A stretch of 64,000 nucleotides of DNA from Parasporobacterium sp. (GTDB lineage Bacteria > Bacillota > Clostridia > Lachnospirales > Lachnospiraceae), in the NCBI GenBank assembly GCA_017459985.1, contig JAFUBX010000031.1, positions 62,001-126,000 of the forward strand, read 5' to 3'. The notes beneath the pieces were generated by a model. That model did not search any database, had not been told where the DNA came from, and worked only from the letters and a program-made list of their open reading frames with translations. The translations under genes were made by a program, and so were the position numbers. The first letter of the stretch is position 1, and each line of letters starts with the position of its first letter. Below, in pieces: positions 1 to 64,000 of the stretch.

Positions 1-1100
1 TTGCGGATCTCGTTATATTTCCAGTCGATCTCTTTCCGGGATTCCCCGCTGATCGTAAGGAGGATGGAAAGGTAGTAGAAATCCTCCCCGTTCGAAAGCC
101 CGTCTTTCAGGTACTGGCCTGCCCGGACGGAATCCTGCAGGGAGTCAAAACTCGCCTGGGTGTCGGAAGCGTCCATCAGGACGGCCCGGTTCTGGTTCAG
201 GGACTGCCGGATCTTGAAGATCACATGCTCCCTGGGGACCTTGTTGAAGAACATGTCCAGGTCGATCCCTTCTGCCACGTTCAGGAACACGGAGAGCCAG
301 CCGGTGACCACATACGGGTTATAGCCGTCACCGGGAATGTAGGCATAGGTATAGTATCTGCCGCTGATCACCATATAGTCCTTCGACGGAAAGTCCACAC
401 GGGAAGGCGCGATGAGATCTGCGGCAGGCACATAGATTCGGGTGCTTTCCATCAGATGTTCCGGCACGCCGGCTTCCCTGAGGTATCGTTTCCGGACGGA
501 CGAAAGGTGGTCCTCAAACGTCTTCCGCCTGGCTTCCTGCGAATTTAACAGCGTATAAAGGGTCTCTTCCAGCTGCCCATCCTCGTCCTCTTTATGGAGG
601 ATCTCGTTCCCGCAGGCATTGAGCGTCGCTTCGATCCTGGCAGCCGTGTTCCTTAACTGCCCTGTGATCTCCGCCCTGGACGGTCGGTGGAGGCTCCCGC
701 TCTCCTGCTCGTATTCATAGATGAGGAAATACCGCCGGGAGATGCTCCCCCTGCCCGCCTCCGCTTTTAAAAGCTGCAGGTAGGCCAGCTGCATCTCCGT
801 GCATTTCGGGGAGGTCTCTGAAAGGATCTCTTCTTTCAGGCTCTGCATGTGTGTTCTCAGGTCTGCCCGGCGCGAGATGGCCTTCATCTGCAAAGTGGCC
901 GGCCCGGCCTTGAACAGGTCCCTGTATTTTTTTGCGACCGCGTTCTGTTCCGCTGCGGACTTCATCAGGAAGTTGACAGGGGATACTTCCAGGATCTTGA
1001 CATAGCGGTGGTCCGCCGTGATGATCATGCCGTCCGTGATGTCCCTGATCGGCAGGAGTTTTTGTGTGGACCTCACTTTCCGGACTATTTCTTTTGACAC
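1..1100 (-). CDS. VirB4/TraE-like conjugation ATPase, N-terminal part (runs off left edge)
   Basis: Open frame of about 366 codons from a GTG at 1100 to the window edge, so the Walker-motif half of the protein is not visible. The GTG is chosen because AAAGGAGG lies 7 nt upstream; it reads VSKEIVRKVRSTQKLLP. The visible part contains ITADHRYVKILEVSPVNF and a later stretch around SFDSLQDSVRAGQYLKDG, which resemble the N-terminal domain of VirB4/TrbE proteins of Firmicute ICEs. VirB4 ATPases energise assembly of the mating channel at the inner face of the membrane. The call is strengthened by position: it follows a PrgI gene by 43 nt, the usual order in these elements. The family call is moderately firm; the ATPase motifs would lie left of base 1. 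Confidence 0.75.
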   Translation of the reverse strand, partial: MSKEIVRKVRSTQKLLPIRDITDGMIITADHRYVKILEVSPVNFLMKSAAEQNAVAKKYRDLFKAGPATLQMKAISRRADLRTHMQSLKEEILSETSPKCTEMQLAYLQLLKAEAGRGSISRRYFLIYEYEQESGSLHRPSRAEITGQLRNTAARIEATLNACGNEILHKEDEDGQLEETLYTLLNSQEARRKTFEDHLSSVRKRYLREAGVPEHLMESTRIYVPAADLIAPSRVDFPSKDYMVISGRYYTYAYIPGDGYNPYVVTGWLSVFLNVAEGIDLDMFFNKVPREHVIFKIRQSLNQNRAVLMDASDTQASFDSLQDSVRAGQYLKDGLSNGEDFYYLSILLTISGESRKEIDWKYNEIR

Positions 1101-1143
1101 GCCTTAGCCTCCTTTATCATTTTCGTTTCGTTCCTTTGGGGAA

Positions 1144-1647
1144 TCAATCTTTCGTCTTCTCCGGCACCTGTTCATCGTCTTCAAACACCATGTGTGCAAA
1201 GGAGAACTGCCTGTAATCCGCTTTCTCCTCCCGTTCTGTTTTCCTTAGCTCTAAAAATTCCCGGATCCGCTCCCTGGGGAGCCGCTCCGTCCGGTCCGGC
1301 TCTTCCGGTAGCGGCCGGATCTCTTTCTTGACCCTTGGGTTATACAGGTAGGTCTTCTTTTCTTTCCCGGCCCGCAGGACGTTCCAGAAGAACCGGAACA
1401 GGCTGTCCCCGTTGATCCCCGTTGCGCAGAGAAACACGAACGGTGCTGACAGCACGATTGCGAGGACCAGCTTTACGATCCCGTCCAGCTTCGCTCCTGC
1501 CGTCAGCACCAAAAGGACGACCACGCCTGCCACAGGGACTGCCTGCAGCGCATAAGAGGCCCTTATCATGAATCCGAAGAACGAGATCCCTTCCCGGAAA
1601 TTGGGCGGGATGTACTCGACTTTGGGCCTGGTTTCCCGATCATCCAT
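1144..1647 (-). CDS. PrgI-family membrane protein of the conjugation apparatus
   Basis: 167-aa protein. It begins with the PrgI-like stretch VEYIPPNFREG (residues 10-20), followed by two adjacent hydrophobic segments (about 32-50 and 56-76) and a charged cytoplasmic tail rich in Arg, Lys and Glu. This architecture, and its place directly before a VirB4-like gene, are typical of PrgI proteins (VirB3-like in position), which are thought to anchor the ATPase to the membrane channel. AGGAAGGAGG sits a few bases before the ATG at 1647. It is part of the minus-strand transfer operon, 13 nt after the preceding small gene. The function is inferred from family and synteny. Confidence 0.75.
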   Translation of the reverse strand: MDDRETRPKVEYIPPNFREGISFFGFMIRASYALQAVPVAGVVVLLVLTAGAKLDGIVKLVLAIVLSAPFVFLCATGINGDSLFRFFWNVLRAGKEKKTYLYNPRVKKEIRPLPEEPDRTERLPRERIREFLELRKTEREEKADYRQFSFAHMVFEDDEQVPEKTKD

Positions 1648-1660
1648 CCGTTCCTCCTTC

Positions 1661-2005
1661 CTAAGCCGTCCTCGCAGCCGCCTTCTGCAGGCAGCTCAGG
1701 CACGCTGTCATCAAAGCCCTTATGATCCTGGCCCGGAAAAACACGGACGCCTCCCTGACCTGCACGCACCCGGAGATGCAAAAAGACCCGTCCGCAAGGA
1801 CGGTCCTTTGAAAGCGGATATACCGGCTCTTTTCCTGCTCTTCTTCCAGAAGTTCCCCGATCAGCGCTTCATCCGGTCCTTCCAAAAGGAGCGGCCCCTT
1901 ATAGCAGCTCACGCTGATCAGGGAGCCCTCCTTTTCCGACACGTCCCGGATCTCGAACCGGTGGCCTCCCTGGCAGACCCTGACGCAAACGGTTTTTGGC
2001 TCCAT
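1661..2005 (-). CDS. Small uncharacterised protein of the transfer operon
   Basis: 114-aa protein that I do not recognise. It is preceded by AAAGGAGG and lies 47 nt after the S1-domain gene and 13 nt before the PrgI gene, so it is co-transcribed with the conjugation genes. It contains five cysteines (for example VRVCQGG, ISVSCYKG and CLSCLQK near the C terminus) and no clear membrane segment. The acidic middle (LLEEEQEKSRY) and basic end (LQKAAARTA) suggest a soluble protein. No function is assigned. Confidence 0.6.
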   Translation of the reverse strand: MEPKTVCVRVCQGGHRFEIRDVSEKEGSLISVSCYKGPLLLEGPDEALIGELLEEEQEKSRYIRFQRTVLADGSFCISGCVQVREASVFFRARIIRALMTACLSCLQKAAARTA

Positions 2006-2052
2006 CTGGTTCCTCCTTTCTGTTATCTGCCCTTAAGGCACCCTTCTTTCCT

Positions 2053-3147
2053 TCAGTTCCTCTTCGCCGTCCCAAACGCCGCATTGGGATAGACCCTTTT
2101 GACCGTCACGGTCACCTCATCGCCCGGCATCAGGATCTCCCTTCCCACGACAGATTCTGCCCGCACCATGACGGAAGCCCCGCCTGATGTGATAACGGTA
2201 TAGATCCCCTTCTCCCGGTTATAGAACTTGACGATCCCCTGGCAGGAGGACCCGGCGGCAAGATTTAAGTTGTTCTCGCTGATCTTCCGGTAACCGATGG
2301 TCGCCCCGGAGACATTCAGCCGGATGCTGCCGTCATCGTTACGGTGGATCCGTTTTACGGCAACCTTTAGGGAATCCCCCGGTTTCAGGAGGTCCCGGCA
2401 GTCCGTGACATAGCGGAACGCGTCGATCTCATGTTTCTGGACGGAGCATTCCACGCCCAACACCTCCAGGTTCGCAAAATGTTCCCCTACGCTTAAGACC
2501 TCGGCGGTCACAATGTCCCCTTCCCGTACCGCATCCGGCCCGGTAAAATACCGTTCCTGCTTCTGTTTCAGCGCCGCCAGCCTGTCCCCTACGATGGTAT
2601 AAAGGATGCTGTTATCTTCCGCCCGGTCCGCCCTCATGCCGGCGATCACGAACGGGATCCAGGCGCCGATGCAGGCCCGTGCTTTTTCCGTCCTTCTGAC
2701 CGCCCGCTCGCGCTCCGGTGCCTCCCAGTAATCCTTATGGAACGCCGCCTCCGTGAAAAACTCCCTGTCCCTGATGAGCACCCGGAAGTCATCACTGATC
2801 CTGGCAAGGATGGAAACGGTATCTGTCTCCCTGGAATACCGGACCTCGACGACCTGGGCGGCAATGATCCCGCCCTTCCGGTACAGCCGGGTCAGTTTTT
2901 CCCAGTCCCTGCGTTTTTCCCGTTCCGCGTCATAGCGTTCTGCGAAGAACTCGGTATGGTCCACGATATTGCGGCGGTCCCGGTAATATGGCTCTTCCCC
3001 GCCCGCCGGATCTTCCGCGCCTTCCTCCTGCTCAGGTGGTGCATTATCTTCCTCTGGGAAGTCCTCTTCCCCGGCTTCCGCTGCAGAGGTGAATACCTGT
3101 TCCCCTTCTTGTTCCATGTCTTCTTCCCGTCTGGTCTCGTCTGTCAT
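2053..3147 (-). CDS. S1 RNA-binding-domain protein of the ICE
   Basis: 364-aa soluble protein with a very acidic N terminus (residues 5-55 are mostly Glu, Asp, Gly and Pro). At least two OB-fold/S1-like units follow: residues about 208-285 (EGDIVTAEVLSVGEHFANLE ending in GSIRLNVSG) and about 298-356 (GSSCQGIVKFYNREKGIY, then MPGDEVTVTVKRV). A more degenerate unit may lie at 90-130. S1 domains bind single-stranded nucleic acid. In Firmicute ICEs such proteins often sit beside VirD4; the role in transfer is not established. ATG at 3147 has AAAGGAG 8 nt upstream. The gene follows the coupling ATPase by 35 nt. Confidence 0.7.
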   Translation of the reverse strand: MTDETRREEDMEQEGEQVFTSAAEAGEEDFPEEDNAPPEQEEGAEDPAGGEEPYYRDRRNIVDHTEFFAERYDAEREKRRDWEKLTRLYRKGGIIAAQVVEVRYSRETDTVSILARISDDFRVLIRDREFFTEAAFHKDYWEAPERERAVRRTEKARACIGAWIPFVIAGMRADRAEDNSILYTIVGDRLAALKQKQERYFTGPDAVREGDIVTAEVLSVGEHFANLEVLGVECSVQKHEIDAFRYVTDCRDLLKPGDSLKVAVKRIHRNDDGSIRLNVSGATIGYRKISENNLNLAAGSSCQGIVKFYNREKGIYTVITSGGASVMVRAESVVGREILMPGDEVTVTVKRVYPNAAFGTAKRN

Positions 3148-3182
3148 CTGACCGCTCCTTTCTGTCCTTTCCTCATCTGTTC

Positions 3183-5165
3183 TCAGGCATCTTCCAGCAC
3201 TGAGCTGTGTGCCTTGTTTTTGTTTTTCGTTCCGTCCGGTCTCTGGGAGGCGCTTTCCCGCCTTGCTTTCCGCCCGAACTGTGCCCGGAAGGTCGTGTCC
3301 ACCACCGTATGGGGCTTTTGCTTTCCTGGTGTCTCCATGTCCTTCCCGTCCTGCTCCGTGCCTTTTTCCGCTACACCCTTTTCCAGTTCCACGAACGCTT
3401 CCTCCCCCTCCGGGAGGGAGAACGCTTCCAGGTCTTCACACGATCCCAGGTCCCAGTCATACACAGGGTCCGGATCCAGCAGCCGTTTCAGCCTTCTTAG
3501 GAGATATGCCTGGACAGCCTGCTCATCCTCTGCCGTTTCCCGGTTCCGTTCCTCCCGGTCCTTTCTGCGGAAGTATTCCTCCGGGAACCGCCGATCCAGC
3601 GGCTTTACGGTCTGCCTGAGCGTCACCGGCCTCAGGCCCTTCGCCATGGGATGGGCCGTATACGGAAACTTCAGAAGTTCCAGGGGCTTTACCCCTGTCT
3701 TTAACACCAGCAGGTGGTCCTTTCGCTCCCCGCCGAACGCCATGGCATCCGTCACGGGGAGGAGTTCTTCCTTCGTCTCCGTCTGCCTCACTTCCCCTAC
3801 AGGCCCTTTAAGGAGCCTGGTGCTTTCGCTCCAGGACTGCGACAGCACCGTCGTCTGCCCGCAGTACCGGGAGATCATCTCCGCAGAGGGCAGGTCATTG
3901 CACCCCAGGTAGACGATGTATTCCGTATTGCCGATCAGCTGGTCCGCCCCGTACCTGCCGTAAAGGTCCTGCATCTGCCCCAGGTTCTGGAACGTCATGG
4001 TGACATCCAGGTGCCTGGATCGGGCCTTTGACAGGAATGTCGGGAATCCCGGGATCTTCCCCATGCTGGCAGCTTCGTCCATGATGATGGACACCGGATG
4101 CAGGACGTCCAGGGTACGGATTCCCCGCCGTTTGCATTCCGCCTCCGTCCTGTCCCATATCAGCTGGCAGTCCTCAAACAGGAAGTTGAAGAACAGGGAA
4201 AGGACGGGCTTTACGCTGTCCGTGTCATCCGCCATGACAAAGACGGCGCTTTTCACGGAACTGATCTTCCAGAGGCTGATGTCGTTGTTGCTCAGCATCC
4301 GCCTCCTTGCCTCGCTCCCGAAGATCCTGAGGCTCTGCCCCAGAGTCTGCAGCGTGGATCCCTTTACCCTGTCTTCCACGAACCCCATGTCGAACGTCTG
4401 GAAGGCCGCCCATGCCGCATGGTACCGGGGAACAGTGCGGATCTCCCTTCTGATGGATGCCATATTTCCTTCCCCCATCATCAGCACGTCGTAAAGGACG
4501 ACGCTCAGGGATACCTCCGGGGCTTTCGCCTCCGTTTCCAGGACCACGTTTTCGATGTCCGCTTCCCGAAGCCCTTCTTCCGTGCAGATGTCCCGGAAGA
4601 GCTTCTTTGCCTCCGCCACCGTACAGGTATCCTCGTCCCTCAGGTGTTCCGGGACCTCCTTCCAGGTCCTTTTCCCATGGCCATTCTCCAGTACGGCTTT
4701 CGCTGCCGTCAGGAAGGTCCTGATGAGGAACCGTTCCCTGCGGAAGGCATACAGGCCTGCCAGCGCCGCGAGCACGGATTTTGCCCCGTCCTTCCAGAAA
4801 TCCGGGTCCTGCCCGGGGAACATGTTCGTGATATAGATGTCCGCGAACCGGTACAGTCGGTCCGCATCCAGCATCTGTGTGTCATGGTCAAAGATCTCCA
4901 ACAGCGCGTTCCAGGCATGGGAATGGTTGGAATCGATGCAATTCAGCACCTTGACATCCCATCCCATCTGCCGGCAGACCTGCGACATGGAGGCATAGAG
5001 TTCCCCTTTTGGGTCGAACACCACAAGGGAGGCTCCCCTCCTTAATGCTTGCAGGATCTCGTTCCGGATCAGGCACCAGCTCTTTCCAGTCCCCGGCCTT
5101 CCCAGCACCAGAACGGTCTTATTTCGTTCGGTGTCCGAATATTTTCTTGATACGAGCGTGGTCAT
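3183..5165 (-). CDS. VirD4/TraG-type coupling protein, ATPase part
   Basis: About 660 aa starting at the ATG at 5165, where AGGAGG lies 6 nt upstream; a longer frame from 5228 has no ribosome binding site. Walker A GRPGTGKS is at residues 22-29, and the T4CP hallmark LVVFDPKGELYASM follows. Walker B is VSIIMDEAASMGKIPGF near residue 360, followed by RHLDVTMTFQNLGQMQ, the typical coupling-protein motif. The Lys/Glu-rich C-terminal tail is about 100 residues. T4CPs recruit the relaxosome to the secretion channel and drive DNA export. The transmembrane N terminus normally found in one polypeptide is absent here and is encoded by the overlapping upstream gene (47-nt overlap). A frameshifted single gene is the alternative, but the dedicated ribosome binding site argues for a split pair. 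Confidence 0.85.
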   Translation of the reverse strand: MTTLVSRKYSDTERNKTVLVLGRPGTGKSWCLIRNEILQALRRGASLVVFDPKGELYASMSQVCRQMGWDVKVLNCIDSNHSHAWNALLEIFDHDTQMLDADRLYRFADIYITNMFPGQDPDFWKDGAKSVLAALAGLYAFRRERFLIRTFLTAAKAVLENGHGKRTWKEVPEHLRDEDTCTVAEAKKLFRDICTEEGLREADIENVVLETEAKAPEVSLSVVLYDVLMMGEGNMASIRREIRTVPRYHAAWAAFQTFDMGFVEDRVKGSTLQTLGQSLRIFGSEARRRMLSNNDISLWKISSVKSAVFVMADDTDSVKPVLSLFFNFLFEDCQLIWDRTEAECKRRGIRTLDVLHPVSIIMDEAASMGKIPGFPTFLSKARSRHLDVTMTFQNLGQMQDLYGRYGADQLIGNTEYIVYLGCNDLPSAEMISRYCGQTTVLSQSWSESTRLLKGPVGEVRQTETKEELLPVTDAMAFGGERKDHLLVLKTGVKPLELLKFPYTAHPMAKGLRPVTLRQTVKPLDRRFPEEYFRRKDREERNRETAEDEQAVQAYLLRRLKRLLDPDPVYDWDLGSCEDLEAFSLPEGEEAFVELEKGVAEKGTEQDGKDMETPGKQKPHTVVDTTFRAQFGRKARRESASQRPDGTKNKNKAHSSVLEDA

Positions 5166-5616
5166 TTTCATCCTCCTGTATAGACCCGAAAAGGAAGTCA
5201 AAATGGTCATTGATGTCTCCGGACACATCGAAATGCTCTTCCGCCTCCTCTAAAGTCAGCATCCGGGACCGTCCCAGCGTTCCCTGCTGCGTGATCCGCT
5301 CCCCGTGCTTCCCGATCACCGCCGCCTGGTTCAGGATCCCTCTCCGGTGGAGGCTGAGGATGGTCAGGAAAACGCCCAGGGAAGTAACACCCATCGTATA
5401 AAAGATCCCCGGCGCCCGGAGGATCCCTTCGGAAAGGATCTCCCCAAAAGGGATGCTCCGGCGGAACATCTGGCCGCTGAAAAGCATCCGGAACTGCCCC
5501 GTCAGGAAGCCTGCCAGGAAAAACTCCGCTGGGACCAGGAACAAAAGAAAGAGCCTTCTTTTCCTGCCCTTTCGTTTCGCGTGAGCATGCTTCCTGTTTC
5601 TATTCGTCCGTTCCAT
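5119..5616 (-). CDS. Membrane-anchor half of the split coupling protein
   Basis: 165-aa protein with a basic N terminus (RKHAHAKRKGRKRR) and two hydrophobic segments (about 22-40 and 70-90). A soluble tail follows, GTLGRSRMLTLEEAEEHF, which resembles the linker that precedes the Walker A motif in TraG/VirD4 proteins (pattern GT.G.A.WMT..EA). The tail ends where the ATPase gene begins, overlapping it by 47 nt in another frame. The natural reading is that this protein supplies the membrane part of the coupling protein. GGAGGTGA precedes the ATG at 5616. The membrane topology is visible; the functional pairing is inference. Confidence 0.65.
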   Translation of the reverse strand: MERTNRNRKHAHAKRKGRKRRLFLLFLVPAEFFLAGFLTGQFRMLFSGQMFRRSIPFGEILSEGILRAPGIFYTMGVTSLGVFLTILSLHRRGILNQAAVIGKHGERITQQGTLGRSRMLTLEEAEEHFDVSGDINDHFDFLFGSIQEDENDHARIKKIFGHRTK

Positions 5617-5620
5617 TCCT

Positions 5621-8600
5621 TCACCTCCAGACTCCCGTCATCTGCCCTTCGCTTGTGATGATCGAGGATACATAAACCGCGCTCTCCCTTGTCATGCCGT
5701 AGGCTTCGTATGCCAGGTCCACGCCGAAGCAGCTGTGCACGCTCCGGCAGGGGTATTTCATGGCAAGGTACAGGCATTTGAAGGAGGATGCCATCCCCGC
5801 ATTCTGGTAGCGGGTGAACAGACGTTCCTTCGAATACCAGGCGCCCCATCCCCTGAGCGTCGCCCAGCACGCGCCGTTCCTGTAAAGGGAAGGCGCATCG
5901 AGCATGCTGTTCAGGATGCAGGATGCCGACAAATACCCAAGGTACGGATCCGCAGTATAATCCGCCTCCCCTTCCATCCAGGCGATGGCACAGACCACAA
6001 GATCATGGTCGCCTGAAAGGTACGAAGTCAGAAGGTCTGCGACCTGGGATTTTGATGGAAGAGCCATCGTAAGATACAGCTCTTCTGCCTGGCTCTGGGT
6101 CAGCTCCTCTCCCTCGCCCGCCAGGTTCCCGAAGAAGAAACTGTCAAAGGAAAACTCGTCGCCTTCTTCGATCACCCGTACATAAGCGGTCTCATCGCTC
6201 CGGTAGGACCGGTCCCAGCAGACCGTCCCGTCCTTTGGATTGGAACAGTGGACCACCTTCCCGTCCCCGGCATAGATCGACACATGACTGCCGCTTCCGT
6301 AGACGATGATGTCCCCGGGCTGAAGCTCGGCCTGCGTGATCCGCTCCCCGACCCTGTCCTGGTAATCGTCGGATGCCTTGGACAGGGAATACCCGAAATG
6401 TTCATACACCAGGGAGATGAACCCGGAACAGTCCGTCCCTTGTGTCAGGGAATTCTGGATGTTCCCGCCTGCGTCCAGCCGGTTCCACCACTCCACATAC
6501 GGTGTGATGCCGACCCAGCTCATGGCATACTGGACGATCTGCTCCCGGAGCCCGGAAAGGTCCGCCTCTTCCGGCAGGTCCCCCATATAGACCCAGGTCC
6601 CGTAGGCAAAGAAGGCTTCCTCTTTCTTCTCCCTGATCTGTTCCGATGAATAGCCGAACAGGTCACTGGTAAGAGGGGCAAAGCAGTAGAACGTCCACGG
6701 ATCCGGCACATTCCGGTTCAGGTCCTTCGGATCCGGCAGCGGATGGATATTCGTCAGGAACTTCCTATAGAGGCTCTTGTTTTCCGCATCGATCGCCGTC
6801 CCCATGAGGTCCGCCGTATAATTTTTATGAAACGCCTCTTTCCTGTCCACATACCCGGGAAGTGTACGGTATCCTTCCACCAGGACCTTCCGCACCACCT
6901 CAGCCGCCTTCAGGGGCACCGCTTCAGGATCCCCGGGGAGTTCCCCGGACAGGAAGTTTCCGGATGACAGGACATAGGATAAGAACCCCTCCGTCCCGGT
7001 CCCGTACTCTGCCCCGTACAGTTCAAAGCAGTTGGCCATGTAAGAGGCTTCCATCGCCGCCCCCTGCAGCGTCCCCGCCTGCCGGTAGCAGTAAAGCGCG
7101 ATGCCTTCAAGGGCATTGTCCGGAAGGTCATAGGTAGGAAAGACATCTTTTCCTTTGAGGCCGAATTCCAGCAGCAGAGTCTCTGCCACATCCCGAATTT
7201 CCTCTTGCAGGGCTTTCGTCACGGAGGAAGAGGCTGCCGGGTCGGAAAAAGCGGAAAGGTTCTCACTGATCTCATACTCCTTTCCGTCCTCGATGACCCG
7301 GATGCAGGCGGACAGGTCCGGCCGGTATCCGAGTTCCCACTTGACGGTGCCGTTTTCCGGGGAGGAACAATGGATGACTTCCCCTTCGCCCGCATAGATC
7401 GCCACATGGTCCCCGTTTCCGTAGACGATGATGTCCCCTGGCTGAAGGTCGGCTTTCCGGATCTTCGTCCCCAGGTCCTGGTAAGCCAGGGAGTCCGTCG
7501 GAAGGTCGATCCCGAAGGCACCGTAGACCAGGCTGATAAACCCGGAGCAGTCCGTCCCATCCGTCAGGGACGTGCCTGCCCAGACATACGGCGTAACGCC
7601 GACCCAGCTCATGGCGTACCGGACAAGGGCATCCCTCAGCCGGGCGGAGGATACGGTACGGGAAGAAGAACTATCCTCTTCTGCCTGCCCTTCCCGCCTT
7701 TCCCTGACCGCTTCCAGGAGATCCCGTTCCTTCACTTCCTCTTCCACCAAGGCACGGATCTCCGGCGGGTATCCCCAGGCTGCAGTCCCTAAACGGTCAT
7801 ACTTTCCTATCCAGTCCTCCAGGCCCGTCACGCAAACCTGTCCGGTGCAGTCCATCACCTTGCCGCCTCCGATATAGATCCCCACATGGCCGTAGACCTC
7901 TCCCAGTTCGGATGCTGCGGACGACCTGACCGCGATGAGCATCCCCACATCGAGGTCTGTATAATCCGTGGAATAGCAGTATTCCTGCCACAGGTCACAG
8001 GCATTCCCCCCGATCCGGGACAAGCCCGTGCCGTTGATCACGTTCATGACCCACTGCGCGCAGAATCCCTGCTCCGTTTCCGGTGTCCCGGAAGCCAGGT
8101 CGCAGATCAGTTTCTGGGTCTTTGTCGCCTGTTCATAATCCCCGGTAAGGCTCCCGGACCTTATGAGGCTTCCCCCTTCCCGTTTCAGGATCTCGTTGAA
8201 TTCCTCCTTCATGAAGTTTCCCGTCTGGAAGGAGACGTTCACCGTGATGGTGCCACGGTACCGTGTCTGCGTCACTGCCGGCACGACGACCTCGTTGGGG
8301 ATCTTCTGCACATACGTTCTCGTCGCTTTGTGCCCTTCCGGCAGAAGGTCCGCCAGGGATCCGGTAAACACCGTCTCCTCCACGATCCGCTCCTCATACT
8401 CGGTATAGGTCCTCTGCGGGGTGATGACATATTCATAGGCCTGGACGTTCGGGTTGATCCCCGTGATCTTAAACAGTGCATAGCCGCCTTCCTCCGAGGA
8501 ATAGTAATCCACCTTCCCTTCATCCCCGTAGAAATCATACCGGTATCCTTCGTCATCATTGATGTCGGCATTGTTGTGGTATTTTGCGACATGGTAGGCC

Positions 8601-9058
8601 GCCATCATCCTGTTTCCTGCGGATGCCGTGACGGAAAGGTCATCCATGCCCGGAAGGACATAGGTCGTGATCTCCGATCCGTTCTCATAGGACCTTTTCA
8701 GGCGCTGTGCCTGTACCATGGCGACATCTTCCGAGTAGTACCGGTAATTACGCTGGATCACTGCTTCCGACATCTGAAGGGCGTGTTCGTATTCCGCCGC
8801 GTATTCGTCCTCCTTCTGCACGGGTCCCAGGGAAGAAAAGAACAGGGCTGCCGGATAGATCAGGACTGCAAGGACCAGGAAGATGGCTGCCGCAGATACC
8901 AGGATTCCGGCTTTCAGGAGATGCCCGGACTGCGTAAGGGCCGTGCCTGCAGCACTTACATGGTGTGTGAGCGCGATCCTGGCCAATTCTTTTGCCGTTT
9001 CCTTTGCAGCGCGTTCCGGATCCTCCAGAAAAGCCGCCTCTCTTTCCGGCTCTGCCAT
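5621..9058 (-). CDS. Large membrane-anchored NlpC/P60 cell-wall hydrolase of the transfer system
   Basis: 1145 aa. A single membrane segment lies near residues 49-74 (KAGILVSAAAIFLVLAVLIY), with most of the protein outside. Two closely similar NlpC/P60 domains (roughly 475-590 and 850-975) each show the order TDCSGFISLVY, then LQPGDIIVYG, then HV.IYAG, giving the catalytic Cys and His. An earlier, more divergent unit around 370-430 (VYGHVGIYIGGGKVMDC) looks like a third wall-hydrolase-type domain. The last 130 residues (AIAWMEGEADYT, YLSASCILNSM) vaguely recall SleB-type hydrolases; that is weak. Such proteins locally open peptidoglycan for the mating channel (VirB1-like role). GAAGGAGG precedes the ATG. 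It lies between VirB6 and the coupling-protein genes, 4 nt from the next gene. Confidence 0.85.
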   Translation of the reverse strand: MAEPEREAAFLEDPERAAKETAKELARIALTHHVSAAGTALTQSGHLLKAGILVSAAAIFLVLAVLIYPAALFFSSLGPVQKEDEYAAEYEHALQMSEAVIQRNYRYYSEDVAMVQAQRLKRSYENGSEITTYVLPGMDDLSVTASAGNRMMAAYHVAKYHNNADINDDEGYRYDFYGDEGKVDYYSSEEGGYALFKITGINPNVQAYEYVITPQRTYTEYEERIVEETVFTGSLADLLPEGHKATRTYVQKIPNEVVVPAVTQTRYRGTITVNVSFQTGNFMKEEFNEILKREGGSLIRSGSLTGDYEQATKTQKLICDLASGTPETEQGFCAQWVMNVINGTGLSRIGGNACDLWQEYCYSTDYTDLDVGMLIAVRSSAASELGEVYGHVGIYIGGGKVMDCTGQVCVTGLEDWIGKYDRLGTAAWGYPPEIRALVEEEVKERDLLEAVRERREGQAEEDSSSSRTVSSARLRDALVRYAMSWVGVTPYVWAGTSLTDGTDCSGFISLVYGAFGIDLPTDSLAYQDLGTKIRKADLQPGDIIVYGNGDHVAIYAGEGEVIHCSSPENGTVKWELGYRPDLSACIRVIEDGKEYEISENLSAFSDPAASSSVTKALQEEIRDVAETLLLEFGLKGKDVFPTYDLPDNALEGIALYCYRQAGTLQGAAMEASYMANCFELYGAEYGTGTEGFLSYVLSSGNFLSGELPGDPEAVPLKAAEVVRKVLVEGYRTLPGYVDRKEAFHKNYTADLMGTAIDAENKSLYRKFLTNIHPLPDPKDLNRNVPDPWTFYCFAPLTSDLFGYSSEQIREKKEEAFFAYGTWVYMGDLPEEADLSGLREQIVQYAMSWVGITPYVEWWNRLDAGGNIQNSLTQGTDCSGFISLVYEHFGYSLSKASDDYQDRVGERITQAELQPGDIIVYGSGSHVSIYAGDGKVVHCSNPKDGTVCWDRSYRSDETAYVRVIEEGDEFSFDSFFFGNLAGEGEELTQSQAEELYLTMALPSKSQVADLLTSYLSGDHDLVVCAIAWMEGEADYTADPYLGYLSASCILNSMLDAPSLYRNGACWATLRGWGAWYSKERLFTRYQNAGMASSFKCLYLAMKYPCRSVHSCFGVDLAYEAYGMTRESAVYVSSIITSEGQMTGVWR

Positions 9059-9069
9059 TTTCGTTCCTC

Positions 9070-11154
9070 CTATCTTCCTTTTTCTTCCTCCTGTTTCGGG
9101 ATGGCCGTTTTGTTCCCGCTTTCAGGGAACTGGTTTCCTTTCTCTTGTTCTGTCCCTGCCTCCTTTCCCGCCGGTTCCTTTCCTGCTCCCGGTCCGGGGC
9201 TTGCTGCCCTTTCCTTCTCCGGGGCTTTCACATTCCCTTCCGGTACAGGGCGTACCTGCCGCAGGGAAGCTCCAGGCCCTATCCGGAGGCTGTCTTCGCT
9301 TACGTTCCAGGTCCTTCCGTCCGGCATCGTGACCGCTCCTTTTGAGATCCCTTTGGACTCATCCGTGTTAAGGAGCAGGTGCCGTTCCTTCCACTCCCCG
9401 GATTCCTTGACCCCTGCTCCGGACAGAAGCAGTTCATTCTGGGAAACCTGTTTTACTTCCGCCGTTTCCGGTATCCTTACGGTCCCGTTCTTCCGGCTCA
9501 GAGCCTGGCTGCCGGCATAGGCATTCAGGACCATCTGTGCGTTCAGGTTCTCCGCCTGGTATCCTTCCTTCCCGAACCGTTCCATTTCCGAAAGAAGCTT
9601 TGTATTTTCCTCCCTGGAAGAGATGGTCTCTCCCGTCGGTCTCAGCGGATAGCTCCTGATCGTGCCGTTCTCCCCTGTTGCGATAAACCGTCCGGTATCT
9701 ACCCGCCGGATCGTCCCGTCCTCATCGATGAATTCCTTTCCGTTTATGCTCCTTCCCCGGCTGAAGTCCGTCACACGCTCCTGCTTTTTCCATTGTTCTT
9801 TCTGCTTTATGAGCATCGGTCCTTTCACATGCCCGTCGGCATCCATCCGGTAACGGCTGCCATCGTCATACATCCAAGTTTTCCCATGGCCTTCCGTGCC
9901 TTCCGATGCCCGGTTCAGCACGGATCCTTCCACACTGCCCCCGGAGGAAAACGCCCCGTTTGCAGCGACCCGGGCTTCCACAGATGTCTCCGGAGAGATC
10001 TTTCCTGTTTTCACCTCTTCAAAGCGTTTCCTTGGGATGCCCGCCTGAGCGTAGTCTGAAACACCGCCAAACCCGAAGCCGGAAGAAGGATCAGAAGCAT
10101 ACGCCGCATGCGTGTCTGCACTGCTCCTGTAAGGCCGTTCGTCCCTGACAAAGGCAGGCATGAGGTTCCCTCCTGCCGGGGAGGAACTTCCGTTTGCCGT
10201 CCCCGCGCCCTGCCCGCCTCCCGCAAGCCTGGAAACGGCGCGCGCCATGCCCATGCCGAGCATGATGACGGAGCCGATCCCGGCCCTTACGTTTGCCCCC
10301 GTCGGGAACGGATTGAATCCCAGGCCGCGCAGGATGTCCTCCAGTTTCTGGAGCACCTTGCAGAGGAAATAGATCATGACGTATTTCGCCCAGACAAAGC
10401 TGCCGGCGGTATACCCTGCCGATGCCAGCGCTTCTGCATGTTCCTCGAACATGCCGGAGTCTATGAGGGAGACGAACATGACGTGCATCCCCCAGGCCGT
10501 CACCAGGATCAGGACGGACTGTGACAGCATCGTCTTTATCCATGACACCGTGATATTGGTCGTTGCGGGGCTTGCGAAAAAGCCGACACACAAAGGACCG
10601 AGATACAAACACAGCACCAGGGTGACAAACCTTGTCAGAAGGCAGACCACAAGCTTCAGCATCTGGAACAGGATCACGATCGCAAACAGGAGCGATAAAA
10701 AAGCGATCCCGAAAGAGCCTTCCACCCGCGCACCCAGATCCGCCGTATTGAAATCCTCCGCAATCTCTTGAGCAGAAAATACGGTCTTTTCCCAGGAAAC
10801 ACCCAGAAGGGCGTTATAGGCTTCGTTCACCACGGACAAAAAGCCGCCTGAAAACCCGACGGTCACCGGGACCAGCAGCCCTGCCAGTATAGCCCGGAGG
10901 ATAGCAGAGATGCCTCCGCTTCTTTCCTGCCCGGTCAGGGGCGAGGAGATCATCTGGATGGAAACGGTCACCAGGCAGCCAGCCACTGCCACGAATCCCA
11001 ATGCCTCGATGAACCCTTCCAGGTCCTTGAAGCCCGGCAGCACAAGATCCATATAGGTCTTATCCAGTGTGATAAACCCGAGGATCGTATTCACCGCCTG
11101 CTGGAGTATCTCCCCCACAAAGGTGAGGATGGTGCTGACCAGCTTCTCAACCAT
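9070..11154 (-). CDS. VirB6/TrbL-like polytopic membrane protein
   Basis: About 694 aa from the ATG at 11154, chosen for AAAGGAG 6 nt upstream; a longer frame from 11229 starts inside a terminator hairpin. The first 320 residues contain several long hydrophobic segments (for example ALGFVAVAGCLVTVSIQM, FLSLLFAIVILFQMLKLVVC, FVTLVLCLYLGPLCVGFF), followed by a Gly-rich loop (RLAGGGQGAGTANG) and a hydrophilic tail of about 370 residues ending in Pro/Lys/Glu-rich sequence. This matches the VirB6/TrbL proteins of Firmicute ICEs, which form the inner-membrane channel. The tail contains repeated short strand-like units (DGSRYRMDADGHVKG, DEDGTIRRVDTGRF). It is 11 nt upstream of the NlpC/P60 gene. Confidence 0.8.
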   Translation of the reverse strand: MVEKLVSTILTFVGEILQQAVNTILGFITLDKTYMDLVLPGFKDLEGFIEALGFVAVAGCLVTVSIQMISSPLTGQERSGGISAILRAILAGLLVPVTVGFSGGFLSVVNEAYNALLGVSWEKTVFSAQEIAEDFNTADLGARVEGSFGIAFLSLLFAIVILFQMLKLVVCLLTRFVTLVLCLYLGPLCVGFFASPATTNITVSWIKTMLSQSVLILVTAWGMHVMFVSLIDSGMFEEHAEALASAGYTAGSFVWAKYVMIYFLCKVLQKLEDILRGLGFNPFPTGANVRAGIGSVIMLGMGMARAVSRLAGGGQGAGTANGSSSPAGGNLMPAFVRDERPYRSSADTHAAYASDPSSGFGFGGVSDYAQAGIPRKRFEEVKTGKISPETSVEARVAANGAFSSGGSVEGSVLNRASEGTEGHGKTWMYDDGSRYRMDADGHVKGPMLIKQKEQWKKQERVTDFSRGRSINGKEFIDEDGTIRRVDTGRFIATGENGTIRSYPLRPTGETISSREENTKLLSEMERFGKEGYQAENLNAQMVLNAYAGSQALSRKNGTVRIPETAEVKQVSQNELLLSGAGVKESGEWKERHLLLNTDESKGISKGAVTMPDGRTWNVSEDSLRIGPGASLRQVRPVPEGNVKAPEKERAASPGPGAGKEPAGKEAGTEQEKGNQFPESGNKTAIPKQEEEKGR

Positions 11155-11186
11155 GCCATTCTCCTTTCTTTCAAAGCATTCCTTTC

Positions 11187-11220
11187 CGGACACAAAAAGC
11201 GGGCTGCGAGATACAGCCCG
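11187..11220 (-). terminator. Intrinsic terminator between pilin and virB6-like genes
   Basis: On the minus strand a 7-bp GC-rich stem, CGGGCTG / CAGCCCG with a 7-nt loop, is followed by CTTTTTGTGTCCG. It lies after the pilin stop (11251) and before the VirB6 start (11154). It would lower expression of the downstream transfer genes relative to the pilin. Its tail sequence is nearly identical to that of the hairpin at 11724-11763. Confidence 0.65.
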
Positions 11221-11250
11221 ATTCTCCATCCGTTATGTTGAAGATCGTTT

Positions 11251-11673
11251 TCAGATCGACCTGAACCACCAGGCCGCGCCCGTTGTCGCAGTTTCCTGTC
11301 CTGCCGTTGCCCCGGATGCCATATTCTTCACGACATCGACAATAACGCCTGCCAGCCAGTAGACCGCGATCCCGATGGCGATGTACAGCATCCACTGCTT
11401 CGCCTGCCTTACCGATTGGGGATCGGTCCCAAGGATCCACTTGAATGCACAGAATGCAAGGGCGACGGTCGCAAGGGCCGACACCACGATCCCGATGGAA
11501 GAATAGATGGACATGAACTGCGAGCTGACGCTGCTCGCCAGCCCCTCGATCGTCTGTGCCTGGCACGGCACGGACCTTATAAAGGTGCCAAGAAGCAAGA
11601 TTCCAAGTCCTGTCTGCAAAGCGGTCCGTTTTCTAGTCATGCCCTTCTTTCTTTCCCTGTCTTTCATTCTCAT
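11251..11673 (-). CDS. VirB2-like conjugative pilin/membrane subunit
   Basis: About 140 aa. It has a basic start, a hydrophobic signal segment (GLGILLLGTFIRSVPCQAQ, with a plausible AQ/TIEG cleavage) and then two transmembrane helices (IGIVVSALATVALAFCAFKW and MLYIAIGIAVYWLAGVIVDV) joined by a short polar loop GTDPQSVRQAKQ. This two-helix, signal-bearing layout is that of VirB2/TrbC pilins. Several in-frame starts exist (GTG 11697; ATGs at 11679, 11673, 11667 and 11640); those next to ACAGGAA near 11673 look best. It is the first structural gene of the transfer operon and is bracketed by two terminator-like hairpins, suggesting it is made in larger amounts than the rest. Confidence 0.65.
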   Translation of the reverse strand: MRMKDRERKKGMTRKRTALQTGLGILLLGTFIRSVPCQAQTIEGLASSVSSQFMSIYSSIGIVVSALATVALAFCAFKWILGTDPQSVRQAKQWMLYIAIGIAVYWLAGVIVDVVKNMASGATAGQETATTGAAWWFRSI

Positions 11674-11723
11674 TATCATTTCCTGTTTTCCTCCCACTGT
11701 CGATTATTCCATTTGCCACTTTC

Positions 11724-11763
11724 GGACACAAAAAGAGAACCGGTTCTTTCGAAGCAGTTCTCT
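11724..11763 (-). terminator. Leader attenuator-like terminator upstream of the pilin gene
   Basis: On the minus strand, AAGAGAAC pairs with GTTCTC and is followed by TTTTTGTGTCCG. The interior contains the perfect palindrome GAACCGGTTC at 11737-11746, so alternative pairings are possible. It lies in the transcribed leader between the putative promoter at 11866-11894 and the pilin start, which suggests transcription attenuation of the transfer operon. No antiterminator structure was worked out. Confidence 0.5.
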
Positions 11764-11865
11764 TACTGTTAGATCGGTCTATGGTATTGTCTGCCGGCTG
11801 TTTCCTTTCGGTCACTGGAATCGTTTCCGTCAGCCGTCCTTCCATAATACTGTCAATTTTAGCAT

Positions 11866-11894
11866 ATCGTACCCCCCGGGATATGAGGTGTCAA
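11866..11894 (-). promoter_or_regulatory. Putative sigma-A promoter of the transfer operon
   Basis: On the minus strand a perfect -35 TTGACA (11894-11889) is followed by a 17-nt spacer containing CCCGGGGGG and a -10 TACGAT (11871-11866), 4 of 6 to consensus. Transcription would run through the hairpin at 11724-11763 into the pilin and downstream transfer genes. This is prediction only. Confidence 0.45.
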
Positions 11895-12703
11895 GGAATA
11901 TGGAATATTGGTTAAACGTTAAATCAGAAGGGAATTTTAATGAAAAAGATTGTTCATAAAGTTTTAAAAAGCCTTTCACAGCAAGCATTGTTTAACAGGT
12001 AATTCATCATTTTTTTAGGTTTCCGGCATTCTTTTCTGTCAAGTTTCCGGCACATAAACAAGTTATTCTTCACAAACAATTCACACACCAAAGCTTCAAA
12101 TGGTATCTGTATTTTATAATTGCGTACATCAATATATCCCTGGATGTTGCCTACGCCATGTATGTAATTTCTATTTAATACGACTTATAGCTCAAGTTCA
12201 TATGCTGATACAATTCCTTATAATCCCGCGTTGTTCAAATGAATATATCATAAGAGCCCACAGATTTCTCTACAGGCTCAGATTATGGTAATATTTTCAT
12301 TTAACTGATTTGGCGTGTTCTGTTTGACAATTTGGACATAAACAGACCCGGATGTTGTCTGCCGGGACAGGTTTGTAATGACTGTCAAGGTTTTCCCAAT
12401 CAACTGTTCTGGCTTTTTATTGTCGGGAGATGCTACCTGTTATGTAACTTGCCTGGTATATGATCTCGAATGCAGTACAGAATAATCTGCAAGGAACATT
12501 TCTGAATTTTATCCAAATACTGTGACGGCTTTTTGGTTTTTAGACCAATGAACGTCTGTCAGCAATATGTTATTCTATAATTGATCTTCAACATGGGGTT
12601 TTATTTTCAAGCTGAAGTTCCATTGAAATTCCGATAGAATTTATACTTAAGAATAATGCCGAGAAAGGATTACTGTATAATATAATGCAAGAGGTGCCGT
12701 AGC
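11895..12703. other. Gene-free junction between ICE transfer module and first catabolic cluster
   Basis: About 0.8 kb of AT-rich sequence, clearly different in composition from the GC-rich transfer genes to its left. I find no convincing gene: only short frames without family features. One 20-codon frame (MKKIVHKVLKSLSQQALFNR) starts near 11940 and may be a relic. The right end holds the ribosome binding site (AGAGGTG) of the acyl-CoA synthetase gene. No clear insertion-sequence end was seen. Confidence 0.5.
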
Positions 12704-14839
12704 ATGGATATGGATAAACTTATGCGTCCCACCAGTGTGGTGGTAATCGGAGCAAGTGATAAACCGGGGATGGCCGGCGATGCCACCGCCAGCAGTATCA
12801 GAGGCCTCAATAAAGACCGGGTATATTACCTGAATCCACGTCGGGATGAGATCAATGGCCGCAAATGCTATCATGCGCTTTGCGAGCTTCCGGAAATACC
12901 GGACTGCATGCTGATCTGTACCCCTGCGCATGTAGTCCCTGACTATATGGAAGAAGCCGGAAAAATGGGAATCAGAGCCGCTGTTGTAATTGCCAGTGGG
13001 TTTTCCGAACAACGGACAGAAGAAGCCCGGGCCCTTTCCGACAAATTAAAGGAAACCTGTGAACGATATGACATGGCCCTCTGCGGTCCCAACTGCATCG
13101 GAATCATTAACGGCATTGACAATGTCTGCGTCACCGCCAACAACGATGAAACCATGACCATGCTGGCAGATGACGAACGACGGGGCATCGGCGTGATTGC
13201 ACAAAGCGGCTATATCAGTTCCGGATTCAACAATCCGAACTGTGATTATCTGGCATGTGTGGTCAGTGCCGGCAACTCTGTTATCTGTGGATTGGAAGAC
13301 TATATGCTATATATGGTGCAGGAGGATCGCATCAACTGTATCGCAGCTTACATCGAAGGCATCACCAAACCGGATGTCCTGATCCAGGCGCTGAAAATCG
13401 CAGCAGCCAGGAAAAAACCTATTGTTATTCTCAAAGCCGGCTCCTCTTCTAAAGGCGGATTTGCAGCAGCCTCTCATACAGGCAGTCTGACAGGAAATCA
13501 CAGGATCATACTCAGCATTCTGAAAAAATACGGCGCAATTATCACTGAGAGTCTTGAGGAACTTGTTTCTACCGCTCGTATGTTTGCCATTTTAGACGGT
13601 AAACATCCTGTCCATCCTTCCATGGCTGGTATAAATTTTTCCGGTGGCGAAAATACCCTGTGTGCAGATACTGCTGAACGTTATGACATTGCACTTCCGG
13701 ATTTTGCCACCTCGACACTGGAAACAATCCAGGCACTGGTTCCACCATTTGCCACTCCTGCTAATCCGCTGGATGCCACGACTGCCCTCTTCTCTGAGAA
13801 GGAATTGGTTCGAAAACTATTCCTGGCAGCATCCGGAGATTCCTCGATCGGCCTGATTGCCATTGGAAATGATCTGGGTATACATGCAGAACCAAAAGAT
13901 CTGACCTGTGCAGAGGTGCTTTGTGAGATGCAGACTGAAGGTATACTGAAACCAACTCTGATCATACCTTCTTTCGAAAAGACACGAAATGAAAACCTGC
14001 GACAGAACTTAGAACATGCCGGCATCCCGGTGTTGTCCACAGGGGAATATGCCTATCGCGCCATCCGTCATCTGATGGATTTCGTAAGCTTTGATATCTC
14101 CGCAATTTCGTCGGATCCTGCGATTCCGGCCCTGTTTCCACATGAACCGTTGCAGAAAAGAACCCTGTCAGAAAAGGAATCCAAAGAGCTTATGGCTAAG
14201 GTTGGAATCCCCGTCCCGAAACAGTGCCTGCTTACAAAAGAATCCGATCTTGAAAATGCATGTGAAAATATCCCATCGCCCTGGGTTCTGAAAGTGGATT
14301 CGGAAGATATTCCCCACAAAACAGAAGCAGGAGGAGTAAGTCTGCATAATACCACCATAGAAGAGGCCGGAGAAGCTTACCAGAAGATTCTTACAAACTG
14401 TAAAAAATACAATCCGAAAGCACAGATAAATGGTGTGTTGCTTCAGCAGCAGCTCCCGGCGGGACAGGAAATCCTGTTGGGTATTACCTGCGACAGGATG
14501 TTTGGTCCCATGCTGCTATGCGGTTTGGGAGGCATTCAGGCAGAACTGTTCCGGGATACCGCCCTCGCCCCCTGCCCGGTAAGCAAAAAAGAAGCTCTCG
14601 CCATGCTTCGTTCACTTAAGATATGGCCTTTACTGGATGGATTTCGTGGAATACCAAAAGCGGATACCAATGCGTTGGCAGAGCTCATGTGCGTGGTGTC
14701 ACAGTTCGCTGCGGATCACAGAAATGATCTGGCAGAACTGGATCTTAATCCTGTATTTGTTTATGAAGAAGGCCACGGTGCTGTTGCTGCTGATGCACTG
14801 GTAGTACGCTATGAAGCTGCTGCTACGGATACAGATTAG
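12704..14839 (+). CDS. ADP-forming acyl-CoA synthetase (fused alpha-beta)
   Basis: 711 aa. The N-terminal CoA-binding domain begins SVVVIGASDKPGMAG. A ligase-CoA domain carries the phosphorylatable His in AASHTGSLTG (near residue 260), and the C-terminal ATP-grasp domain starts near residue 490 (ESKELMAKVGIPVPKQ; VLKVDSEDIPHKTEAGGV; LDLNPVFVYEEG). NDP-forming acyl-CoA synthetases interconvert acyl-CoA + ADP + Pi and acid + CoA + ATP, in anaerobes usually making ATP from acyl-CoA. AGAGGTG lies 7 nt before the ATG. It is the only plus-strand gene here and converges on the minus operon (5-nt gap). The acyl substrate cannot be read from sequence. With Ptb-Buk nearby, the cluster has two separate routes from acyl-CoA to ATP. 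Confidence 0.85.
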   Translation: MDMDKLMRPTSVVVIGASDKPGMAGDATASSIRGLNKDRVYYLNPRRDEINGRKCYHALCELPEIPDCMLICTPAHVVPDYMEEAGKMGIRAAVVIASGFSEQRTEEARALSDKLKETCERYDMALCGPNCIGIINGIDNVCVTANNDETMTMLADDERRGIGVIAQSGYISSGFNNPNCDYLACVVSAGNSVICGLEDYMLYMVQEDRINCIAAYIEGITKPDVLIQALKIAAARKKPIVILKAGSSSKGGFAAASHTGSLTGNHRIILSILKKYGAIITESLEELVSTARMFAILDGKHPVHPSMAGINFSGGENTLCADTAERYDIALPDFATSTLETIQALVPPFATPANPLDATTALFSEKELVRKLFLAASGDSSIGLIAIGNDLGIHAEPKDLTCAEVLCEMQTEGILKPTLIIPSFEKTRNENLRQNLEHAGIPVLSTGEYAYRAIRHLMDFVSFDISAISSDPAIPALFPHEPLQKRTLSEKESKELMAKVGIPVPKQCLLTKESDLENACENIPSPWVLKVDSEDIPHKTEAGGVSLHNTTIEEAGEAYQKILTNCKKYNPKAQINGVLLQQQLPAGQEILLGITCDRMFGPMLLCGLGGIQAELFRDTALAPCPVSKKEALAMLRSLKIWPLLDGFRGIPKADTNALAELMCVVSQFAADHRNDLAELDLNPVFVYEEGHGAVAADALVVRYEAAATDTD

Positions 14840-14844
14840 AATTA

Positions 14845-15471
14845 TCAAGCCTGCAGTTCCATTGGCAGCTTCAGGACAGCAATCTGTCCAGGTGTATTGC
14901 TGTCGATATCAATAAAGGGTACATCCAGACGGTGTGCACCTTTTTTGTTTACAAGAAATTCTTCCACAGTTCCCATCTGTTCAAAACCGAAACATGCCGT
15001 ACGATAGTGCATGGGAATCAGGATGCGGGGATGGATCTGTTCCATCAGCTCCGTTGCCAGTACCGCTTCACTGTGTTCGAATCCACCTACATTAACCATA
15101 AGGACATCGCAGCCATAAACTTGTTCCAGATCCTGGCCGGACAATCTGTGTCCCAGATCTCCCAGATGAACCACCTTTATTTTCCCATCGCTTACAATAA
15201 ATACTTTGTTGGATCCCAGAATTCTTCCCTGTGCATTATCATGAAAGGCTTCCAGATATCGCACAGACAACTCGCAGGACTTTCCAGTAAGATGTACAGC
15301 ATCCCGATTGTTATGATCAAAATGTTCATGGGTTACCAGAACCCGGTCTGCGGTAATATCCAGCTTCGGAAAATGCAGCAAGCCTTCTGGATCCTGATAG
15401 GGATCAATTACCAGGCTGCTGCCATTGGACTCCAACCGGAAACAGGCCTGCCCGTACCACTCAATTCTCAT
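14845..15471 (-). CDS. Metallo-beta-lactamase-fold hydrolase (UlaG-like)
   Basis: 208 aa. It starts MRIEWYGQACFRLE and contains the metal-binding THEHFDHNN (HxHxDH class), the strand GDLGH and a late His in LIPMHYRT. This is the small MBL-fold family that includes UlaG-like proteins, typically metal-dependent hydrolases of lactones, esters or thioesters. It is the last gene of the long minus operon. No clear ribosome binding site precedes the ATG. In context it could be a thioesterase, lactonase or an additional hydrolase for the pathway substrate; that is inference. Confidence 0.7.
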   Translation of the reverse strand: MRIEWYGQACFRLESNGSSLVIDPYQDPEGLLHFPKLDITADRVLVTHEHFDHNNRDAVHLTGKSCELSVRYLEAFHDNAQGRILGSNKVFIVSDGKIKVVHLGDLGHRLSGQDLEQVYGCDVLMVNVGGFEHSEAVLATELMEQIHPRILIPMHYRTACFGFEQMGTVEEFLVNKKGAHRLDVPFIDIDSNTPGQIAVLKLPMELQA

Positions 15472-15513
15472 ATATTTTATTTTACTTTTTCCGCTGCATC
15501 CTGTGCTATGGGA

Positions 15514-16299
15514 TTATTGAAGCAGCATAAGTCCACCATCCGGATACAGAAACTGTCCGGTAACAAATTTGGAAGCTTCGGAGGCGAAGAATATACTCAT
15601 CCCCACTGTATCCTCCGGAAGCCCGATCCTGCCCATGGGAACACGGGATTCAATTTTTGCAAAGTGTTCCGGATCCTTTGCTTTGATAGGCTCCATCATC
15701 TTCGTAAGCGTCAGGATCGGGCAAACACCATTGACAGTAATATTGTATTTAGCCCATTCAGCAGCCAGCTGCGTGGTAAATGAAGCAACGGCACCTTTGG
15801 AGGAGCTGTATGCACCGGATACGCCGCTGACGGAATGTCTCTTGGCTCCGATAGATCCGATATTGATCACACGTCCATAGTTCTGTTCGATCATACCCTT
15901 TCCAAACTCCCTGCAGCAGATCATGACGCCACGGATATTCACGGCATAGATCTTGTCCCACTCCTCGATCGGACAGTCTATGGTGGAATATTTTTTATTA
16001 TAGCCCTGGGAGTTCACCAGAATGTCTATGGTACCAACCTCTTCTTTTGTTTTTGAAACCAGATCAATAATGCTCTGCTCATCTGCAACATCTACGGTGA
16101 AACAACGAACTTTGTTGCCAGTATCCGCTTCAATCTCCGCTGCCACTTCCTGTAAGCCTGCCAGATTGCGGCTGGCAATACATACATCTGCTCCAAATGC
16201 AGAAAAACCATGAGCGATTGCACGTCCAATTCCGCCACCACCGCCGATTACCATTGCCTTTTTCCCCTTCAGGGAAAACAGATCATCAAATTTGCTCAT
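15514..16299 (-). CDS. Short-chain dehydrogenase/reductase
   Basis: 261 aa, the classical SDR length. The cofactor loop is GGGGGIGRAI (residues 18-27) followed by ASRN, whose Arg suggests possible NADP(H) preference. The usual NNAG is NSQG, the catalytic Ser is in INIGSIGA, the catalytic pair is YSSSK, and the C terminus is TGQFLYPDGG. AAAGGAA precedes the ATG. SDRs of this size include gluconate 5-dehydrogenases and phloroglucinol reductases. Because it lies in the same operon as a retro-Claisenase and a beta-keto acid cleavage enzyme, a role in reducing a cyclic (poly)ketone or polyphenol tautomer is plausible. The substrate is inference. Confidence 0.8.
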   Translation of the reverse strand: MSKFDDLFSLKGKKAMVIGGGGGIGRAIAHGFSAFGADVCIASRNLAGLQEVAAEIEADTGNKVRCFTVDVADEQSIIDLVSKTKEEVGTIDILVNSQGYNKKYSTIDCPIEEWDKIYAVNIRGVMICCREFGKGMIEQNYGRVINIGSIGAKRHSVSGVSGAYSSSKGAVASFTTQLAAEWAKYNITVNGVCPILTLTKMMEPIKAKDPEHFAKIESRVPMGRIGLPEDTVGMSIFFASEASKFVTGQFLYPDGGLMLLQ

Positions 16300-16346
16300 T
16301 GTAACTTTCCTTTCTCACCTATTTATTTCCGGGATCCTTTCCGGAT

Positions 16347-16688
16347 TCAATGCACACCGGAAATTACCAGCATAACTGCCTGTTCCTCTGTATTATTTTT
16401 CACACTGCGGATCTCTCCGGCCTTGAAGAAGATGGAATCCCCAGCCTGCAGCTGGTAATCCTGCCCTTCGCAGGTCACTGTCAGGGTCCCTTCTATCACG
16501 TAATACACAAGTTCCATCCCCGGTTTTACTGGACTCGCCTCAGCGCCTCCTCCGGGATTGAATGTACTGCACCCGATGGTCAGGATCTCAGAACCGCTCA
16601 TATCCTTGCTGTGTGCACGTCTGGCAGTCATATTGTAATGGCCGGCCGGATTATATTGCACCTGTTCATCATGTAATGTTATTTTCAT
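16347..16688 (-). CDS. Small single-domain cupin
   Basis: 113 aa, one cupin barrel: FNPGGGAEASPVKPGMELVY, then GTLTVTCEGQDYQLQAGDSI and a final beta strand. The usual metal-binding motif G(X)5HXH is poorly kept; the first-motif His residues are replaced, and Glu appears at ASPVKPGMELVYYVIEG. It may therefore bind metal differently or not at all. AAGGAG precedes the ATG. It sits between the SDR and the BKACE gene, so a role as an isomerase, lyase or ligand sensor in the pathway is possible but unproven. Confidence 0.65.
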   Translation of the reverse strand: MKITLHDEQVQYNPAGHYNMTARRAHSKDMSGSEILTIGCSTFNPGGGAEASPVKPGMELVYYVIEGTLTVTCEGQDYQLQAGDSIFFKAGEIRSVKNNTEEQAVMLVISGVH

Positions 16689-16759
16689 CTCATCTGCTCC
16701 TTGTGTTATCTGCAGGAAAGGCCGGATACCGTCATCCAGGGCAATATCCGACCCGTCTG

Positions 16760-17581
16760 TCAGTTCAGTCCCCGTAATCCCAGGATGGCTCTGGCTTCTT
16801 CGGGGGTTGCTACTTCATTACCGTATTCCCGGATGACTCTTGCAGCCCTTGCAACCAGCATCTCATTGGTTGCCAACTCACCGCGGCTGTAATACAGATT
16901 ATCCTCTAATCCAACACGCACATTTCCACCCATAGCAATGGATGCATACAGCATCGGCATATGATTTGCACCGACACCAAGGGCTGACCAGGTCGCATCT
17001 GCAGGCAGCTTGTTTCTCAAATGCACAAGATTTTCTACGGTCGCCTGCGCAGCTCCCTGCACACCCAGTACAAACTGTACGTGAAGAGGTCCGTTAATAA
17101 CTCCTTTTTTTACATAGTACTCTGCATTGTGCAACATACCGGAATCAAACACCTCGATCTCCGGTTTGATGTTATTATCTGTCAGTGCTTTTCCCAGCAT
17201 TTCCAGAAAATCCGGGGGATTAGAAAAAACACTTGGCAGCCAGTTAAAGGTACCGGTATCATAGGAAGCCATTTCCGGCTTCAGTTCAATAATATGTTCC
17301 ATCCGGCGTTCATAACTTGCACCACGCTCGCCTGAAGAGGTAAGGTTGATGACAACATCACTGTTATCTCTGATACGATTTACGGTTTCCCGGAAGCGTT
17401 CCTTGTCCATTGTGCCTTTACAGTTCTCATCCCTCATATGCAGATGAACGATGGCAGCACCGGCTTTCCATGCACGGATAGCATCTTCTGCAATTTCCTT
17501 CGGAGTAACCGGGAGTGCCGGGTTTTTTTCTTTTGGAGTGGCCGCACCGGTCAGTGCGGCAGAAATAATCGTTTTTGCCAT
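16760..17581 (-). CDS. Beta-keto acid cleavage enzyme (BKACE family)
   Basis: 273 aa starting MAKTIISAALTGAATP; this ATG is chosen for GAGG 6 nt upstream rather than the longer frame from 17611. Family features: the metal-binding VHLHMRD, the strand VINLTSSG, EIEVFDSGML and the C-terminal region GGNVRVGLEDNLYY. BKACEs (Kce, CdhC, triacetate acetoacetate-lyase and relatives) are Zn2+-dependent and react a beta-keto acid with acetyl-CoA to give acetoacetate and a new CoA ester. It lies 26 nt after the retro-Claisenase gene. Neighbours that could feed it (beta-hydroxyacid dehydrogenase) and drain it (thiolase, CoA transferase, Ptb-Buk) are present. The substrate is not determined by what I can see. 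Confidence 0.88.
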   Translation of the reverse strand: MAKTIISAALTGAATPKEKNPALPVTPKEIAEDAIRAWKAGAAIVHLHMRDENCKGTMDKERFRETVNRIRDNSDVVINLTSSGERGASYERRMEHIIELKPEMASYDTGTFNWLPSVFSNPPDFLEMLGKALTDNNIKPEIEVFDSGMLHNAEYYVKKGVINGPLHVQFVLGVQGAAQATVENLVHLRNKLPADATWSALGVGANHMPMLYASIAMGGNVRVGLEDNLYYSRGELATNEMLVARAARVIREYGNEVATPEEARAILGLRGLN

Positions 17582-17607
17582 TGATTTCCTCTTTTCAAAT
17601 CTTGGGA

Positions 17608-18441
17608 TCAATATTTCTTGGTATCTTCGAAACCACTTCTGGTCTTTTCAAGAACCTTGTTATATCCTTCAATCGCTACATGGAACTTATAATCGGATGT
17701 AAACAGTTTCTGCCACGGACGGACCGCGAGCTGATGTGTGGCTCTTCTGCAGGTACGGCCTGTTTTCAGAAGACTCCTTGCAAGTTCCCATGCACGGTCA
17801 TTGATCTTATCGCGCTCTACGACTTCGTTCATGATGCCCAGATCCACGCATTCCTGTGCAGTAAATTCCTGATGGAAATACTCGAAATAGTTCGCGCGCT
17901 TCGGTCCGATCAGATGCTGCATGGCCAGATACATACCATCGCCGGGGACATGACCAATTGGAGGTGTGGTGTAATGATCATCACGCAGAACAAAGTCCGG
18001 TGTACAAATAGTAATATCCGCAAGCATACCCATTTCCCAGTGAAGCCCCGGCCCGTTAAATGCCGTAATGGTCGGGATATCAATATCATTCAGAAAGTTT
18101 TCTACAATTCTCTGTGTATCATATATCTGGACATTATACTGTTCCTTGGTACTCTGTTCATCCATGGAGTGAAAAGATCCCATATCAAACTGTGCAATCC
18201 ATTTGTCACCTGTAGCCGTAAAGATCAGAACTTCATTATCTCTGTCTTTACCGATTGCGGTCCAGAGTTCTGCGATAGCATGATGCATCTGATAGCTCCA
18301 GACGACTGGTCCATTATCATAGTGCATGCGAACCTCGATGATGCCATTCTCATCACGGCGCATTTTAAAATACTCTTCAAAGCGTTTGCTGTACTGATCA
18401 AAAGTCTCTACAGGTATCCATTTTCTTCTTGTAACAGGCAT
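17608..18441 (-). CDS. Crotonase-fold beta-diketone hydrolase (6-oxocamphor hydrolase-like)
   Basis: 277 aa with the crotonase fold. Compared from memory with 6-oxocamphor hydrolase, several blocks match: an N-terminal YS..FE....RDENG, GPVVWSYQMHHAIA (the His in this block is kept), TATGDKW, FNGPGLHWEMGMLADI, GHVPGDGMYL (keeping the catalytic Asp of VPGDG) and a NEV plus RAWELARS block near the end. Ordinary enoyl-CoA hydratases lack this combination and carry two Glu residues instead. Enzymes of this group cleave a C-C bond of cyclic 1,3-diketones by water (retro-Claisen). GGAGG lies 6 nt before the ATG. It lies 82 nt downstream of the VOR gamma gene and just upstream of the BKACE gene. Fold is firm, subfamily good, substrate unknown. 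Confidence 0.75.
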   Translation of the reverse strand: MPVTRRKWIPVETFDQYSKRFEEYFKMRRDENGIIEVRMHYDNGPVVWSYQMHHAIAELWTAIGKDRDNEVLIFTATGDKWIAQFDMGSFHSMDEQSTKEQYNVQIYDTQRIVENFLNDIDIPTITAFNGPGLHWEMGMLADITICTPDFVLRDDHYTTPPIGHVPGDGMYLAMQHLIGPKRANYFEYFHQEFTAQECVDLGIMNEVVERDKINDRAWELARSLLKTGRTCRRATHQLAVRPWQKLFTSDYKFHVAIEGYNKVLEKTRSGFEDTKKY

Positions 18442-18523
18442 TTTTATCCTCCGTTCTTTCTGTTTCCGCCATTGGCGAAAATATTAATGATTTCAATTTA
18501 AATTTTCAGCATGTGCTGATAAA

Positions 18524-19060
18524 TTACATATACCGATATCCTTCTTCCAAAGCTGCCTCATTGATGGCTGCATAAGCACCTTTTCCCTTGCTATCAAAGT
18601 ATTCCAGGAGATTCTTCCGGAATGAATTCAGGGAAAACATTCCTGTTATCTTGAGCAATGTCCCCAATGCGGCGATATTGGCGCCTTTTGGATTATTTAC
18701 TTTCTGTGCCATGGAAGCAAACGGTGCACGAATAATTCGAACCGCTTCCATCTCGAAAGGGATCTCATCCCCAATCGTATCGCTGTTAATCAGAATCAAC
18801 CCACCGGGTTTTACAAATTTGGAAAACTCCTCCAGAGAAGGTCTGTTCATTGCTACCAGCACATCCAGTTCTTCTATATCCGGATGACAGATCTGTTTAT
18901 CATCAAATTTCACCAGACTGTAGGACTTTCCACCACGCATCTGCCCGCCATAAGCCGGCATCCACAGTACTTCTTTTCCTTCATTCTGTGCGGCATAGGC
19001 GACAATTAACCCGGATGTCAGCACACCCTGTCCGCCAAATCCTGCAAATACGATATCCAT
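18524..19060 (-). CDS. 2-oxoacid:ferredoxin oxidoreductase, gamma subunit (VorA/KorC type)
   Basis: 178 aa from the ATG at 19060 (GGAGG upstream; a longer frame has none). It opens with MDIVFAGFGGQGVLTSG and contains the CoA-binding-domain marker YGGQMRGGKSYSLVKF. The gamma subunit binds CoA for acyl transfer from thiamine-bound intermediates. It follows the beta gene by 2 nt and completes a delta-alpha-beta-gamma gene set, the arrangement of VOR and KOR enzymes of anaerobes. Confidence 0.88.
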   Translation of the reverse strand: MDIVFAGFGGQGVLTSGLIVAYAAQNEGKEVLWMPAYGGQMRGGKSYSLVKFDDKQICHPDIEELDVLVAMNRPSLEEFSKFVKPGGLILINSDTIGDEIPFEMEAVRIIRAPFASMAQKVNNPKGANIAALGTLLKITGMFSLNSFRKNLLEYFDSKGKGAYAAINEAALEEGYRYM

Positions 19061-19062
19061 GT

Positions 19063-19800
19063 TTATTCCTCCGTTCCTTTGAATTCTCCGAGGGGATAAT
19101 ATTTCGTCACTTCCTGATCGATCCATTCAATCGCTTTTACAGGAGCCATATTCCAGTCGGTAGGGCATGGAGAGAGCAATTCTACAATGGCATATTTCCC
19201 ATCACGGATCTGAAGTTCGATCGCTTTGCGGATATATTTTTTTGCCATATTGATATTTCTGGGACTATTCAGCGCTCCCCTGGCAGCATAAGCTACAGCG
19301 TCAAACCGGGCGGCCATCTGAAGTGGGTCAATGGGTAGACCTGTCTGCTCCGGATTTCTTCCTCCCGGACTGGTGGTAGTCTTCTGTCCCGGAAGTGTGG
19401 TCCAGGACATCTGTCCTCCGGTCATTCCGTAATTGTTGTTGTTGATAACAAAGGTGGTGATGGGTGCTCCGAAATGGGCAGCATTGAGAGTCTCACTCAG
19501 CCCGATAACATAGGCATCTCCATCCCCCTGATAGGTGAACACCAGTGTTTCCGGTCGAGCCAGTTTCACGCCCCGGGCAATGGTCGGTGCTTTTCCATGA
19601 TGGCTTTCAATGGCACTTCCTTTTGTAGTAGCCATAAAATAATTGGAGGAACATCCGACACCGTCCACACAGATAAAATTGCCTGCATAACCGGTTTCAT
19701 CCAGCACTTCATGCAGCAGCCGGATAAACAGGCCATGGCCGCAGCCTGCGCAAAATCCATGATCTTTTGTAAGTGTTGGCCTTTTTTTTGCGACTGCCAT
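19063..19800 (-). CDS. 2-oxoacid:ferredoxin oxidoreductase, beta subunit (TPP-binding)
   Basis: 245 aa. Cys ligands in FCAGCGHG; the thiamine diphosphate/Mg motif is YQGDGDAYVIGLSETLNAA followed by NNNNYGMTGGQMS. Beta subunits bind thiamine diphosphate and decarboxylate the 2-oxoacid. The ATG overlaps the alpha stop in TGATG, so translation is coupled. The shape is that of 2-oxoglutarate or branched-chain 2-oxoacid:ferredoxin oxidoreductases rather than the single-chain pyruvate enzyme. Confidence 0.9.
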   Translation of the reverse strand: MAVAKKRPTLTKDHGFCAGCGHGLFIRLLHEVLDETGYAGNFICVDGVGCSSNYFMATTKGSAIESHHGKAPTIARGVKLARPETLVFTYQGDGDAYVIGLSETLNAAHFGAPITTFVINNNNYGMTGGQMSWTTLPGQKTTTSPGGRNPEQTGLPIDPLQMAARFDAVAYAARGALNSPRNINMAKKYIRKAIELQIRDGKYAIVELLSPCPTDWNMAPVKAIEWIDQEVTKYYPLGEFKGTEE

Positions 19801-20852
19801 CAGAATCCCTCCTTACAATTTCCGTTCTGTACTGCATAATATTTTTCCATGATCTGTCCGACCTTGGCTGCAACAGCTCCTGAATATAGTCCATATACTT
19901 TCGCATCATGGAATTTTGTCACCCGTTTAGTCGCGATCAGTACATCTTCCAGCACCTGTCCGGCCACACAGCTCTCCACAGTGATGAAATTTCTTACCGT
20001 ATCCGGCAGAGCCTCAAACCCTTTCCGCGGGAACGGCCAGGCAGAGATCACACGCAGGAGGCCGACTTTCTCTCCATTTTCCCGCAGCTTGTCCACTGCT
20101 CCGCGGCTGGTACGTGAGGGAAGCCCAAACGCAACAAAAATCGTTTCTGCATCTTCACAGCGGTACAATTCCCAACGCTGTTCCGCTTCTTCCATCGCTG
20201 CAATCTTGTCTCCAAGGTTCTTTACGAAATTGGGATTCTCATGATCCAGCAGAACTTCTGCAGGGACACCATCCATTCCATCGATGGCCCTGGCCGTTGG
20301 TTTGAACTCCGGAAGCTCCACCGGTTCCATCATCTGTCCGATTTTTCCTTCTGAAAGGATTTCCACCGGATTTCTCCATTTTTCGGAAAGTTCAAAGGCT
20401 TCATAGGCGAAATCCATCATCTCCTGCACGCTGTTCGGTGCAAGAATAATCACCCGGTAATCACCATTTCCTCCGCCTCTGGTATCACGAAGGTAATCGC
20501 CTTGCCCTTCAAGGGCAAATCCCAATCCCGGGCCGCAACGCTGCACATTGGCAAATACCCCGGGGATAGACTTTGCACACATACCGGAGATTGCCTCCTG
20601 CATCAGAGATATTCCCACGGCACTGGAGGAAGTAAACGTCCGCATACCTGCCTGCCGGGCACCATATACAGTAAACATTGCTGCTGTTTCACTTTCCGTC
20701 TGCTGGAAAAATCTCCCCAGTTCAGGCATCCGCCAGGACAGATACTCCATAACTTCCGACTGAGGAGTAATCGGATATCCTGCAAACAGCATAGCGCCTC
20801 CGCGTACAGCCCCTTCTGCAAGTGCTTCATTCCCTTTCATTAGCTTTTTCAT
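19800..20852 (-). CDS. 2-oxoacid:ferredoxin oxidoreductase, alpha subunit (VorB-like)
   Basis: About 350 aa from the ATG at 20852, with GGAG 8 nt upstream. Family hallmark GYPITPQSEVMEYL at residues about 24-37; QQTESETAAMF, RTFTSSSAVGISLMQEA and DTRGGGNGDYRVIILAPNSVQE are typical of VorB-type alpha chains. Together with the beta, gamma and delta chains it would oxidise a 2-oxoacid to acyl-CoA + CO2 and reduce ferredoxin. VOR-like identity suggests branched-chain or related 2-oxoacids; 2-oxoglutarate is the alternative. Confidence 0.85.
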   Translation of the reverse strand: MKKLMKGNEALAEGAVRGGAMLFAGYPITPQSEVMEYLSWRMPELGRFFQQTESETAAMFTVYGARQAGMRTFTSSSAVGISLMQEAISGMCAKSIPGVFANVQRCGPGLGFALEGQGDYLRDTRGGGNGDYRVIILAPNSVQEMMDFAYEAFELSEKWRNPVEILSEGKIGQMMEPVELPEFKPTARAIDGMDGVPAEVLLDHENPNFVKNLGDKIAAMEEAEQRWELYRCEDAETIFVAFGLPSRTSRGAVDKLRENGEKVGLLRVISAWPFPRKGFEALPDTVRNFITVESCVAGQVLEDVLIATKRVTKFHDAKVYGLYSGAVAAKVGQIMEKYYAVQNGNCKEGF

Positions 20853-20865
20853 GTATTTTTCTCCA

Positions 20866-21066
20866 TCATTCTGTGATCTCAAAAACCATATCCGGGCATA
20901 CGGTATAACAGGTTCCGCAATAAATGCAGTTTTCTTCATCTGCTTCCACATAGGTATAGCTCTGTGAATTCATGTTTTCCGAAAAATGCAGGACCTGTCT
21001 GGGGCAAAATTTTATACAGTATCCGCACGCCTTACAGGATTCTGTATTAATGATAAGCTTTGACAT
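20866..21066 (-). CDS. 2-oxoacid:ferredoxin oxidoreductase, delta subunit (2[4Fe-4S] ferredoxin)
   Basis: 66 aa with two classical clusters: CKACGYCIKFCP and CIYCGTCYTVCP. It is the first gene of the four-subunit set and is translated from an ATG preceded by GGGAGG. Delta subunits relay electrons from the thiamine site to external ferredoxin. The distance to the alpha start is 13 nt. Confidence 0.9.
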   Translation of the reverse strand: MSKLIINTESCKACGYCIKFCPRQVLHFSENMNSQSYTYVEADEENCIYCGTCYTVCPDMVFEITE

Positions 21067-21090
21067 TTTCCATTCCTCCCATTTTGGGCC

Positions 21091-22254
21091 CTATACCCTT
21101 TCAATAATTGCGGAGAATCCCTGTCCGCCGCCTACACAGAATGTGATCAGACCGAGATTTTTATCTCTACGTTTCAGTTCATATACCATCTTGGCTGTCA
21201 GCATACCGCCAGTGGCACCGAAGGGATGTCCCAGAGCAATTGCCCCGCCGTTAACATTCACTTTGTCAATATCCAGGTTAAGCCCCCGGATACATGCGAT
21301 AGACTGGGAAGCAAATGCTTCATTCAATTCAATCAGGTCAATATCCTGCATCGTCATTCCCAGTTTTTTCAGCAGCTTGTTGGTTGCATTAATGGGGCCC
21401 TCTCCCATGTAATCCGGGTCACAGCCGGCACTTGCAAATCCTTTTATCACTCCCAGGATCTCCACGCCCCGTTCCTTGGCAGTTTCCAGTTCCATAAGAA
21501 TCACTGCTGAGGCGCCATCCGTCAACGGAGAACTGTTGCCTGCAGTACAGACACCGTTCTCCTTAAAGGATGGCTTCAAAGCGCTTAAGGCTTCCAGGGA
21601 GGTTTCTCTAATGGTTTCGTCCGTTGTAAATACTGCCGTTTCTTTCTTGTTTACCGGTGCTTCCACAGCAACAATCTGCTCGTTAAAATAGCCTGCATCA
21701 CTGGCAGCTTTTGCCCGTTGCTGACTCAAAAGGCCAAAAGCATCGCATTCCTGTCTGGTAATTCCCCATTTATCTGCTACCTTTTCTGCAGTCATTCCCA
21801 TGGGATAATCCTTCATGTTCCGAGGTACAGAACGACCAGCTGTAAATTTCGGTTCCGCCACCGGAATCCTGATCTCACGCTGCATAATAAAGGGACGGTG
21901 AGAAGTGGCTTCCATCCCGCCTGCCAGATAAATATCACCTTCGCCTGCTTTAATATATGCAGCAGCCATACAAATAGCATTCAATGCCGATGAACATCCC
22001 CGTTCAACGGTAACCGCTGGAGTCTCCAAAGGAAATCCAGCTGCCAGAGCTGCAACTCTGGCCGGCGTCTTCAGGTCAATATTGCGGGCATTACCCATAA
22101 TCACTTCTTCAACCTCATCATAGCCTATCTGGGCCCGCTTCATCGCTTCCTTCATTGCGAAAGCTGCTAGTTCATCAGCTTCCAGCTGCATGAACTGCCC
22201 ACGTATTTTTCCTGCCGGAGTTCTCACGGCTGCTGCGATAACTGCTTCTCTCAT
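21091..22254 (-). CDS. Thiolase (acetyl-CoA C-acyltransferase)
   Basis: 387 aa, usual length. Nucleophile Cys in VERGCSSALNAIC (near 87), the conserved LIELNEAFASQ, the active-site His in ALGHPFGATGG and the second Cys in FCVGGGQGFS at the C terminus. It catalyses thiolytic cleavage of a 3-ketoacyl-CoA (or the reverse condensation). AAGGAG precedes the ATG. It lies 24 nt upstream of the VOR delta gene in the same operon. A natural role is conversion of acetoacetyl-CoA to two acetyl-CoA, which would resupply the acetyl-CoA consumed by the BKACE. Confidence 0.9.
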   Translation of the reverse strand: MREAVIAAAVRTPAGKIRGQFMQLEADELAAFAMKEAMKRAQIGYDEVEEVIMGNARNIDLKTPARVAALAAGFPLETPAVTVERGCSSALNAICMAAAYIKAGEGDIYLAGGMEATSHRPFIMQREIRIPVAEPKFTAGRSVPRNMKDYPMGMTAEKVADKWGITRQECDAFGLLSQQRAKAASDAGYFNEQIVAVEAPVNKKETAVFTTDETIRETSLEALSALKPSFKENGVCTAGNSSPLTDGASAVILMELETAKERGVEILGVIKGFASAGCDPDYMGEGPINATNKLLKKLGMTMQDIDLIELNEAFASQSIACIRGLNLDIDKVNVNGGAIALGHPFGATGGMLTAKMVYELKRRDKNLGLITFCVGGGQGFSAIIERV

Positions 22255-22381
22255 TTTCTGTAATCTCCTTCGTTCTCTATGCTTAAAGTCTACCCTTTTC
22301 CCATCTGTGCTTCATCGTTTTCACTCACAAAAACAACAAACAATGTTTATACAAATGAACAAATCAGGGATCCAGCATCTT

Positions 22382-23716
22382 TTAATTTGTTTCCTTTTTC
22401 TCTCCCGGTTTTACGAAATCGTAATACCGGTTTACGCAATGCGTTTCCTTCAAGCAGACACTCATGATGAATGCTACTGCCGACAGAATCACACAAATCG
22501 TAAAAGTTTTCTGATATGATATGGCATCAGTATTGATCAGTTTATACTTATCAAGCAGCACACCTGCCAGAGTTGGCATAAATGCAGAACACAGCATTCC
22601 TGCAAAATTGACCGCTGTAACGGCGACACCTACAAAACCAGGATCATTGACTTCTCTGGAATAGGCAAAAATAATCTGAATGCCCGTGCCTGACATTCCC
22701 ATCAGAAACATCACAACCCAGAGCAGTGGAACGGACATAAACCGGTTCGGACCATATGCCAGGCAAGCCCAAAGTACAGCCATCATGCCGGAGATAAATG
22801 CAAGTACGATCTTCCGGCTCCGAATACGGTCAGAGATCTTGCCTACGGTAAATCCAAAAAGGATCATTCCTGCCATCATGGCACTGGTATATCCGGTCGC
22901 TTCCATTTTGGACATTTGATATACAGAAGTCAGATAAGGGACCGCCCAGGTCGCACTGAACAACCCCTGCAGCCCTTGATGAATCATGCAGATCACCAGC
23001 AACGGCCATACATAACGATTGGCAAAGGTTCTACCGATTGCCTTGATCGTTTCTGAAATAGTAAGGCTCTTCCGAGGACGTTCTGCTCTTCCTTCTAATT
23101 CTGCAATAGACGGGAAGCCACAAGCTTTCGGTGTATCCTTGACAAAGATCCAGCACAGGATGGCAGTTGCCGCACTGATCCCCACACAGACCAGAAAGAT
23201 CGCACGCCAGGAGACGACCTCGATCAGCCATGCCAGTGGATACTGCGCCAGCAAAGCTCCGGAATATCCAATTAGACTGGCCGTACTGAAGGCACTAGCA
23301 GTCCGGCGTTCTGGAAACCAGTTGGTGATGAATTTCTGCATGGAAACCACCGGTGCAGAAACGCCAATCCCAATCAGTACACGTCCGATACAAGCCACTG
23401 CAAAAGACTGGGAAGTACCGAAAATCAGGGATCCGGCAGCTGCAAATGCACAGCCGATGGAAACGGTTTTGCGGGTGCCGATCATATCCAGCAACGCGCC
23501 GATGGGAATCTGCATAAGCATGTAGGGATAAAAATACATGGAGCTTAAGGTCCCAAACGCAGCATCGCTGGTGATAAAGGAGGACAGTTCTCCTTTTATG
23601 ACACCAGTGGAATTACGGTGAAACTGTACAAAACAGTAGGCAATCGCAATGATCACAAAAGAGATTACCCGCTGTATCTGCATTTTTCTTTTATCTTCTT
23701 TGCTTAAAACCATCAT
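22382..23716 (-). CDS. Major facilitator superfamily transporter
   Basis: About 444 aa with 12 predicted hydrophobic segments, beginning VISFVIIAIAYCFVQFHRNS. An RxGxR-type loop lies after helix 2 (ALLDMIGTRKTVS) and its counterpart in the second half is KISDRIRSRKIV. The ATG at 23716 is favoured over a TTG three codons earlier. It lies between the buk and thiolase genes, so it probably moves the pathway substrate or product (an organic acid is the usual cargo of related carriers). The specific substrate is unknown. It ends 128 nt before the thiolase start. Confidence 0.8.
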   Translation of the reverse strand: MMVLSKEDKRKMQIQRVISFVIIAIAYCFVQFHRNSTGVIKGELSSFITSDAAFGTLSSMYFYPYMLMQIPIGALLDMIGTRKTVSIGCAFAAAGSLIFGTSQSFAVACIGRVLIGIGVSAPVVSMQKFITNWFPERRTASAFSTASLIGYSGALLAQYPLAWLIEVVSWRAIFLVCVGISAATAILCWIFVKDTPKACGFPSIAELEGRAERPRKSLTISETIKAIGRTFANRYVWPLLVICMIHQGLQGLFSATWAVPYLTSVYQMSKMEATGYTSAMMAGMILFGFTVGKISDRIRSRKIVLAFISGMMAVLWACLAYGPNRFMSVPLLWVVMFLMGMSGTGIQIIFAYSREVNDPGFVGVAVTAVNFAGMLCSAFMPTLAGVLLDKYKLINTDAISYQKTFTICVILSAVAFIMSVCLKETHCVNRYYDFVKPGEKKETN

Positions 23717-23728
23717 GAATCCCAACCA

Positions 23729-24808
23729 TTATCTGTCAAATACGCGAACCTCTTCTTCACCTCTGAGTACGCGGACAATCCCGCCGGCCAATGCTTCCAT
23801 CTCGAAGCTGCCGGGAACCACCGTCACTGGCGCAAGATTTTCCACATACGATGTGATCATTCCGGTCAGCAATCCGGAATATGCTATTCCACCTGTCAGG
23901 ATGATCCCGTCCAGTGCAAATCCCATAACCGCAGCCATGGAGCCTATATCCTTAGCAATCTGATAAGCCATGGCTTCATACACTGTTTTTGCTTCAGTAT
24001 CACCGGATTGTATCCTTGCTTCCACCTCCTTGGCACTGTTGGTTCCAAGGTAGCTGACCAGGCCTCCACGGCCACGCATGATTCCTTTCATCTCCCGGTA
24101 GGTATACCGGCCGGAATAACACAGATCGATCAGCGTGGAACAGGGGACTTTGCCTGCACGTTCTGGTGAGAAAGTGCCTTCGTCATCACAGACCATATCA
24201 ATGATGCGGCCTTTTCTGTGCGCACTAGTGGAGATTCCTCCTCCCAGATGGGTAATCACATAATTACAGTCCCTGTATTCTTTTCCGTGATCAGCCGCCA
24301 CTTTCCGGGCTACCGCCTTTGTATTCAACGTATGTGCAGCTGCCTTCCTAACGATCTCCTTATATCCTGAGTAACGGGCAATCTCCGTCATTTCGTCAGT
24401 AGAAACTGCATCATAGATATAAGCCTTCTTCCCGGCCTCACTGGCTAATGTATGGGCGATGACACAGGCGTTCCAAGATGCCCCGGGGGTTCTTCCGTCG
24501 CGGGGATGATAAACCGCATCGATCATCGCATCATTGACCTCATAAGCACCTGCCTGAAAAGCAGCGATGGATCCGCCTCTTCCTACAAAAGCATCAAAAT
24601 CCGTAATCAGAAGTCCCAGCTCCTGTATGTAATTCCGTACTGCTTCCGTGCGGAAGGGTATCTGCTCCTGCTGGGAATGAAACTGTTCCAGCACTTGGCT
24701 GGAATGTTCCAGTGTTTTGTTGCTGATTTCTTCAAAATCATGAAAAACCGCAACTTTCGTGGAGGTAGAGCCGGAATTGATAACCAGAATGTTATAAAAT
24801 GGTTTCAT
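23729..24808 (-). CDS. buk: Butyrate kinase
   Basis: 359 aa, full family length. ASKHA-fold motifs: phosphate-1 VINSGSTSTKVAVF (residues 9-22), RGGSIAAFQAGAYEV, HPRDGRTPGASWNA, VITHLGGGISTSAH (phosphate-2) and IILTGGIAYS (adenosine). It transfers phosphate from butyryl- (or isobutyryl-/other acyl-) phosphate to ADP. AAAGGGGA precedes the ATG, 2 nt from the ptb stop, forming the standard ptb-buk pair for ATP formation. Butyrate kinases accept branched acyl groups, which would fit with the VOR genes. Confidence 0.93.
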   Translation of the reverse strand: MKPFYNILVINSGSTSTKVAVFHDFEEISNKTLEHSSQVLEQFHSQQEQIPFRTEAVRNYIQELGLLITDFDAFVGRGGSIAAFQAGAYEVNDAMIDAVYHPRDGRTPGASWNACVIAHTLASEAGKKAYIYDAVSTDEMTEIARYSGYKEIVRKAAAHTLNTKAVARKVAADHGKEYRDCNYVITHLGGGISTSAHRKGRIIDMVCDDEGTFSPERAGKVPCSTLIDLCYSGRYTYREMKGIMRGRGGLVSYLGTNSAKEVEARIQSGDTEAKTVYEAMAYQIAKDIGSMAAVMGFALDGIILTGGIAYSGLLTGMITSYVENLAPVTVVPGSFEMEALAGGIVRVLRGEEEVRVFDR

Positions 24809-24810
24809 GT

Positions 24811-25740
24811 TCAGCAGTCCCCTTTCTGGTCATCCGCTACCGCAACCAGAGCTGCAATGGCAATTGATGTCAACTTGGCTTCTGTCGTAGAGGCCCTGGA
24901 TGAGGCAACGATTGGCACCTTGGCGCCGACGATAATCGCTGTTACTTTTGCATGGCAGGAAATGGATAGACATTTTCCCAGGATATTTCCGGCGTGAATT
25001 TGCGGGGCCACCAAAATGTCAAAGTCACCACTATAGGGACAGTCAAACTTCTTGGTCTCCGCCACCCGTTTGCTCATGGCGATATCATAGGAGATCGGGC
25101 CTTCCACAAAACAAGAGCCAAGCTTTCCTTCCCTGGCCATATCCCGGATTTCCCGTGCTTCCATTGTTTCCGGCATATGGGGATCGACTTCCTCTTTACA
25201 GCATAGCAGAGCTACCTTGGGCATTTCGTAGCCAAGTTTTCTGAGTGTTTCACAGGCATTATAGGTAATATCGGTCTTTTTCTGCAGATCCTGCGGATTT
25301 ACCATTCCTCCGTCTGTAACGCAGAGGAGCTTATGGTATTCCGGCATCTCATACATTGCAAAATGAGACATGGTCCGCCCGGTGCGCAGATTGTTTTCTT
25401 TTTTCACCACCTGGCGGAGAATATCCGTGGTGGAAAGCATTCCTTTCAGGATGAAGTTAGCTGCTCCTTCGTTGATCAGCTGCACTGCCCGGATGGCACT
25501 TTCTTCATGTCCGGAGGTCTTCTCAATCCGGAATGTATCTGCCGGGATTTGAAGTTCTCCCATAATCCGTCGGATCTCAGCTTCATCTCCGATCAAGATA
25601 CTGTCCGCAAGCCCTCTTTTTTTAGCTTCATAGGCGCAGCCTATTACATGCTCTCCTTCCGCAGCAGGAACTGCCATGACCCTTTTTTCTTTCAGACTGC
25701 ATCCTCTTTCCAGCAGTTCTCCTAATGATTTGATTTCCAT
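24811..25740 (-). CDS. ptb: Phosphate butyryltransferase
   Basis: 309 aa, standard length. Motifs of the phosphate acyltransferase family: VMAVPAAEGEHVIGCA near the start, ANFILKGMLSTTDILRQVV, VTDGGMVNPQDLQKK and the C-terminal VGAKVPIVASSRAST. It converts an acyl-CoA and phosphate to acyl phosphate and CoA for butyrate kinase. AAGGAAGG lies upstream of the ATG. It follows the 3-hydroxyacid dehydrogenase by 27 nt in the same operon. Confidence 0.93.
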   Translation of the reverse strand: MEIKSLGELLERGCSLKEKRVMAVPAAEGEHVIGCAYEAKKRGLADSILIGDEAEIRRIMGELQIPADTFRIEKTSGHEESAIRAVQLINEGAANFILKGMLSTTDILRQVVKKENNLRTGRTMSHFAMYEMPEYHKLLCVTDGGMVNPQDLQKKTDITYNACETLRKLGYEMPKVALLCCKEEVDPHMPETMEAREIRDMAREGKLGSCFVEGPISYDIAMSKRVAETKKFDCPYSGDFDILVAPQIHAGNILGKCLSISCHAKVTAIIVGAKVPIVASSRASTTEAKLTSIAIAALVAVADDQKGDC

Positions 25741-25767
25741 AGCTTATGCTATTCCTTCCTTCTCTGC

Positions 25768-26730
25768 TCAGAATTTTTCATGTAACTTCAGAATCTCAAA
25801 GAGCATATCATCTCTCCATTTTTCGATGGACGGAATATCTCTTCCCCAGGATTCGGGGCGATGAGACAGCTCTTCTTCCATACCTTCCCCAAATACTTTG
25901 TCCCATCCCTCCGGAAAGATTGTCCAAGAAGCCAGATCTGCCACCCTCTTATTGGGGGTTCCCGGAACCCAGTGAAATTTGGTTGTAAAATTAGAAATAC
26001 CATCCGGGGCGGCATTCAGATGCAGTGACAGTGCCTGTCCCATAATCCCCCAGCGGATACCAACGCTGTAGGTTAGGGCTTTGTCCACATCCTCCACCGA
26101 ACAGACTCCGTTCATAACCAGATGAACGATTTCTCTGTGAATAGCACTCTGCAGACGATTTGCAATAAATCCGGTCACTTCCTTGTTTAGAAGAACTGGT
26201 TCTTTTCCGATCAGCCGGTAGAATTCCATCGCTTCCTGAGCAGTCTCTTCGCTGGTCTTCTGTCCTTTGGTGACTTCCACAAGAGGAATCAGATAAGATG
26301 GAAGATAAGGATGTCCTCCGATACACCGCTCCGGATGCTTTGCCTTTGCAAAGATCTCCGTAATGGATAATCCAGAAGTACTGGAGGCTATGATTGCTTC
26401 AGCAGATGCATAATCTTCAATCTGTGCGATCATTTCCTGCTTGATCTCAAGTTTTTCCGGTACTGCTTCCGTAATAAAATAAGCATCCTTTACGGCCTCT
26501 TCAACAGAGGTTGTATAGGTGATCATATTCTTTGCTGCCGTATAGCCTTCCTCATCAATTACCCTTTTTTCTTTCATGAATGTAAGCGCTGTTTCGATAC
26601 GGCTCTGACACCGCTCCACATTGCTCCTTGTCTGCACAGTCACTTCTAACCCATGCAGGACACAATTCACTGCCAGTCCGGTTCCGATCAGACCGGACCC
26701 TATAAAGGCTGCTCTATGGAATGTAGTCAT
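25768..26730 (-). CDS. 3-hydroxyacyl-CoA/3-hydroxyacid dehydrogenase (carnitine-dehydrogenase-like)
   Basis: 320 aa from the ATG at 26730, with AAAAGGAG upstream. The NAD-binding loop is GSGLIGTGLA; ITEAVPEKLEIKQ, SSTSGLSITEIFAKA and GHPYLPSYLIPLVEV follow. The C-terminal domain reads RWGIMGQALSLHLNA, a block that to my memory is closer to carnitine dehydrogenase and lambda-crystallin-type enzymes than to beta-oxidation dehydrogenases. Such enzymes oxidise free 3-hydroxy acids to 3-keto acids with NAD. It is the first gene of the catabolic operon and would supply the beta-keto acid for the BKACE. A 3-hydroxyacyl-CoA substrate remains possible. Confidence 0.75.
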   Translation of the reverse strand: MTTFHRAAFIGSGLIGTGLAVNCVLHGLEVTVQTRSNVERCQSRIETALTFMKEKRVIDEEGYTAAKNMITYTTSVEEAVKDAYFITEAVPEKLEIKQEMIAQIEDYASAEAIIASSTSGLSITEIFAKAKHPERCIGGHPYLPSYLIPLVEVTKGQKTSEETAQEAMEFYRLIGKEPVLLNKEVTGFIANRLQSAIHREIVHLVMNGVCSVEDVDKALTYSVGIRWGIMGQALSLHLNAAPDGISNFTTKFHWVPGTPNKRVADLASWTIFPEGWDKVFGEGMEEELSHRPESWGRDIPSIEKWRDDMLFEILKLHEKF

Positions 26731-26857
26731 GGCTCTCTCCTTTTTATCCTGCTTTTTGAAAGCATTTAATACTCTCGCATGGATGATTCCATACGATATG
26801 CAATATAAATCTGTTATTCTAATAATACTGGAAAACCATTTTAGGTCATGAGATGAG

Positions 26858-26887
26858 CGCCCAAAAAAACAAGGCGTTTTTTGGGCG
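26858..26887 (-). terminator. Hairpin terminator after the MATE gene
   Basis: An 11-bp inverted repeat, CGCCCAAAAAA / TTTTTTGGGCG with an 8-nt loop, lies 16 nt beyond the MATE stop codon. Reading on the minus strand it has GC at the base and A/T in the upper stem. It probably ends MATE transcription, which implies a separate promoter for the catabolic operon within 26731-26857. Confidence 0.6.
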
Positions 26888-26902
26888 AACAGACAAGACA
26901 TT

Positions 26903-28264
26903 TCAGATAGATTCTTTTCTCAGATGGTGCAGACGAAGTAAGAAAGGAATGATCATAAGCAGAGAGGCAATGCTACAGCACCAGTCAGCAACAGGAACCG
27001 CCCAGATCAGACCATAGATGCCAAACGCCGAATTAAAGATTAGCATTAATGGAATATCCAATAGGCCTTTTCGCAGCAATGACAAAATCAGCGGACGAAT
27101 ACGTTCTCCCATTCCCTGAAATACAGAAATCGTCTGCATACCGATCATAGTGGAAGGACAGATAAGACATATAATCCGCAGAATACGGGAACCATAGGTA
27201 ACGGTCTGTGTATCCTGAATAAACAGCTGCGTAATGGGCTGTGCAAAAAAGTATAAAACAAGCAGAATAATACAGGTGGACAGAACTCCCAGTCCAAGGG
27301 AAAACTGAATGGTTTTCTTCATGCGGGTTTCATTTTTTGCAGATTTATTGTATCCGATCAGAGGCAGAATTCCCTGGGAGAGTCCCTGTGCGTAAGCAAA
27401 AGCAATCATGTCAATCTTTTTCGCAATTCCCAGACCTGCGACAGCTGCAGTACTGTAAGCAGCCATGGACCGGACCATGATGGTATTGGAAGCTATGGAC
27501 ATCAGCGACATGACAGCGCTGGTGCTCCCCACCGTACAAACATCCCGTGGAATACGGTTTCGGAACATCGCAGAAGAAACCTTCAGGGAGATATCTGAAC
27601 GTTTTTTATTTTTCAGAAAATAAATGACATAAAACAGCACTGCAATACAGTTGGAAAGCATGGTTGCGATGGCAGCTCCTACAATTCCCAGATGAAAGAC
27701 AAAGATAAACACCGGATCCAGTCCCATGTTAATAATACCGCCAACAGACATGCCAATACCGGCAATACGGGAATTCCCCTCTCCCCGGCACAGATGTGCC
27801 AGCAAAGGATTCAGCACCGTGGGAATGCCTCCCACAACGATGGTCCAGAACATATAAATATAGACATACTCATAGGTTTCTTCCGTCGCGCCTAATACCG
27901 GCAGCAGATAAGGACGCAGAAAGATAATCAGGATTGCGTAACACAGAGCTGCTGCCGAAGACATCAGGATACAGAAGGATGCTACATGTTTCACGTCCTC
28001 ATGCTCTCCATTTCCCAGTTTCCGGGAAATCAGGCTGGCTCCGCCAATTCCGAACAGATTGGAAATTGCCATCAATACGACATAAGCCGGCATGGAGATA
28101 CTGACAGCCGCTACGATCGCAGGATCGTTTAACTGGCCTACAAAGAAGGTATCTGCCATATTATAGATAATTACGATCATCTGACTGATAATTGTCGGCA
28201 CTGCCAGAGATATAACGGCCAAAGGCACCGGCTTTTCCGCCAGCGTGTAGAGTTTTTTATCCAT
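26903..28264 (-). CDS. MATE-family efflux transporter
   Basis: About 453 aa from the ATG at 28264, with AAAGGA 7 nt upstream. Twelve hydrophobic segments; characteristic MATE stretches are VPTIISQMIVIIYNMADTFF (helix 1) and VGQLNDPAIVAAVSISMP. MATE proteins export cationic or aromatic compounds using Na+ or H+ gradients. It is transcribed divergently from the PucR gene at 28667 and separated by a terminator from the catabolic operon. It may protect the cell from a toxic (for example phenolic) substrate; that is inference. Confidence 0.85.
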   Translation of the reverse strand: MDKKLYTLAEKPVPLAVISLAVPTIISQMIVIIYNMADTFFVGQLNDPAIVAAVSISMPAYVVLMAISNLFGIGGASLISRKLGNGEHEDVKHVASFCILMSSAAALCYAILIIFLRPYLLPVLGATEETYEYVYIYMFWTIVVGGIPTVLNPLLAHLCRGEGNSRIAGIGMSVGGIINMGLDPVFIFVFHLGIVGAAIATMLSNCIAVLFYVIYFLKNKKRSDISLKVSSAMFRNRIPRDVCTVGSTSAVMSLMSIASNTIMVRSMAAYSTAAVAGLGIAKKIDMIAFAYAQGLSQGILPLIGYNKSAKNETRMKKTIQFSLGLGVLSTCIILLVLYFFAQPITQLFIQDTQTVTYGSRILRIICLICPSTMIGMQTISVFQGMGERIRPLILSLLRKGLLDIPLMLIFNSAFGIYGLIWAVPVADWCCSIASLLMIIPFLLRLHHLRKESI

Positions 28265-28666
28265 AAATCTGTCCTTTCGGATAGCCAATAGAAAATCAGC
28301 CCCCTGATTAGAGAAACCTATTTCCCGTTCTTGTGAATATAAGCACGCTGTGTTATGCTGGATAACACTTATATGACAGGCGATGCTGCTTCTTTAGTTT
28401 GACATATACATTCTCATTCTGATTGTTTAAATCCACAACATCTGATATATTTCTGCATCGGAGAGTTTCATTCATTTAAAGAGCGTTCCTATACTGCATA
28501 TTTTCGTCGTCTACAGGAACATTGTAAATAGATTTTCATGACGTTTCCATGTTGCATAACGAAATTATAAGGTCGGATTATCCATATACGATTGTGAATT
28601 TTCACAAATCATGTTATGTTACTTGGAAGAAGATCGTTCCGACCATCCAGAAATGAAGGAAAGAAT
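28265..28666. promoter_or_regulatory. Divergent regulatory region between MATE and PucR genes
   Basis: Gene-free 400 bp, AT-rich. Two inverted repeats are clear. GTGTTAT-gctgg-ATAACAC (28350-28368) has 7-bp perfect arms and a 5-nt spacer, on the MATE side. TTGTGAA-tt-TTCACAA (28592-28607) has 7-bp arms, on the PucR side. These are candidate operators for the adjacent PucR-type regulator. A TTGACA hexamer occurs near 28399, but I could not match it to a well-spaced -10. Confidence 0.5.
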
Positions 28667-30310
28667 ATGAATATCCAACAGTTAACTGACCATTGCGTTC
28701 TTCCCATACACATGTTGCAATGCCCTCAAAAGGATGAAGAAATCCTCTATGTCATCGGGGAAGACAGTCCTTTTCAGGAATACAGCCTCTGCCTGTGCAA
28801 TGCGGCAAGTGTCCGTCCGGACAAGGCGGCTGTGACAGAATGCATAAATTTACTGTTTTACGGGGCGACTGCAGAACAGATCTCATCCCTTCTCTTTCCT
28901 TCTTATGTTGGAAAAAATATTTTTATTCTAGAAAAAGCCATCACCTTCGAAGAGTTACAGGAAGCCATTCATCAGACTTTTCGCTGCGCTGCACACTATA
29001 CGCAAGCCTGCAGCCAGCTGACTGCCAGCATGTTCTCCAACAATGGAATTCAGAGTCTGATTGATACGGCTTTTCAAATTTTAGACAATCCGATCTTTCT
29101 GACCGACACCCTGAACAAATATATCGCCTATGCCTATGACAAAGCATCACTGGAGATGAATCCTTCCTTCTGCAATTTTGTAAAGGATGATATGGAAACC
29201 GGCTTTATCAGTGCAGGGGGAGAACGGTTTATAAAAAAAGAAAACCTGGAACAGAGCCTGGCTGAAAGTCATGGCCCAATGGTTATGGAACACCGCAACT
29301 TTAAAGTAGAAACCATCTACAACAGTTTGCATCTGTACAACGTATCTGCAGGCATGATATGGATGGCTGCTGTCAAGCATCCCTTTGGGAAAGTCGACAA
29401 GCAGATCTTTCTCTTTTTAAGCGAGTTGGTGGCACAGGAACTTCGAAAGGATATTACCCGTTCTTTGAATTATTATGATGAAAAATCGCTTTTTCTGATT
29501 GATGTTCTCAGCAGCAATTATTTCGATGAAATATTGTTCAATAAAAGAAAAGCCGCGTTCAACCTGCAGGGAGATATCCGTTTTCTGATTGGAAGTTCCT
29601 GTTCATATGAAAGCACCATGAGTTCCGCTGCATTGAATCAATATATGTTGAAGCTGCGCCGCATACTGCCTGACTGGCCGATTGCCATATTTAACAACCG
29701 AGTGGTCTTTTTGGGCAAGATGCCAATGCGCAAAGGCCTGGAAGAGGAATTGCTAAAAGAACTGGGGTATATTGCCCGTCTGAACCGATTGCAGATGGGA
29801 TTGAGCAATCCCTTTACAGATATGAAGAATATCCTCTATTATTACAAGCAGGCAGCGATTGTTGCAGACTACTACAATGACCATCCTGCTCCGGATATCC
29901 CTGGCTGTGTTCTGTTCAAGGACTCGGTGACAGATATTCTGATCAGCAGTTATTCCCGCCTGAATATCATCACCGACTTGATCCAGCCGGAAATCCGTCA
30001 AATTCATGAATATGACCTGCAGAACCATACGGATTATATTCCGACGCTGCAGGCCTATTTCAAGTTTATGGGAAAACCAAAGGTTGTGGCAGAGCATCTG
30101 CATATTCATCAGAATACCCTGCTGTACCGGCTGAATCGAATGAAAGAATCCTTCCGGCTAGATCTGCATAACGGATCCAAAGCATTTCAGTACCAGCTGT
30201 CCCTTTACGTTCTGGAAAAAACGGGAGAATCCGCCGGCAGTATTACTTTTTCTGGGTCTTTTCTGAAATCATTCCAAGCAGATTCAGAATCCTCAGAGAC
30301 ATCTGTATGA
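28667..30310 (+). CDS. PucR-type transcriptional regulator (first copy)
   Basis: About 547 aa from the ATG at 28667, preceded by AAGGAAAG; the upstream in-frame start at 28616 lacks a site. The N-terminal half is a ligand-sensing domain typical of PucR/CdaR proteins. Near residue 465 comes the HTH of the PucR C-terminal family, KVVAEHLHIHQNTLLYRLNRM. Such regulators respond to a pathway metabolite and usually activate nearby catabolic operons. It diverges from the MATE gene. Its last 68 nt overlap the convergent PucR gene on the other strand. Confidence 0.85.
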   Translation: MNIQQLTDHCVLPIHMLQCPQKDEEILYVIGEDSPFQEYSLCLCNAASVRPDKAAVTECINLLFYGATAEQISSLLFPSYVGKNIFILEKAITFEELQEAIHQTFRCAAHYTQACSQLTASMFSNNGIQSLIDTAFQILDNPIFLTDTLNKYIAYAYDKASLEMNPSFCNFVKDDMETGFISAGGERFIKKENLEQSLAESHGPMVMEHRNFKVETIYNSLHLYNVSAGMIWMAAVKHPFGKVDKQIFLFLSELVAQELRKDITRSLNYYDEKSLFLIDVLSSNYFDEILFNKRKAAFNLQGDIRFLIGSSCSYESTMSSAALNQYMLKLRRILPDWPIAIFNNRVVFLGKMPMRKGLEEELLKELGYIARLNRLQMGLSNPFTDMKNILYYYKQAAIVADYYNDHPAPDIPGCVLFKDSVTDILISSYSRLNIITDLIQPEIRQIHEYDLQNHTDYIPTLQAYFKFMGKPKVVAEHLHIHQNTLLYRLNRMKESFRLDLHNGSKAFQYQLSLYVLEKTGESAGSITFSGSFLKSFQADSESSETSV

Positions 30311-31826
30311 TAAACAATCCCCGGCCAGTGGTAAAATCCACCTGCACCAGCTCCCGGATCTTTCCCAGCCGGTAAACGAGTGTATTTTTGTGAATGAACA
30401 TCTTGGCAGCAGTCTGCTGCGCACTGAAGGCATTCTCCGAATACATCCACAATGTGTACAGAAAATTGGTATCATTGCGAAGATCATAATCCCTGAGATC
30501 CAGAATCGAAGAATTTACAAAATCCAACAGATCCCCATGAAGGTCCACCCGTTCCAGCAGCGCAACATCTGAAACATCATCGTAGAAAAAAAGAGAGTTC
30601 TCGGAAAAATACTTCTGTCCCACCAGGGCGGCACGAACAGCCAGACGATAATGCCTGTCCAGAGTTGCTATACGGGTAAATTTGCTGCTGATACCGGCAA
30701 TCAGCTGATTGTTATCAACCATTTTCTGAATCTGCTCCATCAAGTATCCCTCCACATCTTTGCCTTCCGGAAAATTCAGCAGTACTACTAGGCGGTTTTC
30801 AATAATGGCATAAATATGATCCCGCAGAGCGCTGTCCAGCTGCGAGGCAACAAGGCTCATGGTCTGCGCCTGTCCTTTGATTCCTCTCTGCTGGATCACC
30901 AGTATCCGCAGATGATCTTTGACAGCATAATTAACAGTTTCCAGCCGTCGCTTCATCAGCTCTTCATCCTGATACCGGTTTGTCAGCAGATCTGTCAGAA
31001 AGTAAGAGGCATATTCATTCCGGTTGATCTGATAACTGGCATCCTTCTGCAGTTCCTGACAGACCAGATTGCGAAAGGCTATGAACAGCTGCTTGTCCAC
31101 CTCTGAGAATGACATGGTGCGCTCCAGCATCAGGATATTTCCGATCAGGACATTACGCAGCCAGATACCGATCGCCATTGCATTACAGTCAAAATTATCA
31201 TGATAAAACATGTAAGGTTCATTCCGTTTGCGAATATTCTCATTCAGCCGTTTTTCTTTGATGTAGGCAATTCCTTTTTCACTCAGGAATTTATTGTCCT
31301 TTTTCAGATGATTATAGAGGCTGCTCCCCTTTTCCGCATCCTCCAGTCGAAAAGCTCTTGCCAGATTCTTATAGGAAGTATCCGTAATGAAAATCGGTTT
31401 TTTGAAGATGGAATAGGCGACATTTGCCAGATTTTGCAGGCCCATATTAGAAAACAGGGCGGATGTCATTTCCTTGACACTAACATTATATTTCTGCTCT
31501 TTCAGAAAGGGATCCACCAGGCAGTTGAACACTTCGATGTGATCTTCCTGCCCTTCTACCAGGACAATGTTATGGGCACCCTTCACATGATCCAGACGGA
31601 CCTCCAGGTCCGTACAGCCCCAGATTACAAAAGAAAGAACCGGCCCTTTGGGAATCCTCATCTTCTGAAAGACAGGCATTGGGCAATAATGGAGAAAATC
31701 CGGTGCAATATCTGTCACGGGTTCGTGCAGATATTTAACGCCAAGGATTTCCTCCTCCGCGTTGGCTTCATCATAAATCACAAATCGAAAACGGTTCAGA
31801 TAGCGAAGCAGTTGATGAAAATGCAT
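30243..31826 (-). CDS. PucR-type transcriptional regulator (second copy)
   Basis: 527 aa with the same domain order as its convergent neighbour: an N-terminal sensing region, a central stretch and the C-terminal HTH QQTAAKMFIHKNTLVYRLGKI near residue 485. Similar short blocks (MTSALFSNMGLQNL here, LTASMFSNNGIQSL in the other) show that the two are paralogues that have diverged. It lies 74 nt downstream of the ABC-transporter operon on the same strand and may be its last gene or have its own promoter. It probably controls the transporter/CoA-transferase operon; inference from position. Confidence 0.85.
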   Translation of the reverse strand: MHFHQLLRYLNRFRFVIYDEANAEEEILGVKYLHEPVTDIAPDFLHYCPMPVFQKMRIPKGPVLSFVIWGCTDLEVRLDHVKGAHNIVLVEGQEDHIEVFNCLVDPFLKEQKYNVSVKEMTSALFSNMGLQNLANVAYSIFKKPIFITDTSYKNLARAFRLEDAEKGSSLYNHLKKDNKFLSEKGIAYIKEKRLNENIRKRNEPYMFYHDNFDCNAMAIGIWLRNVLIGNILMLERTMSFSEVDKQLFIAFRNLVCQELQKDASYQINRNEYASYFLTDLLTNRYQDEELMKRRLETVNYAVKDHLRILVIQQRGIKGQAQTMSLVASQLDSALRDHIYAIIENRLVVLLNFPEGKDVEGYLMEQIQKMVDNNQLIAGISSKFTRIATLDRHYRLAVRAALVGQKYFSENSLFFYDDVSDVALLERVDLHGDLLDFVNSSILDLRDYDLRNDTNFLYTLWMYSENAFSAQQTAAKMFIHKNTLVYRLGKIRELVQVDFTTGRGLFIIQMSLRILNLLGMISEKTQKK

Positions 31827-31900
31827 AAAAAGATCCCCCTGTTCTGTTGTGATTTTATCTTATCACTCCAAAAAGGGGGAAACAATAGAGAACTGAAAGA

Positions 31901-32863
31901 TTACTTTCCAAACTGACAGCAGGCGACAAAATGATTCGGAGATATTTCCCGTAATTCCTGCATGTTCTCTGTACATGCTTTTGTCACATAGGGGCATCTC
32001 TTTGCGAACCGGCATCCCTGAGGCGGATTAATGGGAGATGTTACTTCCCCTTTCAGCAGCTGGGGCTCCACTCCATGATAGGACAGTTCCGGAACCGGGA
32101 TAGCATCCAGCAGCGCTTTCGTATATGGATGGGTCGGATGCTCGAAGAGCTCGTCGGAAGGGGCTCTCTCCACCACGGTTCCCAGATACAGTACCATGAT
32201 CTCATCCGAGATATGCTTGACAACAGACAGATCATGGGTAATGAACATATACGTCAGATGCAGTTCATCCTGAAAATCCATCATCATATTCAGGATTTGA
32301 GCCTGAATGGACACATCCAGGGCCGAAACCGGTTCGTCGCAGACGATGAATTCCGGTTTCAGGGCCAGGGCTCTTGCGATACCGATCCGCTGGCGTCTGC
32401 CCCCATCCAGCTCGTGGGGATAGGTGTTCATATAGATCAGATCCAGCCCAACCATCTCCATCAGTTCGATTACACGGGCATCCAGATCTTTCCGGGATTT
32501 GTAGATCTTCTGAATTTTCAGAGGTTCTGCGATAATCTCGGAAACGGTCTTTTTCGGATCGATGGAAGAATAGGGATCCTGGAAGATCATCTGCATCTGT
32601 CGGCGGCTTTCCTTGAATTCTCTGTGGCTCTGATGGGTAATATCCTTCCCGTTATACCGTACATGCCCTTCTGTTGCCGGATTCATTCCCAATACCGCTC
32701 TGCCAAGAGTCGATTTGCCGCAGCCGGATTCTCCAACGACTCCAAGGGTAGTACCCTTTCGGATCTCGAAGGAAACATCATCCACCGCATGAAGCTTGCC
32801 TCTGGGGGTATCAAAATATTTTTTCAGATGTTCTACTTTAACCAGTACACGTTCATCACTCAT
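31901..32863 (-). CDS. Oligopeptide/dipeptide-type ABC importer ATPase (DppF/OppF-like)
   Basis: 320 aa. Walker A GESGCGKSTLG, Walker B FIVCDEPVSALD; the ABC signature reads LDGGRRQR where LSGGQRQR is usual. The C-terminal extension GCRFAKRCPYVTKACTENM is the Cys-containing Opp/Dpp tail. It powers uptake through the DppB/DppC permease with its partner ATPase, whose stop codon lies 2 nt before this start. AAAGGAGG is the ribosome binding site. Last transporter gene of the operon. Confidence 0.9.
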   Translation of the reverse strand: MSDERVLVKVEHLKKYFDTPRGKLHAVDDVSFEIRKGTTLGVVGESGCGKSTLGRAVLGMNPATEGHVRYNGKDITHQSHREFKESRRQMQMIFQDPYSSIDPKKTVSEIIAEPLKIQKIYKSRKDLDARVIELMEMVGLDLIYMNTYPHELDGGRRQRIGIARALALKPEFIVCDEPVSALDVSIQAQILNMMMDFQDELHLTYMFITHDLSVVKHISDEIMVLYLGTVVERAPSDELFEHPTHPYTKALLDAIPVPELSYHGVEPQLLKGEVTSPINPPQGCRFAKRCPYVTKACTENMQELREISPNHFVACCQFGK

Positions 32864-32864
32864 G

Positions 32865-33845
32865 TCATGCTTCCTCCTTTCGAACGCAGCGATGACATTT
32901 GATCAGATGATCGTTCACAATCACTGCCTCCGGTTCTTCTGTCTTGCAGATATCCATGCAGTAAGGACATCTGGGATGGAACTTACATCCCTCCGGAAGG
33001 GAAGCCGGATTTGGCATAAGTCCCTCGATTGGTGTCAGACGCTTGGTTTTTCTGGTGATCTTGGGAATCGATCCAAACAGACCTACAACATACGGATGAT
33101 GAGGATTAGTGCTGTCAAAGATCTGTTCGATGGCTCCGCTTTCGATGATTTCTCCGGAATACATCACGGCCACTTTATCGCAGAAATTTGCCACCAGCCC
33201 CAGATCATGCGTGATCAGGATGACCGCTGTGCCCAGCTCCCTCTGCAGAGAGCGCATCATACTGATCACCTGTGCCTGAATGGTCACATCCAGTGCCGTC
33301 GTCGGTTCATCAGCAATGAGCAGTTCCGGATTGCAGGCAAGAGCAATGGCAATCATGATACGCTGCTTCATACCACCGGAGAAATTAAACGGATATTCCA
33401 CTTTGCGCTCGGCGGGAATGCCAACCAGATTCAGTATTTCATCCACCCGTTGCTCCACAAATTCTTTTCCTTTTTCCTTGTTATGGATCTTAACCACGCG
33501 GCCAATCTGGTCACCAACGGTATAAACCGGATTCAGGCTGGTCATGGGATCCTGGAAGATCATGGAAATGTGTTCTCCCCGGATCTTCTGCATTTCTTTT
33601 TCTGATGCCCTGAGGACATTCACGCCATTAAACAGGATCTCACCATCTGTCTGTGCCGTATATCTGGGAAGCAGATTCAGGATTCCCAAAGCAGTCGTGG
33701 TCTTGCCCGCTCCCGTTTCTCCGACGATTCCAAGGATCTCTCCTTTGTCCAGTTCCAGATTCACATGGTTTACGGCATGGGCAATCACGCCATCCGTTGT
33801 ATATCTCACGCTGAGGTCTTTGATTTCAAGCAATTTTTCTCCCAT
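32865..33845 (-). CDS. Oligopeptide/dipeptide-type ABC importer ATPase (DppD/OppD-like)
   Basis: 326 aa. Walker [14 protein letters not shown], signature FSGGMKQR, Walker [13 protein letters not shown], and the Opp/Dpp C-terminal Cys cluster [14 protein letters not shown]. It forms the ATPase pair with the DppF-like protein. AAAGGAA precedes the ATG. The gene begins 12 nt after the permease gene. Despite the peptide-transporter name, members of this family also carry nickel, sugars and small organic compounds; here the cargo is unknown. Confidence 0.9.
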
Positions 33846-33857
33846 GATGTTTCCTTT

Positions 33858-34733
33858 CTAGGCTTTGCCCTTTAATTTTGGATCGAAAGCATCCCGCAGG
33901 CAATCGCCAAAGGTATTGACCGACAGGGCTGTCAGGATGATGGCAATTCCCGGGAAAATGACCATATGCGGGTTTTTCAGCATATAGTCCGTTCCGCTGG
34001 AGAGCATTAATCCCCATTCCGGACGCGGTGGTTTGACCCCCAGTCCGATAAAACTCAGCGTCGCTCCCATGAGAATATTCGTTGCAACCGTAGAAGTGAT
34101 CTGAATAATGATAATACTGGCAATATTGGGAACCATGTGGCTGAAAATGACACTTGCCGTACTGGCACCCTGGGATTTGGCAGCTTCAATATATTCATTT
34201 CCCATAACGCCCAGCGCATTGCTTCGGATCATTCGAGTATGGATGGGAATGCCCGCCACAGACAACGCCACGATCAATTGCCAGGTGCCTGCTCCCAGGC
34301 CGGAACAGATGGCCAGGGATATGACCAGGGCAGGAACGGAATTGAGTACGTCCATGACCCTCATGATCACCATATCCACAACGCCTCCAAAATAGGAAGC
34401 CACGCAGGCCAGGATGAGTCCTGCTGCCACAGAGATAATAGTGGCACCAAATCCCATCAGAAGAGCCATCCGTGCTCCATGAATGATCCGGGCAAAGATA
34501 TCCCGGCCGAATTCATCCGTACCGAACCAATGCTGAGCACATGGTGCCATCAGTCTCTCTGCGCCATTCTGCTTGATAACTATATTGTTGTAATTTGCAA
34601 TCAGGTCCGCAAAAATAGCAGCCATGCAGATCAGCAGCAGCACTGACAGAGAGATCATCGCCAGTTTGTTCTTGCGCAGTCTTCCCCAGACTTCTGCAAA
34701 TTGTCCTCTTTTTTTCATTGTTTGCACGTTCAT
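33858..34733 (-). CDS. ABC importer permease (DppC/OppC-like)
   Basis: 291 aa from the ATG at 34733, with AGGAGG 7 nt upstream; the longer frame overlaps the DppB gene and lacks a site. An N-terminal hydrophobic helix (LAMISLSVLLLICMAAIFADLI) is followed by the extracytoplasmic domain of DppC proteins (RLMAPCAQHWFGTDEFGRDIF). The permease domain carries the EAA-like loop YIEAAKSQGASTASVIFSHMV. It pairs with the DppB-like permease. Confidence 0.9.
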   Translation of the reverse strand: MNVQTMKKRGQFAEVWGRLRKNKLAMISLSVLLLICMAAIFADLIANYNNIVIKQNGAERLMAPCAQHWFGTDEFGRDIFARIIHGARMALLMGFGATIISVAAGLILACVASYFGGVVDMVIMRVMDVLNSVPALVISLAICSGLGAGTWQLIVALSVAGIPIHTRMIRSNALGVMGNEYIEAAKSQGASTASVIFSHMVPNIASIIIIQITSTVATNILMGATLSFIGLGVKPPRPEWGLMLSSGTDYMLKNPHMVIFPGIAIILTALSVNTFGDCLRDAFDPKLKGKA

Positions 34734-34744
34734 ATTCCTGCCTC

Positions 34745-35698
34745 CTACGCTGCTACCTTGTTCTTTTTGGCTTTCACAAACCGGCCTTTTACCCTGGGAT
34801 CCACAAACATGTAAGCCAGGTCTACAATCAGCATTACGACGATATAGATCGCGCACAGCACGGTTGTACAGGCAAGTATCACTGGAACATCCATGGCGTT
34901 GATTGCATCAAGCACTTTCGTGCCAAGGCCCGGCAGCGCGAATACCCGTTCCACGACAACTGCACTGCCAATTGTCATGGCAAACCGGTTACCGGTCATA
35001 GTGATCAGGGGCATCATGGCATTTTTCAGAGCTTCGCGGTAAATGACTACCGATTCCTTCTCTCCTTTGCTTCTGGCAGTTCTTATATAATCCTGGCGGA
35101 TACAATCCAGCATGGAACTTCGGGTGATCCGGACATGGCCAGCCAGTCCGGGAAGAGCCAGTGTAATCACCGGGAGCACCCAATGCAGCACCGTTCCTGT
35201 GCCAAACATCGGAAATACCCGCATTTTCATGGCAAATACCAGCATAAAGATCATCGCGATCCAGAAATTCGGAATCGCCGAAAGCATTTTTGAAAATACA
35301 TTGATAACATTGTCAATCCACGAATACTGGTGAACGGCACAAAGAATTCCCAACACGGTTCCTATGATAACGATCAGAACTGTCGTAACCAGGGAAAGCA
35401 CGGCACTGGTCGGAATACGAAATCCGATCTCATTCCAGACACTGTTCCGGGTGCTGTAGGAAGTCCCGAAATCCCCTGTGAATGCATGACCGATCCATTT
35501 GACATACTGTACCAGCATCGGCTGATCAAGTCCAAGTTCATGTTCCAGTGCATCGTACTGCTCCTGCGTATATTCCTGTGGCAGCATATTCAGAACAGGG
35601 TCTGTTTTTGAAATGCTGACCATCATGAAAATAAAGAGGGCTGCAAGCAGCAATGTTACAGGCATAAGGATTATTCGTTTGATAATATATTTCGCCAT
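34745..35698 (-). CDS. ABC importer permease (DppB/OppB-like)
   Basis: 317 aa with about six hydrophobic segments, starting MAKYIIKRIILMPVTLLLAA. It contains the DppB-type sequence DQPMLVQYVKWIGHAFTGDFG and the EAA loop YIRTARSKGEKESVVIYREA. It forms the membrane channel with the DppC-like protein. The gap to the binding-protein gene contains a strong hairpin (35727-35764) that may limit read-through or protect mRNA. Confidence 0.9.
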   Translation of the reverse strand: MAKYIIKRIILMPVTLLLAALFIFMMVSISKTDPVLNMLPQEYTQEQYDALEHELGLDQPMLVQYVKWIGHAFTGDFGTSYSTRNSVWNEIGFRIPTSAVLSLVTTVLIVIIGTVLGILCAVHQYSWIDNVINVFSKMLSAIPNFWIAMIFMLVFAMKMRVFPMFGTGTVLHWVLPVITLALPGLAGHVRITRSSMLDCIRQDYIRTARSKGEKESVVIYREALKNAMMPLITMTGNRFAMTIGSAVVVERVFALPGLGTKVLDAINAMDVPVILACTTVLCAIYIVVMLIVDLAYMFVDPRVKGRFVKAKKNKVAA

Positions 35699-35726
35699 CG
35701 TTTAACCTGTTACCTTTCTTTGACAG

Positions 35727-35764
35727 ATTTCGGAGACTTCCTGCATGCAGGAGGTCTCCGAAAT
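35727..35764 (-). promoter_or_regulatory. 38-nt near-perfect palindrome between binding-protein and permease genes
   Basis: Two 19-nt arms with no loop and a single mismatch, centred on CTGCATGCAG, in the 83-nt gap between the substrate-binding-protein gene and the permease gene. No T-run follows on the minus strand, so it is more likely an mRNA-stabilising or processing hairpin that keeps the binding protein more abundant than the permease. It is not a standard terminator. Confidence 0.6.
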
Positions 35765-35781
35765 GGACAGCCGCTTAACTG

Positions 35782-37335
35782 TTATTCGGCAATATAAGCA
35801 TCGAAGAATATTGCATAACGATAACCGTTTTCGATATAAGTTCCCTGCAGTCTGTTTGTGAAAGCACCCCAGTTCGGTTTGAACAGTCCGCCGATAAATG
35901 CATAGGCTTTTACGATTTCGGAAGTGCACTGTTTGTAATATTCGTTCATCTCATCAATGGTAATTGCCTGGTTTGCCTGCTCATAGAGTTCCTGTACCTT
36001 AATGGCTGCCGGATCTTCCGGATCCAGCATAAAGGTTCTCATAGCACCGCTCTGTGCAATCATGGTACCGAATCCAAAGGAAGGAGCTGCCTGCGTAAAT
36101 GCTGCGCCATTCTCCCAGATATCCCAGTTGCCCTGTGCACCGTTGGCCATGGCACCACCGATATCATATTCATTGATATTGACATTGATTCCGTAGGTGG
36201 TGAGCTGTCCTGCAACTGCAGTATCAAATTTCACGGTGGAAGGTGCAGTGATGGTATTGAGTGTGATATCTTCCGGTTTCACACCGGCTTCTTCCAGAAG
36301 AGCCAGAGCCTTATCCGGATCGTAATAGATGGTTCCTTCATCCACATCAACAGTACAGCCTTTATGCCATGGGCTGGTCAGAGTCTCTGCATCTCCGCCA
36401 TAAACGATCAGATTGACTTCGTCCCAATTGATCAGATGGCTGATAGCCTCACGAACTCTCTGATCGGCCAGTGCGGGGCAGGTAGCGCTGGTACCGTTCA
36501 GCCATACACAGTAATTGCTCTTCGGTCCGTCAATGACATAGACTTCATCATACATCTCCAGGTTGTCTACCTGATCCAGGTTTGCCGGTTCATAGTAGTC
36601 AATATCGCCGGTGATCAGAGACATCATGGCTGTATTATCATCGTTGATTGCCAGTACTTCGATGGTTTCAATGTGCGGATACTTTTCCGGATCCCAGTAA
36701 TTTGTATTGGCTTTTAATACCATCTTCTCGCCGGACACATAATCTGCAATATAGTACGGACCAGAGCCGACAGCGCCTTCCAGGGAGTTGTCACCAAATT
36801 CATCCAAAGCGTCAGGATCAACGATACTCATGAAAGAGATGGCAAACTTGCTGGTAAAATCTGCGTAAGGAGCATTGAAGGTAATAGTTAGTTCATAGTC
36901 ACCGGTAGCTTCGATGCTTTCAATCTTATCAAAATAGGATGGATAGTACTGTGCGGTGTATTCAAAGCACCGTTTGACTGCATCTGCAGTGACCGGTCTT
37001 CCGCTGACAAACGTGGCATTTTCTACCAGATTAAGCACAATGCTCATACCATCCTCTGCCCAGGCCCAGTCCCGTGCCAGAGCGCCACGGATATTGTTCC
37101 AATCTCCATCCACATAGGTGAACAGGGTGTCATAAATGTGGAAGTTCAGCCAGTTATTGGAACTGCTCATGAATGCAACCGGTGTTACATAGTCATCTCC
37201 GGTGACTACCCGGATCAGTGTACCTTCCTGCAGGCCTTCCGGTTCTCCTTCCACTGCCAGGGCAGTACCCGCCAGGCAAACGATCAGCATAGCTACCGTC
37301 AAAATGATAACAATAAGTTTCTGCAAAGATTTCAT
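35782..37335 (-). CDS. ABC importer substrate-binding protein (DppA/OppA-like)
   Basis: 517 aa. N-terminal signal segment LIVIILTVAMLIVCLAGTALA, probably cleaved after ALA. The Cys in IVCLAG is not in a good lipobox, so lipid anchoring is uncertain. The mature part shows the SBP family 5 features: WLNFHIYDTLFTYVDGDW, GALARDWAWAEDGMSIVL, GSGPYYIADYVSGEKMVL and REAISHLINWDEV. AAAGGAGA precedes the ATG. It captures the substrate outside the membrane for the transporter. Which substrate is not visible; operon partners (esterase-like hydrolase, flavoprotein) suggest something other than ordinary peptides. Confidence 0.88.
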   Translation of the reverse strand: MKSLQKLIVIILTVAMLIVCLAGTALAVEGEPEGLQEGTLIRVVTGDDYVTPVAFMSSSNNWLNFHIYDTLFTYVDGDWNNIRGALARDWAWAEDGMSIVLNLVENATFVSGRPVTADAVKRCFEYTAQYYPSYFDKIESIEATGDYELTITFNAPYADFTSKFAISFMSIVDPDALDEFGDNSLEGAVGSGPYYIADYVSGEKMVLKANTNYWDPEKYPHIETIEVLAINDDNTAMMSLITGDIDYYEPANLDQVDNLEMYDEVYVIDGPKSNYCVWLNGTSATCPALADQRVREAISHLINWDEVNLIVYGGDAETLTSPWHKGCTVDVDEGTIYYDPDKALALLEEAGVKPEDITLNTITAPSTVKFDTAVAGQLTTYGINVNINEYDIGGAMANGAQGNWDIWENGAAFTQAAPSFGFGTMIAQSGAMRTFMLDPEDPAAIKVQELYEQANQAITIDEMNEYYKQCTSEIVKAYAFIGGLFKPNWGAFTNRLQGTYIENGYRYAIFFDAYIAE

Positions 37336-37362
37336 TTTCTGTCTCCTTTTCTTTTGTACTCT

Positions 37363-38361
37363 TTACTGAGCTTGTTTCCCGTGTTGTTCCATTAATGCCT
37401 TCCGTGTTGCTTCCTTTTTCGCCGCACGATAAGGTGATTTCACATCATAAGTTGTCCAATCTTTGTATTTCTGCATTTTTTCCGGGATCTGATCTTTTTT
37501 TGGAAGAAGTTCCTTCACCACTTCATCGATTTCCTCCAGATGGGCAGCCAGACCTTCCGGTGTGAAATGGTTTTCTCTTCTATGGGCATCATCCTCCGGC
37601 CAGACTGTTTTCACGATACCCTTCTCATCCACTTCATAATGACCATAGATTCCACATACCGGGCAGGTGATCTCATTGGTTCCCGGATGGGTCAACAACA
37701 GGTTCAGATGACAGCTGGGGCAGGTACCTTCCTGATTCCCCCTCCACCTGTGATCCCCGGTTAGAACAGCTTCGGCCACATGACGTCCAAGCTGATGTGC
37801 CCGCTCGATCAGATCCTCCCGGAGTACGATCGCTCCCTGCGCCGCAACCTTTGTCACATTCATCATGTCGACGTGATCGCTACCGGCAGAAAAATCCGCC
37901 ATCAACAGACAGGGAAGTCCGAAAGCTGTCCAGTGCTCCGCCACAGCCCCTCCGACAGAAATGGCAGCTGTTGGCCGACGTTTGACTCTGCCTTCATACC
38001 AGGGCGGAATCTGCTTCAGCTGTGCCACATCCATCTTAGGTCCGAAGAGACGGTCCCGCATGGCAAAGAACAGACTATTGGGGGTGCAAGAGTAAACCGA
38101 AGCGCCAAACAATACGCCGTCAGAATCCAGATAGTGGTTAATCAGGAACTCTGCATCATCCTTATAGATACATTTGTCCGGACCCAGCCGTGACATCATG
38201 CAGCTGGGCTGTCCGCATGACGAGCAGTTGTGAAGCTCAAAATCATTCAGACGGATAAACTCCACTTCCGCACCCAGTTCCTGAGCACCTGCCAGAGCTT
38301 CCTTCAGCAGTATCTCTGTATTGCCGTTTCGCCTGCCTGCGCAAAATGCTGTAATTTTCAT
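37363..38361 (-). CDS. Flavodoxin-fold NAD(P)H:FMN oxidoreductase with inserted zinc-ribbon
   Basis: 332 aa. The N-terminal 200 residues are flavodoxin-like (ITAFCAGRRNGNTEILLKEA, with the FMN phosphate loop GRRNGNTE) and carry the Cys motif HNCSSCGQPSCMMSRLGPDKC typical of iron-sulfur flavoproteins and related reductases. Residues about 215-245 hold CPSC and CPVCG, spaced by about 17 residues, a zinc-ribbon or rubredoxin-like module. A Lys-rich tail of about 60 residues follows. It probably carries electrons to or from the neighbouring flavoprotein reductase or reduces an aromatic/unsaturated substrate. Operon: 33 nt after the hydrolase gene, 27 nt before the binding-protein gene. Confidence 0.75.
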   Translation of the reverse strand: MKITAFCAGRRNGNTEILLKEALAGAQELGAEVEFIRLNDFELHNCSSCGQPSCMMSRLGPDKCIYKDDAEFLINHYLDSDGVLFGASVYSCTPNSLFFAMRDRLFGPKMDVAQLKQIPPWYEGRVKRRPTAAISVGGAVAEHWTAFGLPCLLMADFSAGSDHVDMMNVTKVAAQGAIVLREDLIERAHQLGRHVAEAVLTGDHRWRGNQEGTCPSCHLNLLLTHPGTNEITCPVCGIYGHYEVDEKGIVKTVWPEDDAHRRENHFTPEGLAAHLEEIDEVVKELLPKKDQIPEKMQKYKDWTTYDVKSPYRAAKKEATRKALMEQHGKQAQ

Positions 38362-38394
38362 AAGGTATCCCTTTCTTTTCTCATGGTTTTCGAT

Positions 38395-40158
38395 TTATCT
38401 GTATACATAGTCTCCTACCTTCCACTTTGGCGGAATGACCGGAATCTGCAGGAAGGATTCGTACGCTCCCCCGGTGTGAAGAACATGGATGCCGTTGCCG
38501 TTGTCGGTGTTAAATCCCATCTTGGCATCTTCGTACCATTCGCTTTTGATAAAATGCCCAGCGATTTCGATACGAATCTTTTCTCCTTTGTGAAAGAGTC
38601 TGCTGTGTGGCCAGATCTCCACATCCACCGGATAGATCTGTCCCTCTTCCATAGGCTCATCTTTGCGGTGTGCCTGCACCGGTTGAAAATCGGTACTCCA
38701 TACAGGATCCAGTTCTCTTCTCTTCGTCCGCATATATCCCCATGCTCCGCGGTAAGGTTCATTCATGCAGTAGATTGGAACATATTCTCCTTCTGCCGAA
38801 TACTTTTTGATCCAGACGAACAGATCCATGTTGTCATATCCTTTGCACTCCACATACAGTCGAAGTTTCATATAGCCGGTGATTTCAGTATCCTCCGGGA
38901 ACTGATATTCAAAATAGGTTCCTTCACCATTTTCTGGATCATATTCCACCTGGGCTTCGTAACTGACCGGTTCTGCAGAACCTCCATGGTTGGAAGCATC
39001 CAGATAGATCTTCTCGTAGCGTGTTCTGGCAAATGGGAATTCTTTTTCCACCCGCTTCGGGCAGATATCATAATCATAAGCATCCATGACATCGATACGA
39101 ATGCGCGGAGTCAGTTCCCATCCATTATGGATACCCTTCAGATACCTGTCGAAATAGCGTTTCAGATCCTGGATATTGTCCGGATTGTAGGAATCTGGCC
39201 ATTCCATCTCCCTGTGTGCTCGGAGCCATTTCCGCGGGCTACGGATTCGCCGGAAGGCTTCCAGTGATCCCCGCAGGTGGAAATGACACCAGCCGGAACA
39301 GACATATACCGGAATCCGGATATTCTTCCATTTCGGAATCTTATCTTCCCAGTACGCATCCATAAATGGATGTTCCACACTAGACATTGTTGGGGCATCT
39401 TCTACATAGTTCTTGGCTGCAATGCCTACAATGATTGCCTCGTTGAAATTAGGAGAATCGATCCCACCCAGGCGCATTGATTCCCGGTACAGATCGCCAC
39501 TGGATTCCCAGGCTGCGATGCAGGTCAGATGCGGTGGCTGCTCAGCCGCAATCCTCCATTGGGTCATTCCCACGCCGGAATTTCCGAACATCCCAATATA
39601 ACCACTGCACCAGGGCTGCTGTGCTGCCCATTCAATAAAGTCATAGCCGTCTCTGCCGTCCTGGGTTCCGAAGTTTGCCACATTACCTTCACTGTTTCCC
39701 ACACCACGGGGATCTACATTAGCAATTGCATAGCCGTTGTAACACCAGAAACCCGGATCGGCGGATTCAAACTTGGACATATGAGAGACTGTTTTCGGCG
39801 GTACTCCCATCAGTTTCCATTCGCCGATGCCTTCTGCCGGACGTTTTCCGAAAGGGCTCCAGGAGATGATCAGGGGTACCGGCTCATCTCTGTGTTTAGG
39901 CAGATAGATATCTGCATAGATCCGTACTCCATCACGAAGAGTGATCTCCTGATCCTGCATACAGATCACGCCGGGAGCGGCTTCGTATTCTCTTTGATTG
40001 ATGGGATTGCAGAAATTAAAATGATGTGCCCGTTCACCCTTTGCTCTTGCCTCTTCCATCTGCGCCAGCGTTTTTCCGGGATTACCTTTCCGGTACGCCA
40101 CTTCGATCTGCTCGCCCTGGAATTCCTCTGTAATATGTATAATGTTTTTCTCTGCCAT
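38395..40158 (-). CDS. CocE/NonD-type alpha/beta hydrolase
   Basis: 587 aa. An N-terminal alpha/beta hydrolase domain with the block VICMQDQEITLRDGVRIYADIYLP, YAIANVDPRGVGNSEG, and the nucleophile elbow GMFGNSGVGMTQW (Ser in GNSGVG). The C-terminal jelly-roll domain of X-Pro dipeptidyl peptidase/cocaine esterase proteins starts near 410 (TGYMKLRLYVECKGYDNMDLFVWI). At the acid position where relatives show GWYD, this protein reads SGWCHFHLRG, so the usual Asp seems absent. A His is present in LRAHREMEW. It may hydrolyse an ester or amide of the imported compound, or have a shifted triad. It overlaps no neighbour; 2 nt after the flavoprotein gene. Confidence 0.8.
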   Translation of the reverse strand: MAEKNIIHITEEFQGEQIEVAYRKGNPGKTLAQMEEARAKGERAHHFNFCNPINQREYEAAPGVICMQDQEITLRDGVRIYADIYLPKHRDEPVPLIISWSPFGKRPAEGIGEWKLMGVPPKTVSHMSKFESADPGFWCYNGYAIANVDPRGVGNSEGNVANFGTQDGRDGYDFIEWAAQQPWCSGYIGMFGNSGVGMTQWRIAAEQPPHLTCIAAWESSGDLYRESMRLGGIDSPNFNEAIIVGIAAKNYVEDAPTMSSVEHPFMDAYWEDKIPKWKNIRIPVYVCSGWCHFHLRGSLEAFRRIRSPRKWLRAHREMEWPDSYNPDNIQDLKRYFDRYLKGIHNGWELTPRIRIDVMDAYDYDICPKRVEKEFPFARTRYEKIYLDASNHGGSAEPVSYEAQVEYDPENGEGTYFEYQFPEDTEITGYMKLRLYVECKGYDNMDLFVWIKKYSAEGEYVPIYCMNEPYRGAWGYMRTKRRELDPVWSTDFQPVQAHRKDEPMEEGQIYPVDVEIWPHSRLFHKGEKIRIEIAGHFIKSEWYEDAKMGFNTDNGNGIHVLHTGGAYESFLQIPVIPPKWKVGDYVYR

Positions 40159-40160
40159 AA

Positions 40161-41648
40161 TTATTGCTCTTTTTCCTCCCCTGCAGCTTCCAGTTCTGCA
40201 AAATATTCCAGAATATGTTCCACCGCCAATCGTCCGCCATTGATGGCAAATCCCATAGTATTTCCCGGAAGATGATACAAATAGGTTCCGGCATAGATAT
40301 CACATGCATCGGTACCAATGGCATACAATCCCTGAATTACTTCGTGGTCTTCCGTGATCACTTCGAATTTATAATTGATCTTGATGCCTCCCAGAGAGCC
40401 ATAGCCTCCGAGGATCATCTTGAGTCCGTAGAATATCCTGCCCTGTACCGGACGCAGGTATCTGCGTTCTTTACAGTACAGATCATCAAAATGGTTATCG
40501 CAGGAAGTATTGTATTCATCCACAGTCTTTCGAAGCTGCTGCGGATCGAGACCCATCAGTTCTGCCAGTTCTTCAATACTCTCTGCCATGAACAGAGACT
40601 CCGGATACATCTCCTGCGCTTTCAGAAATGCTTCGTGAAAACCTTCTGCCGGATTGAAACGGAAAACGCCGCTGGGATAGTCCACACCGTTTCGCCGATA
40701 ATCCTCTACGATAGAATCGCACAGAATGTTATAGAGGGTATGACCTTTCTGCAGCATTGCCACGTTTTTGGAAATCGCTCCGTTTTCAAGGATAGATTCA
40801 TCCATGACACGCATAGATTCGCTGTTTACCAGCAGACAGCTTGGCTGGCGAAATACATGCAGTCCGGTAAATCCGCTCTTAGGTCCGGAGATCAGGCTGC
40901 TGAGTCCGCTTTCCATATCCATCCGACTCTTCCCGGCTCCTACTTCCCAGGCCATTTTGATTCCATCACCGTCCAGTCCCGGAACCCGGGTATGGGAAAT
41001 GTCCTTTCCATAGGTTAGGCCGATATACTGTTTAATCATTTCCGGATTGTCACCGAATCCGCCGGTGGCAATAATGACTGCATCCGCAGTGACCTCATAT
41101 TCCTCGTCTTCACTTCTGGCAATCAGTCCGCATACATAATCGTCTTCCCGGATCAGTTTTATCGCCGGGGTGGACATGTAAAACTGCACACCCAGTTCCT
41201 GGGCCCGCTCGTACATGACCTTTGTCATGGCAGAGGCAGCCCTGGGCCCTGGTTTGCCGCCTCCTTCCGGAAGCACCACATGCCAGGTCTGCATGGAGGT
41301 TGGATACCATTTGGCAGGTTCTGCAAACTCCACGCCCATATCTTCCAGCCAGTCTATGGTTTCACCCGATTTCCAGAAATAATCATGGATCAGATGAGCA
41401 TCCGCCTGCCAATGCACATAGTCCATAAACATTTTGAAAGCTTCTTCTTTGGTAATCGGAACCATGCGTTCTTTCTGAATCCGGCTTTCCACACCAAATG
41501 GGCCCATTCCCATGTTGGCAGTACCACCGGCAACCGCTGATTTTTCAAATACAACCGCTTCCAGTCCATGCTCTCCTGCAGTAATAGCTGCTGCCAGTCC
41601 GGCAGGACCTGCTCCGATGATTGCTATGTCAGCTGATATCTGTTTCAT
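40161..41648 (-). CDS. Fumarate-reductase/succinate-dehydrogenase-like FAD flavoprotein
   Basis: About 495 aa from the ATG at 41648, with AGAGGAG upstream. FAD-binding ADIAIIGAGPAGLAAAITA and EKSAVAGGTANMGMGPFG at the start; ADAVIIATGGFGDNPEMI; and the C-terminal LYAIGTDACDIYAGTYLYHLPG with GFAINGGRLA. This is the FrdA/3-ketosteroid dehydrogenase/urocanate reductase superfamily. It lacks an obvious FMN-binding or haem domain and has no signal peptide, so it is a cytoplasmic reductase or dehydrogenase acting on a C=C bond. Electrons could come from the flavodoxin-fold protein of the same operon. Substrate unknown. Confidence 0.8.
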   Translation of the reverse strand: MKQISADIAIIGAGPAGLAAAITAGEHGLEAVVFEKSAVAGGTANMGMGPFGVESRIQKERMVPITKEEAFKMFMDYVHWQADAHLIHDYFWKSGETIDWLEDMGVEFAEPAKWYPTSMQTWHVVLPEGGGKPGPRAASAMTKVMYERAQELGVQFYMSTPAIKLIREDDYVCGLIARSEDEEYEVTADAVIIATGGFGDNPEMIKQYIGLTYGKDISHTRVPGLDGDGIKMAWEVGAGKSRMDMESGLSSLISGPKSGFTGLHVFRQPSCLLVNSESMRVMDESILENGAISKNVAMLQKGHTLYNILCDSIVEDYRRNGVDYPSGVFRFNPAEGFHEAFLKAQEMYPESLFMAESIEELAELMGLDPQQLRKTVDEYNTSCDNHFDDLYCKERRYLRPVQGRIFYGLKMILGGYGSLGGIKINYKFEVITEDHEVIQGLYAIGTDACDIYAGTYLYHLPGNTMGFAINGGRLAVEHILEYFAELEAAGEEKEQ

Positions 41649-41670
41649 ATACACTCCTCTGTATGATTTC

Positions 41671-42573
41671 TTATCTGTTACTGCAACATTGCAGATTTGC
41701 CATATAGCTGATGATCTCTGTACCGATTTCCTGCCCCATTTTCAGCGACAGGCTGACCAGAGTCTCTACATCATACCCGGTATCCACACCCATCATCTGG
41801 AACATGTTTACCAGATCCTCCGTCGCAATATTGCCTTTGGCATTTTCGATAAACGGACAGCCGCCCATGCCTCCTAAGGCCGTATCAAACTCCCGGATGC
41901 CTTCCTCATAAGCCACATAGGCATTGGCAAGTCCCATGCCCCGGGTATTGTGGAAATGACATCCAAAGATATCTGCGGGGAAGCGGGAAAGCAGTTGTTT
42001 CAAAACTGCCCGGGTATGATCCGGCGTGCTGATTCCTGCGCTGTCGGGAAGCCCGATGTCATTCACACCCATCTGCACCAGTTCATCGATCATATAAATC
42101 ACCCGGTCAATGGATACTTCATCTCCGAAGGGACTTCCGAATACACAAGGCAGTCCTACATGAATATTAACATCCGATCCCTGCAGATCAGAAACAAGGG
42201 TTTTTAATTCCGCAAAAGCCTGTTCAACCGAACGTCTGGCATTCCGAACGCTGTGTTCATCACTGACGGAAACCCCCATGATGACATTTTTGATGCCGCA
42301 GGATAATGCTCGCTCCGCACCTTTTTTATTAGATCCGCCGCCATAGATTTCACAGCCCTGCTCCTTCGCATAGGGAAGGACACCTTTGACGACTTCTTCA
42401 GCCTCTACAAACTGCGGTACAAAATCCGTCCGTACGAAACTGATCAGGTCCATTTTTCTGGCTCCTGCATCAATGATTTCCTTTGCCAGCTCGATTTTCT
42501 TATCTGTAGGGATAAAGGTCTTGTAGTTTTGCCATCCATCCCTGGTTACACTCTCTCTGATCGTAATTTTCAT
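41671..42573 (-). CDS. HMG-CoA lyase-like DRE-TIM metallolyase
   Basis: 300 aa. The catalytic N-terminal block is ITIRESVTRDGWQNYKTF (Arg, Asp and Gln in the RDGxQ pattern). It also has DIGLPDSAGISTP, FGCHFHNTRGMGLANAYVA (metal-binding HxH) and the HMG-CoA-lyase signature GGMGGCPFIENAKGNIATED (active-site Cys). The reaction of the family is cleavage of 3-hydroxy-3-methylglutaryl-CoA or a related beta-hydroxy-beta-carboxy acyl-CoA into two smaller pieces. The start overlaps the CaiB stop (ATGA-type). Together they suggest that a dicarboxylic acid is activated by CoA transfer and then cleaved. GGAGG precedes the ATG. Confidence 0.85.
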   Translation of the reverse strand: MKITIRESVTRDGWQNYKTFIPTDKKIELAKEIIDAGARKMDLISFVRTDFVPQFVEAEEVVKGVLPYAKEQGCEIYGGGSNKKGAERALSCGIKNVIMGVSVSDEHSVRNARRSVEQAFAELKTLVSDLQGSDVNIHVGLPCVFGSPFGDEVSIDRVIYMIDELVQMGVNDIGLPDSAGISTPDHTRAVLKQLLSRFPADIFGCHFHNTRGMGLANAYVAYEEGIREFDTALGGMGGCPFIENAKGNIATEDLVNMFQMMGVDTGYDVETLVSLSLKMGQEIGTEIISYMANLQCCSNR

Positions 42574-43787
42574 TCTGCTCCTCCTATCGCTCCAATCTCA
42601 GTGAAATGACGGATTTCATCTTCACTGAAGCCGATGCTCTTAAATATTTCGGTATTGTTTGATCCCAGAGGTGGGCAGGCGTTTCTGTACGCCACCGGGT
42701 ATTCCGACATCTTGATCGGATTACCGGTAATCATCAAATCTCCGGCTGTAGGATGCGGAACCGTCGGGAACATTTCTCTCACATCACGGATATGTGCATC
42801 CTTGTATACCTCCTCATAGGTGAATATCGGAGCTGCAGGTACACCCATTTTCAGCAGGCTGTTTACCACCCACATACCGTTTTTATCCTTGATCCACTCA
42901 TTGATGATTTCCTTCAGCGGATCCCCTGCCCTGGCGCTGTCCAGGCGTGCAAACGGGGTATTAAACCTTGGGTCATCCTTTAATTCCGGCATGTTCATCA
43001 GGTCACACAGTTTGGTAAAATGACTGTTCGTGATAGAACAACTGATTACGATATCCCTGTCAGCTGCACGGAAGCTGTCTGCCGGACCACCGGGAACATC
43101 CAACCGGTTTCCGGTACGTACCGGTTTGGCATCTCCGAAAACGGCCTTCGGAAGTGTTGTTGCACTGGCTGCCACTGCGCAATCCAGCAATGCCACGTCG
43201 ATCTGCTGTCCCCTGCCGGTCTTTTCCCTGTTATAAAGAGAAGCAAGTACGCCAATGCAAAGGTTCAATCCGCACAGCACATCTACAAACGGAATACCGG
43301 GTCTTGTCGGAGGCTGCTCCGGAAATCCGGTAACGCTCATGGGACCGCCCATGGCTTCTGCCACAAGATCCAGTCCCGGATAATTCTTATAAGGGCCGGA
43401 CTGGCCAAATCCGCTGGCGGAAGCATAAATGATTTTATCATTCAACTTTTTGCAGTCTTCATACCCAAATCCCAGTTTCGCCATAACGCCGGGACGATAG
43501 TTTTCGATAAGCACATCTGCACTTTTTACCAGTTCTGAAAAAACCTTTTTTCCTTCTTCCGATTTCATGTCAATACCGACACTCTTCTTGTTACGGTTCA
43601 TCGTCTGGAAATACAGGCTCTCTCCATTTACATTGGGAGGGCCGGTACGTGTTCTGGCCGGATCCTTGTGATTCTCAATCTTGATCACTTCCGCTCCCAT
43701 ATCAGCCAGGATCAGTGAGCACTGTGGTCCTGCCATTGCCTGCGTGTAGTCTATGACCCGAAGTCCTTCAAATATTCCTTGTCCCAT
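42570..43787 (-). CDS. CaiB/BaiF family III CoA transferase
   Basis: About 405 aa from the ATG at 43787, with GGAGG 5 nt upstream. Family features: FEGLRVIDYTQAMAGPQCSLIL, ADMGAEVIKIENHKDPARTR, LIENYRPGVMAKLGFGYEDC, and the expected nucleophile Asp in PFVDVLCGLNLCIG, followed by TGRGQQIDVALLDC. It transfers CoA from a donor acyl-CoA to a carboxylic acid through an enzyme-bound aspartyl thioester. First gene of a ten-gene minus operon extending to the ABC transporter ATPases. It would activate the acid that the adjacent HMG-CoA-lyase-like enzyme cleaves. Confidence 0.88.
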   Translation of the reverse strand: MGQGIFEGLRVIDYTQAMAGPQCSLILADMGAEVIKIENHKDPARTRTGPPNVNGESLYFQTMNRNKKSVGIDMKSEEGKKVFSELVKSADVLIENYRPGVMAKLGFGYEDCKKLNDKIIYASASGFGQSGPYKNYPGLDLVAEAMGGPMSVTGFPEQPPTRPGIPFVDVLCGLNLCIGVLASLYNREKTGRGQQIDVALLDCAVAASATTLPKAVFGDAKPVRTGNRLDVPGGPADSFRAADRDIVISCSITNSHFTKLCDLMNMPELKDDPRFNTPFARLDSARAGDPLKEIINEWIKDKNGMWVVNSLLKMGVPAAPIFTYEEVYKDAHIRDVREMFPTVPHPTAGDLMITGNPIKMSEYPVAYRNACPPLGSNNTEIFKSIGFSEDEIRHFTEIGAIGGAE

Positions 43788-44014
43788 ATTTTCCTCCATA
43801 TTGAAAATACTGTTAAATCGCATCTTTTCTCATTTGCTCTGAGTTTAGCAATTCCTGTCCAGACCGTCATTGGAAGAAAAGCCAAAGAGACCCTGCCATT
43901 TTTGTATCGAAAAACGAAGGCCGGAATCTGCTTTCTTTCCTGTTACCGGAAACGCTGTGTTACAATAGGAGCAGGAAAACATGACCAACATAGCAGGTAA
44001 AGGAGCAAGAACTC

Positions 44015-46165
44015 ATGAGTAGGATCCATTTAACAATCGATGGAATACCGGTAACCACAGCAGAGAATGAAACCGTCCTCCAGGCTGCTCTTTCCAATGG
44101 TATATACATCCCTCATATATGCACACATCCGGATCTGCCAGTGCAGGCAAATTGCAAATTGTGTCTTGTGGAAATCGATGGAATGGAAGCACCTGTATGT
44201 TCCTGTGAAACTCCCGTACAGGAAGGCATGCGGGTGACTACGAAATCTTCTGCATTATCCCATTGGCGGAATCTCGCAATGGAACTGATGCTTGCGGGTC
44301 ATCCTAAGGACTGCACCGGCTGCAAGATGTATCTGAAATGCGAGCTTCAGGCGATGATTCAGTATCTTGGAACCGTCCACTCCAGGATGCGGACAGTGCG
44401 CAAAGAAACCACAGCCATTAATATTGAAAATCCTCTCATCATAAGAGAAATGGAGCGCTGCATTCAATGCGGACGCTGTGTCCGGGCATGTAATGAAATG
44501 CGCAAAGTCAATGTTCTTCAATATAAGAAACAGGGAACAGAAACCTACATCGGAACACAGGAAGACATGCCTCTGGGAGAAGCCGGATGCCGGTTCTGCG
44601 GTGCCTGCGTAGAGGTTTGCCCTACCGGCGCACTGCAGGATGTGGAAGATATTTTCCGCACAGATCTGCCCAGAGAACAGGCTCTGGTTCCCTGCCAGGC
44701 AGAATGTCCTGCCCACATTGATATTCCGGCATATATCCGGGCCATTCAGGAAGGAGATCCGGATAAAGCGGTCGGCATTATCCGGGAAAAAGTTCCATTC
44801 CCACTGGCTCTGGGACTGGTATGCAACAATCGGTGTGAGACTGGATGCAAACGAAAAGGGTTGAACGATCCCCTGTCCATCCGGAATCTGAAACGTTATG
44901 CGGCAGAAAATGACCAGACCCATTCCTGGAAAGAAGCGTATTTAAAACGGCTTCCGGATACAGGAAAAAAGATTGCAGTCATTGGTGCCGGTGCCTGCGG
45001 CCTGACAGCCGCCTATTACCTGAATAAAAAAGGGCATGCAGTCACCGTTTTCGAATCCAAGCAGATTCCCGGCGGTCATATGACCAGCGGCATGCCTGCC
45101 TATCGGATCTCTACGGATGCAGTATTGTCAGAAATCCAGGTGATTGAAGAATCCGGCGTGAAGATCCTCTGTAATCGTCATGTTTCCAATGCCCCGGAGG
45201 TGAAGAAGGATTTTGATGCCGTGCTGGTCGCCATTGGTACCAGTATCGGAAAGAAACTGCTGTATCTGCCCGGAGCTTCTGACTATCCGCAGATCTACTC
45301 AGCGCTGGAACTTCTGCAGGCACAGCGGCTTGGAAAAGACATAGATCTGGGAGATACCGTATGTATCGTCGGTGGTGGAAATGTCGCTTTTGATGCTGCC
45401 GGAACCTGTATCCGCATGGGGAAAAAGGTACAGGTCGTATGTCTGGAAAAAGACGCATCCCAGGCTTCTATAGAAGAGCGGGATGCGGCTCTGGAAGAAG
45501 GCGCCATTCTCTACGATTCCCACGCTACAGAAGCCATCTGCGGAAACGAAGGTCATGTCACCGGACTAAAGGTGCACAAAGTGAACGGGTTCTATTTCGA
45601 CACCCAGACCCATGCGTTGGTGGAAGATCCCATCCCGGACAGTACCCATATCATCTCCTGTGACAGCATCATCTTCGCTGCCGGCCAGGTGACCGGGCTT
45701 ACAGAAGCCTTTGGTCTTCAGATCAATCGGTTTGGCTATCCCATTAATCCGACAACAGAGAAAAGTGAGTTTATAACCTCGGTCGAAGGCGTATTTGCTG
45801 CCGGAGACGTGATTACCGGTACCCGGTTTCTGATTGATGCCATTGCCTCCGGGCGCGAGGCTGCATCCCTGATAGATCAGTATCTGGGCGGCGACGGCAA
45901 TATTCAGGAGGTGCTGGTTGCAAGAACCAGGGATCCGCAGATTGGATCTCTGGAGCGGTTTTTCAGAATCCCCAGAAATGAGTTGAAAAACCGCAGTGCA
46001 CAAGAACGAAAATGTGATTTTGATGCATCTTCCATTGGATTTGGTTGTACGGAAGCCAGCTGCGAATCTTCCAGATGCCTGCAATGCGATCTGCGAAAAG
46101 ATATCCAGCGTGTGAAGGTCTGGACCGAATACAATAAAAAGCAGGAGGAAAGCCATGGATTGTAA
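44015..46165 (+). CDS. Multi-iron-sulfur NAD(P)H oxidoreductase (NuoG/HydA-type ferredoxin fused to GltD/NfnB-type flavoprotein)
   Basis: 716 aa. Domains in order: a 2Fe-2S plant-type ferredoxin (residues about 1-80; HICTHPDL, NCKLCLVE, PVCSCET); a His-Cys3 cluster as in NuoG/HydA (GHPKDCTGCKMYLKC); two 4Fe-4S clusters (CIQCGRCVRACN and CRFCGACVEVCP); then a GltD/dihydropyrimidine-dehydrogenase-like part with CQAECPAHIDIPAY and CNNRCETGCKRKG. It ends with FAD (IAVIGAGACGLTAAYYL) and NAD(P) (VCIVGGGNVAFDAAG) Rossmann folds and a Cys-rich C terminus. It should move electrons between NAD(P)H, ferredoxin and a partner. AAAGGAGC precedes the ATG. It is divergent from the CaiB operon and overlaps the next gene by 11 nt. 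Confidence 0.82.
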   Translation: MSRIHLTIDGIPVTTAENETVLQAALSNGIYIPHICTHPDLPVQANCKLCLVEIDGMEAPVCSCETPVQEGMRVTTKSSALSHWRNLAMELMLAGHPKDCTGCKMYLKCELQAMIQYLGTVHSRMRTVRKETTAINIENPLIIREMERCIQCGRCVRACNEMRKVNVLQYKKQGTETYIGTQEDMPLGEAGCRFCGACVEVCPTGALQDVEDIFRTDLPREQALVPCQAECPAHIDIPAYIRAIQEGDPDKAVGIIREKVPFPLALGLVCNNRCETGCKRKGLNDPLSIRNLKRYAAENDQTHSWKEAYLKRLPDTGKKIAVIGAGACGLTAAYYLNKKGHAVTVFESKQIPGGHMTSGMPAYRISTDAVLSEIQVIEESGVKILCNRHVSNAPEVKKDFDAVLVAIGTSIGKKLLYLPGASDYPQIYSALELLQAQRLGKDIDLGDTVCIVGGGNVAFDAAGTCIRMGKKVQVVCLEKDASQASIEERDAALEEGAILYDSHATEAICGNEGHVTGLKVHKVNGFYFDTQTHALVEDPIPDSTHIISCDSIIFAAGQVTGLTEAFGLQINRFGYPINPTTEKSEFITSVEGVFAAGDVITGTRFLIDAIASGREAASLIDQYLGGDGNIQEVLVARTRDPQIGSLERFFRIPRNELKNRSAQERKCDFDASSIGFGCTEASCESSRCLQCDLRKDIQRVKVWTEYNKKQEESHGL

Positions 46166-46796
46166 ACATAACGCAGAACTGCTTCCCGGATGTGAAAGCA
46201 TAAATCCCTTACCGGAGGGAACCTGTCCGGTAGACTGGGCGAAAAAATCCGTCGATACTGCCCGCCTGGAAAACTGCGGAAAAAGTCTATTGTGCCGTGA
46301 TGGCCTGACCCAGATTGGGTTGATCATCGATGATATTGTCAGCGGCGGGGGCAAACAGGAAGATCTTGCTTTGCTGCGGGAATTGTGCGATTATATCCTG
46401 AAAATCGGCGGATGCGGGATTGCATGTAAAGCAGCAGAAAATGTGCTGTACTCCTTAAACTGTTATTCCGAAACCTGGGATCAGCACTGCAGGCGCAAGC
46501 GCTGTGAAGCTCTGGTATGCAAAGCATATTATCACGTGTACTGTATGCCGGAGAAATGCAACGGTTGTACAGCATGCATTCCGGTGTGCCCGAAACAGGC
46601 GATCTCCGGCGGCGGAGAGTTGACCTGTTTTATTGACGAGGAGCGTTGCAGTAACTGTGGACAATGTATTGGCATCTGCCCGCAGCAGGCCATAGGAAAA
46701 TATGGCGCTGTAAAGCCCCGGGTCCCTCAGGGACCGGTTGCCGTAGGAAGCTCCGCGCAGACACCACAGGCAGGCAACAGAAGAAGGCGCAGATAG
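46155..46796 (+). CDS. NuoF C-terminal-like iron-sulfur protein with 2[4Fe-4S] ferredoxin domain
   Basis: 213 aa. Residues about 35-110 match the NADH-binding 4Fe-4S domain of NuoF/HydB (ENCGKSLLCRDGL, KQEDLALLRELCDYI, GGCGIACKAAENVL). Residues about 135-185 hold two 4Fe-4S motifs (CNGCTACIPVCP and CSNCGQCIGICP). The FMN-binding Rossmann-like part of NuoF is missing. The middle Cys of the usual CGxCxxC is a Ser (CGKSLLC), so this cluster may be altered. AGGAGG lies 6 nt before the ATG, overlapping the preceding gene. It probably forms a complex with that flavoprotein as an electron relay. The Arg-rich end RRRRR is unusual. Confidence 0.75.
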   Translation: MDCKHNAELLPGCESINPLPEGTCPVDWAKKSVDTARLENCGKSLLCRDGLTQIGLIIDDIVSGGGKQEDLALLRELCDYILKIGGCGIACKAAENVLYSLNCYSETWDQHCRRKRCEALVCKAYYHVYCMPEKCNGCTACIPVCPKQAISGGGELTCFIDEERCSNCGQCIGICPQQAIGKYGAVKPRVPQGPVAVGSSAQTPQAGNRRRRR

Positions 46797-46843
46797 CAAG
46801 CAGGATTCCTGTGCTGCCATTATATTAAAAAAAGTATTTACAG

Positions 46844-47503
46844 TCAGGTTGCGTAAGGTTTCAGATCCTCTGCCAGGATCAGCTGCGCCTGTGTCGCATG
46901 CTGGATTTCTTCGATGGTATAGACCGGATTATACTCTTTCAGTACGATTCCATCCTCACATATTTCCATGACGCCCATCTCTGTGATCACCATATCCACA
47001 CAATGAACAGCCGTATAAGGTAAGGTGCATCGTTTGAGAATCTTCGGCTGCCCATGGTTGGTGTGTTCCATGACCACGATCACCTTTTTTGCGCCAACAA
47101 CCAGATCCATGGCTCCGCCCATTCCAAACACTCTTTGTCCGGGAATTATCCAGTTGGAAAGGCTCCCGGTCTCATCCACTTCCAGGGATCCCAGGATGGT
47201 AACATCCAAATGCCCTCCCCGCATCAGCCCAAAGGAGGAAATGGAATCTGTAAAACATCCGTCCGCTGTCAACGCCGCCGGATTGGCTCCGGCATCATAA
47301 ACATAGTGCGGATCCCTGTTTTCTTCTGTGACCGGTCCGCATCCGATCAGTCCGTTTTCCGCCTGCAGCGTAACCGTCACGCCTTCCGGCAGATATTCCG
47401 GGACCAGTGTCGGCATACCAATTCCCAGATTGACCACATCTCCATCCTTCAGCTCCAGAGCCGCCCGTTTTGCGATATAGTGCTTCAATTCTGATTTGTT
47501 CAT
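46844..47503 (-). CDS. 3-oxoacid CoA transferase, subunit B
   Basis: About 219 aa from the ATG at 47503; the upstream GTG-type frame is less likely. It contains NLGIGMPTLVPEYLPEG, the catalytic Glu in LQAENGLIGCGP, and GGHLDVTILGSLEVDETG, marks of the SCOT/AtoA family. With subunit A it transfers CoA between acyl-CoA and acetoacetate-type or other short acids. The start overlaps the subunit A stop by 4 nt. It could activate the acetoacetate released by the BKACE or by the HMG-CoA-lyase-like enzyme. Confidence 0.88.
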   Translation of the reverse strand: MNKSELKHYIAKRAALELKDGDVVNLGIGMPTLVPEYLPEGVTVTLQAENGLIGCGPVTEENRDPHYVYDAGANPAALTADGCFTDSISSFGLMRGGHLDVTILGSLEVDETGSLSNWIIPGQRVFGMGGAMDLVVGAKKVIVVMEHTNHGQPKILKRCTLPYTAVHCVDMVITEMGVMEICEDGIVLKEYNPVYTIEEIQHATQAQLILAEDLKPYAT

Positions 47504-48189
47504 GATTCTTCCTCCCACGCAACAACATAGTCTACATAGACCCCCGGGGTCATGATATTTTCCTGTGCTACTTCTCCCACAGGGACGATCCGGTTTGCTT
47601 CTGCAATCACCAGATCCGCTGCAGTCACCATCACGGTACTGAAGGTTCTGGTGGATCCCCGGTACCAGATGTTTCCGTTTTTATCGATTTTGGTTCCATT
47701 AATCAATGCCACATCCGCCCGCAATGGAGCCATTAATAAATACTCTTTTCCCTGAATCACCTGTTTACCGATGGTGAATTCATTCTTTTCCACTTCTGTT
47801 CCGACGCCGGTTGGTGTCAGTACCCCACCCAGTCCGGCTCCTGCACTCCGGATCATCTCGGCAAAAGATCCCTGCGGCAGCAACACCAGTTCCATCTTTC
47901 CCTGGTTGACCAGTTCGGACACCTCAGGATTCAGTCCCACATGGGTCGCGATCAGTTTTCGGACTTTCCCTGCATGGATCAATTGTGCAATCCCAAGATA
48001 AGGTTCGGCTTCTCCTTTGCGTACCTGTCCGCCATCATTGGCCAGCAGGGTAAAGCCTCCTTTTTCACTGCGAAGCAATTCCCGGATCACCGCTTTTGCG
48101 CTGGACTCTCCCATATAACCGCCGATAAAGATGGTCGCTCCATCCGGAATCTTTGCTGCTGCCTCTTTGGCTGATATCAGCTTGTTCAT
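47500..48189 (-). CDS. 3-oxoacid CoA transferase, subunit A
   Basis: 229 aa. It contains GATIFIGGYMGESSAKAVI (CoA-binding glycine-rich region), LIATHVGLNPEVSELV, LLPQGSFAEMIRSAGAGLGG and PLRADVALINGTKIDKNGN, the family I subunit A signatures. AAGGAGG precedes the ATG. It is in an operon SDR - subunit A - subunit B. Donor and acceptor acids are not determined; AtoD-like enzymes use acetoacetate, butyrate and acetate. Confidence 0.88.
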   Translation of the reverse strand: MNKLISAKEAAAKIPDGATIFIGGYMGESSAKAVIRELLRSEKGGFTLLANDGGQVRKGEAEPYLGIAQLIHAGKVRKLIATHVGLNPEVSELVNQGKMELVLLPQGSFAEMIRSAGAGLGGVLTPTGVGTEVEKNEFTIGKQVIQGKEYLLMAPLRADVALINGTKIDKNGNIWYRGSTRTFSTVMVTAADLVIAEANRIVPVGEVAQENIMTPGVYVDYVVAWEEES

Positions 48190-48246
48190 TATGGCCTCCT
48201 TCTATTTCCTCTTCTGTTGTTTTTAAAGTATACCCATCCTTTCCGC

Positions 48247-49053
48247 TTACAGACTCACAGCAGTGGTACCTCCATCCAGATGAAGTTCCGTTCCCGTCAT
48301 ATAAGCCGCCTCTTCTGAAGCCAGAAAATGCACAGCGTCCGCTACTTCCTCCGGCCTGCACATCCGTTTCATCGGAATAGACTTTGCAAAGCTGCCTTCA
48401 ATTTCTGCCTCTGTAAGCGCAGGATTCTTTTTCTTCTGATTTTCAAAGATCATGGGAGAGCGTACAATTCCCGGAAGGATGCAGTTCACGCGCACATGAT
48501 GCTCTGCAGATTCCAGTGCGGCAACTTTTGTCAGCATGATCACAGCACTTTTGGAAGCTGCATAATCCCCGCTTCCCGCCACACACATTTTGCCTTTGTG
48601 GGATGCCGTATTGATGATGCAGCCATTTTCCTGCTCATACATGACCCGAAGTACATATTTCATTCCCAAAAGAATGCCGCTTACATTGACTTCCATCAGT
48701 TTCCGAAAATGCTGCAGCTCCATATCCGCAATCCGGCTTCTGGCCCCTGTAATCCCGGCATTATTAAAGAACACATCGATCTTTCCAAAGTGTTCCCTGC
48801 ATTGTTCCACATATCCGGCCACCTGCTCTTCTACAGTTACATCTGCAGGCAAAAGTAATGTCCGTTCTGTAAAGCCCTCTTCTGCAGCTGCCCGTTCCAG
48901 CTTTTCCGCGTCCAGATCCACCAGGGCCAGGCAGGCGCCTTCCTGGTAGAATCTTTGTGCAATGGCTCTTCCCAGAGTCCCCGCTGCCCCTGTAATCAGG
49001 ATTGTCTTTCCTGCAAAACCCATCTTCTCACCATTCCGTTCCAATTCTTCCAT
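48247..49053 (-). CDS. Short-chain dehydrogenase/reductase (second)
   Basis: 258-268 aa depending on start (ATG 49053 or 49023; the latter begins MGFAGKTILITG and has GGTGAG just before it). Classical SDR: TGAAGTLGRAIAQRF, VDLDAEKLE (Asp suggests NAD(H)), NNAGITGARSR, NTASHKGKM near the catalytic Ser, YAASK catalytic pair, MTGTELHLDGG. First gene of the CoA transferase operon. It probably oxidises a hydroxy acid or alcohol whose product is passed to the CoA transferase. It is different from the first SDR (15514), which carries an Arg-type NADP signature. Confidence 0.85.
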   Translation of the reverse strand: MEELERNGEKMGFAGKTILITGAAGTLGRAIAQRFYQEGACLALVDLDAEKLERAAAEEGFTERTLLLPADVTVEEQVAGYVEQCREHFGKIDVFFNNAGITGARSRIADMELQHFRKLMEVNVSGILLGMKYVLRVMYEQENGCIINTASHKGKMCVAGSGDYAASKSAVIMLTKVAALESAEHHVRVNCILPGIVRSPMIFENQKKKNPALTEAEIEGSFAKSIPMKRMCRPEEVADAVHFLASEEAAYMTGTELHLDGGTTAVSL

Positions 49054-49400
49054 CTCCGCTTTTCAACAGTGCAAATAACCTATGTACTACCGAAGAGTAT
49101 GACACATCGATTTCCTTCCGTCATGAGATAATAAACCAAAAGATCGGGGGATTATTGTTCAGAAAAACAATGCTTGTCGCATAAGAATACCTGTATCTTT
49201 ATTCATGCAGGAATTGAAATCCCAGCTTCACCAATTTGTTCAATAACATTGCTCTGCCTCCTCAAATCATTTTTTGAGCAAAAGAAAACCGCCTAAGATA
49301 TTTTGACTTCCTGCTTCCTTCTAAAAACGCCTATGGATGCGTTTTGCAGATACCGGTATAACGAAAAAAGCCACCTCAACGATGACTTCTTTACTATTAA

Positions 49401-49505
49401 TCATACTGTGCTTGAACCAATGTTGTAACGATTTTGTACGGCTTCATACGAGATGTCATTCTCACGCATTTGGATGACGCCTATGATAGTGTTGTAGTCC
49501 TGCAT
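49401..49505 (-). pseudogene. Truncated transposase-like N terminus
   Basis: 34 codons starting MQDYNTIIGVIQMRENDIS, preceded by AAAGGAGG 7 nt from the ATG (a second ATG lies two codons upstream), and stopping after NRYNIGSSTV. The sequence is a helix-turn-helix like that at the start of IS21-type transposases (IstA); this identification is from memory and weak. With only 34 residues it cannot be active. The excellent ribosome binding site suggests it was once a real gene start. Confidence 0.4.
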
Positions 49506-49570
49506 TTTCATGCCTCCTTTCCGTAGATTATTTTTTGACTACGGAAAAAACTATAACACTATTTTTTTCA

Positions 49571-49661
49571 CACGCCGTTCAAAGCGGAATGCCACGCCGT
49601 TTGTTCCGAAAGGCTCACGCCGCCGGAAGCGGAATGGACACGCCGGTCAGGCGAAATTTGC
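49571..49661. repeat. Four tandem degenerate 22-23-bp repeats (CACGCCG...)
   Basis: Units begin at 49571, 49593, 49616 and 49639, each starting CACGCCG and mostly ending in GCGGAATG-like sequence. Spacing is 22 or 23 bp, close to two helical turns. They directly abut the relic at 49663 and lie about 65 bp upstream of the truncated transposase-like start. Similar arrays bind transposases or regulators at element ends. Too few and too degenerate for a CRISPR array. Confidence 0.55.
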
Positions 49662-49662
49662 A

Positions 49663-49760
49663 GTTAATGGAGCAAACACAATCCCTTCAAGTATTTCCAC
49701 CGTCGAATACCCCCACAGTAAAAAAGACAGCATATTGACAGCGCGGGCTTTCTGTTCATA
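49663..49760 (-). pseudogene. 98-bp relic of the C-terminal end of the HTH regulator gene at 51965
   Basis: This segment matches 51993-52090 with 7 differences in 98 positions by my count. On the minus strand it still reads YEQKARAVNMLSFLLWGY and VEILEGIVFAPLT before diverging to a different ending. It contains only about 33 codons of the 342-codon gene. It shows that a second copy once lay at the edge of the cargo. Confidence 0.75.
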
Positions 49761-50106
49761 GCTTTGATTTATTAATCCATTGACAGCAACTAAATCCAAA
49801 CTATAATTTATATTATAACTCGGAAACTCAGATACTGGGTTCCCAGCTTCGGCTGTGTTCTCGGAGAGATCCGGGTTATTTCCCTTTATGGATTATATAA
49901 ATAATATTGAAAACTATAATACTAGATTCCGCTCTACGATGGATTGGAAGTCATCCGATGCTTCTATGTCGCGGAAAGAATTGCAGGTTGTATTGACTTT
50001 GTTAGTACATTATGAAAAAAAACATAGTTGTTGCAAGAAGGAAGTAACAATATTTGAGTAAACTGGAGTCTCATTCAACCGAATCAATCCAGAGATATGT
50101 ATTGAG

Positions 50107-50217
50107 ATGAAGAAAAAAACACCTTTGCGGATAAAAGTTATAGCAATCACCATTTATACCGTAATTGCCCTGCTGATTGTCTTTCTGATTATTCTTTTTA
50201 TCAGATGGATTACTTGA
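50107..50217 (+). CDS. Possible 36-aa single-span membrane peptide
   Basis: Frame beginning MKKKTPLRIKVIAIT with one strongly hydrophobic helix (VIALLIVFLIILFI) and ending RWIT. A basic start followed by a membrane segment is the shape of small toxins or accessory membrane peptides. The ribosome binding site is weak and no partner is visible. It could be a chance frame in the scar region. Confidence 0.25.
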   Translation: MKKKTPLRIKVIAITIYTVIALLIVFLIILFIRWIT

Positions 50218-50604
50218 GAAAGATGGTGTATAGGATTTTTTGCACATTATACATTTTTACTAATCTTCCTTATAACAGATAATTTGAATAATTATCCAAA
50301 TTGATCCATCGTTCTACATAGACTGACAGTTTATATGTCTGATGATAGATTGTTTTAGAAACGGCAGCGTCCCCTCCACTACGACGAGTTGGTATAGGCG
50401 TAGTTGCAGTAGCGCCAGAAGAGTCACAAACCTCTCCGGTTGCAGACGTTGCCGTGTTTTCAACAAATAATTAGATTTTCTTTTTTCTTCCGTAGACAAA
50501 ATCATCTTTATACTCTAAACTACCTGTGAAGAAGTCATCGAGTGGCAATGAGCTGGGTGATAGGAAGCCCAGAGCATGAACGAACTGGTGGCTTCTTTTT
50601 CATT

Positions 50605-50834
50605 AATGATTATTCAAAAATGGCGCATTATTCAACATAAGTATAGAAAAAGAGGGAACTGGCCGAAGCACAGGCTCAAATCGAAAAGATTCCAGCATTG
50701 TGACTGATACGGCATCCTCGCCCTCCTTTAAAAATAAGGTACCATTGTCAGAAGATACTGGCAAGTCAAAATGGTCAATGTTTTTAACTTTAATCATTAT
50801 CCAAAAATGGTACATTATTCAACGCAATTGGTTT
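50605..50834. repeat. Pair of imperfect 33-bp direct repeats
   Basis: AATGATTATTCAAAAATGGC at 50605 and AATCATTATCCAAAAATGGT at 50802 begin two 33-bp units that differ at about five positions and are 197 bp apart. No gene lies convincingly between them. They could be remnants of a small non-autonomous element or regulator sites. Confidence 0.45.
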
Positions 50835-50859
50835 AATTTAGGCAATTTATTTTTATTCG

Positions 50860-51795
50860 TCAAAAAATCTTCCAACAGTTATCTTTTAGAAATGCTGTGA
50901 TGATCCCTTCGTCTTCTCCTTCATAATAGGCTACAAGAAGATTTTTAAATTCAGCAACATGTACTTCGGGGATCACCAGAAATCCTTGTCCATGCGCGAT
51001 CAGAAAATGATTTGCAAAGATGACAGCTGCCCGTTTATTTCCATCGATGAAAACCTGTGTTTTCATCGTATACAGACATAAACAGATTGCTTTATCGATA
51101 TCCGCCATATCAGACTGAAGGATTTCTTCTATTCTCTCCCTGACCTCAAATTCTTTTGGAAGGGGCGGAATATAAGACGAACCTCCGATTGTTACCGGTA
51201 CGCCGCGGATCCTTCCGCCATCCGTGAAAAAGCCTTCATTCACCAGCCGAGCAATATGACAGAGAACATAGTAATCACTCTTTGCCTGTATCACATCCTG
51301 GTCCAGTATGAATTCCCATGCGTGTTTCAGATTCAGAATCTTCTGTACATCCGAAGCGGTCATGCCGTTTACTTTACCATTTTCTATGATTTCCTCTGTC
51401 TGCGGGAAAGAAGTGGCAACACCTTCCAGGACTGCCTGATCATAGATGTTTGCTTTCATATTGGCTCTGGCAAAATCCAGGTTCCGGATCACACGAGGCT
51501 CAAGCTCGCTTTCCTGATAGCCCAGCTCCGCCAGTTTTTTATCCAGTTTTCTTAAGCTCTTCCGGATCTCACGTGCTTCCCGTGTGTTTCGAAGGAGCAG
51601 TTGGTAGAGTTCATCCGAATACGTTCCAACATAGGTGGATGTGACCTTGCTTCCAACCCGCTTCCTTATATATAGATATTTCTGTCCGCTTACATCTTTG
51701 ATTTCAGGTGTACCCTCATAAGGGATCAGCGATAATCTTGCATTCAGATCAGCTCTTTCACGAAGAGCAGACTGAATCTCATCAAATGCAGACAC
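50860..51795 (-). CDS. Fic-domain protein with Gln in place of the catalytic His
   Basis: About 311 aa from the GTG at 51795, with AGGAGG 8 nt upstream; a GTG three codons earlier is too close to the site. N-terminal part with KYLYIRKRVGSKVTSTYVG, a charged helical linker, the class II Fic region VLEGVATSFPQTEEIIENGK (possible inhibitory segment) and the Fic core. The active loop reads TQVFIDGNKRAAV where active enzymes have HPFxDGNxR, so the catalytic His is Gln. Fic enzymes AMPylate proteins; without His the usual chemistry should be impaired. I recall Q-type loops in other Firmicute Fic proteins, so this may be a natural subgroup. It is preceded by paired operator-like repeats (51809-51910). 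The protein may bind nucleotide or act as a regulator. Confidence 0.8.
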   Translation of the reverse strand: MSAFDEIQSALRERADLNARLSLIPYEGTPEIKDVSGQKYLYIRKRVGSKVTSTYVGTYSDELYQLLLRNTREAREIRKSLRKLDKKLAELGYQESELEPRVIRNLDFARANMKANIYDQAVLEGVATSFPQTEEIIENGKVNGMTASDVQKILNLKHAWEFILDQDVIQAKSDYYVLCHIARLVNEGFFTDGGRIRGVPVTIGGSSYIPPLPKEFEVRERIEEILQSDMADIDKAICLCLYTMKTQVFIDGNKRAAVIFANHFLIAHGQGFLVIPEVHVAEFKNLLVAYYEGEDEGIITAFLKDNCWKIF

Positions 51796-51808
51796 GAAAA
51801 GCACCTCC

Positions 51809-51910
51809 TTTAGGGAACATTCTTTTTCTTATTTTCTTGATTTGTTCCCTAAATGTCAAGCAAAATTTTAGGGAACATTTTATCTTGATCTTATCTGATA
51901 TGTTCCCTAT
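51809..51910 (-). promoter_or_regulatory. Four GGGAACA half-sites forming two inverted pairs upstream of fic
   Basis: TTTAGGGAACAT (51809-51820) pairs with TTTGTTCCCTAAA (51841-51853); TTTTAGGGAACAT (51866-51878) pairs with ATGTTCCCTAT (51900-51910). The spacing between arms is about 20 nt, and the sites overlap the ribosome-binding and promoter region of the Fic gene. This is a strong candidate for operator control, perhaps by the Fic protein itself or an antitoxin-like repressor. Confidence 0.6.
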
Positions 51911-51964
51911 TACTATTAGTGAATGCCCCTATTCTCATAAACTCACTCCATAAAGGCATTCCTT

Positions 51965-52993
51965 TTATATGATCTTCCGCAGATCCTTTTTCGTTAATGG
52001 AGCAAACACAATCCCTTCAAGTATCTCTACTGTCGAATACCCCCAAAGTAAGAAGGACAGCATATTGACAGCGCGGGCTTTCTGCTCATAAAGCGCGGAA
52101 GTGGTAAGGTCCAGTTCCTTTTTAATGACGGCATCTGGCTGTGCAAGGAGCATCAGCCGAAGGATCTGGTAAAGCCTCTCTCCCCCGCCTTCATACCGCC
52201 TGACACCGTTTACGGCATCTTCCAGGATCTTCAGCAGAAACAATCCGTCTGTATCCTTCTGGATCCCAAGGTCTGAGATCCCCCCGTTCCTGTACCGGCG
52301 TACAAAGCGGTGGATCAGGAAAGGATAGATCTTGATCAGGAGCATCGTATTGTGATACGCCGTGCTGTTCCGGTTCCCGTCATAAAGCCACTGGCAGGAA
52401 GTCAGTTCCGTCACCACCCTGTCGATATCAGGACCCACCTGCTCGTTCAGATAAAGGATCGCCGGCTTATAATACTCTTTGAACAGATAAGCGGAAATAT
52501 CGGACGCTGCATCGTCCATGAGATGCACAGCCCGAATTGCTTTGGCAAGCGAATATCCGATGACCGGAGTCTTTTCCAGCCAGGAAAGTCCGTCCTCGAT
52601 GCATTCCAGTATCTCATCGGATTCACTGATCCGGATGATACGGGTATCCTCGATCCTGGGTGGGATCCCGGATTTCTTATACAGATCTCCCATCGTGACA
52701 GCGGCTTCCTTGAAAGAATCCTCGATCATCAGGCTTTTTTCCGGGTTCAGCCCGATCTCGTTCCTTGTATCCCTTGCCCACTTCTGTGTGGAATAAGTCA
52801 GCAGTGCATACACCGTGTTCGTGCAGTCCGGTTTCTCCCGTATGATCTCATTCAGCACCCTGGTCACGCTCTTTTTCCGTTTGGAGAGCGTCGGAACATA
52901 TCTGATCTGGTCTTCTTCCAGATCAGGCGTTTCATATCGGTCAAAAGACATGGAATATACTAATGTCGAGATTTTTTTATCACAGTTTGTCAA
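51965..52993 (-). CDS. Putative HTH transcriptional regulator (ArpU/RinA-like C terminus), uncharacterised
   Basis: About 342 aa from a TTG at 52993 (GGAGAGG upstream); alternatives are a GTG at 53047 and an ATG at 52951 beginning MSFDRYETPDLEEDQ. No enzyme motif is visible. The C terminus KELDLTTSALYEQKARAVNM has the shape of the sigma-region-4-like HTH found in phage late-gene activators (ArpU, RinA). That suggests a DNA-binding regulator of the element; inference. A 98-bp fragment of a second copy lies at 49663. The gene reads in the same direction as both ICE modules. Confidence 0.5.
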   Translation of the reverse strand: MTNCDKKISTLVYSMSFDRYETPDLEEDQIRYVPTLSKRKKSVTRVLNEIIREKPDCTNTVYALLTYSTQKWARDTRNEIGLNPEKSLMIEDSFKEAAVTMGDLYKKSGIPPRIEDTRIIRISESDEILECIEDGLSWLEKTPVIGYSLAKAIRAVHLMDDAASDISAYLFKEYYKPAILYLNEQVGPDIDRVVTELTSCQWLYDGNRNSTAYHNTMLLIKIYPFLIHRFVRRYRNGGISDLGIQKDTDGLFLLKILEDAVNGVRRYEGGGERLYQILRLMLLAQPDAVIKKELDLTTSALYEQKARAVNMLSFLLWGYSTVEILEGIVFAPLTKKDLRKII

Positions 52994-53172
52994 AACAATC
53001 GTCCTCTCCGCCCTAAGCTGAATATGTATAATATTTATTATATGCACTATTATCGATAAAATATGATTATATTCACTATTTTAGAGTACAATTTTGAACG
53101 TTGCTTTGTCAACCAGACAATAAAACAATTATTGCACAGGAAACAATTCCATGTTTTCTCAATATATACTTC

Positions 53173-54726
53173 CTAATGCGGCTCAGCATTTCCATCCAAT
53201 TCTAATGATGGTGTCCACAACAGGAACAACACATGGTATGTCTCGATCACTTTCTGGATATAATCTGGATCCTGCAGATCACGAAACCCGGATTCTTTCA
53301 GACGGTTGATATGATAGACTACGTTGTTCCTGTGCATGAACAGCCTTCTGGCAGTTTCAATATAAGAACAACCGGAGGATAAGTATTCATAAAGGATCAC
53401 TGGAAGATTTGAACCAGACTTTTCGGTCTGCTTTATAAGAGAGAGGATTTCCGGCAGGCAGAACCAGGTATAGTCAAACATCTTGGCAGAAATATCATAG
53501 GCATGATATTGTGCAATATCCTGGTATTCGTAGATCCTGTCAGAATCTGTCAATGGGAGCATATGATAGTGTTCTGCAAACCTGCTGTGTTTCAACCGGG
53601 AACCAATATTTCTGGCAGCCTTTGCCTGTACAAAAGCCGCTTTCAGATCTGTGATCATCGTAAATACCCGACTGATCCCGAAAACAAGAGACAGTTCTTC
53701 TGAAAGCCGCTCCAGTTTCCTCATGATCTGTTCTTTGCTCTTCGTTTCTGTAAGCAGTGTGATCACCTGCCCCTGATAAACAATGGGCATGGCTGAAGGA
53801 AAGATCATATGGATCTTACCGCAGATCAGATCATCCGGATAAGGGGCATCTTTCGTATCTGCGCTGAAAAGCAAATACTCCGAGGCATAGGGGATCCCGA
53901 TAGCCATACAACGGGTTTTGGCATCTGTCTCCAGAGCATCCCCGGCCAAAAGATCCCTGACAAGGCTCTCGTAAACACTACCTCTTGTAATCTCCGGATC
54001 CTGTAGGAGACACTGTCGGATGTAAGGAATAAACAGATGTAACATGGAAAGGATGCTCCCTTTGTAATGCTCCTTCCGGTTCAGGCAATAAAGGTACATG
54101 CTCACGATTCCGTTGGTGGGAATGCGATACAGGATCCTTTCATATGGGCAGTCTTTATCCGGTGGACAGATCATGTACGAATACGCGTCATGGTTATAAG
54201 TCTCATGTTCCCCTGTCATGAGCGTTAGCAGTTCTTTACTGTCGATGGAATCCTCTCCCTCTGATGCAACCACTTTGAGACTCGGATCGATCACCTTCAT
54301 GGGATTTCCTACCATCGGATAGATCTCTGCAAGCAGCTGCCCAATATGAGCCCCATTTACAATGGATCCATTCAGACCATTTTCCAGCATGATCAGATCA
54401 ATGACAAACTCCTGCATCCGGTTCAGCACAATGGCAAGTTCTGTCGTTGTTTGGATGTAGATGGATGCCCCGTCCTCATATTCCTCATCGTGTTCGTAAA
54501 CATAGATCAGGCAGTCGTGCCTGCCTGTTTCCTGTGCTTTTCGAAAAGTATTGAAGCGGACCATATCATAAGAATCGGTCAAATATATCATATTCGGGCG
54601 ATAATACTGCTCATTTTCCGGGAGCAGATGAAATGTCTTGTATTCATTTGACAATACATCCTGGTCTTTCACAACAAAGGAATACTCTTCCAGTTTTTCA
54701 AACAGCATATCCAGTGTAAATATCAT
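53173..54726 (-). CDS. PucR-type transcriptional regulator (third)
   Basis: About 517 aa from the ATG at 54726 (AAAGGAG upstream; the longer frame extends into the promoter region). The N-terminal half is a sensory region (MIFTLDMLFEKLEEYSF and onward). The C-terminal PucR HTH is IETARRLFMHRNNVVYHINRLKES near residue 465. It diverges from the secreted beta-helix gene at 54904. A perfect 7-bp inverted repeat (54758-54776) lies between them and is a candidate operator. Confidence 0.85.
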   Translation of the reverse strand: MIFTLDMLFEKLEEYSFVVKDQDVLSNEYKTFHLLPENEQYYRPNMIYLTDSYDMVRFNTFRKAQETGRHDCLIYVYEHDEEYEDGASIYIQTTTELAIVLNRMQEFVIDLIMLENGLNGSIVNGAHIGQLLAEIYPMVGNPMKVIDPSLKVVASEGEDSIDSKELLTLMTGEHETYNHDAYSYMICPPDKDCPYERILYRIPTNGIVSMYLYCLNRKEHYKGSILSMLHLFIPYIRQCLLQDPEITRGSVYESLVRDLLAGDALETDAKTRCMAIGIPYASEYLLFSADTKDAPYPDDLICGKIHMIFPSAMPIVYQGQVITLLTETKSKEQIMRKLERLSEELSLVFGISRVFTMITDLKAAFVQAKAARNIGSRLKHSRFAEHYHMLPLTDSDRIYEYQDIAQYHAYDISAKMFDYTWFCLPEILSLIKQTEKSGSNLPVILYEYLSSGCSYIETARRLFMHRNNVVYHINRLKESGFRDLQDPDYIQKVIETYHVLFLLWTPSLELDGNAEPH

Positions 54727-54757
54727 CAGAAAGCTCTCCTTTCGTTCATCACAGTTT

Positions 54758-54776
54758 ATTGTACCATAAGTACAAT
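54758..54776. promoter_or_regulatory. Candidate PucR operator between divergent genes
   Basis: ATTGTAC-cataa-GTACAAT: perfect 7-bp arms with a 5-nt spacer, 32 nt upstream of the PucR start and about 128 nt upstream of the beta-helix gene. The arm/spacer geometry (7-5-7) is the same as at 28350-28368 beside another PucR gene, although the sequence differs. A weak TTGTCG-17-TATTGT promoter for the plus-strand genes begins just beyond it (about 54779). Confidence 0.45.
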
Positions 54777-54903
54777 ATTGTCGGCAAATCAGGACACGCG
54801 TATTGTATTTCCGATAAAATGAAGTTTTCCCGATACCTGCTAAGATAAAAGGGAGCAAGCTGGCAGCATTAATTGAAGCATTTACAAGACAGGAGGTTTA
54901 GAG

Positions 54904-56946
54904 ATGAGAAAGAGATTTTGGATGTTATTACCGGTAATGGCCATTTCCCTGGCTTTGTCCGGAACTGTAATTGCTGCGGAAGCGGTTCCCGCTGCTGCAG
55001 TTGTTGAAGAAGGCAGCGGGTTTTACGGGCTGTCAAGTTTTTCTGGATTTGACGGAATGCCTTATGATCCGGCTGTATACGTGGAAGATGGAATGCTGGC
55101 AGAACTTACCTCTCCTGCAGTGGCTGCTGTGTCAGAAGGCAACTATGATAATGCCGTGATGGAAGGTGCTGTGATCCAGTCAGAAGAAGACGAATTTTCC
55201 GCCGTGATCATTAATGGTTCTGATTACACGATCCGCGATACTTCCATCCTTCTGGATTCGATGTCTGACGGGACTCGGGTCAATGATTTCTGTGGGCTCG
55301 GCACCGCGGTTTTAAATACCAACGGTGGCACCCTGGTCATGGAGAATACCGATATTACAACCTCCGGTGTAGGAAAGACAGCTGTATTTTCTGATAACGG
55401 GGCAAATACCATTCTGAAAAACTGCGTACTGGTTTCGAATGGCGGGACACTTTACCCAGGCTATTATTCCAATGCAAGCCAGAATATGATGGTGGCACCT
55501 CCCTGGGTGCTGGGACTGGATGACACAGTTGCAAACGTCCGTACCACCAGTATGATGGGTGCTTACACAACACAGACATTTGTTGACAGCTCTGTCTATT
55601 CATCTGGCTGGGGCGCACTCTCCACAGACGGAGATGCCTGGACAGATTACAGCCTGATGCAGCACCTGATCGCTGTCAATACCAAGGCTGAGGTTGAAAA
55701 TTCCGGTTACATCGCCTATGTACAGGCAGATGATATGGCTGATTTTTATGGCGTTGATTTCCATGCAGGCACCTATGCTATCATCATGACCGGCGGGGAA
55801 GCCAATTTTATGAGCTATACAGGCGGGCAGGAAATCGATGTGGTCCAATACAGCGAAACCAGCGAGATGGATCCGCGCTACATGTTTGAAGATCCGGATT
55901 ATGCTTCCATCGGTGGCGTTCCTGTACAGGACAGCGGTGATGTGGTAACATCCGTAGTAAGTGAGCAGACAGAAGAAGGCACTGTGATCCCTTCTGTCGT
56001 GAGCTCCGATGCATTCGGGTTTATGTTCCACAACAATTTTGGCGGCGGATGGAATGTCCTCAATATTCTCGACGGCACGCAGGTAACTTCCGAGAATGCA
56101 ACCTTCCTTGTGAAAAAGGTCAATGCGGACATTACCGTCGACCATGCACAGATTACCAGCAACGATGGAGTCCTGCTCCAGATCATTGATAACGACGATG
56201 ATTATGTCGGTCCCGACATGGGATTGGAATGGGGACTTGATGACCCGGAGATTGGAAGAGTGATTGGCAGCACAAATATCGAAGCCATGTTTGCAGGCGA
56301 ACCATGCATCTTCCCGACCTTCAGTGAGCGGCTTGTAGAACCGGCTGGCTGGTCCTATGAATGGACAGAAAAAGACATGACCGTGACAGCTGCATCGCTG
56401 AATACCACCGGAGACTCCGGCTGGCTTGTCAATCTGAATCTCAGCAATACGGAAGTCGCTGGAGATATCTGGAATTCTTCCGGATATGTCACGGAAAATG
56501 GTGGTTCCTCCCTGATCGTAAACCTTGGAGAGAATGCACTGCTGAGCGGAATCATTTCCTCCGGGGCATTCCGTCATACCATCCAAAACGATGAGTCTCT
56601 GTATGTTGCAGATGACCAGATCGATGCTGGTGGATATTATGAAGTCCTGGTCGGAAATGCTTACGCAGAAGCAAACGGCACTGGTCCAGACTGGAAGAAT
56701 GCAGGCTATCTGGGTCATGTGGATAATACCCCGTATGCTAACGGTTATAATAAGGTTGTGGTGAATCTGGAAGACAATGCCCTCTGGACCGTAACCGGGA
56801 CCTGCCTGCTGGATGAACTGTATATCGGAGCAGACGCTTCCGTCATCGCTACACAGGGCACGCTGACCTTGTCTGTAGACGGGAAAGATACTGTTCTGGA
56901 GCCGGGACAGCAGTACATCGGAGAGATCGTTCTTTCCATAGAGTAA
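54904..56946 (+). CDS. Secreted right-handed beta-helix repeat protein
   Basis: 680 aa. Signal peptide MRKRFWMLLPVMAISLALSG followed by VIAAEA. The mature protein is acidic and made of repeating short strands with Asn/Thr/Gly turns (GSDYTIRDTSILLDS, GGTLVMENTDITTSG, GANTILKNCVLVSNGG), typical of a parallel beta-helix. No sortase signal, membrane anchor or catalytic motif was seen. Related folds bind or cleave polysaccharides or act as adhesins. AGGAGG lies 7 nt before the ATG. It is co-oriented with the MATE gene 15 nt downstream and diverges from a PucR regulator. Function unknown. Confidence 0.75.
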   Translation: MRKRFWMLLPVMAISLALSGTVIAAEAVPAAAVVEEGSGFYGLSSFSGFDGMPYDPAVYVEDGMLAELTSPAVAAVSEGNYDNAVMEGAVIQSEEDEFSAVIINGSDYTIRDTSILLDSMSDGTRVNDFCGLGTAVLNTNGGTLVMENTDITTSGVGKTAVFSDNGANTILKNCVLVSNGGTLYPGYYSNASQNMMVAPPWVLGLDDTVANVRTTSMMGAYTTQTFVDSSVYSSGWGALSTDGDAWTDYSLMQHLIAVNTKAEVENSGYIAYVQADDMADFYGVDFHAGTYAIIMTGGEANFMSYTGGQEIDVVQYSETSEMDPRYMFEDPDYASIGGVPVQDSGDVVTSVVSEQTEEGTVIPSVVSSDAFGFMFHNNFGGGWNVLNILDGTQVTSENATFLVKKVNADITVDHAQITSNDGVLLQIIDNDDDYVGPDMGLEWGLDDPEIGRVIGSTNIEAMFAGEPCIFPTFSERLVEPAGWSYEWTEKDMTVTAASLNTTGDSGWLVNLNLSNTEVAGDIWNSSGYVTENGGSSLIVNLGENALLSGIISSGAFRHTIQNDESLYVADDQIDAGGYYEVLVGNAYAEANGTGPDWKNAGYLGHVDNTPYANGYNKVVVNLEDNALWTVTGTCLLDELYIGADASVIATQGTLTLSVDGKDTVLEPGQQYIGEIVLSIE

Positions 56947-56961
56947 TGGTACTTGAAGCAA

Positions 56962-58350
56962 ATGGATCAACCAGGCAGTAAACAGATTATTTCTGATATG
57001 TCGACAGGATCAATTGTAAAGCAGTTGATCCTGTTTTCTCTGCCCCTGGCAGGTGTAAATTTGTTGCAGACATTCTGCCAGGCGGCAGAAATGCTGATCA
57101 TCGGCCGGTATAACGGAGCGTCCGGCATGTCCGGACTGAATATCTGTTATATCGTATATGGTCTTCTGACCATGAGCGCGGTCGGGTTTTCTTTTGGAGG
57201 ACCGATCCTCATCGCACAGCAAAGCGGACGCAGGAAATACCATCTGATTAGGAAAACTGTCCGTTCCCTGTTTTTCCTTGCAGTCGCTGTATCGACAGCA
57301 TTCGGATTTGCAGGTTTTCTCTGCCGAGATCTGCTTCTTCAATTGGTCCATACCCCTTCTCCCGTCTATACAGATGCCAGATTTTATCTTTCCATTTCCT
57401 GCCTTACATTGCTGTTTTTTACCGTAAACAGTATATTGTATGCCGTGTTCCGGGGACTTGGAAATTCAAAGATGCCGCTGCTTCTGGTTCTATTCCAGTC
57501 AGCTGTGAATATCCTGTTGGATCTGATTCTTGTCGGACAATTTCATTATGGTCTGAAAGGGGCGGCATTTGCCATGCTCGTTTCGCAGTTTGCAGCAGGG
57601 ATCCTGGGCTCATTGTTGTTTCTGCAGCTATACAAGCCGTTTTCTTTCCAGAAATATGGCTTAGAAGAATCATCAGAGAACATGCTTTCTTCCATCCTCA
57701 GAATATCTCTTCCCATTATCCTGTTTGGGATACTGATGTCAGTGTCTGCCCTGTTCATCAATTCCAACGTGAACACCTATGGGGCATCTGCATCCGCTGC
57801 AGACGGGATTGGGAATCAGCTGAAGAATCTTGTCAGCGCTATATCCACTGGACTCTATCAGGGTGCTACCATCATGGTCGCCCAGAGTTTCGGTAAAAAA
57901 GATTTTCAGAGGATCCGGCAGGTCTTTGGCAGAACGATCCTTGTCGGCCTTTCGTTCTGTTCATTTCTCGTCGCTGTAGTAGTTATATTGCCGGAACAGG
58001 TCTTTGGATTGTTTACCTCGGATCCTTCTGTGATCAGTTATGCAGGAAACTGTCTTTTAATATTTGCGGTTTCATTTGCCGGGCTGTTTCTTGCAACCGG
58101 CCCCTTTGCGCTTCTGGAAGGAGTTGGAAATACCCGGTTGGAATCTGTGTCTGGGATCATTGAGAATTTTGCCGTCCGCATCCTGCTTGGTTACCTGTTG
58201 GGAAAGGCCTTCGGCCTATATGGATATTGGCTTGGCGGTGCACTGGCATCCTTTGTCATGCCGGCAGTCGGTTATGTATATTACCGAAGCGGGCGATGGA
58301 AAACGCGGAATGTAAGCTATCCAGACAACACGCATAATTCAAACGAATAG
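56962..58350 (+). CDS. MATE-family transporter (second)
   Basis: About 462 aa from the ATG at 56962; a TTG three codons earlier is possible and no good ribosome binding site is seen, so translation may be coupled to the preceding gene (stop 16 nt upstream). Twelve hydrophobic segments, starting VKQLILFSLPLAGVNLLQTF, with the MATE-type AAEMLIIGRYNG and SGMSGLNICYIVYGL. Probably a Na+/H+-driven exporter. Pairing with a secreted beta-helix protein under a PucR regulator is unusual. It ends at a strong terminator (58349-58384). Confidence 0.82.
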   Translation: MDQPGSKQIISDMSTGSIVKQLILFSLPLAGVNLLQTFCQAAEMLIIGRYNGASGMSGLNICYIVYGLLTMSAVGFSFGGPILIAQQSGRRKYHLIRKTVRSLFFLAVAVSTAFGFAGFLCRDLLLQLVHTPSPVYTDARFYLSISCLTLLFFTVNSILYAVFRGLGNSKMPLLLVLFQSAVNILLDLILVGQFHYGLKGAAFAMLVSQFAAGILGSLLFLQLYKPFSFQKYGLEESSENMLSSILRISLPIILFGILMSVSALFINSNVNTYGASASAADGIGNQLKNLVSAISTGLYQGATIMVAQSFGKKDFQRIRQVFGRTILVGLSFCSFLVAVVVILPEQVFGLFTSDPSVISYAGNCLLIFAVSFAGLFLATGPFALLEGVGNTRLESVSGIIENFAVRILLGYLLGKAFGLYGYWLGGALASFVMPAVGYVYYRSGRWKTRNVSYPDNTHNSNE

Positions 58351-58384
58351 CAGAGGAAGCTGACCAGCCCCCTCTGCTTTTTTA
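58349..58384 (+). terminator. Intrinsic terminator after the MATE gene
   Basis: Stem AGCAGAGG / CCTCTGCT with a 14-nt loop, followed by six T residues. It terminates the plus-strand MATE transcript and lies directly against the 3' end of the converging recD2 gene (stop at 58385). Confidence 0.8.
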
Positions 58385-60604
58385 TTACCTGCACATCAGG
58401 TAGATCCTGTTGGCAAGCAATGTATTTCGGATCCCGGTATCCCTGGTCCGTATGCACTGCTCTATCGCCTCCCGGTGTCCTGTCAGGATGACTTTTTTCC
58501 GTGCCCTTGTCACTGCCGTATACAGAAGGTTCCTGTTATACAGCGGGCACTGGTAATCCATCAGCAAGGGGATGATCACGGTATCGTATTCACTTCCCTG
58601 TGACTTATGGATCGTCAGGGCATAGGCAAGCTCGATGTCGTCCATGTCCTTGCGCTTATAGCATACCGTCAGCCCGCTCTCAAAGGCGATCCGGAAAACG
58701 GTATCTTCTTTTCCGCCATCATCCGTTTCCGAAGTGATCGAAAGCAGATATCCTGTCTCGCCGTTGGAAACTGTTTCCGTGTTCCTTGTCTGGATCACCT
58801 TATCCCCGGCATAAAATCTTGTGCCATGGCACAGATATCCGGAAGAGGAAGAGCCGATAATCATCTGCTGGATCTTCCTGTTCAGCTTGCAGGCGCTTAC
58901 CTCCCCCCACCGGCGGAGCGGCGTAAGGACGACCGTCTGATCCAGGCCTGTCTCCCTGGCTTCCCGGAAGAAGGCGGACAGGACCGTATCCTGTGCATTC
59001 TCTTTCCATGCAGGGAAGAACCGGAAATCAGCCCCATACTTCAGCCTGCCGTCCCCCTGGTTGATCCGGATGGCATTTTTGATGATCAGGCTGTCTTCAT
59101 TCTGCCGCATGATCTCCTTCAGCCACACCGTTTTCACTTTCCGTGACCGGATCAGTTCTGCAAGTACTGCCCCTGCGCCTACAGAAGCAAGCTGGTTCAC
59201 GTCCCCCAGAAGGACCAGGGCCGAATTCCCGGTCAGGGAAGACAGCAGCGCCTGCATGACGAAAAGGTCCACCATGGAAGCCTCGTCTACGATGACCAGC
59301 CCCTCGTTCAGCGGTTTCTGGTAATACAGAAAGCCGTTCCCGGTCTGCAGCTTTAATGCGGAATGGATGGTAAAGGCTTTCTCTCCGGTCGCTTCCGTAA
59401 GGCGCCTGGCGGCTTTCCCGGTCGGTGCAAGGAGCGTCACGGACAGGTTCCGGTGCGCCTTCCGGTACGATCCGATCAGCGCTTTTGCGATGGTCGTTTT
59501 CCCGGTGCCGGCGCTCCCTGTGATCACAAGAAGGCTGTTCTCACAGGCGGCTTCTGCCGCTTCCTTCTGCCCTTCCGTCAGGCAGGTTGCCGGATGGCAC
59601 TTCTGCCAGTCCTGCAATGCCTCCTGCCATTTCCGGTCCGGATGAGCTTTCTTAACTAGCTTTGCGGCCGCCTCTGCAACGGCATATTCCGCCTGGTCGT
59701 ACTCCGGAAGGTAGACGGCATCCAGTTCCCCGGGAAACCGAAGGACCAGGTCCTCCTTGCCTGCCGTATGAAGGGCGTTACTAACCGCCTCAATTGCAGG
59801 AAGGGACAGTGGGTCTGCTTCCTTCAAAAGCTTCATCGTTTCCCTGATGAGCAGATCTTTTCCGAGGTACACATGCCCGTCCCGGCTGCACAGGGACCTT
59901 GCGGCAGCCTTGAGCGCCGCCGTCAGGCGTTCCTTCGAAGTAGGCTCTATGCCGAGCAGCCTGGCAGCCCTGTCCGCACCGGAAAAGCCGATCCCGGCTG
60001 CCTGCATCAGGCAGTACGGATCACGCATGACCTCCAGGGCGCTTTCTTCTCCCAGGGCCTTATAGGCCTCCATGATCTTTTCCGGGCCGATCCCGGCAGG
60101 GCTTAAGAGCGCCTGGAGTTTCTGGTAGCCGATCCTGAGGCCTGCAGACTGCCGGATCTTTTCCAGCTGGGCCTTTTTGATCCCTTTGACGGAGAGCAGC
60201 TTTTCCGGTGCCTGCGTCAGGACATTCAGCGCATCCTCCCCGAAGGCTTCCAGGATCCTTTCCGCCGTCTTCTTCCCAACGCCCCTGACCGCGCCGGACC
60301 GCAGGTAATCTCCGATCTCTTCCAGGGTCTTCGGCATCCGCACCGTATATGTACGGACCGCGAACTGCTCCCCGTACTTTGTCTGCTTCCAGTTTCCCAC
60401 CAGGTCCACCGGCACATCCTTCTGCGTGGGGAGGCACGTCCCGGATGCCATGAAATAGCAGGTCTTTCCTTTCCGGTTCCGTTCCACCACGGCCTTCGGA
60501 AGCCCCTGGAAGGACCGGGACGTATATAAGGATACGCCCCAGCCGCTTCCCGGGACCTTCGTGATGACCCTGCTGAACGAAACATTCTGCAATGTCATCT
60601 CCAT
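58385..60604 (-). CDS. recD2: RecD2-type superfamily 1B DNA helicase
   Basis: 739 aa, the size of RecD2. The N-terminal OB-like and helix-hairpin-helix region includes LRSGAVRGVGKKTAERILEA. Walker A is VITGSAGTGKTTIAKALIG near 365, then motif Ia LLAPTGKAARRLTEATG, Walker B VIVDEASMVDLFVMQAL, and the C-terminal UvrD-like IELAYALTIHKSQGSEYDTV. RecD2 unwinds DNA 5' to 3'. AAAGGAG precedes the ATG. It lies 3 nt after the YqaJ gene in the DNA-processing module of the ICE. In such elements it probably helps process or repair transferred DNA. Confidence 0.9.
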   Translation of the reverse strand: MEMTLQNVSFSRVITKVPGSGWGVSLYTSRSFQGLPKAVVERNRKGKTCYFMASGTCLPTQKDVPVDLVGNWKQTKYGEQFAVRTYTVRMPKTLEEIGDYLRSGAVRGVGKKTAERILEAFGEDALNVLTQAPEKLLSVKGIKKAQLEKIRQSAGLRIGYQKLQALLSPAGIGPEKIMEAYKALGEESALEVMRDPYCLMQAAGIGFSGADRAARLLGIEPTSKERLTAALKAAARSLCSRDGHVYLGKDLLIRETMKLLKEADPLSLPAIEAVSNALHTAGKEDLVLRFPGELDAVYLPEYDQAEYAVAEAAAKLVKKAHPDRKWQEALQDWQKCHPATCLTEGQKEAAEAACENSLLVITGSAGTGKTTIAKALIGSYRKAHRNLSVTLLAPTGKAARRLTEATGEKAFTIHSALKLQTGNGFLYYQKPLNEGLVIVDEASMVDLFVMQALLSSLTGNSALVLLGDVNQLASVGAGAVLAELIRSRKVKTVWLKEIMRQNEDSLIIKNAIRINQGDGRLKYGADFRFFPAWKENAQDTVLSAFFREARETGLDQTVVLTPLRRWGEVSACKLNRKIQQMIIGSSSSGYLCHGTRFYAGDKVIQTRNTETVSNGETGYLLSITSETDDGGKEDTVFRIAFESGLTVCYKRKDMDDIELAYALTIHKSQGSEYDTVIIPLLMDYQCPLYNRNLLYTAVTRARKKVILTGHREAIEQCIRTRDTGIRNTLLANRIYLMCR

Positions 60605-60607
60605 AGG

Positions 60608-61681
60608 TTATTCTCCTTTCGCCTTCCTGCATTTCTTCACCCTGACAGTGGTCTGTTCAAAGGCGGAGACTTTCCTGCACTCCCGGTAGGCTTCGGGATG
60701 GGTCATCTTTAGCTTTTCGGAATCCACCGTTGTCCTTGAGGCCACTTTGTTCACGACTTCATAATATGTCTTTCCGTCGATCGGCCTGACGGCAAGCGGA
60801 GCGCCCCTGCTGAGCCGGCAGATCTCTGCCAGCACGGCGTTCAGCTGCTCTTCCAGTTCCTTCGCTTTCGATTCTGCCTCCTTCTTCTGCAGGGTCAGCT
60901 CCTGGTAGGCTGCAAGGACTTCATCTGCTTCCTCCGGCAGGTCCTCCTGTTCCGTTTCCGGGTCAAAGACCTCTTTCTGGACCCTCTTCAGGTCCTCTTT
61001 TTTCATATGCCTTTCTTCCGGCGGGTCCTGTGGCACCACATGCCGGTTCCAGAAACGGATCTCCATGCCCAGCATCTGCTCTTCAAATAAAAGGTCGCGG
61101 TATACCGTGACAGGGATCACCTTGCTGCTGTCAAAGCCGTAGCAGACCAGCACGATGAACCGGCTGAGCCCGGTAACGGCCATATAATGGCGCACCTGGT
61201 ACTCATACTGGGACGGGAGTTTCCCATCCACCCCCAGGATGCCGGCACGGAAGTGCTCGTTCACATTTATCTCGTCCGTGGTCTTGATCTCGATCCCGAC
61301 CAGCTCCTTCTCCGGCGTTTCCGCGATGTAATCCATATCGCCCGCCAGGAACGGGATCTCGGGGTGCCCCAGCATATAGCTTACGTTCTCCACCTGGTAG
61401 CCGGTCACCTTCTGGTACCAGCCTGCGATCAGCGGTTCCAGGGACAGTCCGCACTGGAATTTGAACCATTTGGAAGTATCTTCCTTTGCTTCCTGCAAAG
61501 GCATGGTCTTGTCCAGGTATACGGACAGTTCATTTCCCCAGAGGCAGACGCCGGCCAGTTTCCCCGCGTCGGTGCCGTTCAGGTATCCTTTCCTGATCTC
61601 CAGCCATTTCTCCTTCGGGATGGCTGTATTGTCGCAGATCACCCTGCATCCGTTTTCCTTTACCAATCTGTCCTGTATCAT
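60608..61681 (-). CDS. YqaJ-type viral recombinase/exonuclease
   Basis: 357 aa. Lambda-exonuclease-like core: LSLEPLIAGWYQKVTGY, FLAGDMDYI, LVGIEIKTTDEINVNEHF and YEYQVRHYMAVTG, giving the E-D-ExK-Q pattern of YqaJ/RedAB nucleases. A coiled-coil-like segment (residues about 270-300, LTLQKKEAESKAKELEEQL) follows. It is preceded by AAGGAG. With the ERF protein 1.6 kb upstream it forms a two-component (exonuclease plus annealing protein) recombination system. Confidence 0.85.
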   Translation of the reverse strand: MIQDRLVKENGCRVICDNTAIPKEKWLEIRKGYLNGTDAGKLAGVCLWGNELSVYLDKTMPLQEAKEDTSKWFKFQCGLSLEPLIAGWYQKVTGYQVENVSYMLGHPEIPFLAGDMDYIAETPEKELVGIEIKTTDEINVNEHFRAGILGVDGKLPSQYEYQVRHYMAVTGLSRFIVLVCYGFDSSKVIPVTVYRDLLFEEQMLGMEIRFWNRHVVPQDPPEERHMKKEDLKRVQKEVFDPETEQEDLPEEADEVLAAYQELTLQKKEAESKAKELEEQLNAVLAEICRLSRGAPLAVRPIDGKTYYEVVNKVASRTTVDSEKLKMTHPEAYRECRKVSAFEQTTVRVKKCRKAKGE

Positions 61682-61697
61682 AGTTTTCTCCTTTCCC

Positions 61698-61901
61698 TTA
61701 ATCGCGCAGGTCTATGCCGAACAGGTATCCAAGCACTGCGATCAGCGCATAGACCCCGGCAAAGAACCCGCAGAACAATACAAGGAACATGACGTTCCTG
61801 CAAAAGCTGCCAATCAAAAAGCCCGCAGTGCCTGCGAGCCTGGTTGCCAGTTTCTTATACTTCCCGGACCGGTCATCGGCCCATGGAGTGGTACTCCGCA
61901 T
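61698..61901 (-). CDS. Small membrane protein of the DNA-processing module
   Basis: About 67 aa from the ATG at 61901. A basic start (RSGKYKKLATRLAG) precedes two hydrophobic segments (TAGFLIGSF and VMFLVLFCGFFAGVYALIAVLGYLF). No family recognised. It overlaps the end of the preceding gene by about 29 nt and lies 16 nt before the YqaJ gene. Confidence 0.5.
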   Translation of the reverse strand: MRSTTPWADDRSGKYKKLATRLAGTAGFLIGSFCRNVMFLVLFCGFFAGVYALIAVLGYLFGIDLRD

Positions 61902-62145
61902 GGGAAGCACCCCCTTTCTTTTCCATCCCTTTCACCGCTTCGATATGGCGCATGACGCTGGCCAGAAGGTCTGCAGACAGATCCGAAACAGAGGTGCCCG
62001 CGAACTGTGCCTGGAACGTCCCTGCTTTCTCCAGCAGAAGGTCCCAGTTCTCGTCAATGTCCTTCATGTCATACGCCTGCAAAAGCAGTTCCCAGGTCCC
62101 TGTAAATACCATCTGTTCCAGTGGTATCTGTTCTGTCTGTACCAT
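61873..62145 (-). CDS. Small uncharacterised acidic protein
   Basis: 90 aa, starting MVQTEQIPLEQMVFTGTWEL; AAAGGAA precedes the ATG. Predicted helical (IDENWDLLLEKAGTFQAQF, SVSDLSADLLASVMRHIEA), soluble, no recognised family. Co-transcribed with the primase-like gene 17 nt upstream. Possibly an accessory factor for replication. Confidence 0.55.
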   Translation of the reverse strand: MVQTEQIPLEQMVFTGTWELLLQAYDMKDIDENWDLLLEKAGTFQAQFAGTSVSDLSADLLASVMRHIEAVKGMEKKGGASHAEYHSMGR

Positions 62146-62162
62146 GATCTTTTTCCTTTCTT

Positions 62163-63287
62163 TCAGAGCATGCCGCGGCGTTTCTTCTCCAACAGGAAAT
62201 CATCGATCCCCTTATAGGTCCCGGGCCATGTGAGCACAGTGGTTTCCAGGCCGGAACTCTGGCAGATCCCGGCGATCCGGGCAAGTGCCCGCTCCACGTT
62301 CCGGTTGGTCTGCCAGTCCATGTCCACACAGACATACACGCTTTCGGTCCCCCTCCGTTTCAGGTCCTCCAGTCCGCTTTTCAGCTGGGCGGTATTGCAC
62401 ACCCCGGTAAGCCCCAGGAACGGGACCCTGCTGAAGGCAGATGCGATATCCGCTTTCAGGACCCCTTCCGTCAGGCAGACCTTCCTGACCGAGGCTCCTT
62501 GATGGAACCCTGCATGGTGGATGTTCTCGCAGCCGGAAACGGATGTCCCCGTTTTCTTATCCCCGGAGTAGAACCAGGCATATTTTCGGTACACTTCTTT
62601 TTCTTTTTCGGATGCTGTCTCCGGCAGGCTGTCATAGCGGATCTGGAGCCCGGAGATCTGTCCCCGGAGGGTCCTTACCGGCAGTAAAATGCCGGGGGTT
62701 CGGTAAACCATTCGTTTCTTTGTTGTTCCATAAAAACCGGGGATCCGGTCCAGGTCGACACCCCTTTCCTCCAGTGCGGCAGCGATCCTTCCCAGGCCGT
62801 GCTGCGGTGTGGAGCGGTACCCCAGCCGGTCGATCACGTCATCCGAAAGCCCTCTTCTGTGAAGGGCTTCCCTGTGTACGTCCGACAGCGGCAGGACCGC
62901 AAGGAGGCTTTGGTAGGCCGCGTTTCTTTTTTTCAGGTCCGCCGCACTTCTCTTCTCCGGCAGGTCCGCAAGCACCGATTTTCGGACGCTTACTTCTTTC
63001 CTGGTCTTCTCGTCCGTATCATGGTAAATGCGGAACAGTTCCCTTGCCGCTTCTTTCTGGCTGATCTCACGGCACATGGCATACAGTTTTATCATGCCGC
63101 CGCCTTCTCCGCATGCCGGACAGTGCCAGGCATCCTTTTTCAGGTTGATATTGAGCTTGCGCTTTCGCTGGCAGAACGGGCAGGCGGTATAAAAGCTCTC
63201 CCGGTCCGCTGCCCCGGTCCCCTGGGACAGTCCCAGAAGATCCGTTACGAACCCGATCCCGAACGGCATCTGATGGCCTGTTTCCAT
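62163..63287 (-). CDS. DNA primase-like protein (CHC2 zinc finger + TOPRIM)
   Basis: 374 aa. N-terminal zinc-binding CPFCQRKRKLNINLKKDAWH with CPAC (CHC2 finger, residues about 35-65). A middle region carries RRGLSDDVIDRLGYRSTP. The C-terminal TOPRIM part has LTEGVLKADIA (motif with Glu) and VYVCVDMDWQTNRN (DxD) followed by a Lys/Gly-rich end. Related ICE and phage primases synthesise primers for replication of the transferred strand. AAAGGAG precedes the ATG. It is shorter than DnaG and lacks the helicase-interacting domain. Confidence 0.85.
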   Translation of the reverse strand: METGHQMPFGIGFVTDLLGLSQGTGAADRESFYTACPFCQRKRKLNINLKKDAWHCPACGEGGGMIKLYAMCREISQKEAARELFRIYHDTDEKTRKEVSVRKSVLADLPEKRSAADLKKRNAAYQSLLAVLPLSDVHREALHRRGLSDDVIDRLGYRSTPQHGLGRIAAALEERGVDLDRIPGFYGTTKKRMVYRTPGILLPVRTLRGQISGLQIRYDSLPETASEKEKEVYRKYAWFYSGDKKTGTSVSGCENIHHAGFHQGASVRKVCLTEGVLKADIASAFSRVPFLGLTGVCNTAQLKSGLEDLKRRGTESVYVCVDMDWQTNRNVERALARIAGICQSSGLETTVLTWPGTYKGIDDFLLEKKRRGML

Positions 63288-63305
63288 AAATGCTCCTTTC
63301 CTTCG

Positions 63306-64000
63306 TTACATGACCCTGCTTTTCAGGATCATATTGGCAGCCAGGGCTTCCGGGGAATCCGGGCGTACCCTGATATACCATCCCAGTTCCTCCCCGCTCC
63401 GCGGTTCTGATGCGATCTGGCCCATGGTCTTCCCATTGTTGCGGCCAAACGTACAGGTATAATTAAGGGCAGACGGAAGGTCTGCAAAGAAAGGACCCAT
63501 CGCCACCTGCTGCTGCGGATAAGGCTGCAGCGCCTGTCCTTCACTGGCTGCCGGATAACCTGCCAGAGTCTGTTCCGGCTGCGGGATCTGCATCGCCGCA
63601 TACTGCACATCCTGCCGGCTTACGTTCTGCGGCAGAACGGTCTCAAAGCTTTCCGCATCCGCATCCTTCATTTCCTCTGTCGGGATGCAGAAGGTCTGAA
63701 AGCACGCATACTTATATGCCGCGGACATCGCCTTGTTGACAGACTTATCCCCGGAATCCATGCCTTCCCCTTCCATCACGACTTCGATCCGGCTCCCGTC
63801 TTCCACGGCGACAAACCGGTAGCGCATCCTTACATTGCTGAAGGTTATAACGCCGCCTTTCGACGTCACCCGGTCTGTCCGCTGGACAGAAAGCACTTCC
63901 GGGATCATCACGACACGGTTCCGGATCAGTGCCGGCTGCAGTGCGTTCATGACTGCATCGATGCTTCTGTACCTGAAATTCTGGGTCTTGTTCTCAGACT
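63306..64000 (-). CDS. ERF-family single-strand annealing protein (5' end beyond window)
   Basis: At least 231 codons; the frame stays open past base 64000 and an internal ATG at 63950 is not the start. Upstream codons read NFRYRSIDAVMNALQPAL, matching the ERF N-terminal block (FKYRxIDDVMNALxPLL). Then MEGEGMDSGDKSVNKAMSAA and YKYACFQTFCIPTEE follow. A Gln/Pro-rich middle and a C-terminal block (NYTCTFGRNNGKTMGQIAS) complete it. ERF proteins anneal ssDNA and work with a YqaJ-type exonuclease. Its stop is 19 nt before the primase gene. Confidence 0.85.
   Translation of the reverse strand, partial: SENKTQNFRYRSIDAVMNALQPALIRNRVVMIPEVLSVQRTDRVTSKGGVITFSNVRMRYRFVAVEDGSRIEVVMEGEGMDSGDKSVNKAMSAAYKYACFQTFCIPTEEMKDADAESFETVLPQNVSRQDVQYAAMQIPQPEQTLAGYPAASEGQALQPYPQQQVAMGPFFADLPSALNYTCTFGRNNGKTMGQIASEPRSGEELGWYIRVRPDSPEALAANMILKSRVM

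Follow-up and report, generated by a model that had tools for sequence, protein, structure and literature searches.

Thirteen co-directional genes on the minus strand (14845-26730) of the analysed stretch of 64,000 nt, hereafter the window, may encode an anaerobic pathway that resembles the degradation of phloroglucinol (PG) and acts on ring-substituted (2-alkyl) phloroglucinols, a reading to which we give a probability of about 0.4. The computed support for this reading comes from the enzyme families, the active site of the candidate ring opener, the conserved linkage of the genes and a parallel clade of BKACEs; every substrate, as well as the order of the steps, is what we infer from the operon. 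A substituted ring is favored because operon-type BKACEs carry Ala, Val or Met rather than Trp at the residue facing the 5-substituent, because the gene kinds match those of PG clusters, cupin included, yet belong to separate lineages, and because, among the matches listed, such clusters occur in polyphenol-degrading taxa, i.e., E. ramulus and a Flavonifractor genus.

Organization of the Operon and its Surroundings

The intergenic gaps of the operon range from -1 to 232 bases. From left to right, it codes for an MBL-fold hydrolase (14845-15471; PF13483), an SDR oxidoreductase of 261 aa (15514-16299; family match), a small cupin of 113 aa (16347-16688; PF07883), a BKACE of 273 aa (16760-17581; PF05853, 356 bits), a crotonase-superfamily protein of 277 aa (17608-18441), the gamma, beta and alpha subunits of a VOR-type 2-oxoacid:ferredoxin oxidoreductase (18524-20852; family match), a thiolase of the acetyl-CoA C-acyltransferase kind (21091-22254; over the TIGR01930 cut-off), an MFS transporter (22382-23725; PF07690) proposed to mediate uptake, a butyrate-kinase-type acyl kinase (buk, 23729-24808; over the cut-offs), a phosphotransbutyrylase-type acyltransferase (ptb, 24811-25740; best family, below the equivalog cut-off) and a 3-hydroxyacid dehydrogenase of the 3HCDH, carnitine dehydrogenase or lambda-crystallin type (25768-26730; 320 aa, family match). 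The lengths of the BKACE and of the dehydrogenase follow from corrected starts, most likely at 17581 and 26730, respectively. The best NCBIfam models of the dehydrogenase are those of 3-hydroxyacyl-CoA and L-carnitine dehydrogenases, both below cut-off; a carnitine-type degradation was considered and set aside, this family being its sole support. A sequence-only reading of the window had described one minus-strand operon with an SDR, a retro-Claisenase, a dehydrogenase, a BKACE, a thiolase and ptb-buk, as well as a 3-oxoacid CoA transferase at 46.8-48.2 kb; all of these genes were found in place with matching families, and the B and A subunits of the transferase (46844-48189, minus strand), proposed to activate acetoacetate, score over their subfamily cut-offs.

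On the plus strand, a gene for an NDP-forming acyl-CoA synthetase (12704-14839; family match) is either divergent to the operon or merely its neighbor; its link to the operon is uncertain, and it is found in none of the 32 Firmicutes loci of crotonase relatives. A PucR-type regulator is encoded divergently to the operon (28616-30310, plus strand); its similarity to AdeR and to CdaR-type regulators is weak and lies in their C-terminal parts. Further away lie a FAD_binding_2 reductase resembling vinylphenol reductase (40161-41654, minus strand; NF053717, 290 bits against a cut-off of 600), relatives of which adjoin other crotonase clusters (5 of 32 Firmicutes loci), and genes for an NADH-linked Fe-S flavoprotein and a small NuoF-like Fe-S protein (44015-46796, plus strand; family matches), a putative electron feed to this reductase. 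GltD-like, NuoF-like and ScoA proteins are encoded in 9, 3 and 6 of the 32 loci, respectively.

Carriage of the operon by an integrative and conjugative element, as earlier proposed, is only partly confirmed. The conjugation-type genes consist of a coupling protein gene (3183-5228) and an NlpC/P60 protein gene (5621-9058), and a TraG/VirB4-type P-loop protein is encoded just left of the window; a RecD2 helicase and YqaJ are also present, with primase-like and ERF genes to the right.

Candidate Ring Opener: a Very Likely 1,3-Diketone Hydrolase

Hydrolysis of 1,3-diketones is the very probable activity of the crotonase-superfamily protein: in sequence as well as in modelled fold, it lies nearest to the two beta-diketone hydrolases of solved structure, and the catalytic residues are kept. 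In a phmmer search against the PDB, it matched the beta-diketone hydrolase 2j5g (1.6e-38) and 6-oxocamphor hydrolase (OCH) 1o8u (1e-34), the next family following at 1.7e-14, and the top 12 PDB chains for its AlphaFold2 model (pLDDT 86.9) are all from 1o8u, 2j5g, 2j5s or 1szo. A His122Ala variant is named among these structure matches. Residues H53, H134, H156, D168 and E258 align with His45, His122, His145, Asp154 and Glu244, which we take to be the catalytic set of OCH-type enzymes; the last four are kept in 20 of 20 crotonase relatives and H53 in 17, Gln replacing it in 3. The 6-oxocamphor-hydrolase-like retro-Claisenase role previously suggested for this protein thus agrees with both the alignment and the model. 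OCH and Anabaena ALR4455 share with it the fold, the catalytic residues and the reaction predicted for it, in which a cyclic 1,3-diketone is cleaved hydrolytically in a retro-Claisen manner, but identity is only ~30%, and the window gene, unlike theirs, sits in a BKACE-thiolase-ptb-buk context. The characterised OCH and ALR4455 enzymes use bicyclic diketones as substrates and come from aerobic hosts. NCBIfam and Pfam provided no specific family name for either the window crotonase, whose sole Pfam family is ECH_1, or the PG cyclase.

A Distinct BKACE Clade

The window BKACE (PF05853) keeps the metal and catalytic His and Glu positions of the Kce/BKACE family, but has a hydrophobic residue, Ala14, where Kce has Glu14 and the triacetate lyase of C. 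scatologenes (CsTAL) has Trp16 in the alignment. In the available text of the source, this residue is placed at the 5-substituent of the substrate (PMC10470551). Trp occupies the Kce Glu14 position in 6 of 8 cyclase-adjacent BKACEs and in none of 21 different crotonase-adjacent BKACEs (a table of 23 rows with 2 repeats), which carry Ala, Val or Met where the BKACEs of Firmicutes PG clusters carry a Trp facing C5 of the substrate. In a tree in which 4 of the 10 Trp rows had been chosen after their Trp was seen, 19 crotonase-linked BKACEs (that of the window and 18 others) fall on one side with support of 94/90. The cleavage enzyme of crotonase clusters may have a wider pocket than PG-type BKACEs. 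Against a C-alkylated substrate stand this post hoc choice of tree rows and the two cyclase-adjacent BKACEs that gave no Trp (L161 has Met; the residue of L162 was not read).

Family models discriminate less well. The window BKACE scores 240 on the model for 3,5-dioxohexanoate BKACEs (NF053538, cut-off 430), a score dropped as a test of TAL identity when, of two controls, the Alteromonas BKACE (547) exceeded the cut-off and the E. ramulus PG-cluster BKACE (231) fell below it. Its best-scoring model is that of the lysine Kce, and this score, together with ECH_1 as the only Pfam family of the crotonase, could suggest an ordinary CoA-dependent hydratase within a fatty-acid or lysine-type fermentation cluster. 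Such a cluster is highly improbable: the crotonase active site is of the OCH type with fold matches far above those to CoA enzymes, the BKACE reaches 325 against the Kce cut-off of 382 and lacks Glu14, so that a Kce identity was rejected, and a PG-cluster BKACE likewise scores best on the Kce model.

Comparison with the Phloroglucinol Pathway

The PG pathway of C. scatologenes, in the available text of its description, comprises PGR, DPGC, TfD and TAL, the ring opener DPGC being a Mn-dependent protein of the "cyclase" family (PMC10470551). Its cluster, like the window, brings together an SDR, a 3HCDH-type dehydrogenase, a BKACE, an MFS transporter, a thiolase and a butyrate kinase, and the chemical order proposed for the window operon is the same. 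However, a crotonase takes the place of the Mn cyclase as the proposed ring opener, the BKACE has Ala rather than Trp, and no window enzyme is orthologous to those of PG clusters. DPGC is absent from the operon, and the single PF04199 protein of the window's genome (G000) is not close to the cyclase of PG clusters (0 matches at 1e-50). PGR and TfD orthologs are likewise absent from this genome, in which the best matches are the window SDR (31%) and the window dehydrogenase (39% over 222 residues), compared with 83-84% and 61-64%, respectively, in the genomes G010 and G459. The SDR is 31% identical to the PGR of E. ramulus but 60-62% to the crotonase-adjacent SDRs of loci L010 and L019; the dehydrogenase is ~36% identical to E. 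ramulus TfD, with which the Ser, His and Asn of its active site align, and 77% to a crotonase-linked protein of the genus mate G010. The assignment to PG degradation made by the sequence-only reading is thus only partly supported: it holds for the enzyme families and the step-by-step likeness to C. scatologenes, and fails for the ring opener, the orthologs and the BKACE residue.

The cupin, which that reading had left unexplained along with the VOR and MBL genes, is a regular member of PG clusters: those recovered hold a cupin, an SDR, a dehydrogenase, a cyclase and a BKACE, with the cupin in 7 of 7 (L155-L161), and it is also usual in window-like crotonase clusters. The window cupin is 54-58% identical to those of L019 and L010, vs. 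36-43% for Firmicutes PG-cluster cupins. Since ptb-buk adjoins the E. ramulus PG cluster too, these genes do not discriminate between the pathways. VOR and MBL are not conserved with the crotonase, each being encoded in 0 of the 32 Firmicutes crotonase loci.

PG itself would be the substrate if the crotonase were a non-orthologous replacement of the metal-dependent cyclase, with the window SDR and 3HCDH-type enzyme standing in for PGR and TfD. The agreement in gene kinds favors this, as do the lack of a PG block in the window's genome, when 10 of 13 genus mates have a PG cyclase, and a TAL-type BKACE with Trp on another contig (C59), 81% identical to that of E. ramulus. We nevertheless find it improbable. 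The BKACE within the operon lacks the Trp, the genome is 94.75% complete, so that the PG block may simply be missing from the assembly, and G010 holds crotonase genes in addition to PGR, TfD, DPGC and TAL. Among the matches listed, 7 of 16 genomes have a crotonase gene at one place and a PG cluster at another, those with both including E. ramulus, Flavonifractor, Anoxynatronum and Sinanaerobacter; for this reason, the crotonase gene set appears to be a pathway parallel to that for PG rather than the PG pathway itself. Within a Flavonifractor genus, counted without distinction of species, the crotonase occurs in 9 of 20 genomes and its co-occurrence with the PG cyclase is not significant (8 of 9 genomes with crotonase vs. 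7 of 11 without, p 0.32).

Crotonase Clusters in Other Genomes

A scan of genome contigs with the single crotonase protein returned no relative, but an alignment-based scan did, and 80 of its 163 relatives were listed. In anaerobic Firmicutes, the clusters make up a branch parallel to that of the PG clusters; they also occur in other phyla. Among the 32 Firmicutes loci, BKACE is encoded in 17 and thiolase in 18, accompanied by ptb/buk (12 and 13 loci, respectively) or ScoAB. The 15 loci without BKACE, some of them short and some not, count against a C-alkyl PG pathway, as do clusters of the Sedimentibacter/Anoxynatronum kind, which have no adjacent 3HCDH or cupin gene and whose hosts are not gut bacteria.

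Some clusters with BKACE, ptb, buk and thiolase have no SDR, 3HCDH or cupin gene nearby, and there the beta-ketoacid may arise directly. This suggests as substrate another 1,3-diketone, cyclic or linear, that does not derive from a PG ring (e.g., one from resorcinol, a hydroaromatic acid or inositol), and it is consistent with marine relatives in which the crotonase is paired with two cyclases, FAH-type hydrolases and sulfatases, and with the VOR and MBL genes for which PG-like chemistry does not account. Such a substrate seems rather unlikely, however, for a cupin and an SDR accompany the crotonase in the window, G010 and L019, in the manner of PG clusters, and both E. ramulus and Flavonifractor degrade polyphenols. 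Inositol fermentation was considered separately and rejected, the route of Anaerostipes, in the available text of the source, using different enzymes (PMC8355322).

Proposed Route for C-Alkylated Phloroglucinols

For a C-alkylated phloroglucinol, the SDR would reduce the keto tautomer of the 2-alkyl ring to 2-R-5-hydroxycyclohexane-1,3-dione, which the crotonase would open hydrolytically to 3-hydroxy-5-oxo-6-R-hexanoate. The 3HCDH-type enzyme could then oxidize this 3-hydroxyacid to 3,5-dioxo-6-R-hexanoate, from which the BKACE, with acetyl-CoA, would release acetoacetate and R-CH2-CO-CH2-CO-CoA. Thiolytic cleavage of the latter would provide acetyl-CoA and R-CH2-CO-CoA, and ptb-buk (or the CoA transferase) would convert this thioester to R-CH2-COOH with a gain of ATP. 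The VOR and MBL proteins receive no role in this scheme, which counts against it. With R from C-ring-opened catechin, the predicted end product is a 5-aryl-4-hydroxyvalerate.

Implications for Flavan-3-ol Breakdown

E. ramulus is not known as a degrader of the catechin A ring, which speaks against a link to catechin. On the other hand, such a link is suggested by the identity of the product predicted here with that reported for F. plautii, which converts the A ring of C-ring-opened catechin to 5-(3',4'-dihydroxyphenyl)-4-hydroxyvalerate (PMC11887054). The two cases are alike in product type and genus; the available part of this 2025 study names no enzymes for the conversion (PMC11887054). The enzymes of catechin A-ring breakdown to phenylvalerolactones were called undiscovered in the available text of a 2021 review (PMC8276758). 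It is conceivable, though we hold it only tentatively, that clusters of this type supply the A-ring pathway missing so far from flavan-3-ol (catechin and proanthocyanidin) breakdown; a crotonase retro-Claisenase and a wide-pocket BKACE would then lead to phenyl-hydroxyvalerates and valerolactones with a gain of ATP, here on a conjugative element. If so, genes would be assigned to a well-known gut conversion, the one that turns the catechin A ring into phenylvalerolactones, and producers would become predictable from their genomes. On a narrower reading, the crotonases would represent a second, unrelated ring-opening family for anaerobic PG-type chemistry, found across Firmicutes and other phyla.

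The proposed ring-opening enzyme

The crotonase encoded at 17608-18441, within a run of 13 minus-strand genes (14845-26730), is very likely a 1,3-diketone hydrolase, as predicted from its best sequence and fold matches and its kept active-site residues, all of which agree with the retro-Claisenase family proposed by the sequence-only reading. Its best matches in a PDB sequence search were two solved beta-diketone hydrolases (1.6e-38 and 1e-34), with CoA-dependent crotonases far behind (best 1.7e-14). The top 12 PDB chains for its AlphaFold2 model (pLDDT 86.9) were exclusively entries of 6-oxocamphor hydrolase and the Anabaena enzyme ALR4455. Positions aligned with 6-oxocamphor hydrolase His122, His145, Asp154, and Glu244 are unchanged in 20/20 relatives, and that of His45 is kept in 17/20.

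The operon and its probable mobile setting

All 13 operon genes were found, tightly spaced (intergenic gaps of -1 to 232 bases), with their enzyme families verified (Pfam, NCBIfam), and the 3-oxoacid CoA transferase announced for 46.8-48.2 kb was located at 46844-48189 (NCBIfam). Of the proposed ICE, what stands are the genes flanking the catabolic set: to its left, those for a T4SS coupling protein, an NlpC/P60 protein, and a protein with a VirB4-type P-loop; to its right, RecD2, YqaJ, ERF, and primase-like genes. All are consistent with a mobile element; conjugative integration itself is putative, judged by gene content. A Fic-domain protein (50860-51804) sits between the catabolic and right-hand element genes. 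Immediately left of the window lies a 3107-aa open reading frame (L016, 6552-15875), close to peptidoglycan-binding and BspA-type repeat proteins.

Comparison with phloroglucinol clusters

According to PMC10470551, the phloroglucinol (PG) enzymes of C. scatologenes comprise an SDR (PGR), a Mn-dependent cyclase-family ring opener (DPGC), a 3HCDH-family dehydrogenase (TfD), and a BKACE (TAL) in which Trp16 replaces Glu14 of Kce, the lysine-fermentation BKACE; E. ramulus and F. plautii are named there as carriers. We recovered seven PG clusters (L155-L161), two of them in Flavonifractor and the others in E. ramulus, Anoxynatronum, Sinanaerobacter, Alteromonas, and an Oscillospiraceae MAG, and all seven hold an SDR, a 3HCDH, a cyclase, a BKACE, and a small cupin, the latter on the opposite strand in L155. 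The labelling is supported by the Alteromonas BKACE, which exceeds the curated 3,5-dioxohexanoate model NF053538 (547 vs. a cut-off of 430). The shortfall of the window BKACE (240) is uninformative, because that of the E. ramulus PG cluster (231) is also under the cut-off. After the PG cluster of L158 (12972-18000) come butyrate kinase, NuoF-like, GltD-like, and FAD_binding_2 genes, as after crotonase clusters elsewhere.

The PG assignment proposed for the operon is partly supported: it matches the PG clusters in its kinds of genes, with SDR (15514-16299), 3HCDH (25768-26730), BKACE (16760-17581), and cupin (16347-16688), but not in orthologs. Compared with the E. ramulus set, the SDR, dehydrogenase, and BKACE share 31, 36, and 53% identity, and the window's proposed ring opener is a crotonase, unlike the Mn-dependent cyclase described in PMC10470551. 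In the source genome (131 contigs, 94.75% complete, 4.98% contamination), no PGR or TfD orthologs were found, and the single PF04199 protein is not DPGC. PG cyclase occurs in 10 of 13 genus mates, although in one of them the protein is cut to 84 residues by the end of the contig; a homologue in L216 (genome G001) is listed with one in-frame stop. One of the three BKACEs of the source genome, on contig C59 (L014, 9187-10083), is TAL-like (TGAW motif, 81% to that of E. ramulus). A rival reading, held less probable, is that the organism uses the operon on phloroglucinol itself, together with this TAL. The C59 gene stands alone, and its two neighbours match those in genus mate G010 (L165).

Distribution and gene neighbourhoods

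The crotonase is scarce, with hits in 3/61 relatives (1e-15) and 2/398 genomes of the phylum (1e-20). A scan with four crotonases as queries gave 163 relatives, of which 80 were taken, yielding 79 loci. The closest among the matches listed (50-64%) come from Dehalococcoidales, alpha- and gammaproteobacteria, and others, and cupin, SDR, and 3HCDH adjoin the crotonase in several of the closest loci and in G010. Marine loci additionally carry two cyclases, FAH-type hydrolases, and sulfatases, and possibly represent a sulfated polyphenol pathway. Cupin, SDR, and 3HCDH accompany the crotonase in marine L022, L024, L025, and L027; L022 and L024 each hold two PF04199 cyclases, with FAH-type hydrolases in the former and a sulfatase in the latter.

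The Firmicutes set comprised 32 loci (29 of the 79, picked by record title, plus L010, L011, and L013), several of them short and some long ones carrying the crotonase without the rest of the set. Hits above 60 bits were counted for thiolase (18), BKACE (17), buk (13), ptb (12), SDR (10), 3HCDH (9), GltD-like Fe-S flavoprotein (9), ScoA (6), FAD_binding_2 reductase (5), and cupin (1), and at that threshold none of the 32 had a cyclase, VOR, MBL, or acyl-CoA synthetase. In E. ramulus, one contig (L185) carries 3HCDH, BKACE, SDR, ptb, buk, and thiolase, and where it stops a second contig (L061) opens with the crotonase and an ene-reductase; we infer that the two are adjacent.

At window 41671-43823, an HMG-CoA-lyase-like protein adjoins a class III CoA transferase, relatives of which were not found near the other 32 Firmicutes loci. 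FMN-reductase-like and FAD_binding_2 genes are found close together in the window (37363-43823) and in L019 (861-3361), the Dehalococcoidales locus with the closest crotonase among the matches listed; for the window FAD_binding_2 reductase the nearest model is vinylphenol reductase (score 290 vs. a cut-off of 600).

A branch parallel to the phloroglucinol clusters

Crotonase clusters are a branch parallel to the PG clusters. Of 16 genomes, 7 combine a PG cluster with a crotonase gene located elsewhere; in G010, which also has the crotonase, the four PG genes are all present, spread over different short contigs, and Sedimentibacter saalensis has a crotonase cluster but lacks any PF04199 protein. 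Across 20 genomes of the Flavonifractor genus (genus level), crotonase (9/20) and PG cyclase (15/20) were not significantly associated. In the BKACE tree, where four long or distant rows were assigned to neither group, the 19 crotonase-linked rows (L185 included) share one side of a branch supported at 94/90, and all ten Trp rows fall on one side of it. Trp occupies the Kce Glu14 position in 6/8 cyclase-adjacent BKACEs (the rest being Met in L161 and an unreadable motif in L162) and in 0/21 different crotonase-adjacent loci (23 rows, two repeats), which have Val (11), Met (6), Gly (1), or were unread (3); Fisher's p of 6e-5 is descriptive only, relatedness being ignored. The window BKACE has Ala there.

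Proposed pathway and link to catechin

This position faces the substrate 5-amino group in Kce, as stated in PMC10470551, and a small residue would leave space for a C5/C6 substituent in the BKACE substrate. The SDR would reduce a 2-alkyl phloroglucinol to 2-R-5-hydroxycyclohexane-1,3-dione, which retro-Claisen opening by the crotonase would convert to 3-hydroxy-5-oxo-6-R-hexanoate; from the 3,5-dioxo acid formed next, the BKACE would release acetoacetate and R-CH2-CO-CH2-CO-CoA. Thiolase would yield acetyl-CoA and R-CH2-CO-CoA, and ptb-buk R-CH2-COOH and ATP. The substrates of every step are inferred, and the scheme assigns no role to VOR, MBL, or acyl-CoA synthetase. In a review, two reverse Claisen reactions are proposed for the A ring (PMC6359708); the C ring is reported to be opened in E. 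lenta by the flavin enzyme Cber (PMC11887054), and a 2021 review terms the catechin enzymes undiscovered (PMC8276758). The window FAD_binding_2 reductase might conceivably play a part comparable to that of Cber. With R = ArCH2CH(OH)CH2, the end product would be 5-aryl-4-hydroxyvaleric acid, exactly the product that F. plautii is reported to form from C-ring-opened catechin (PMC11887054).
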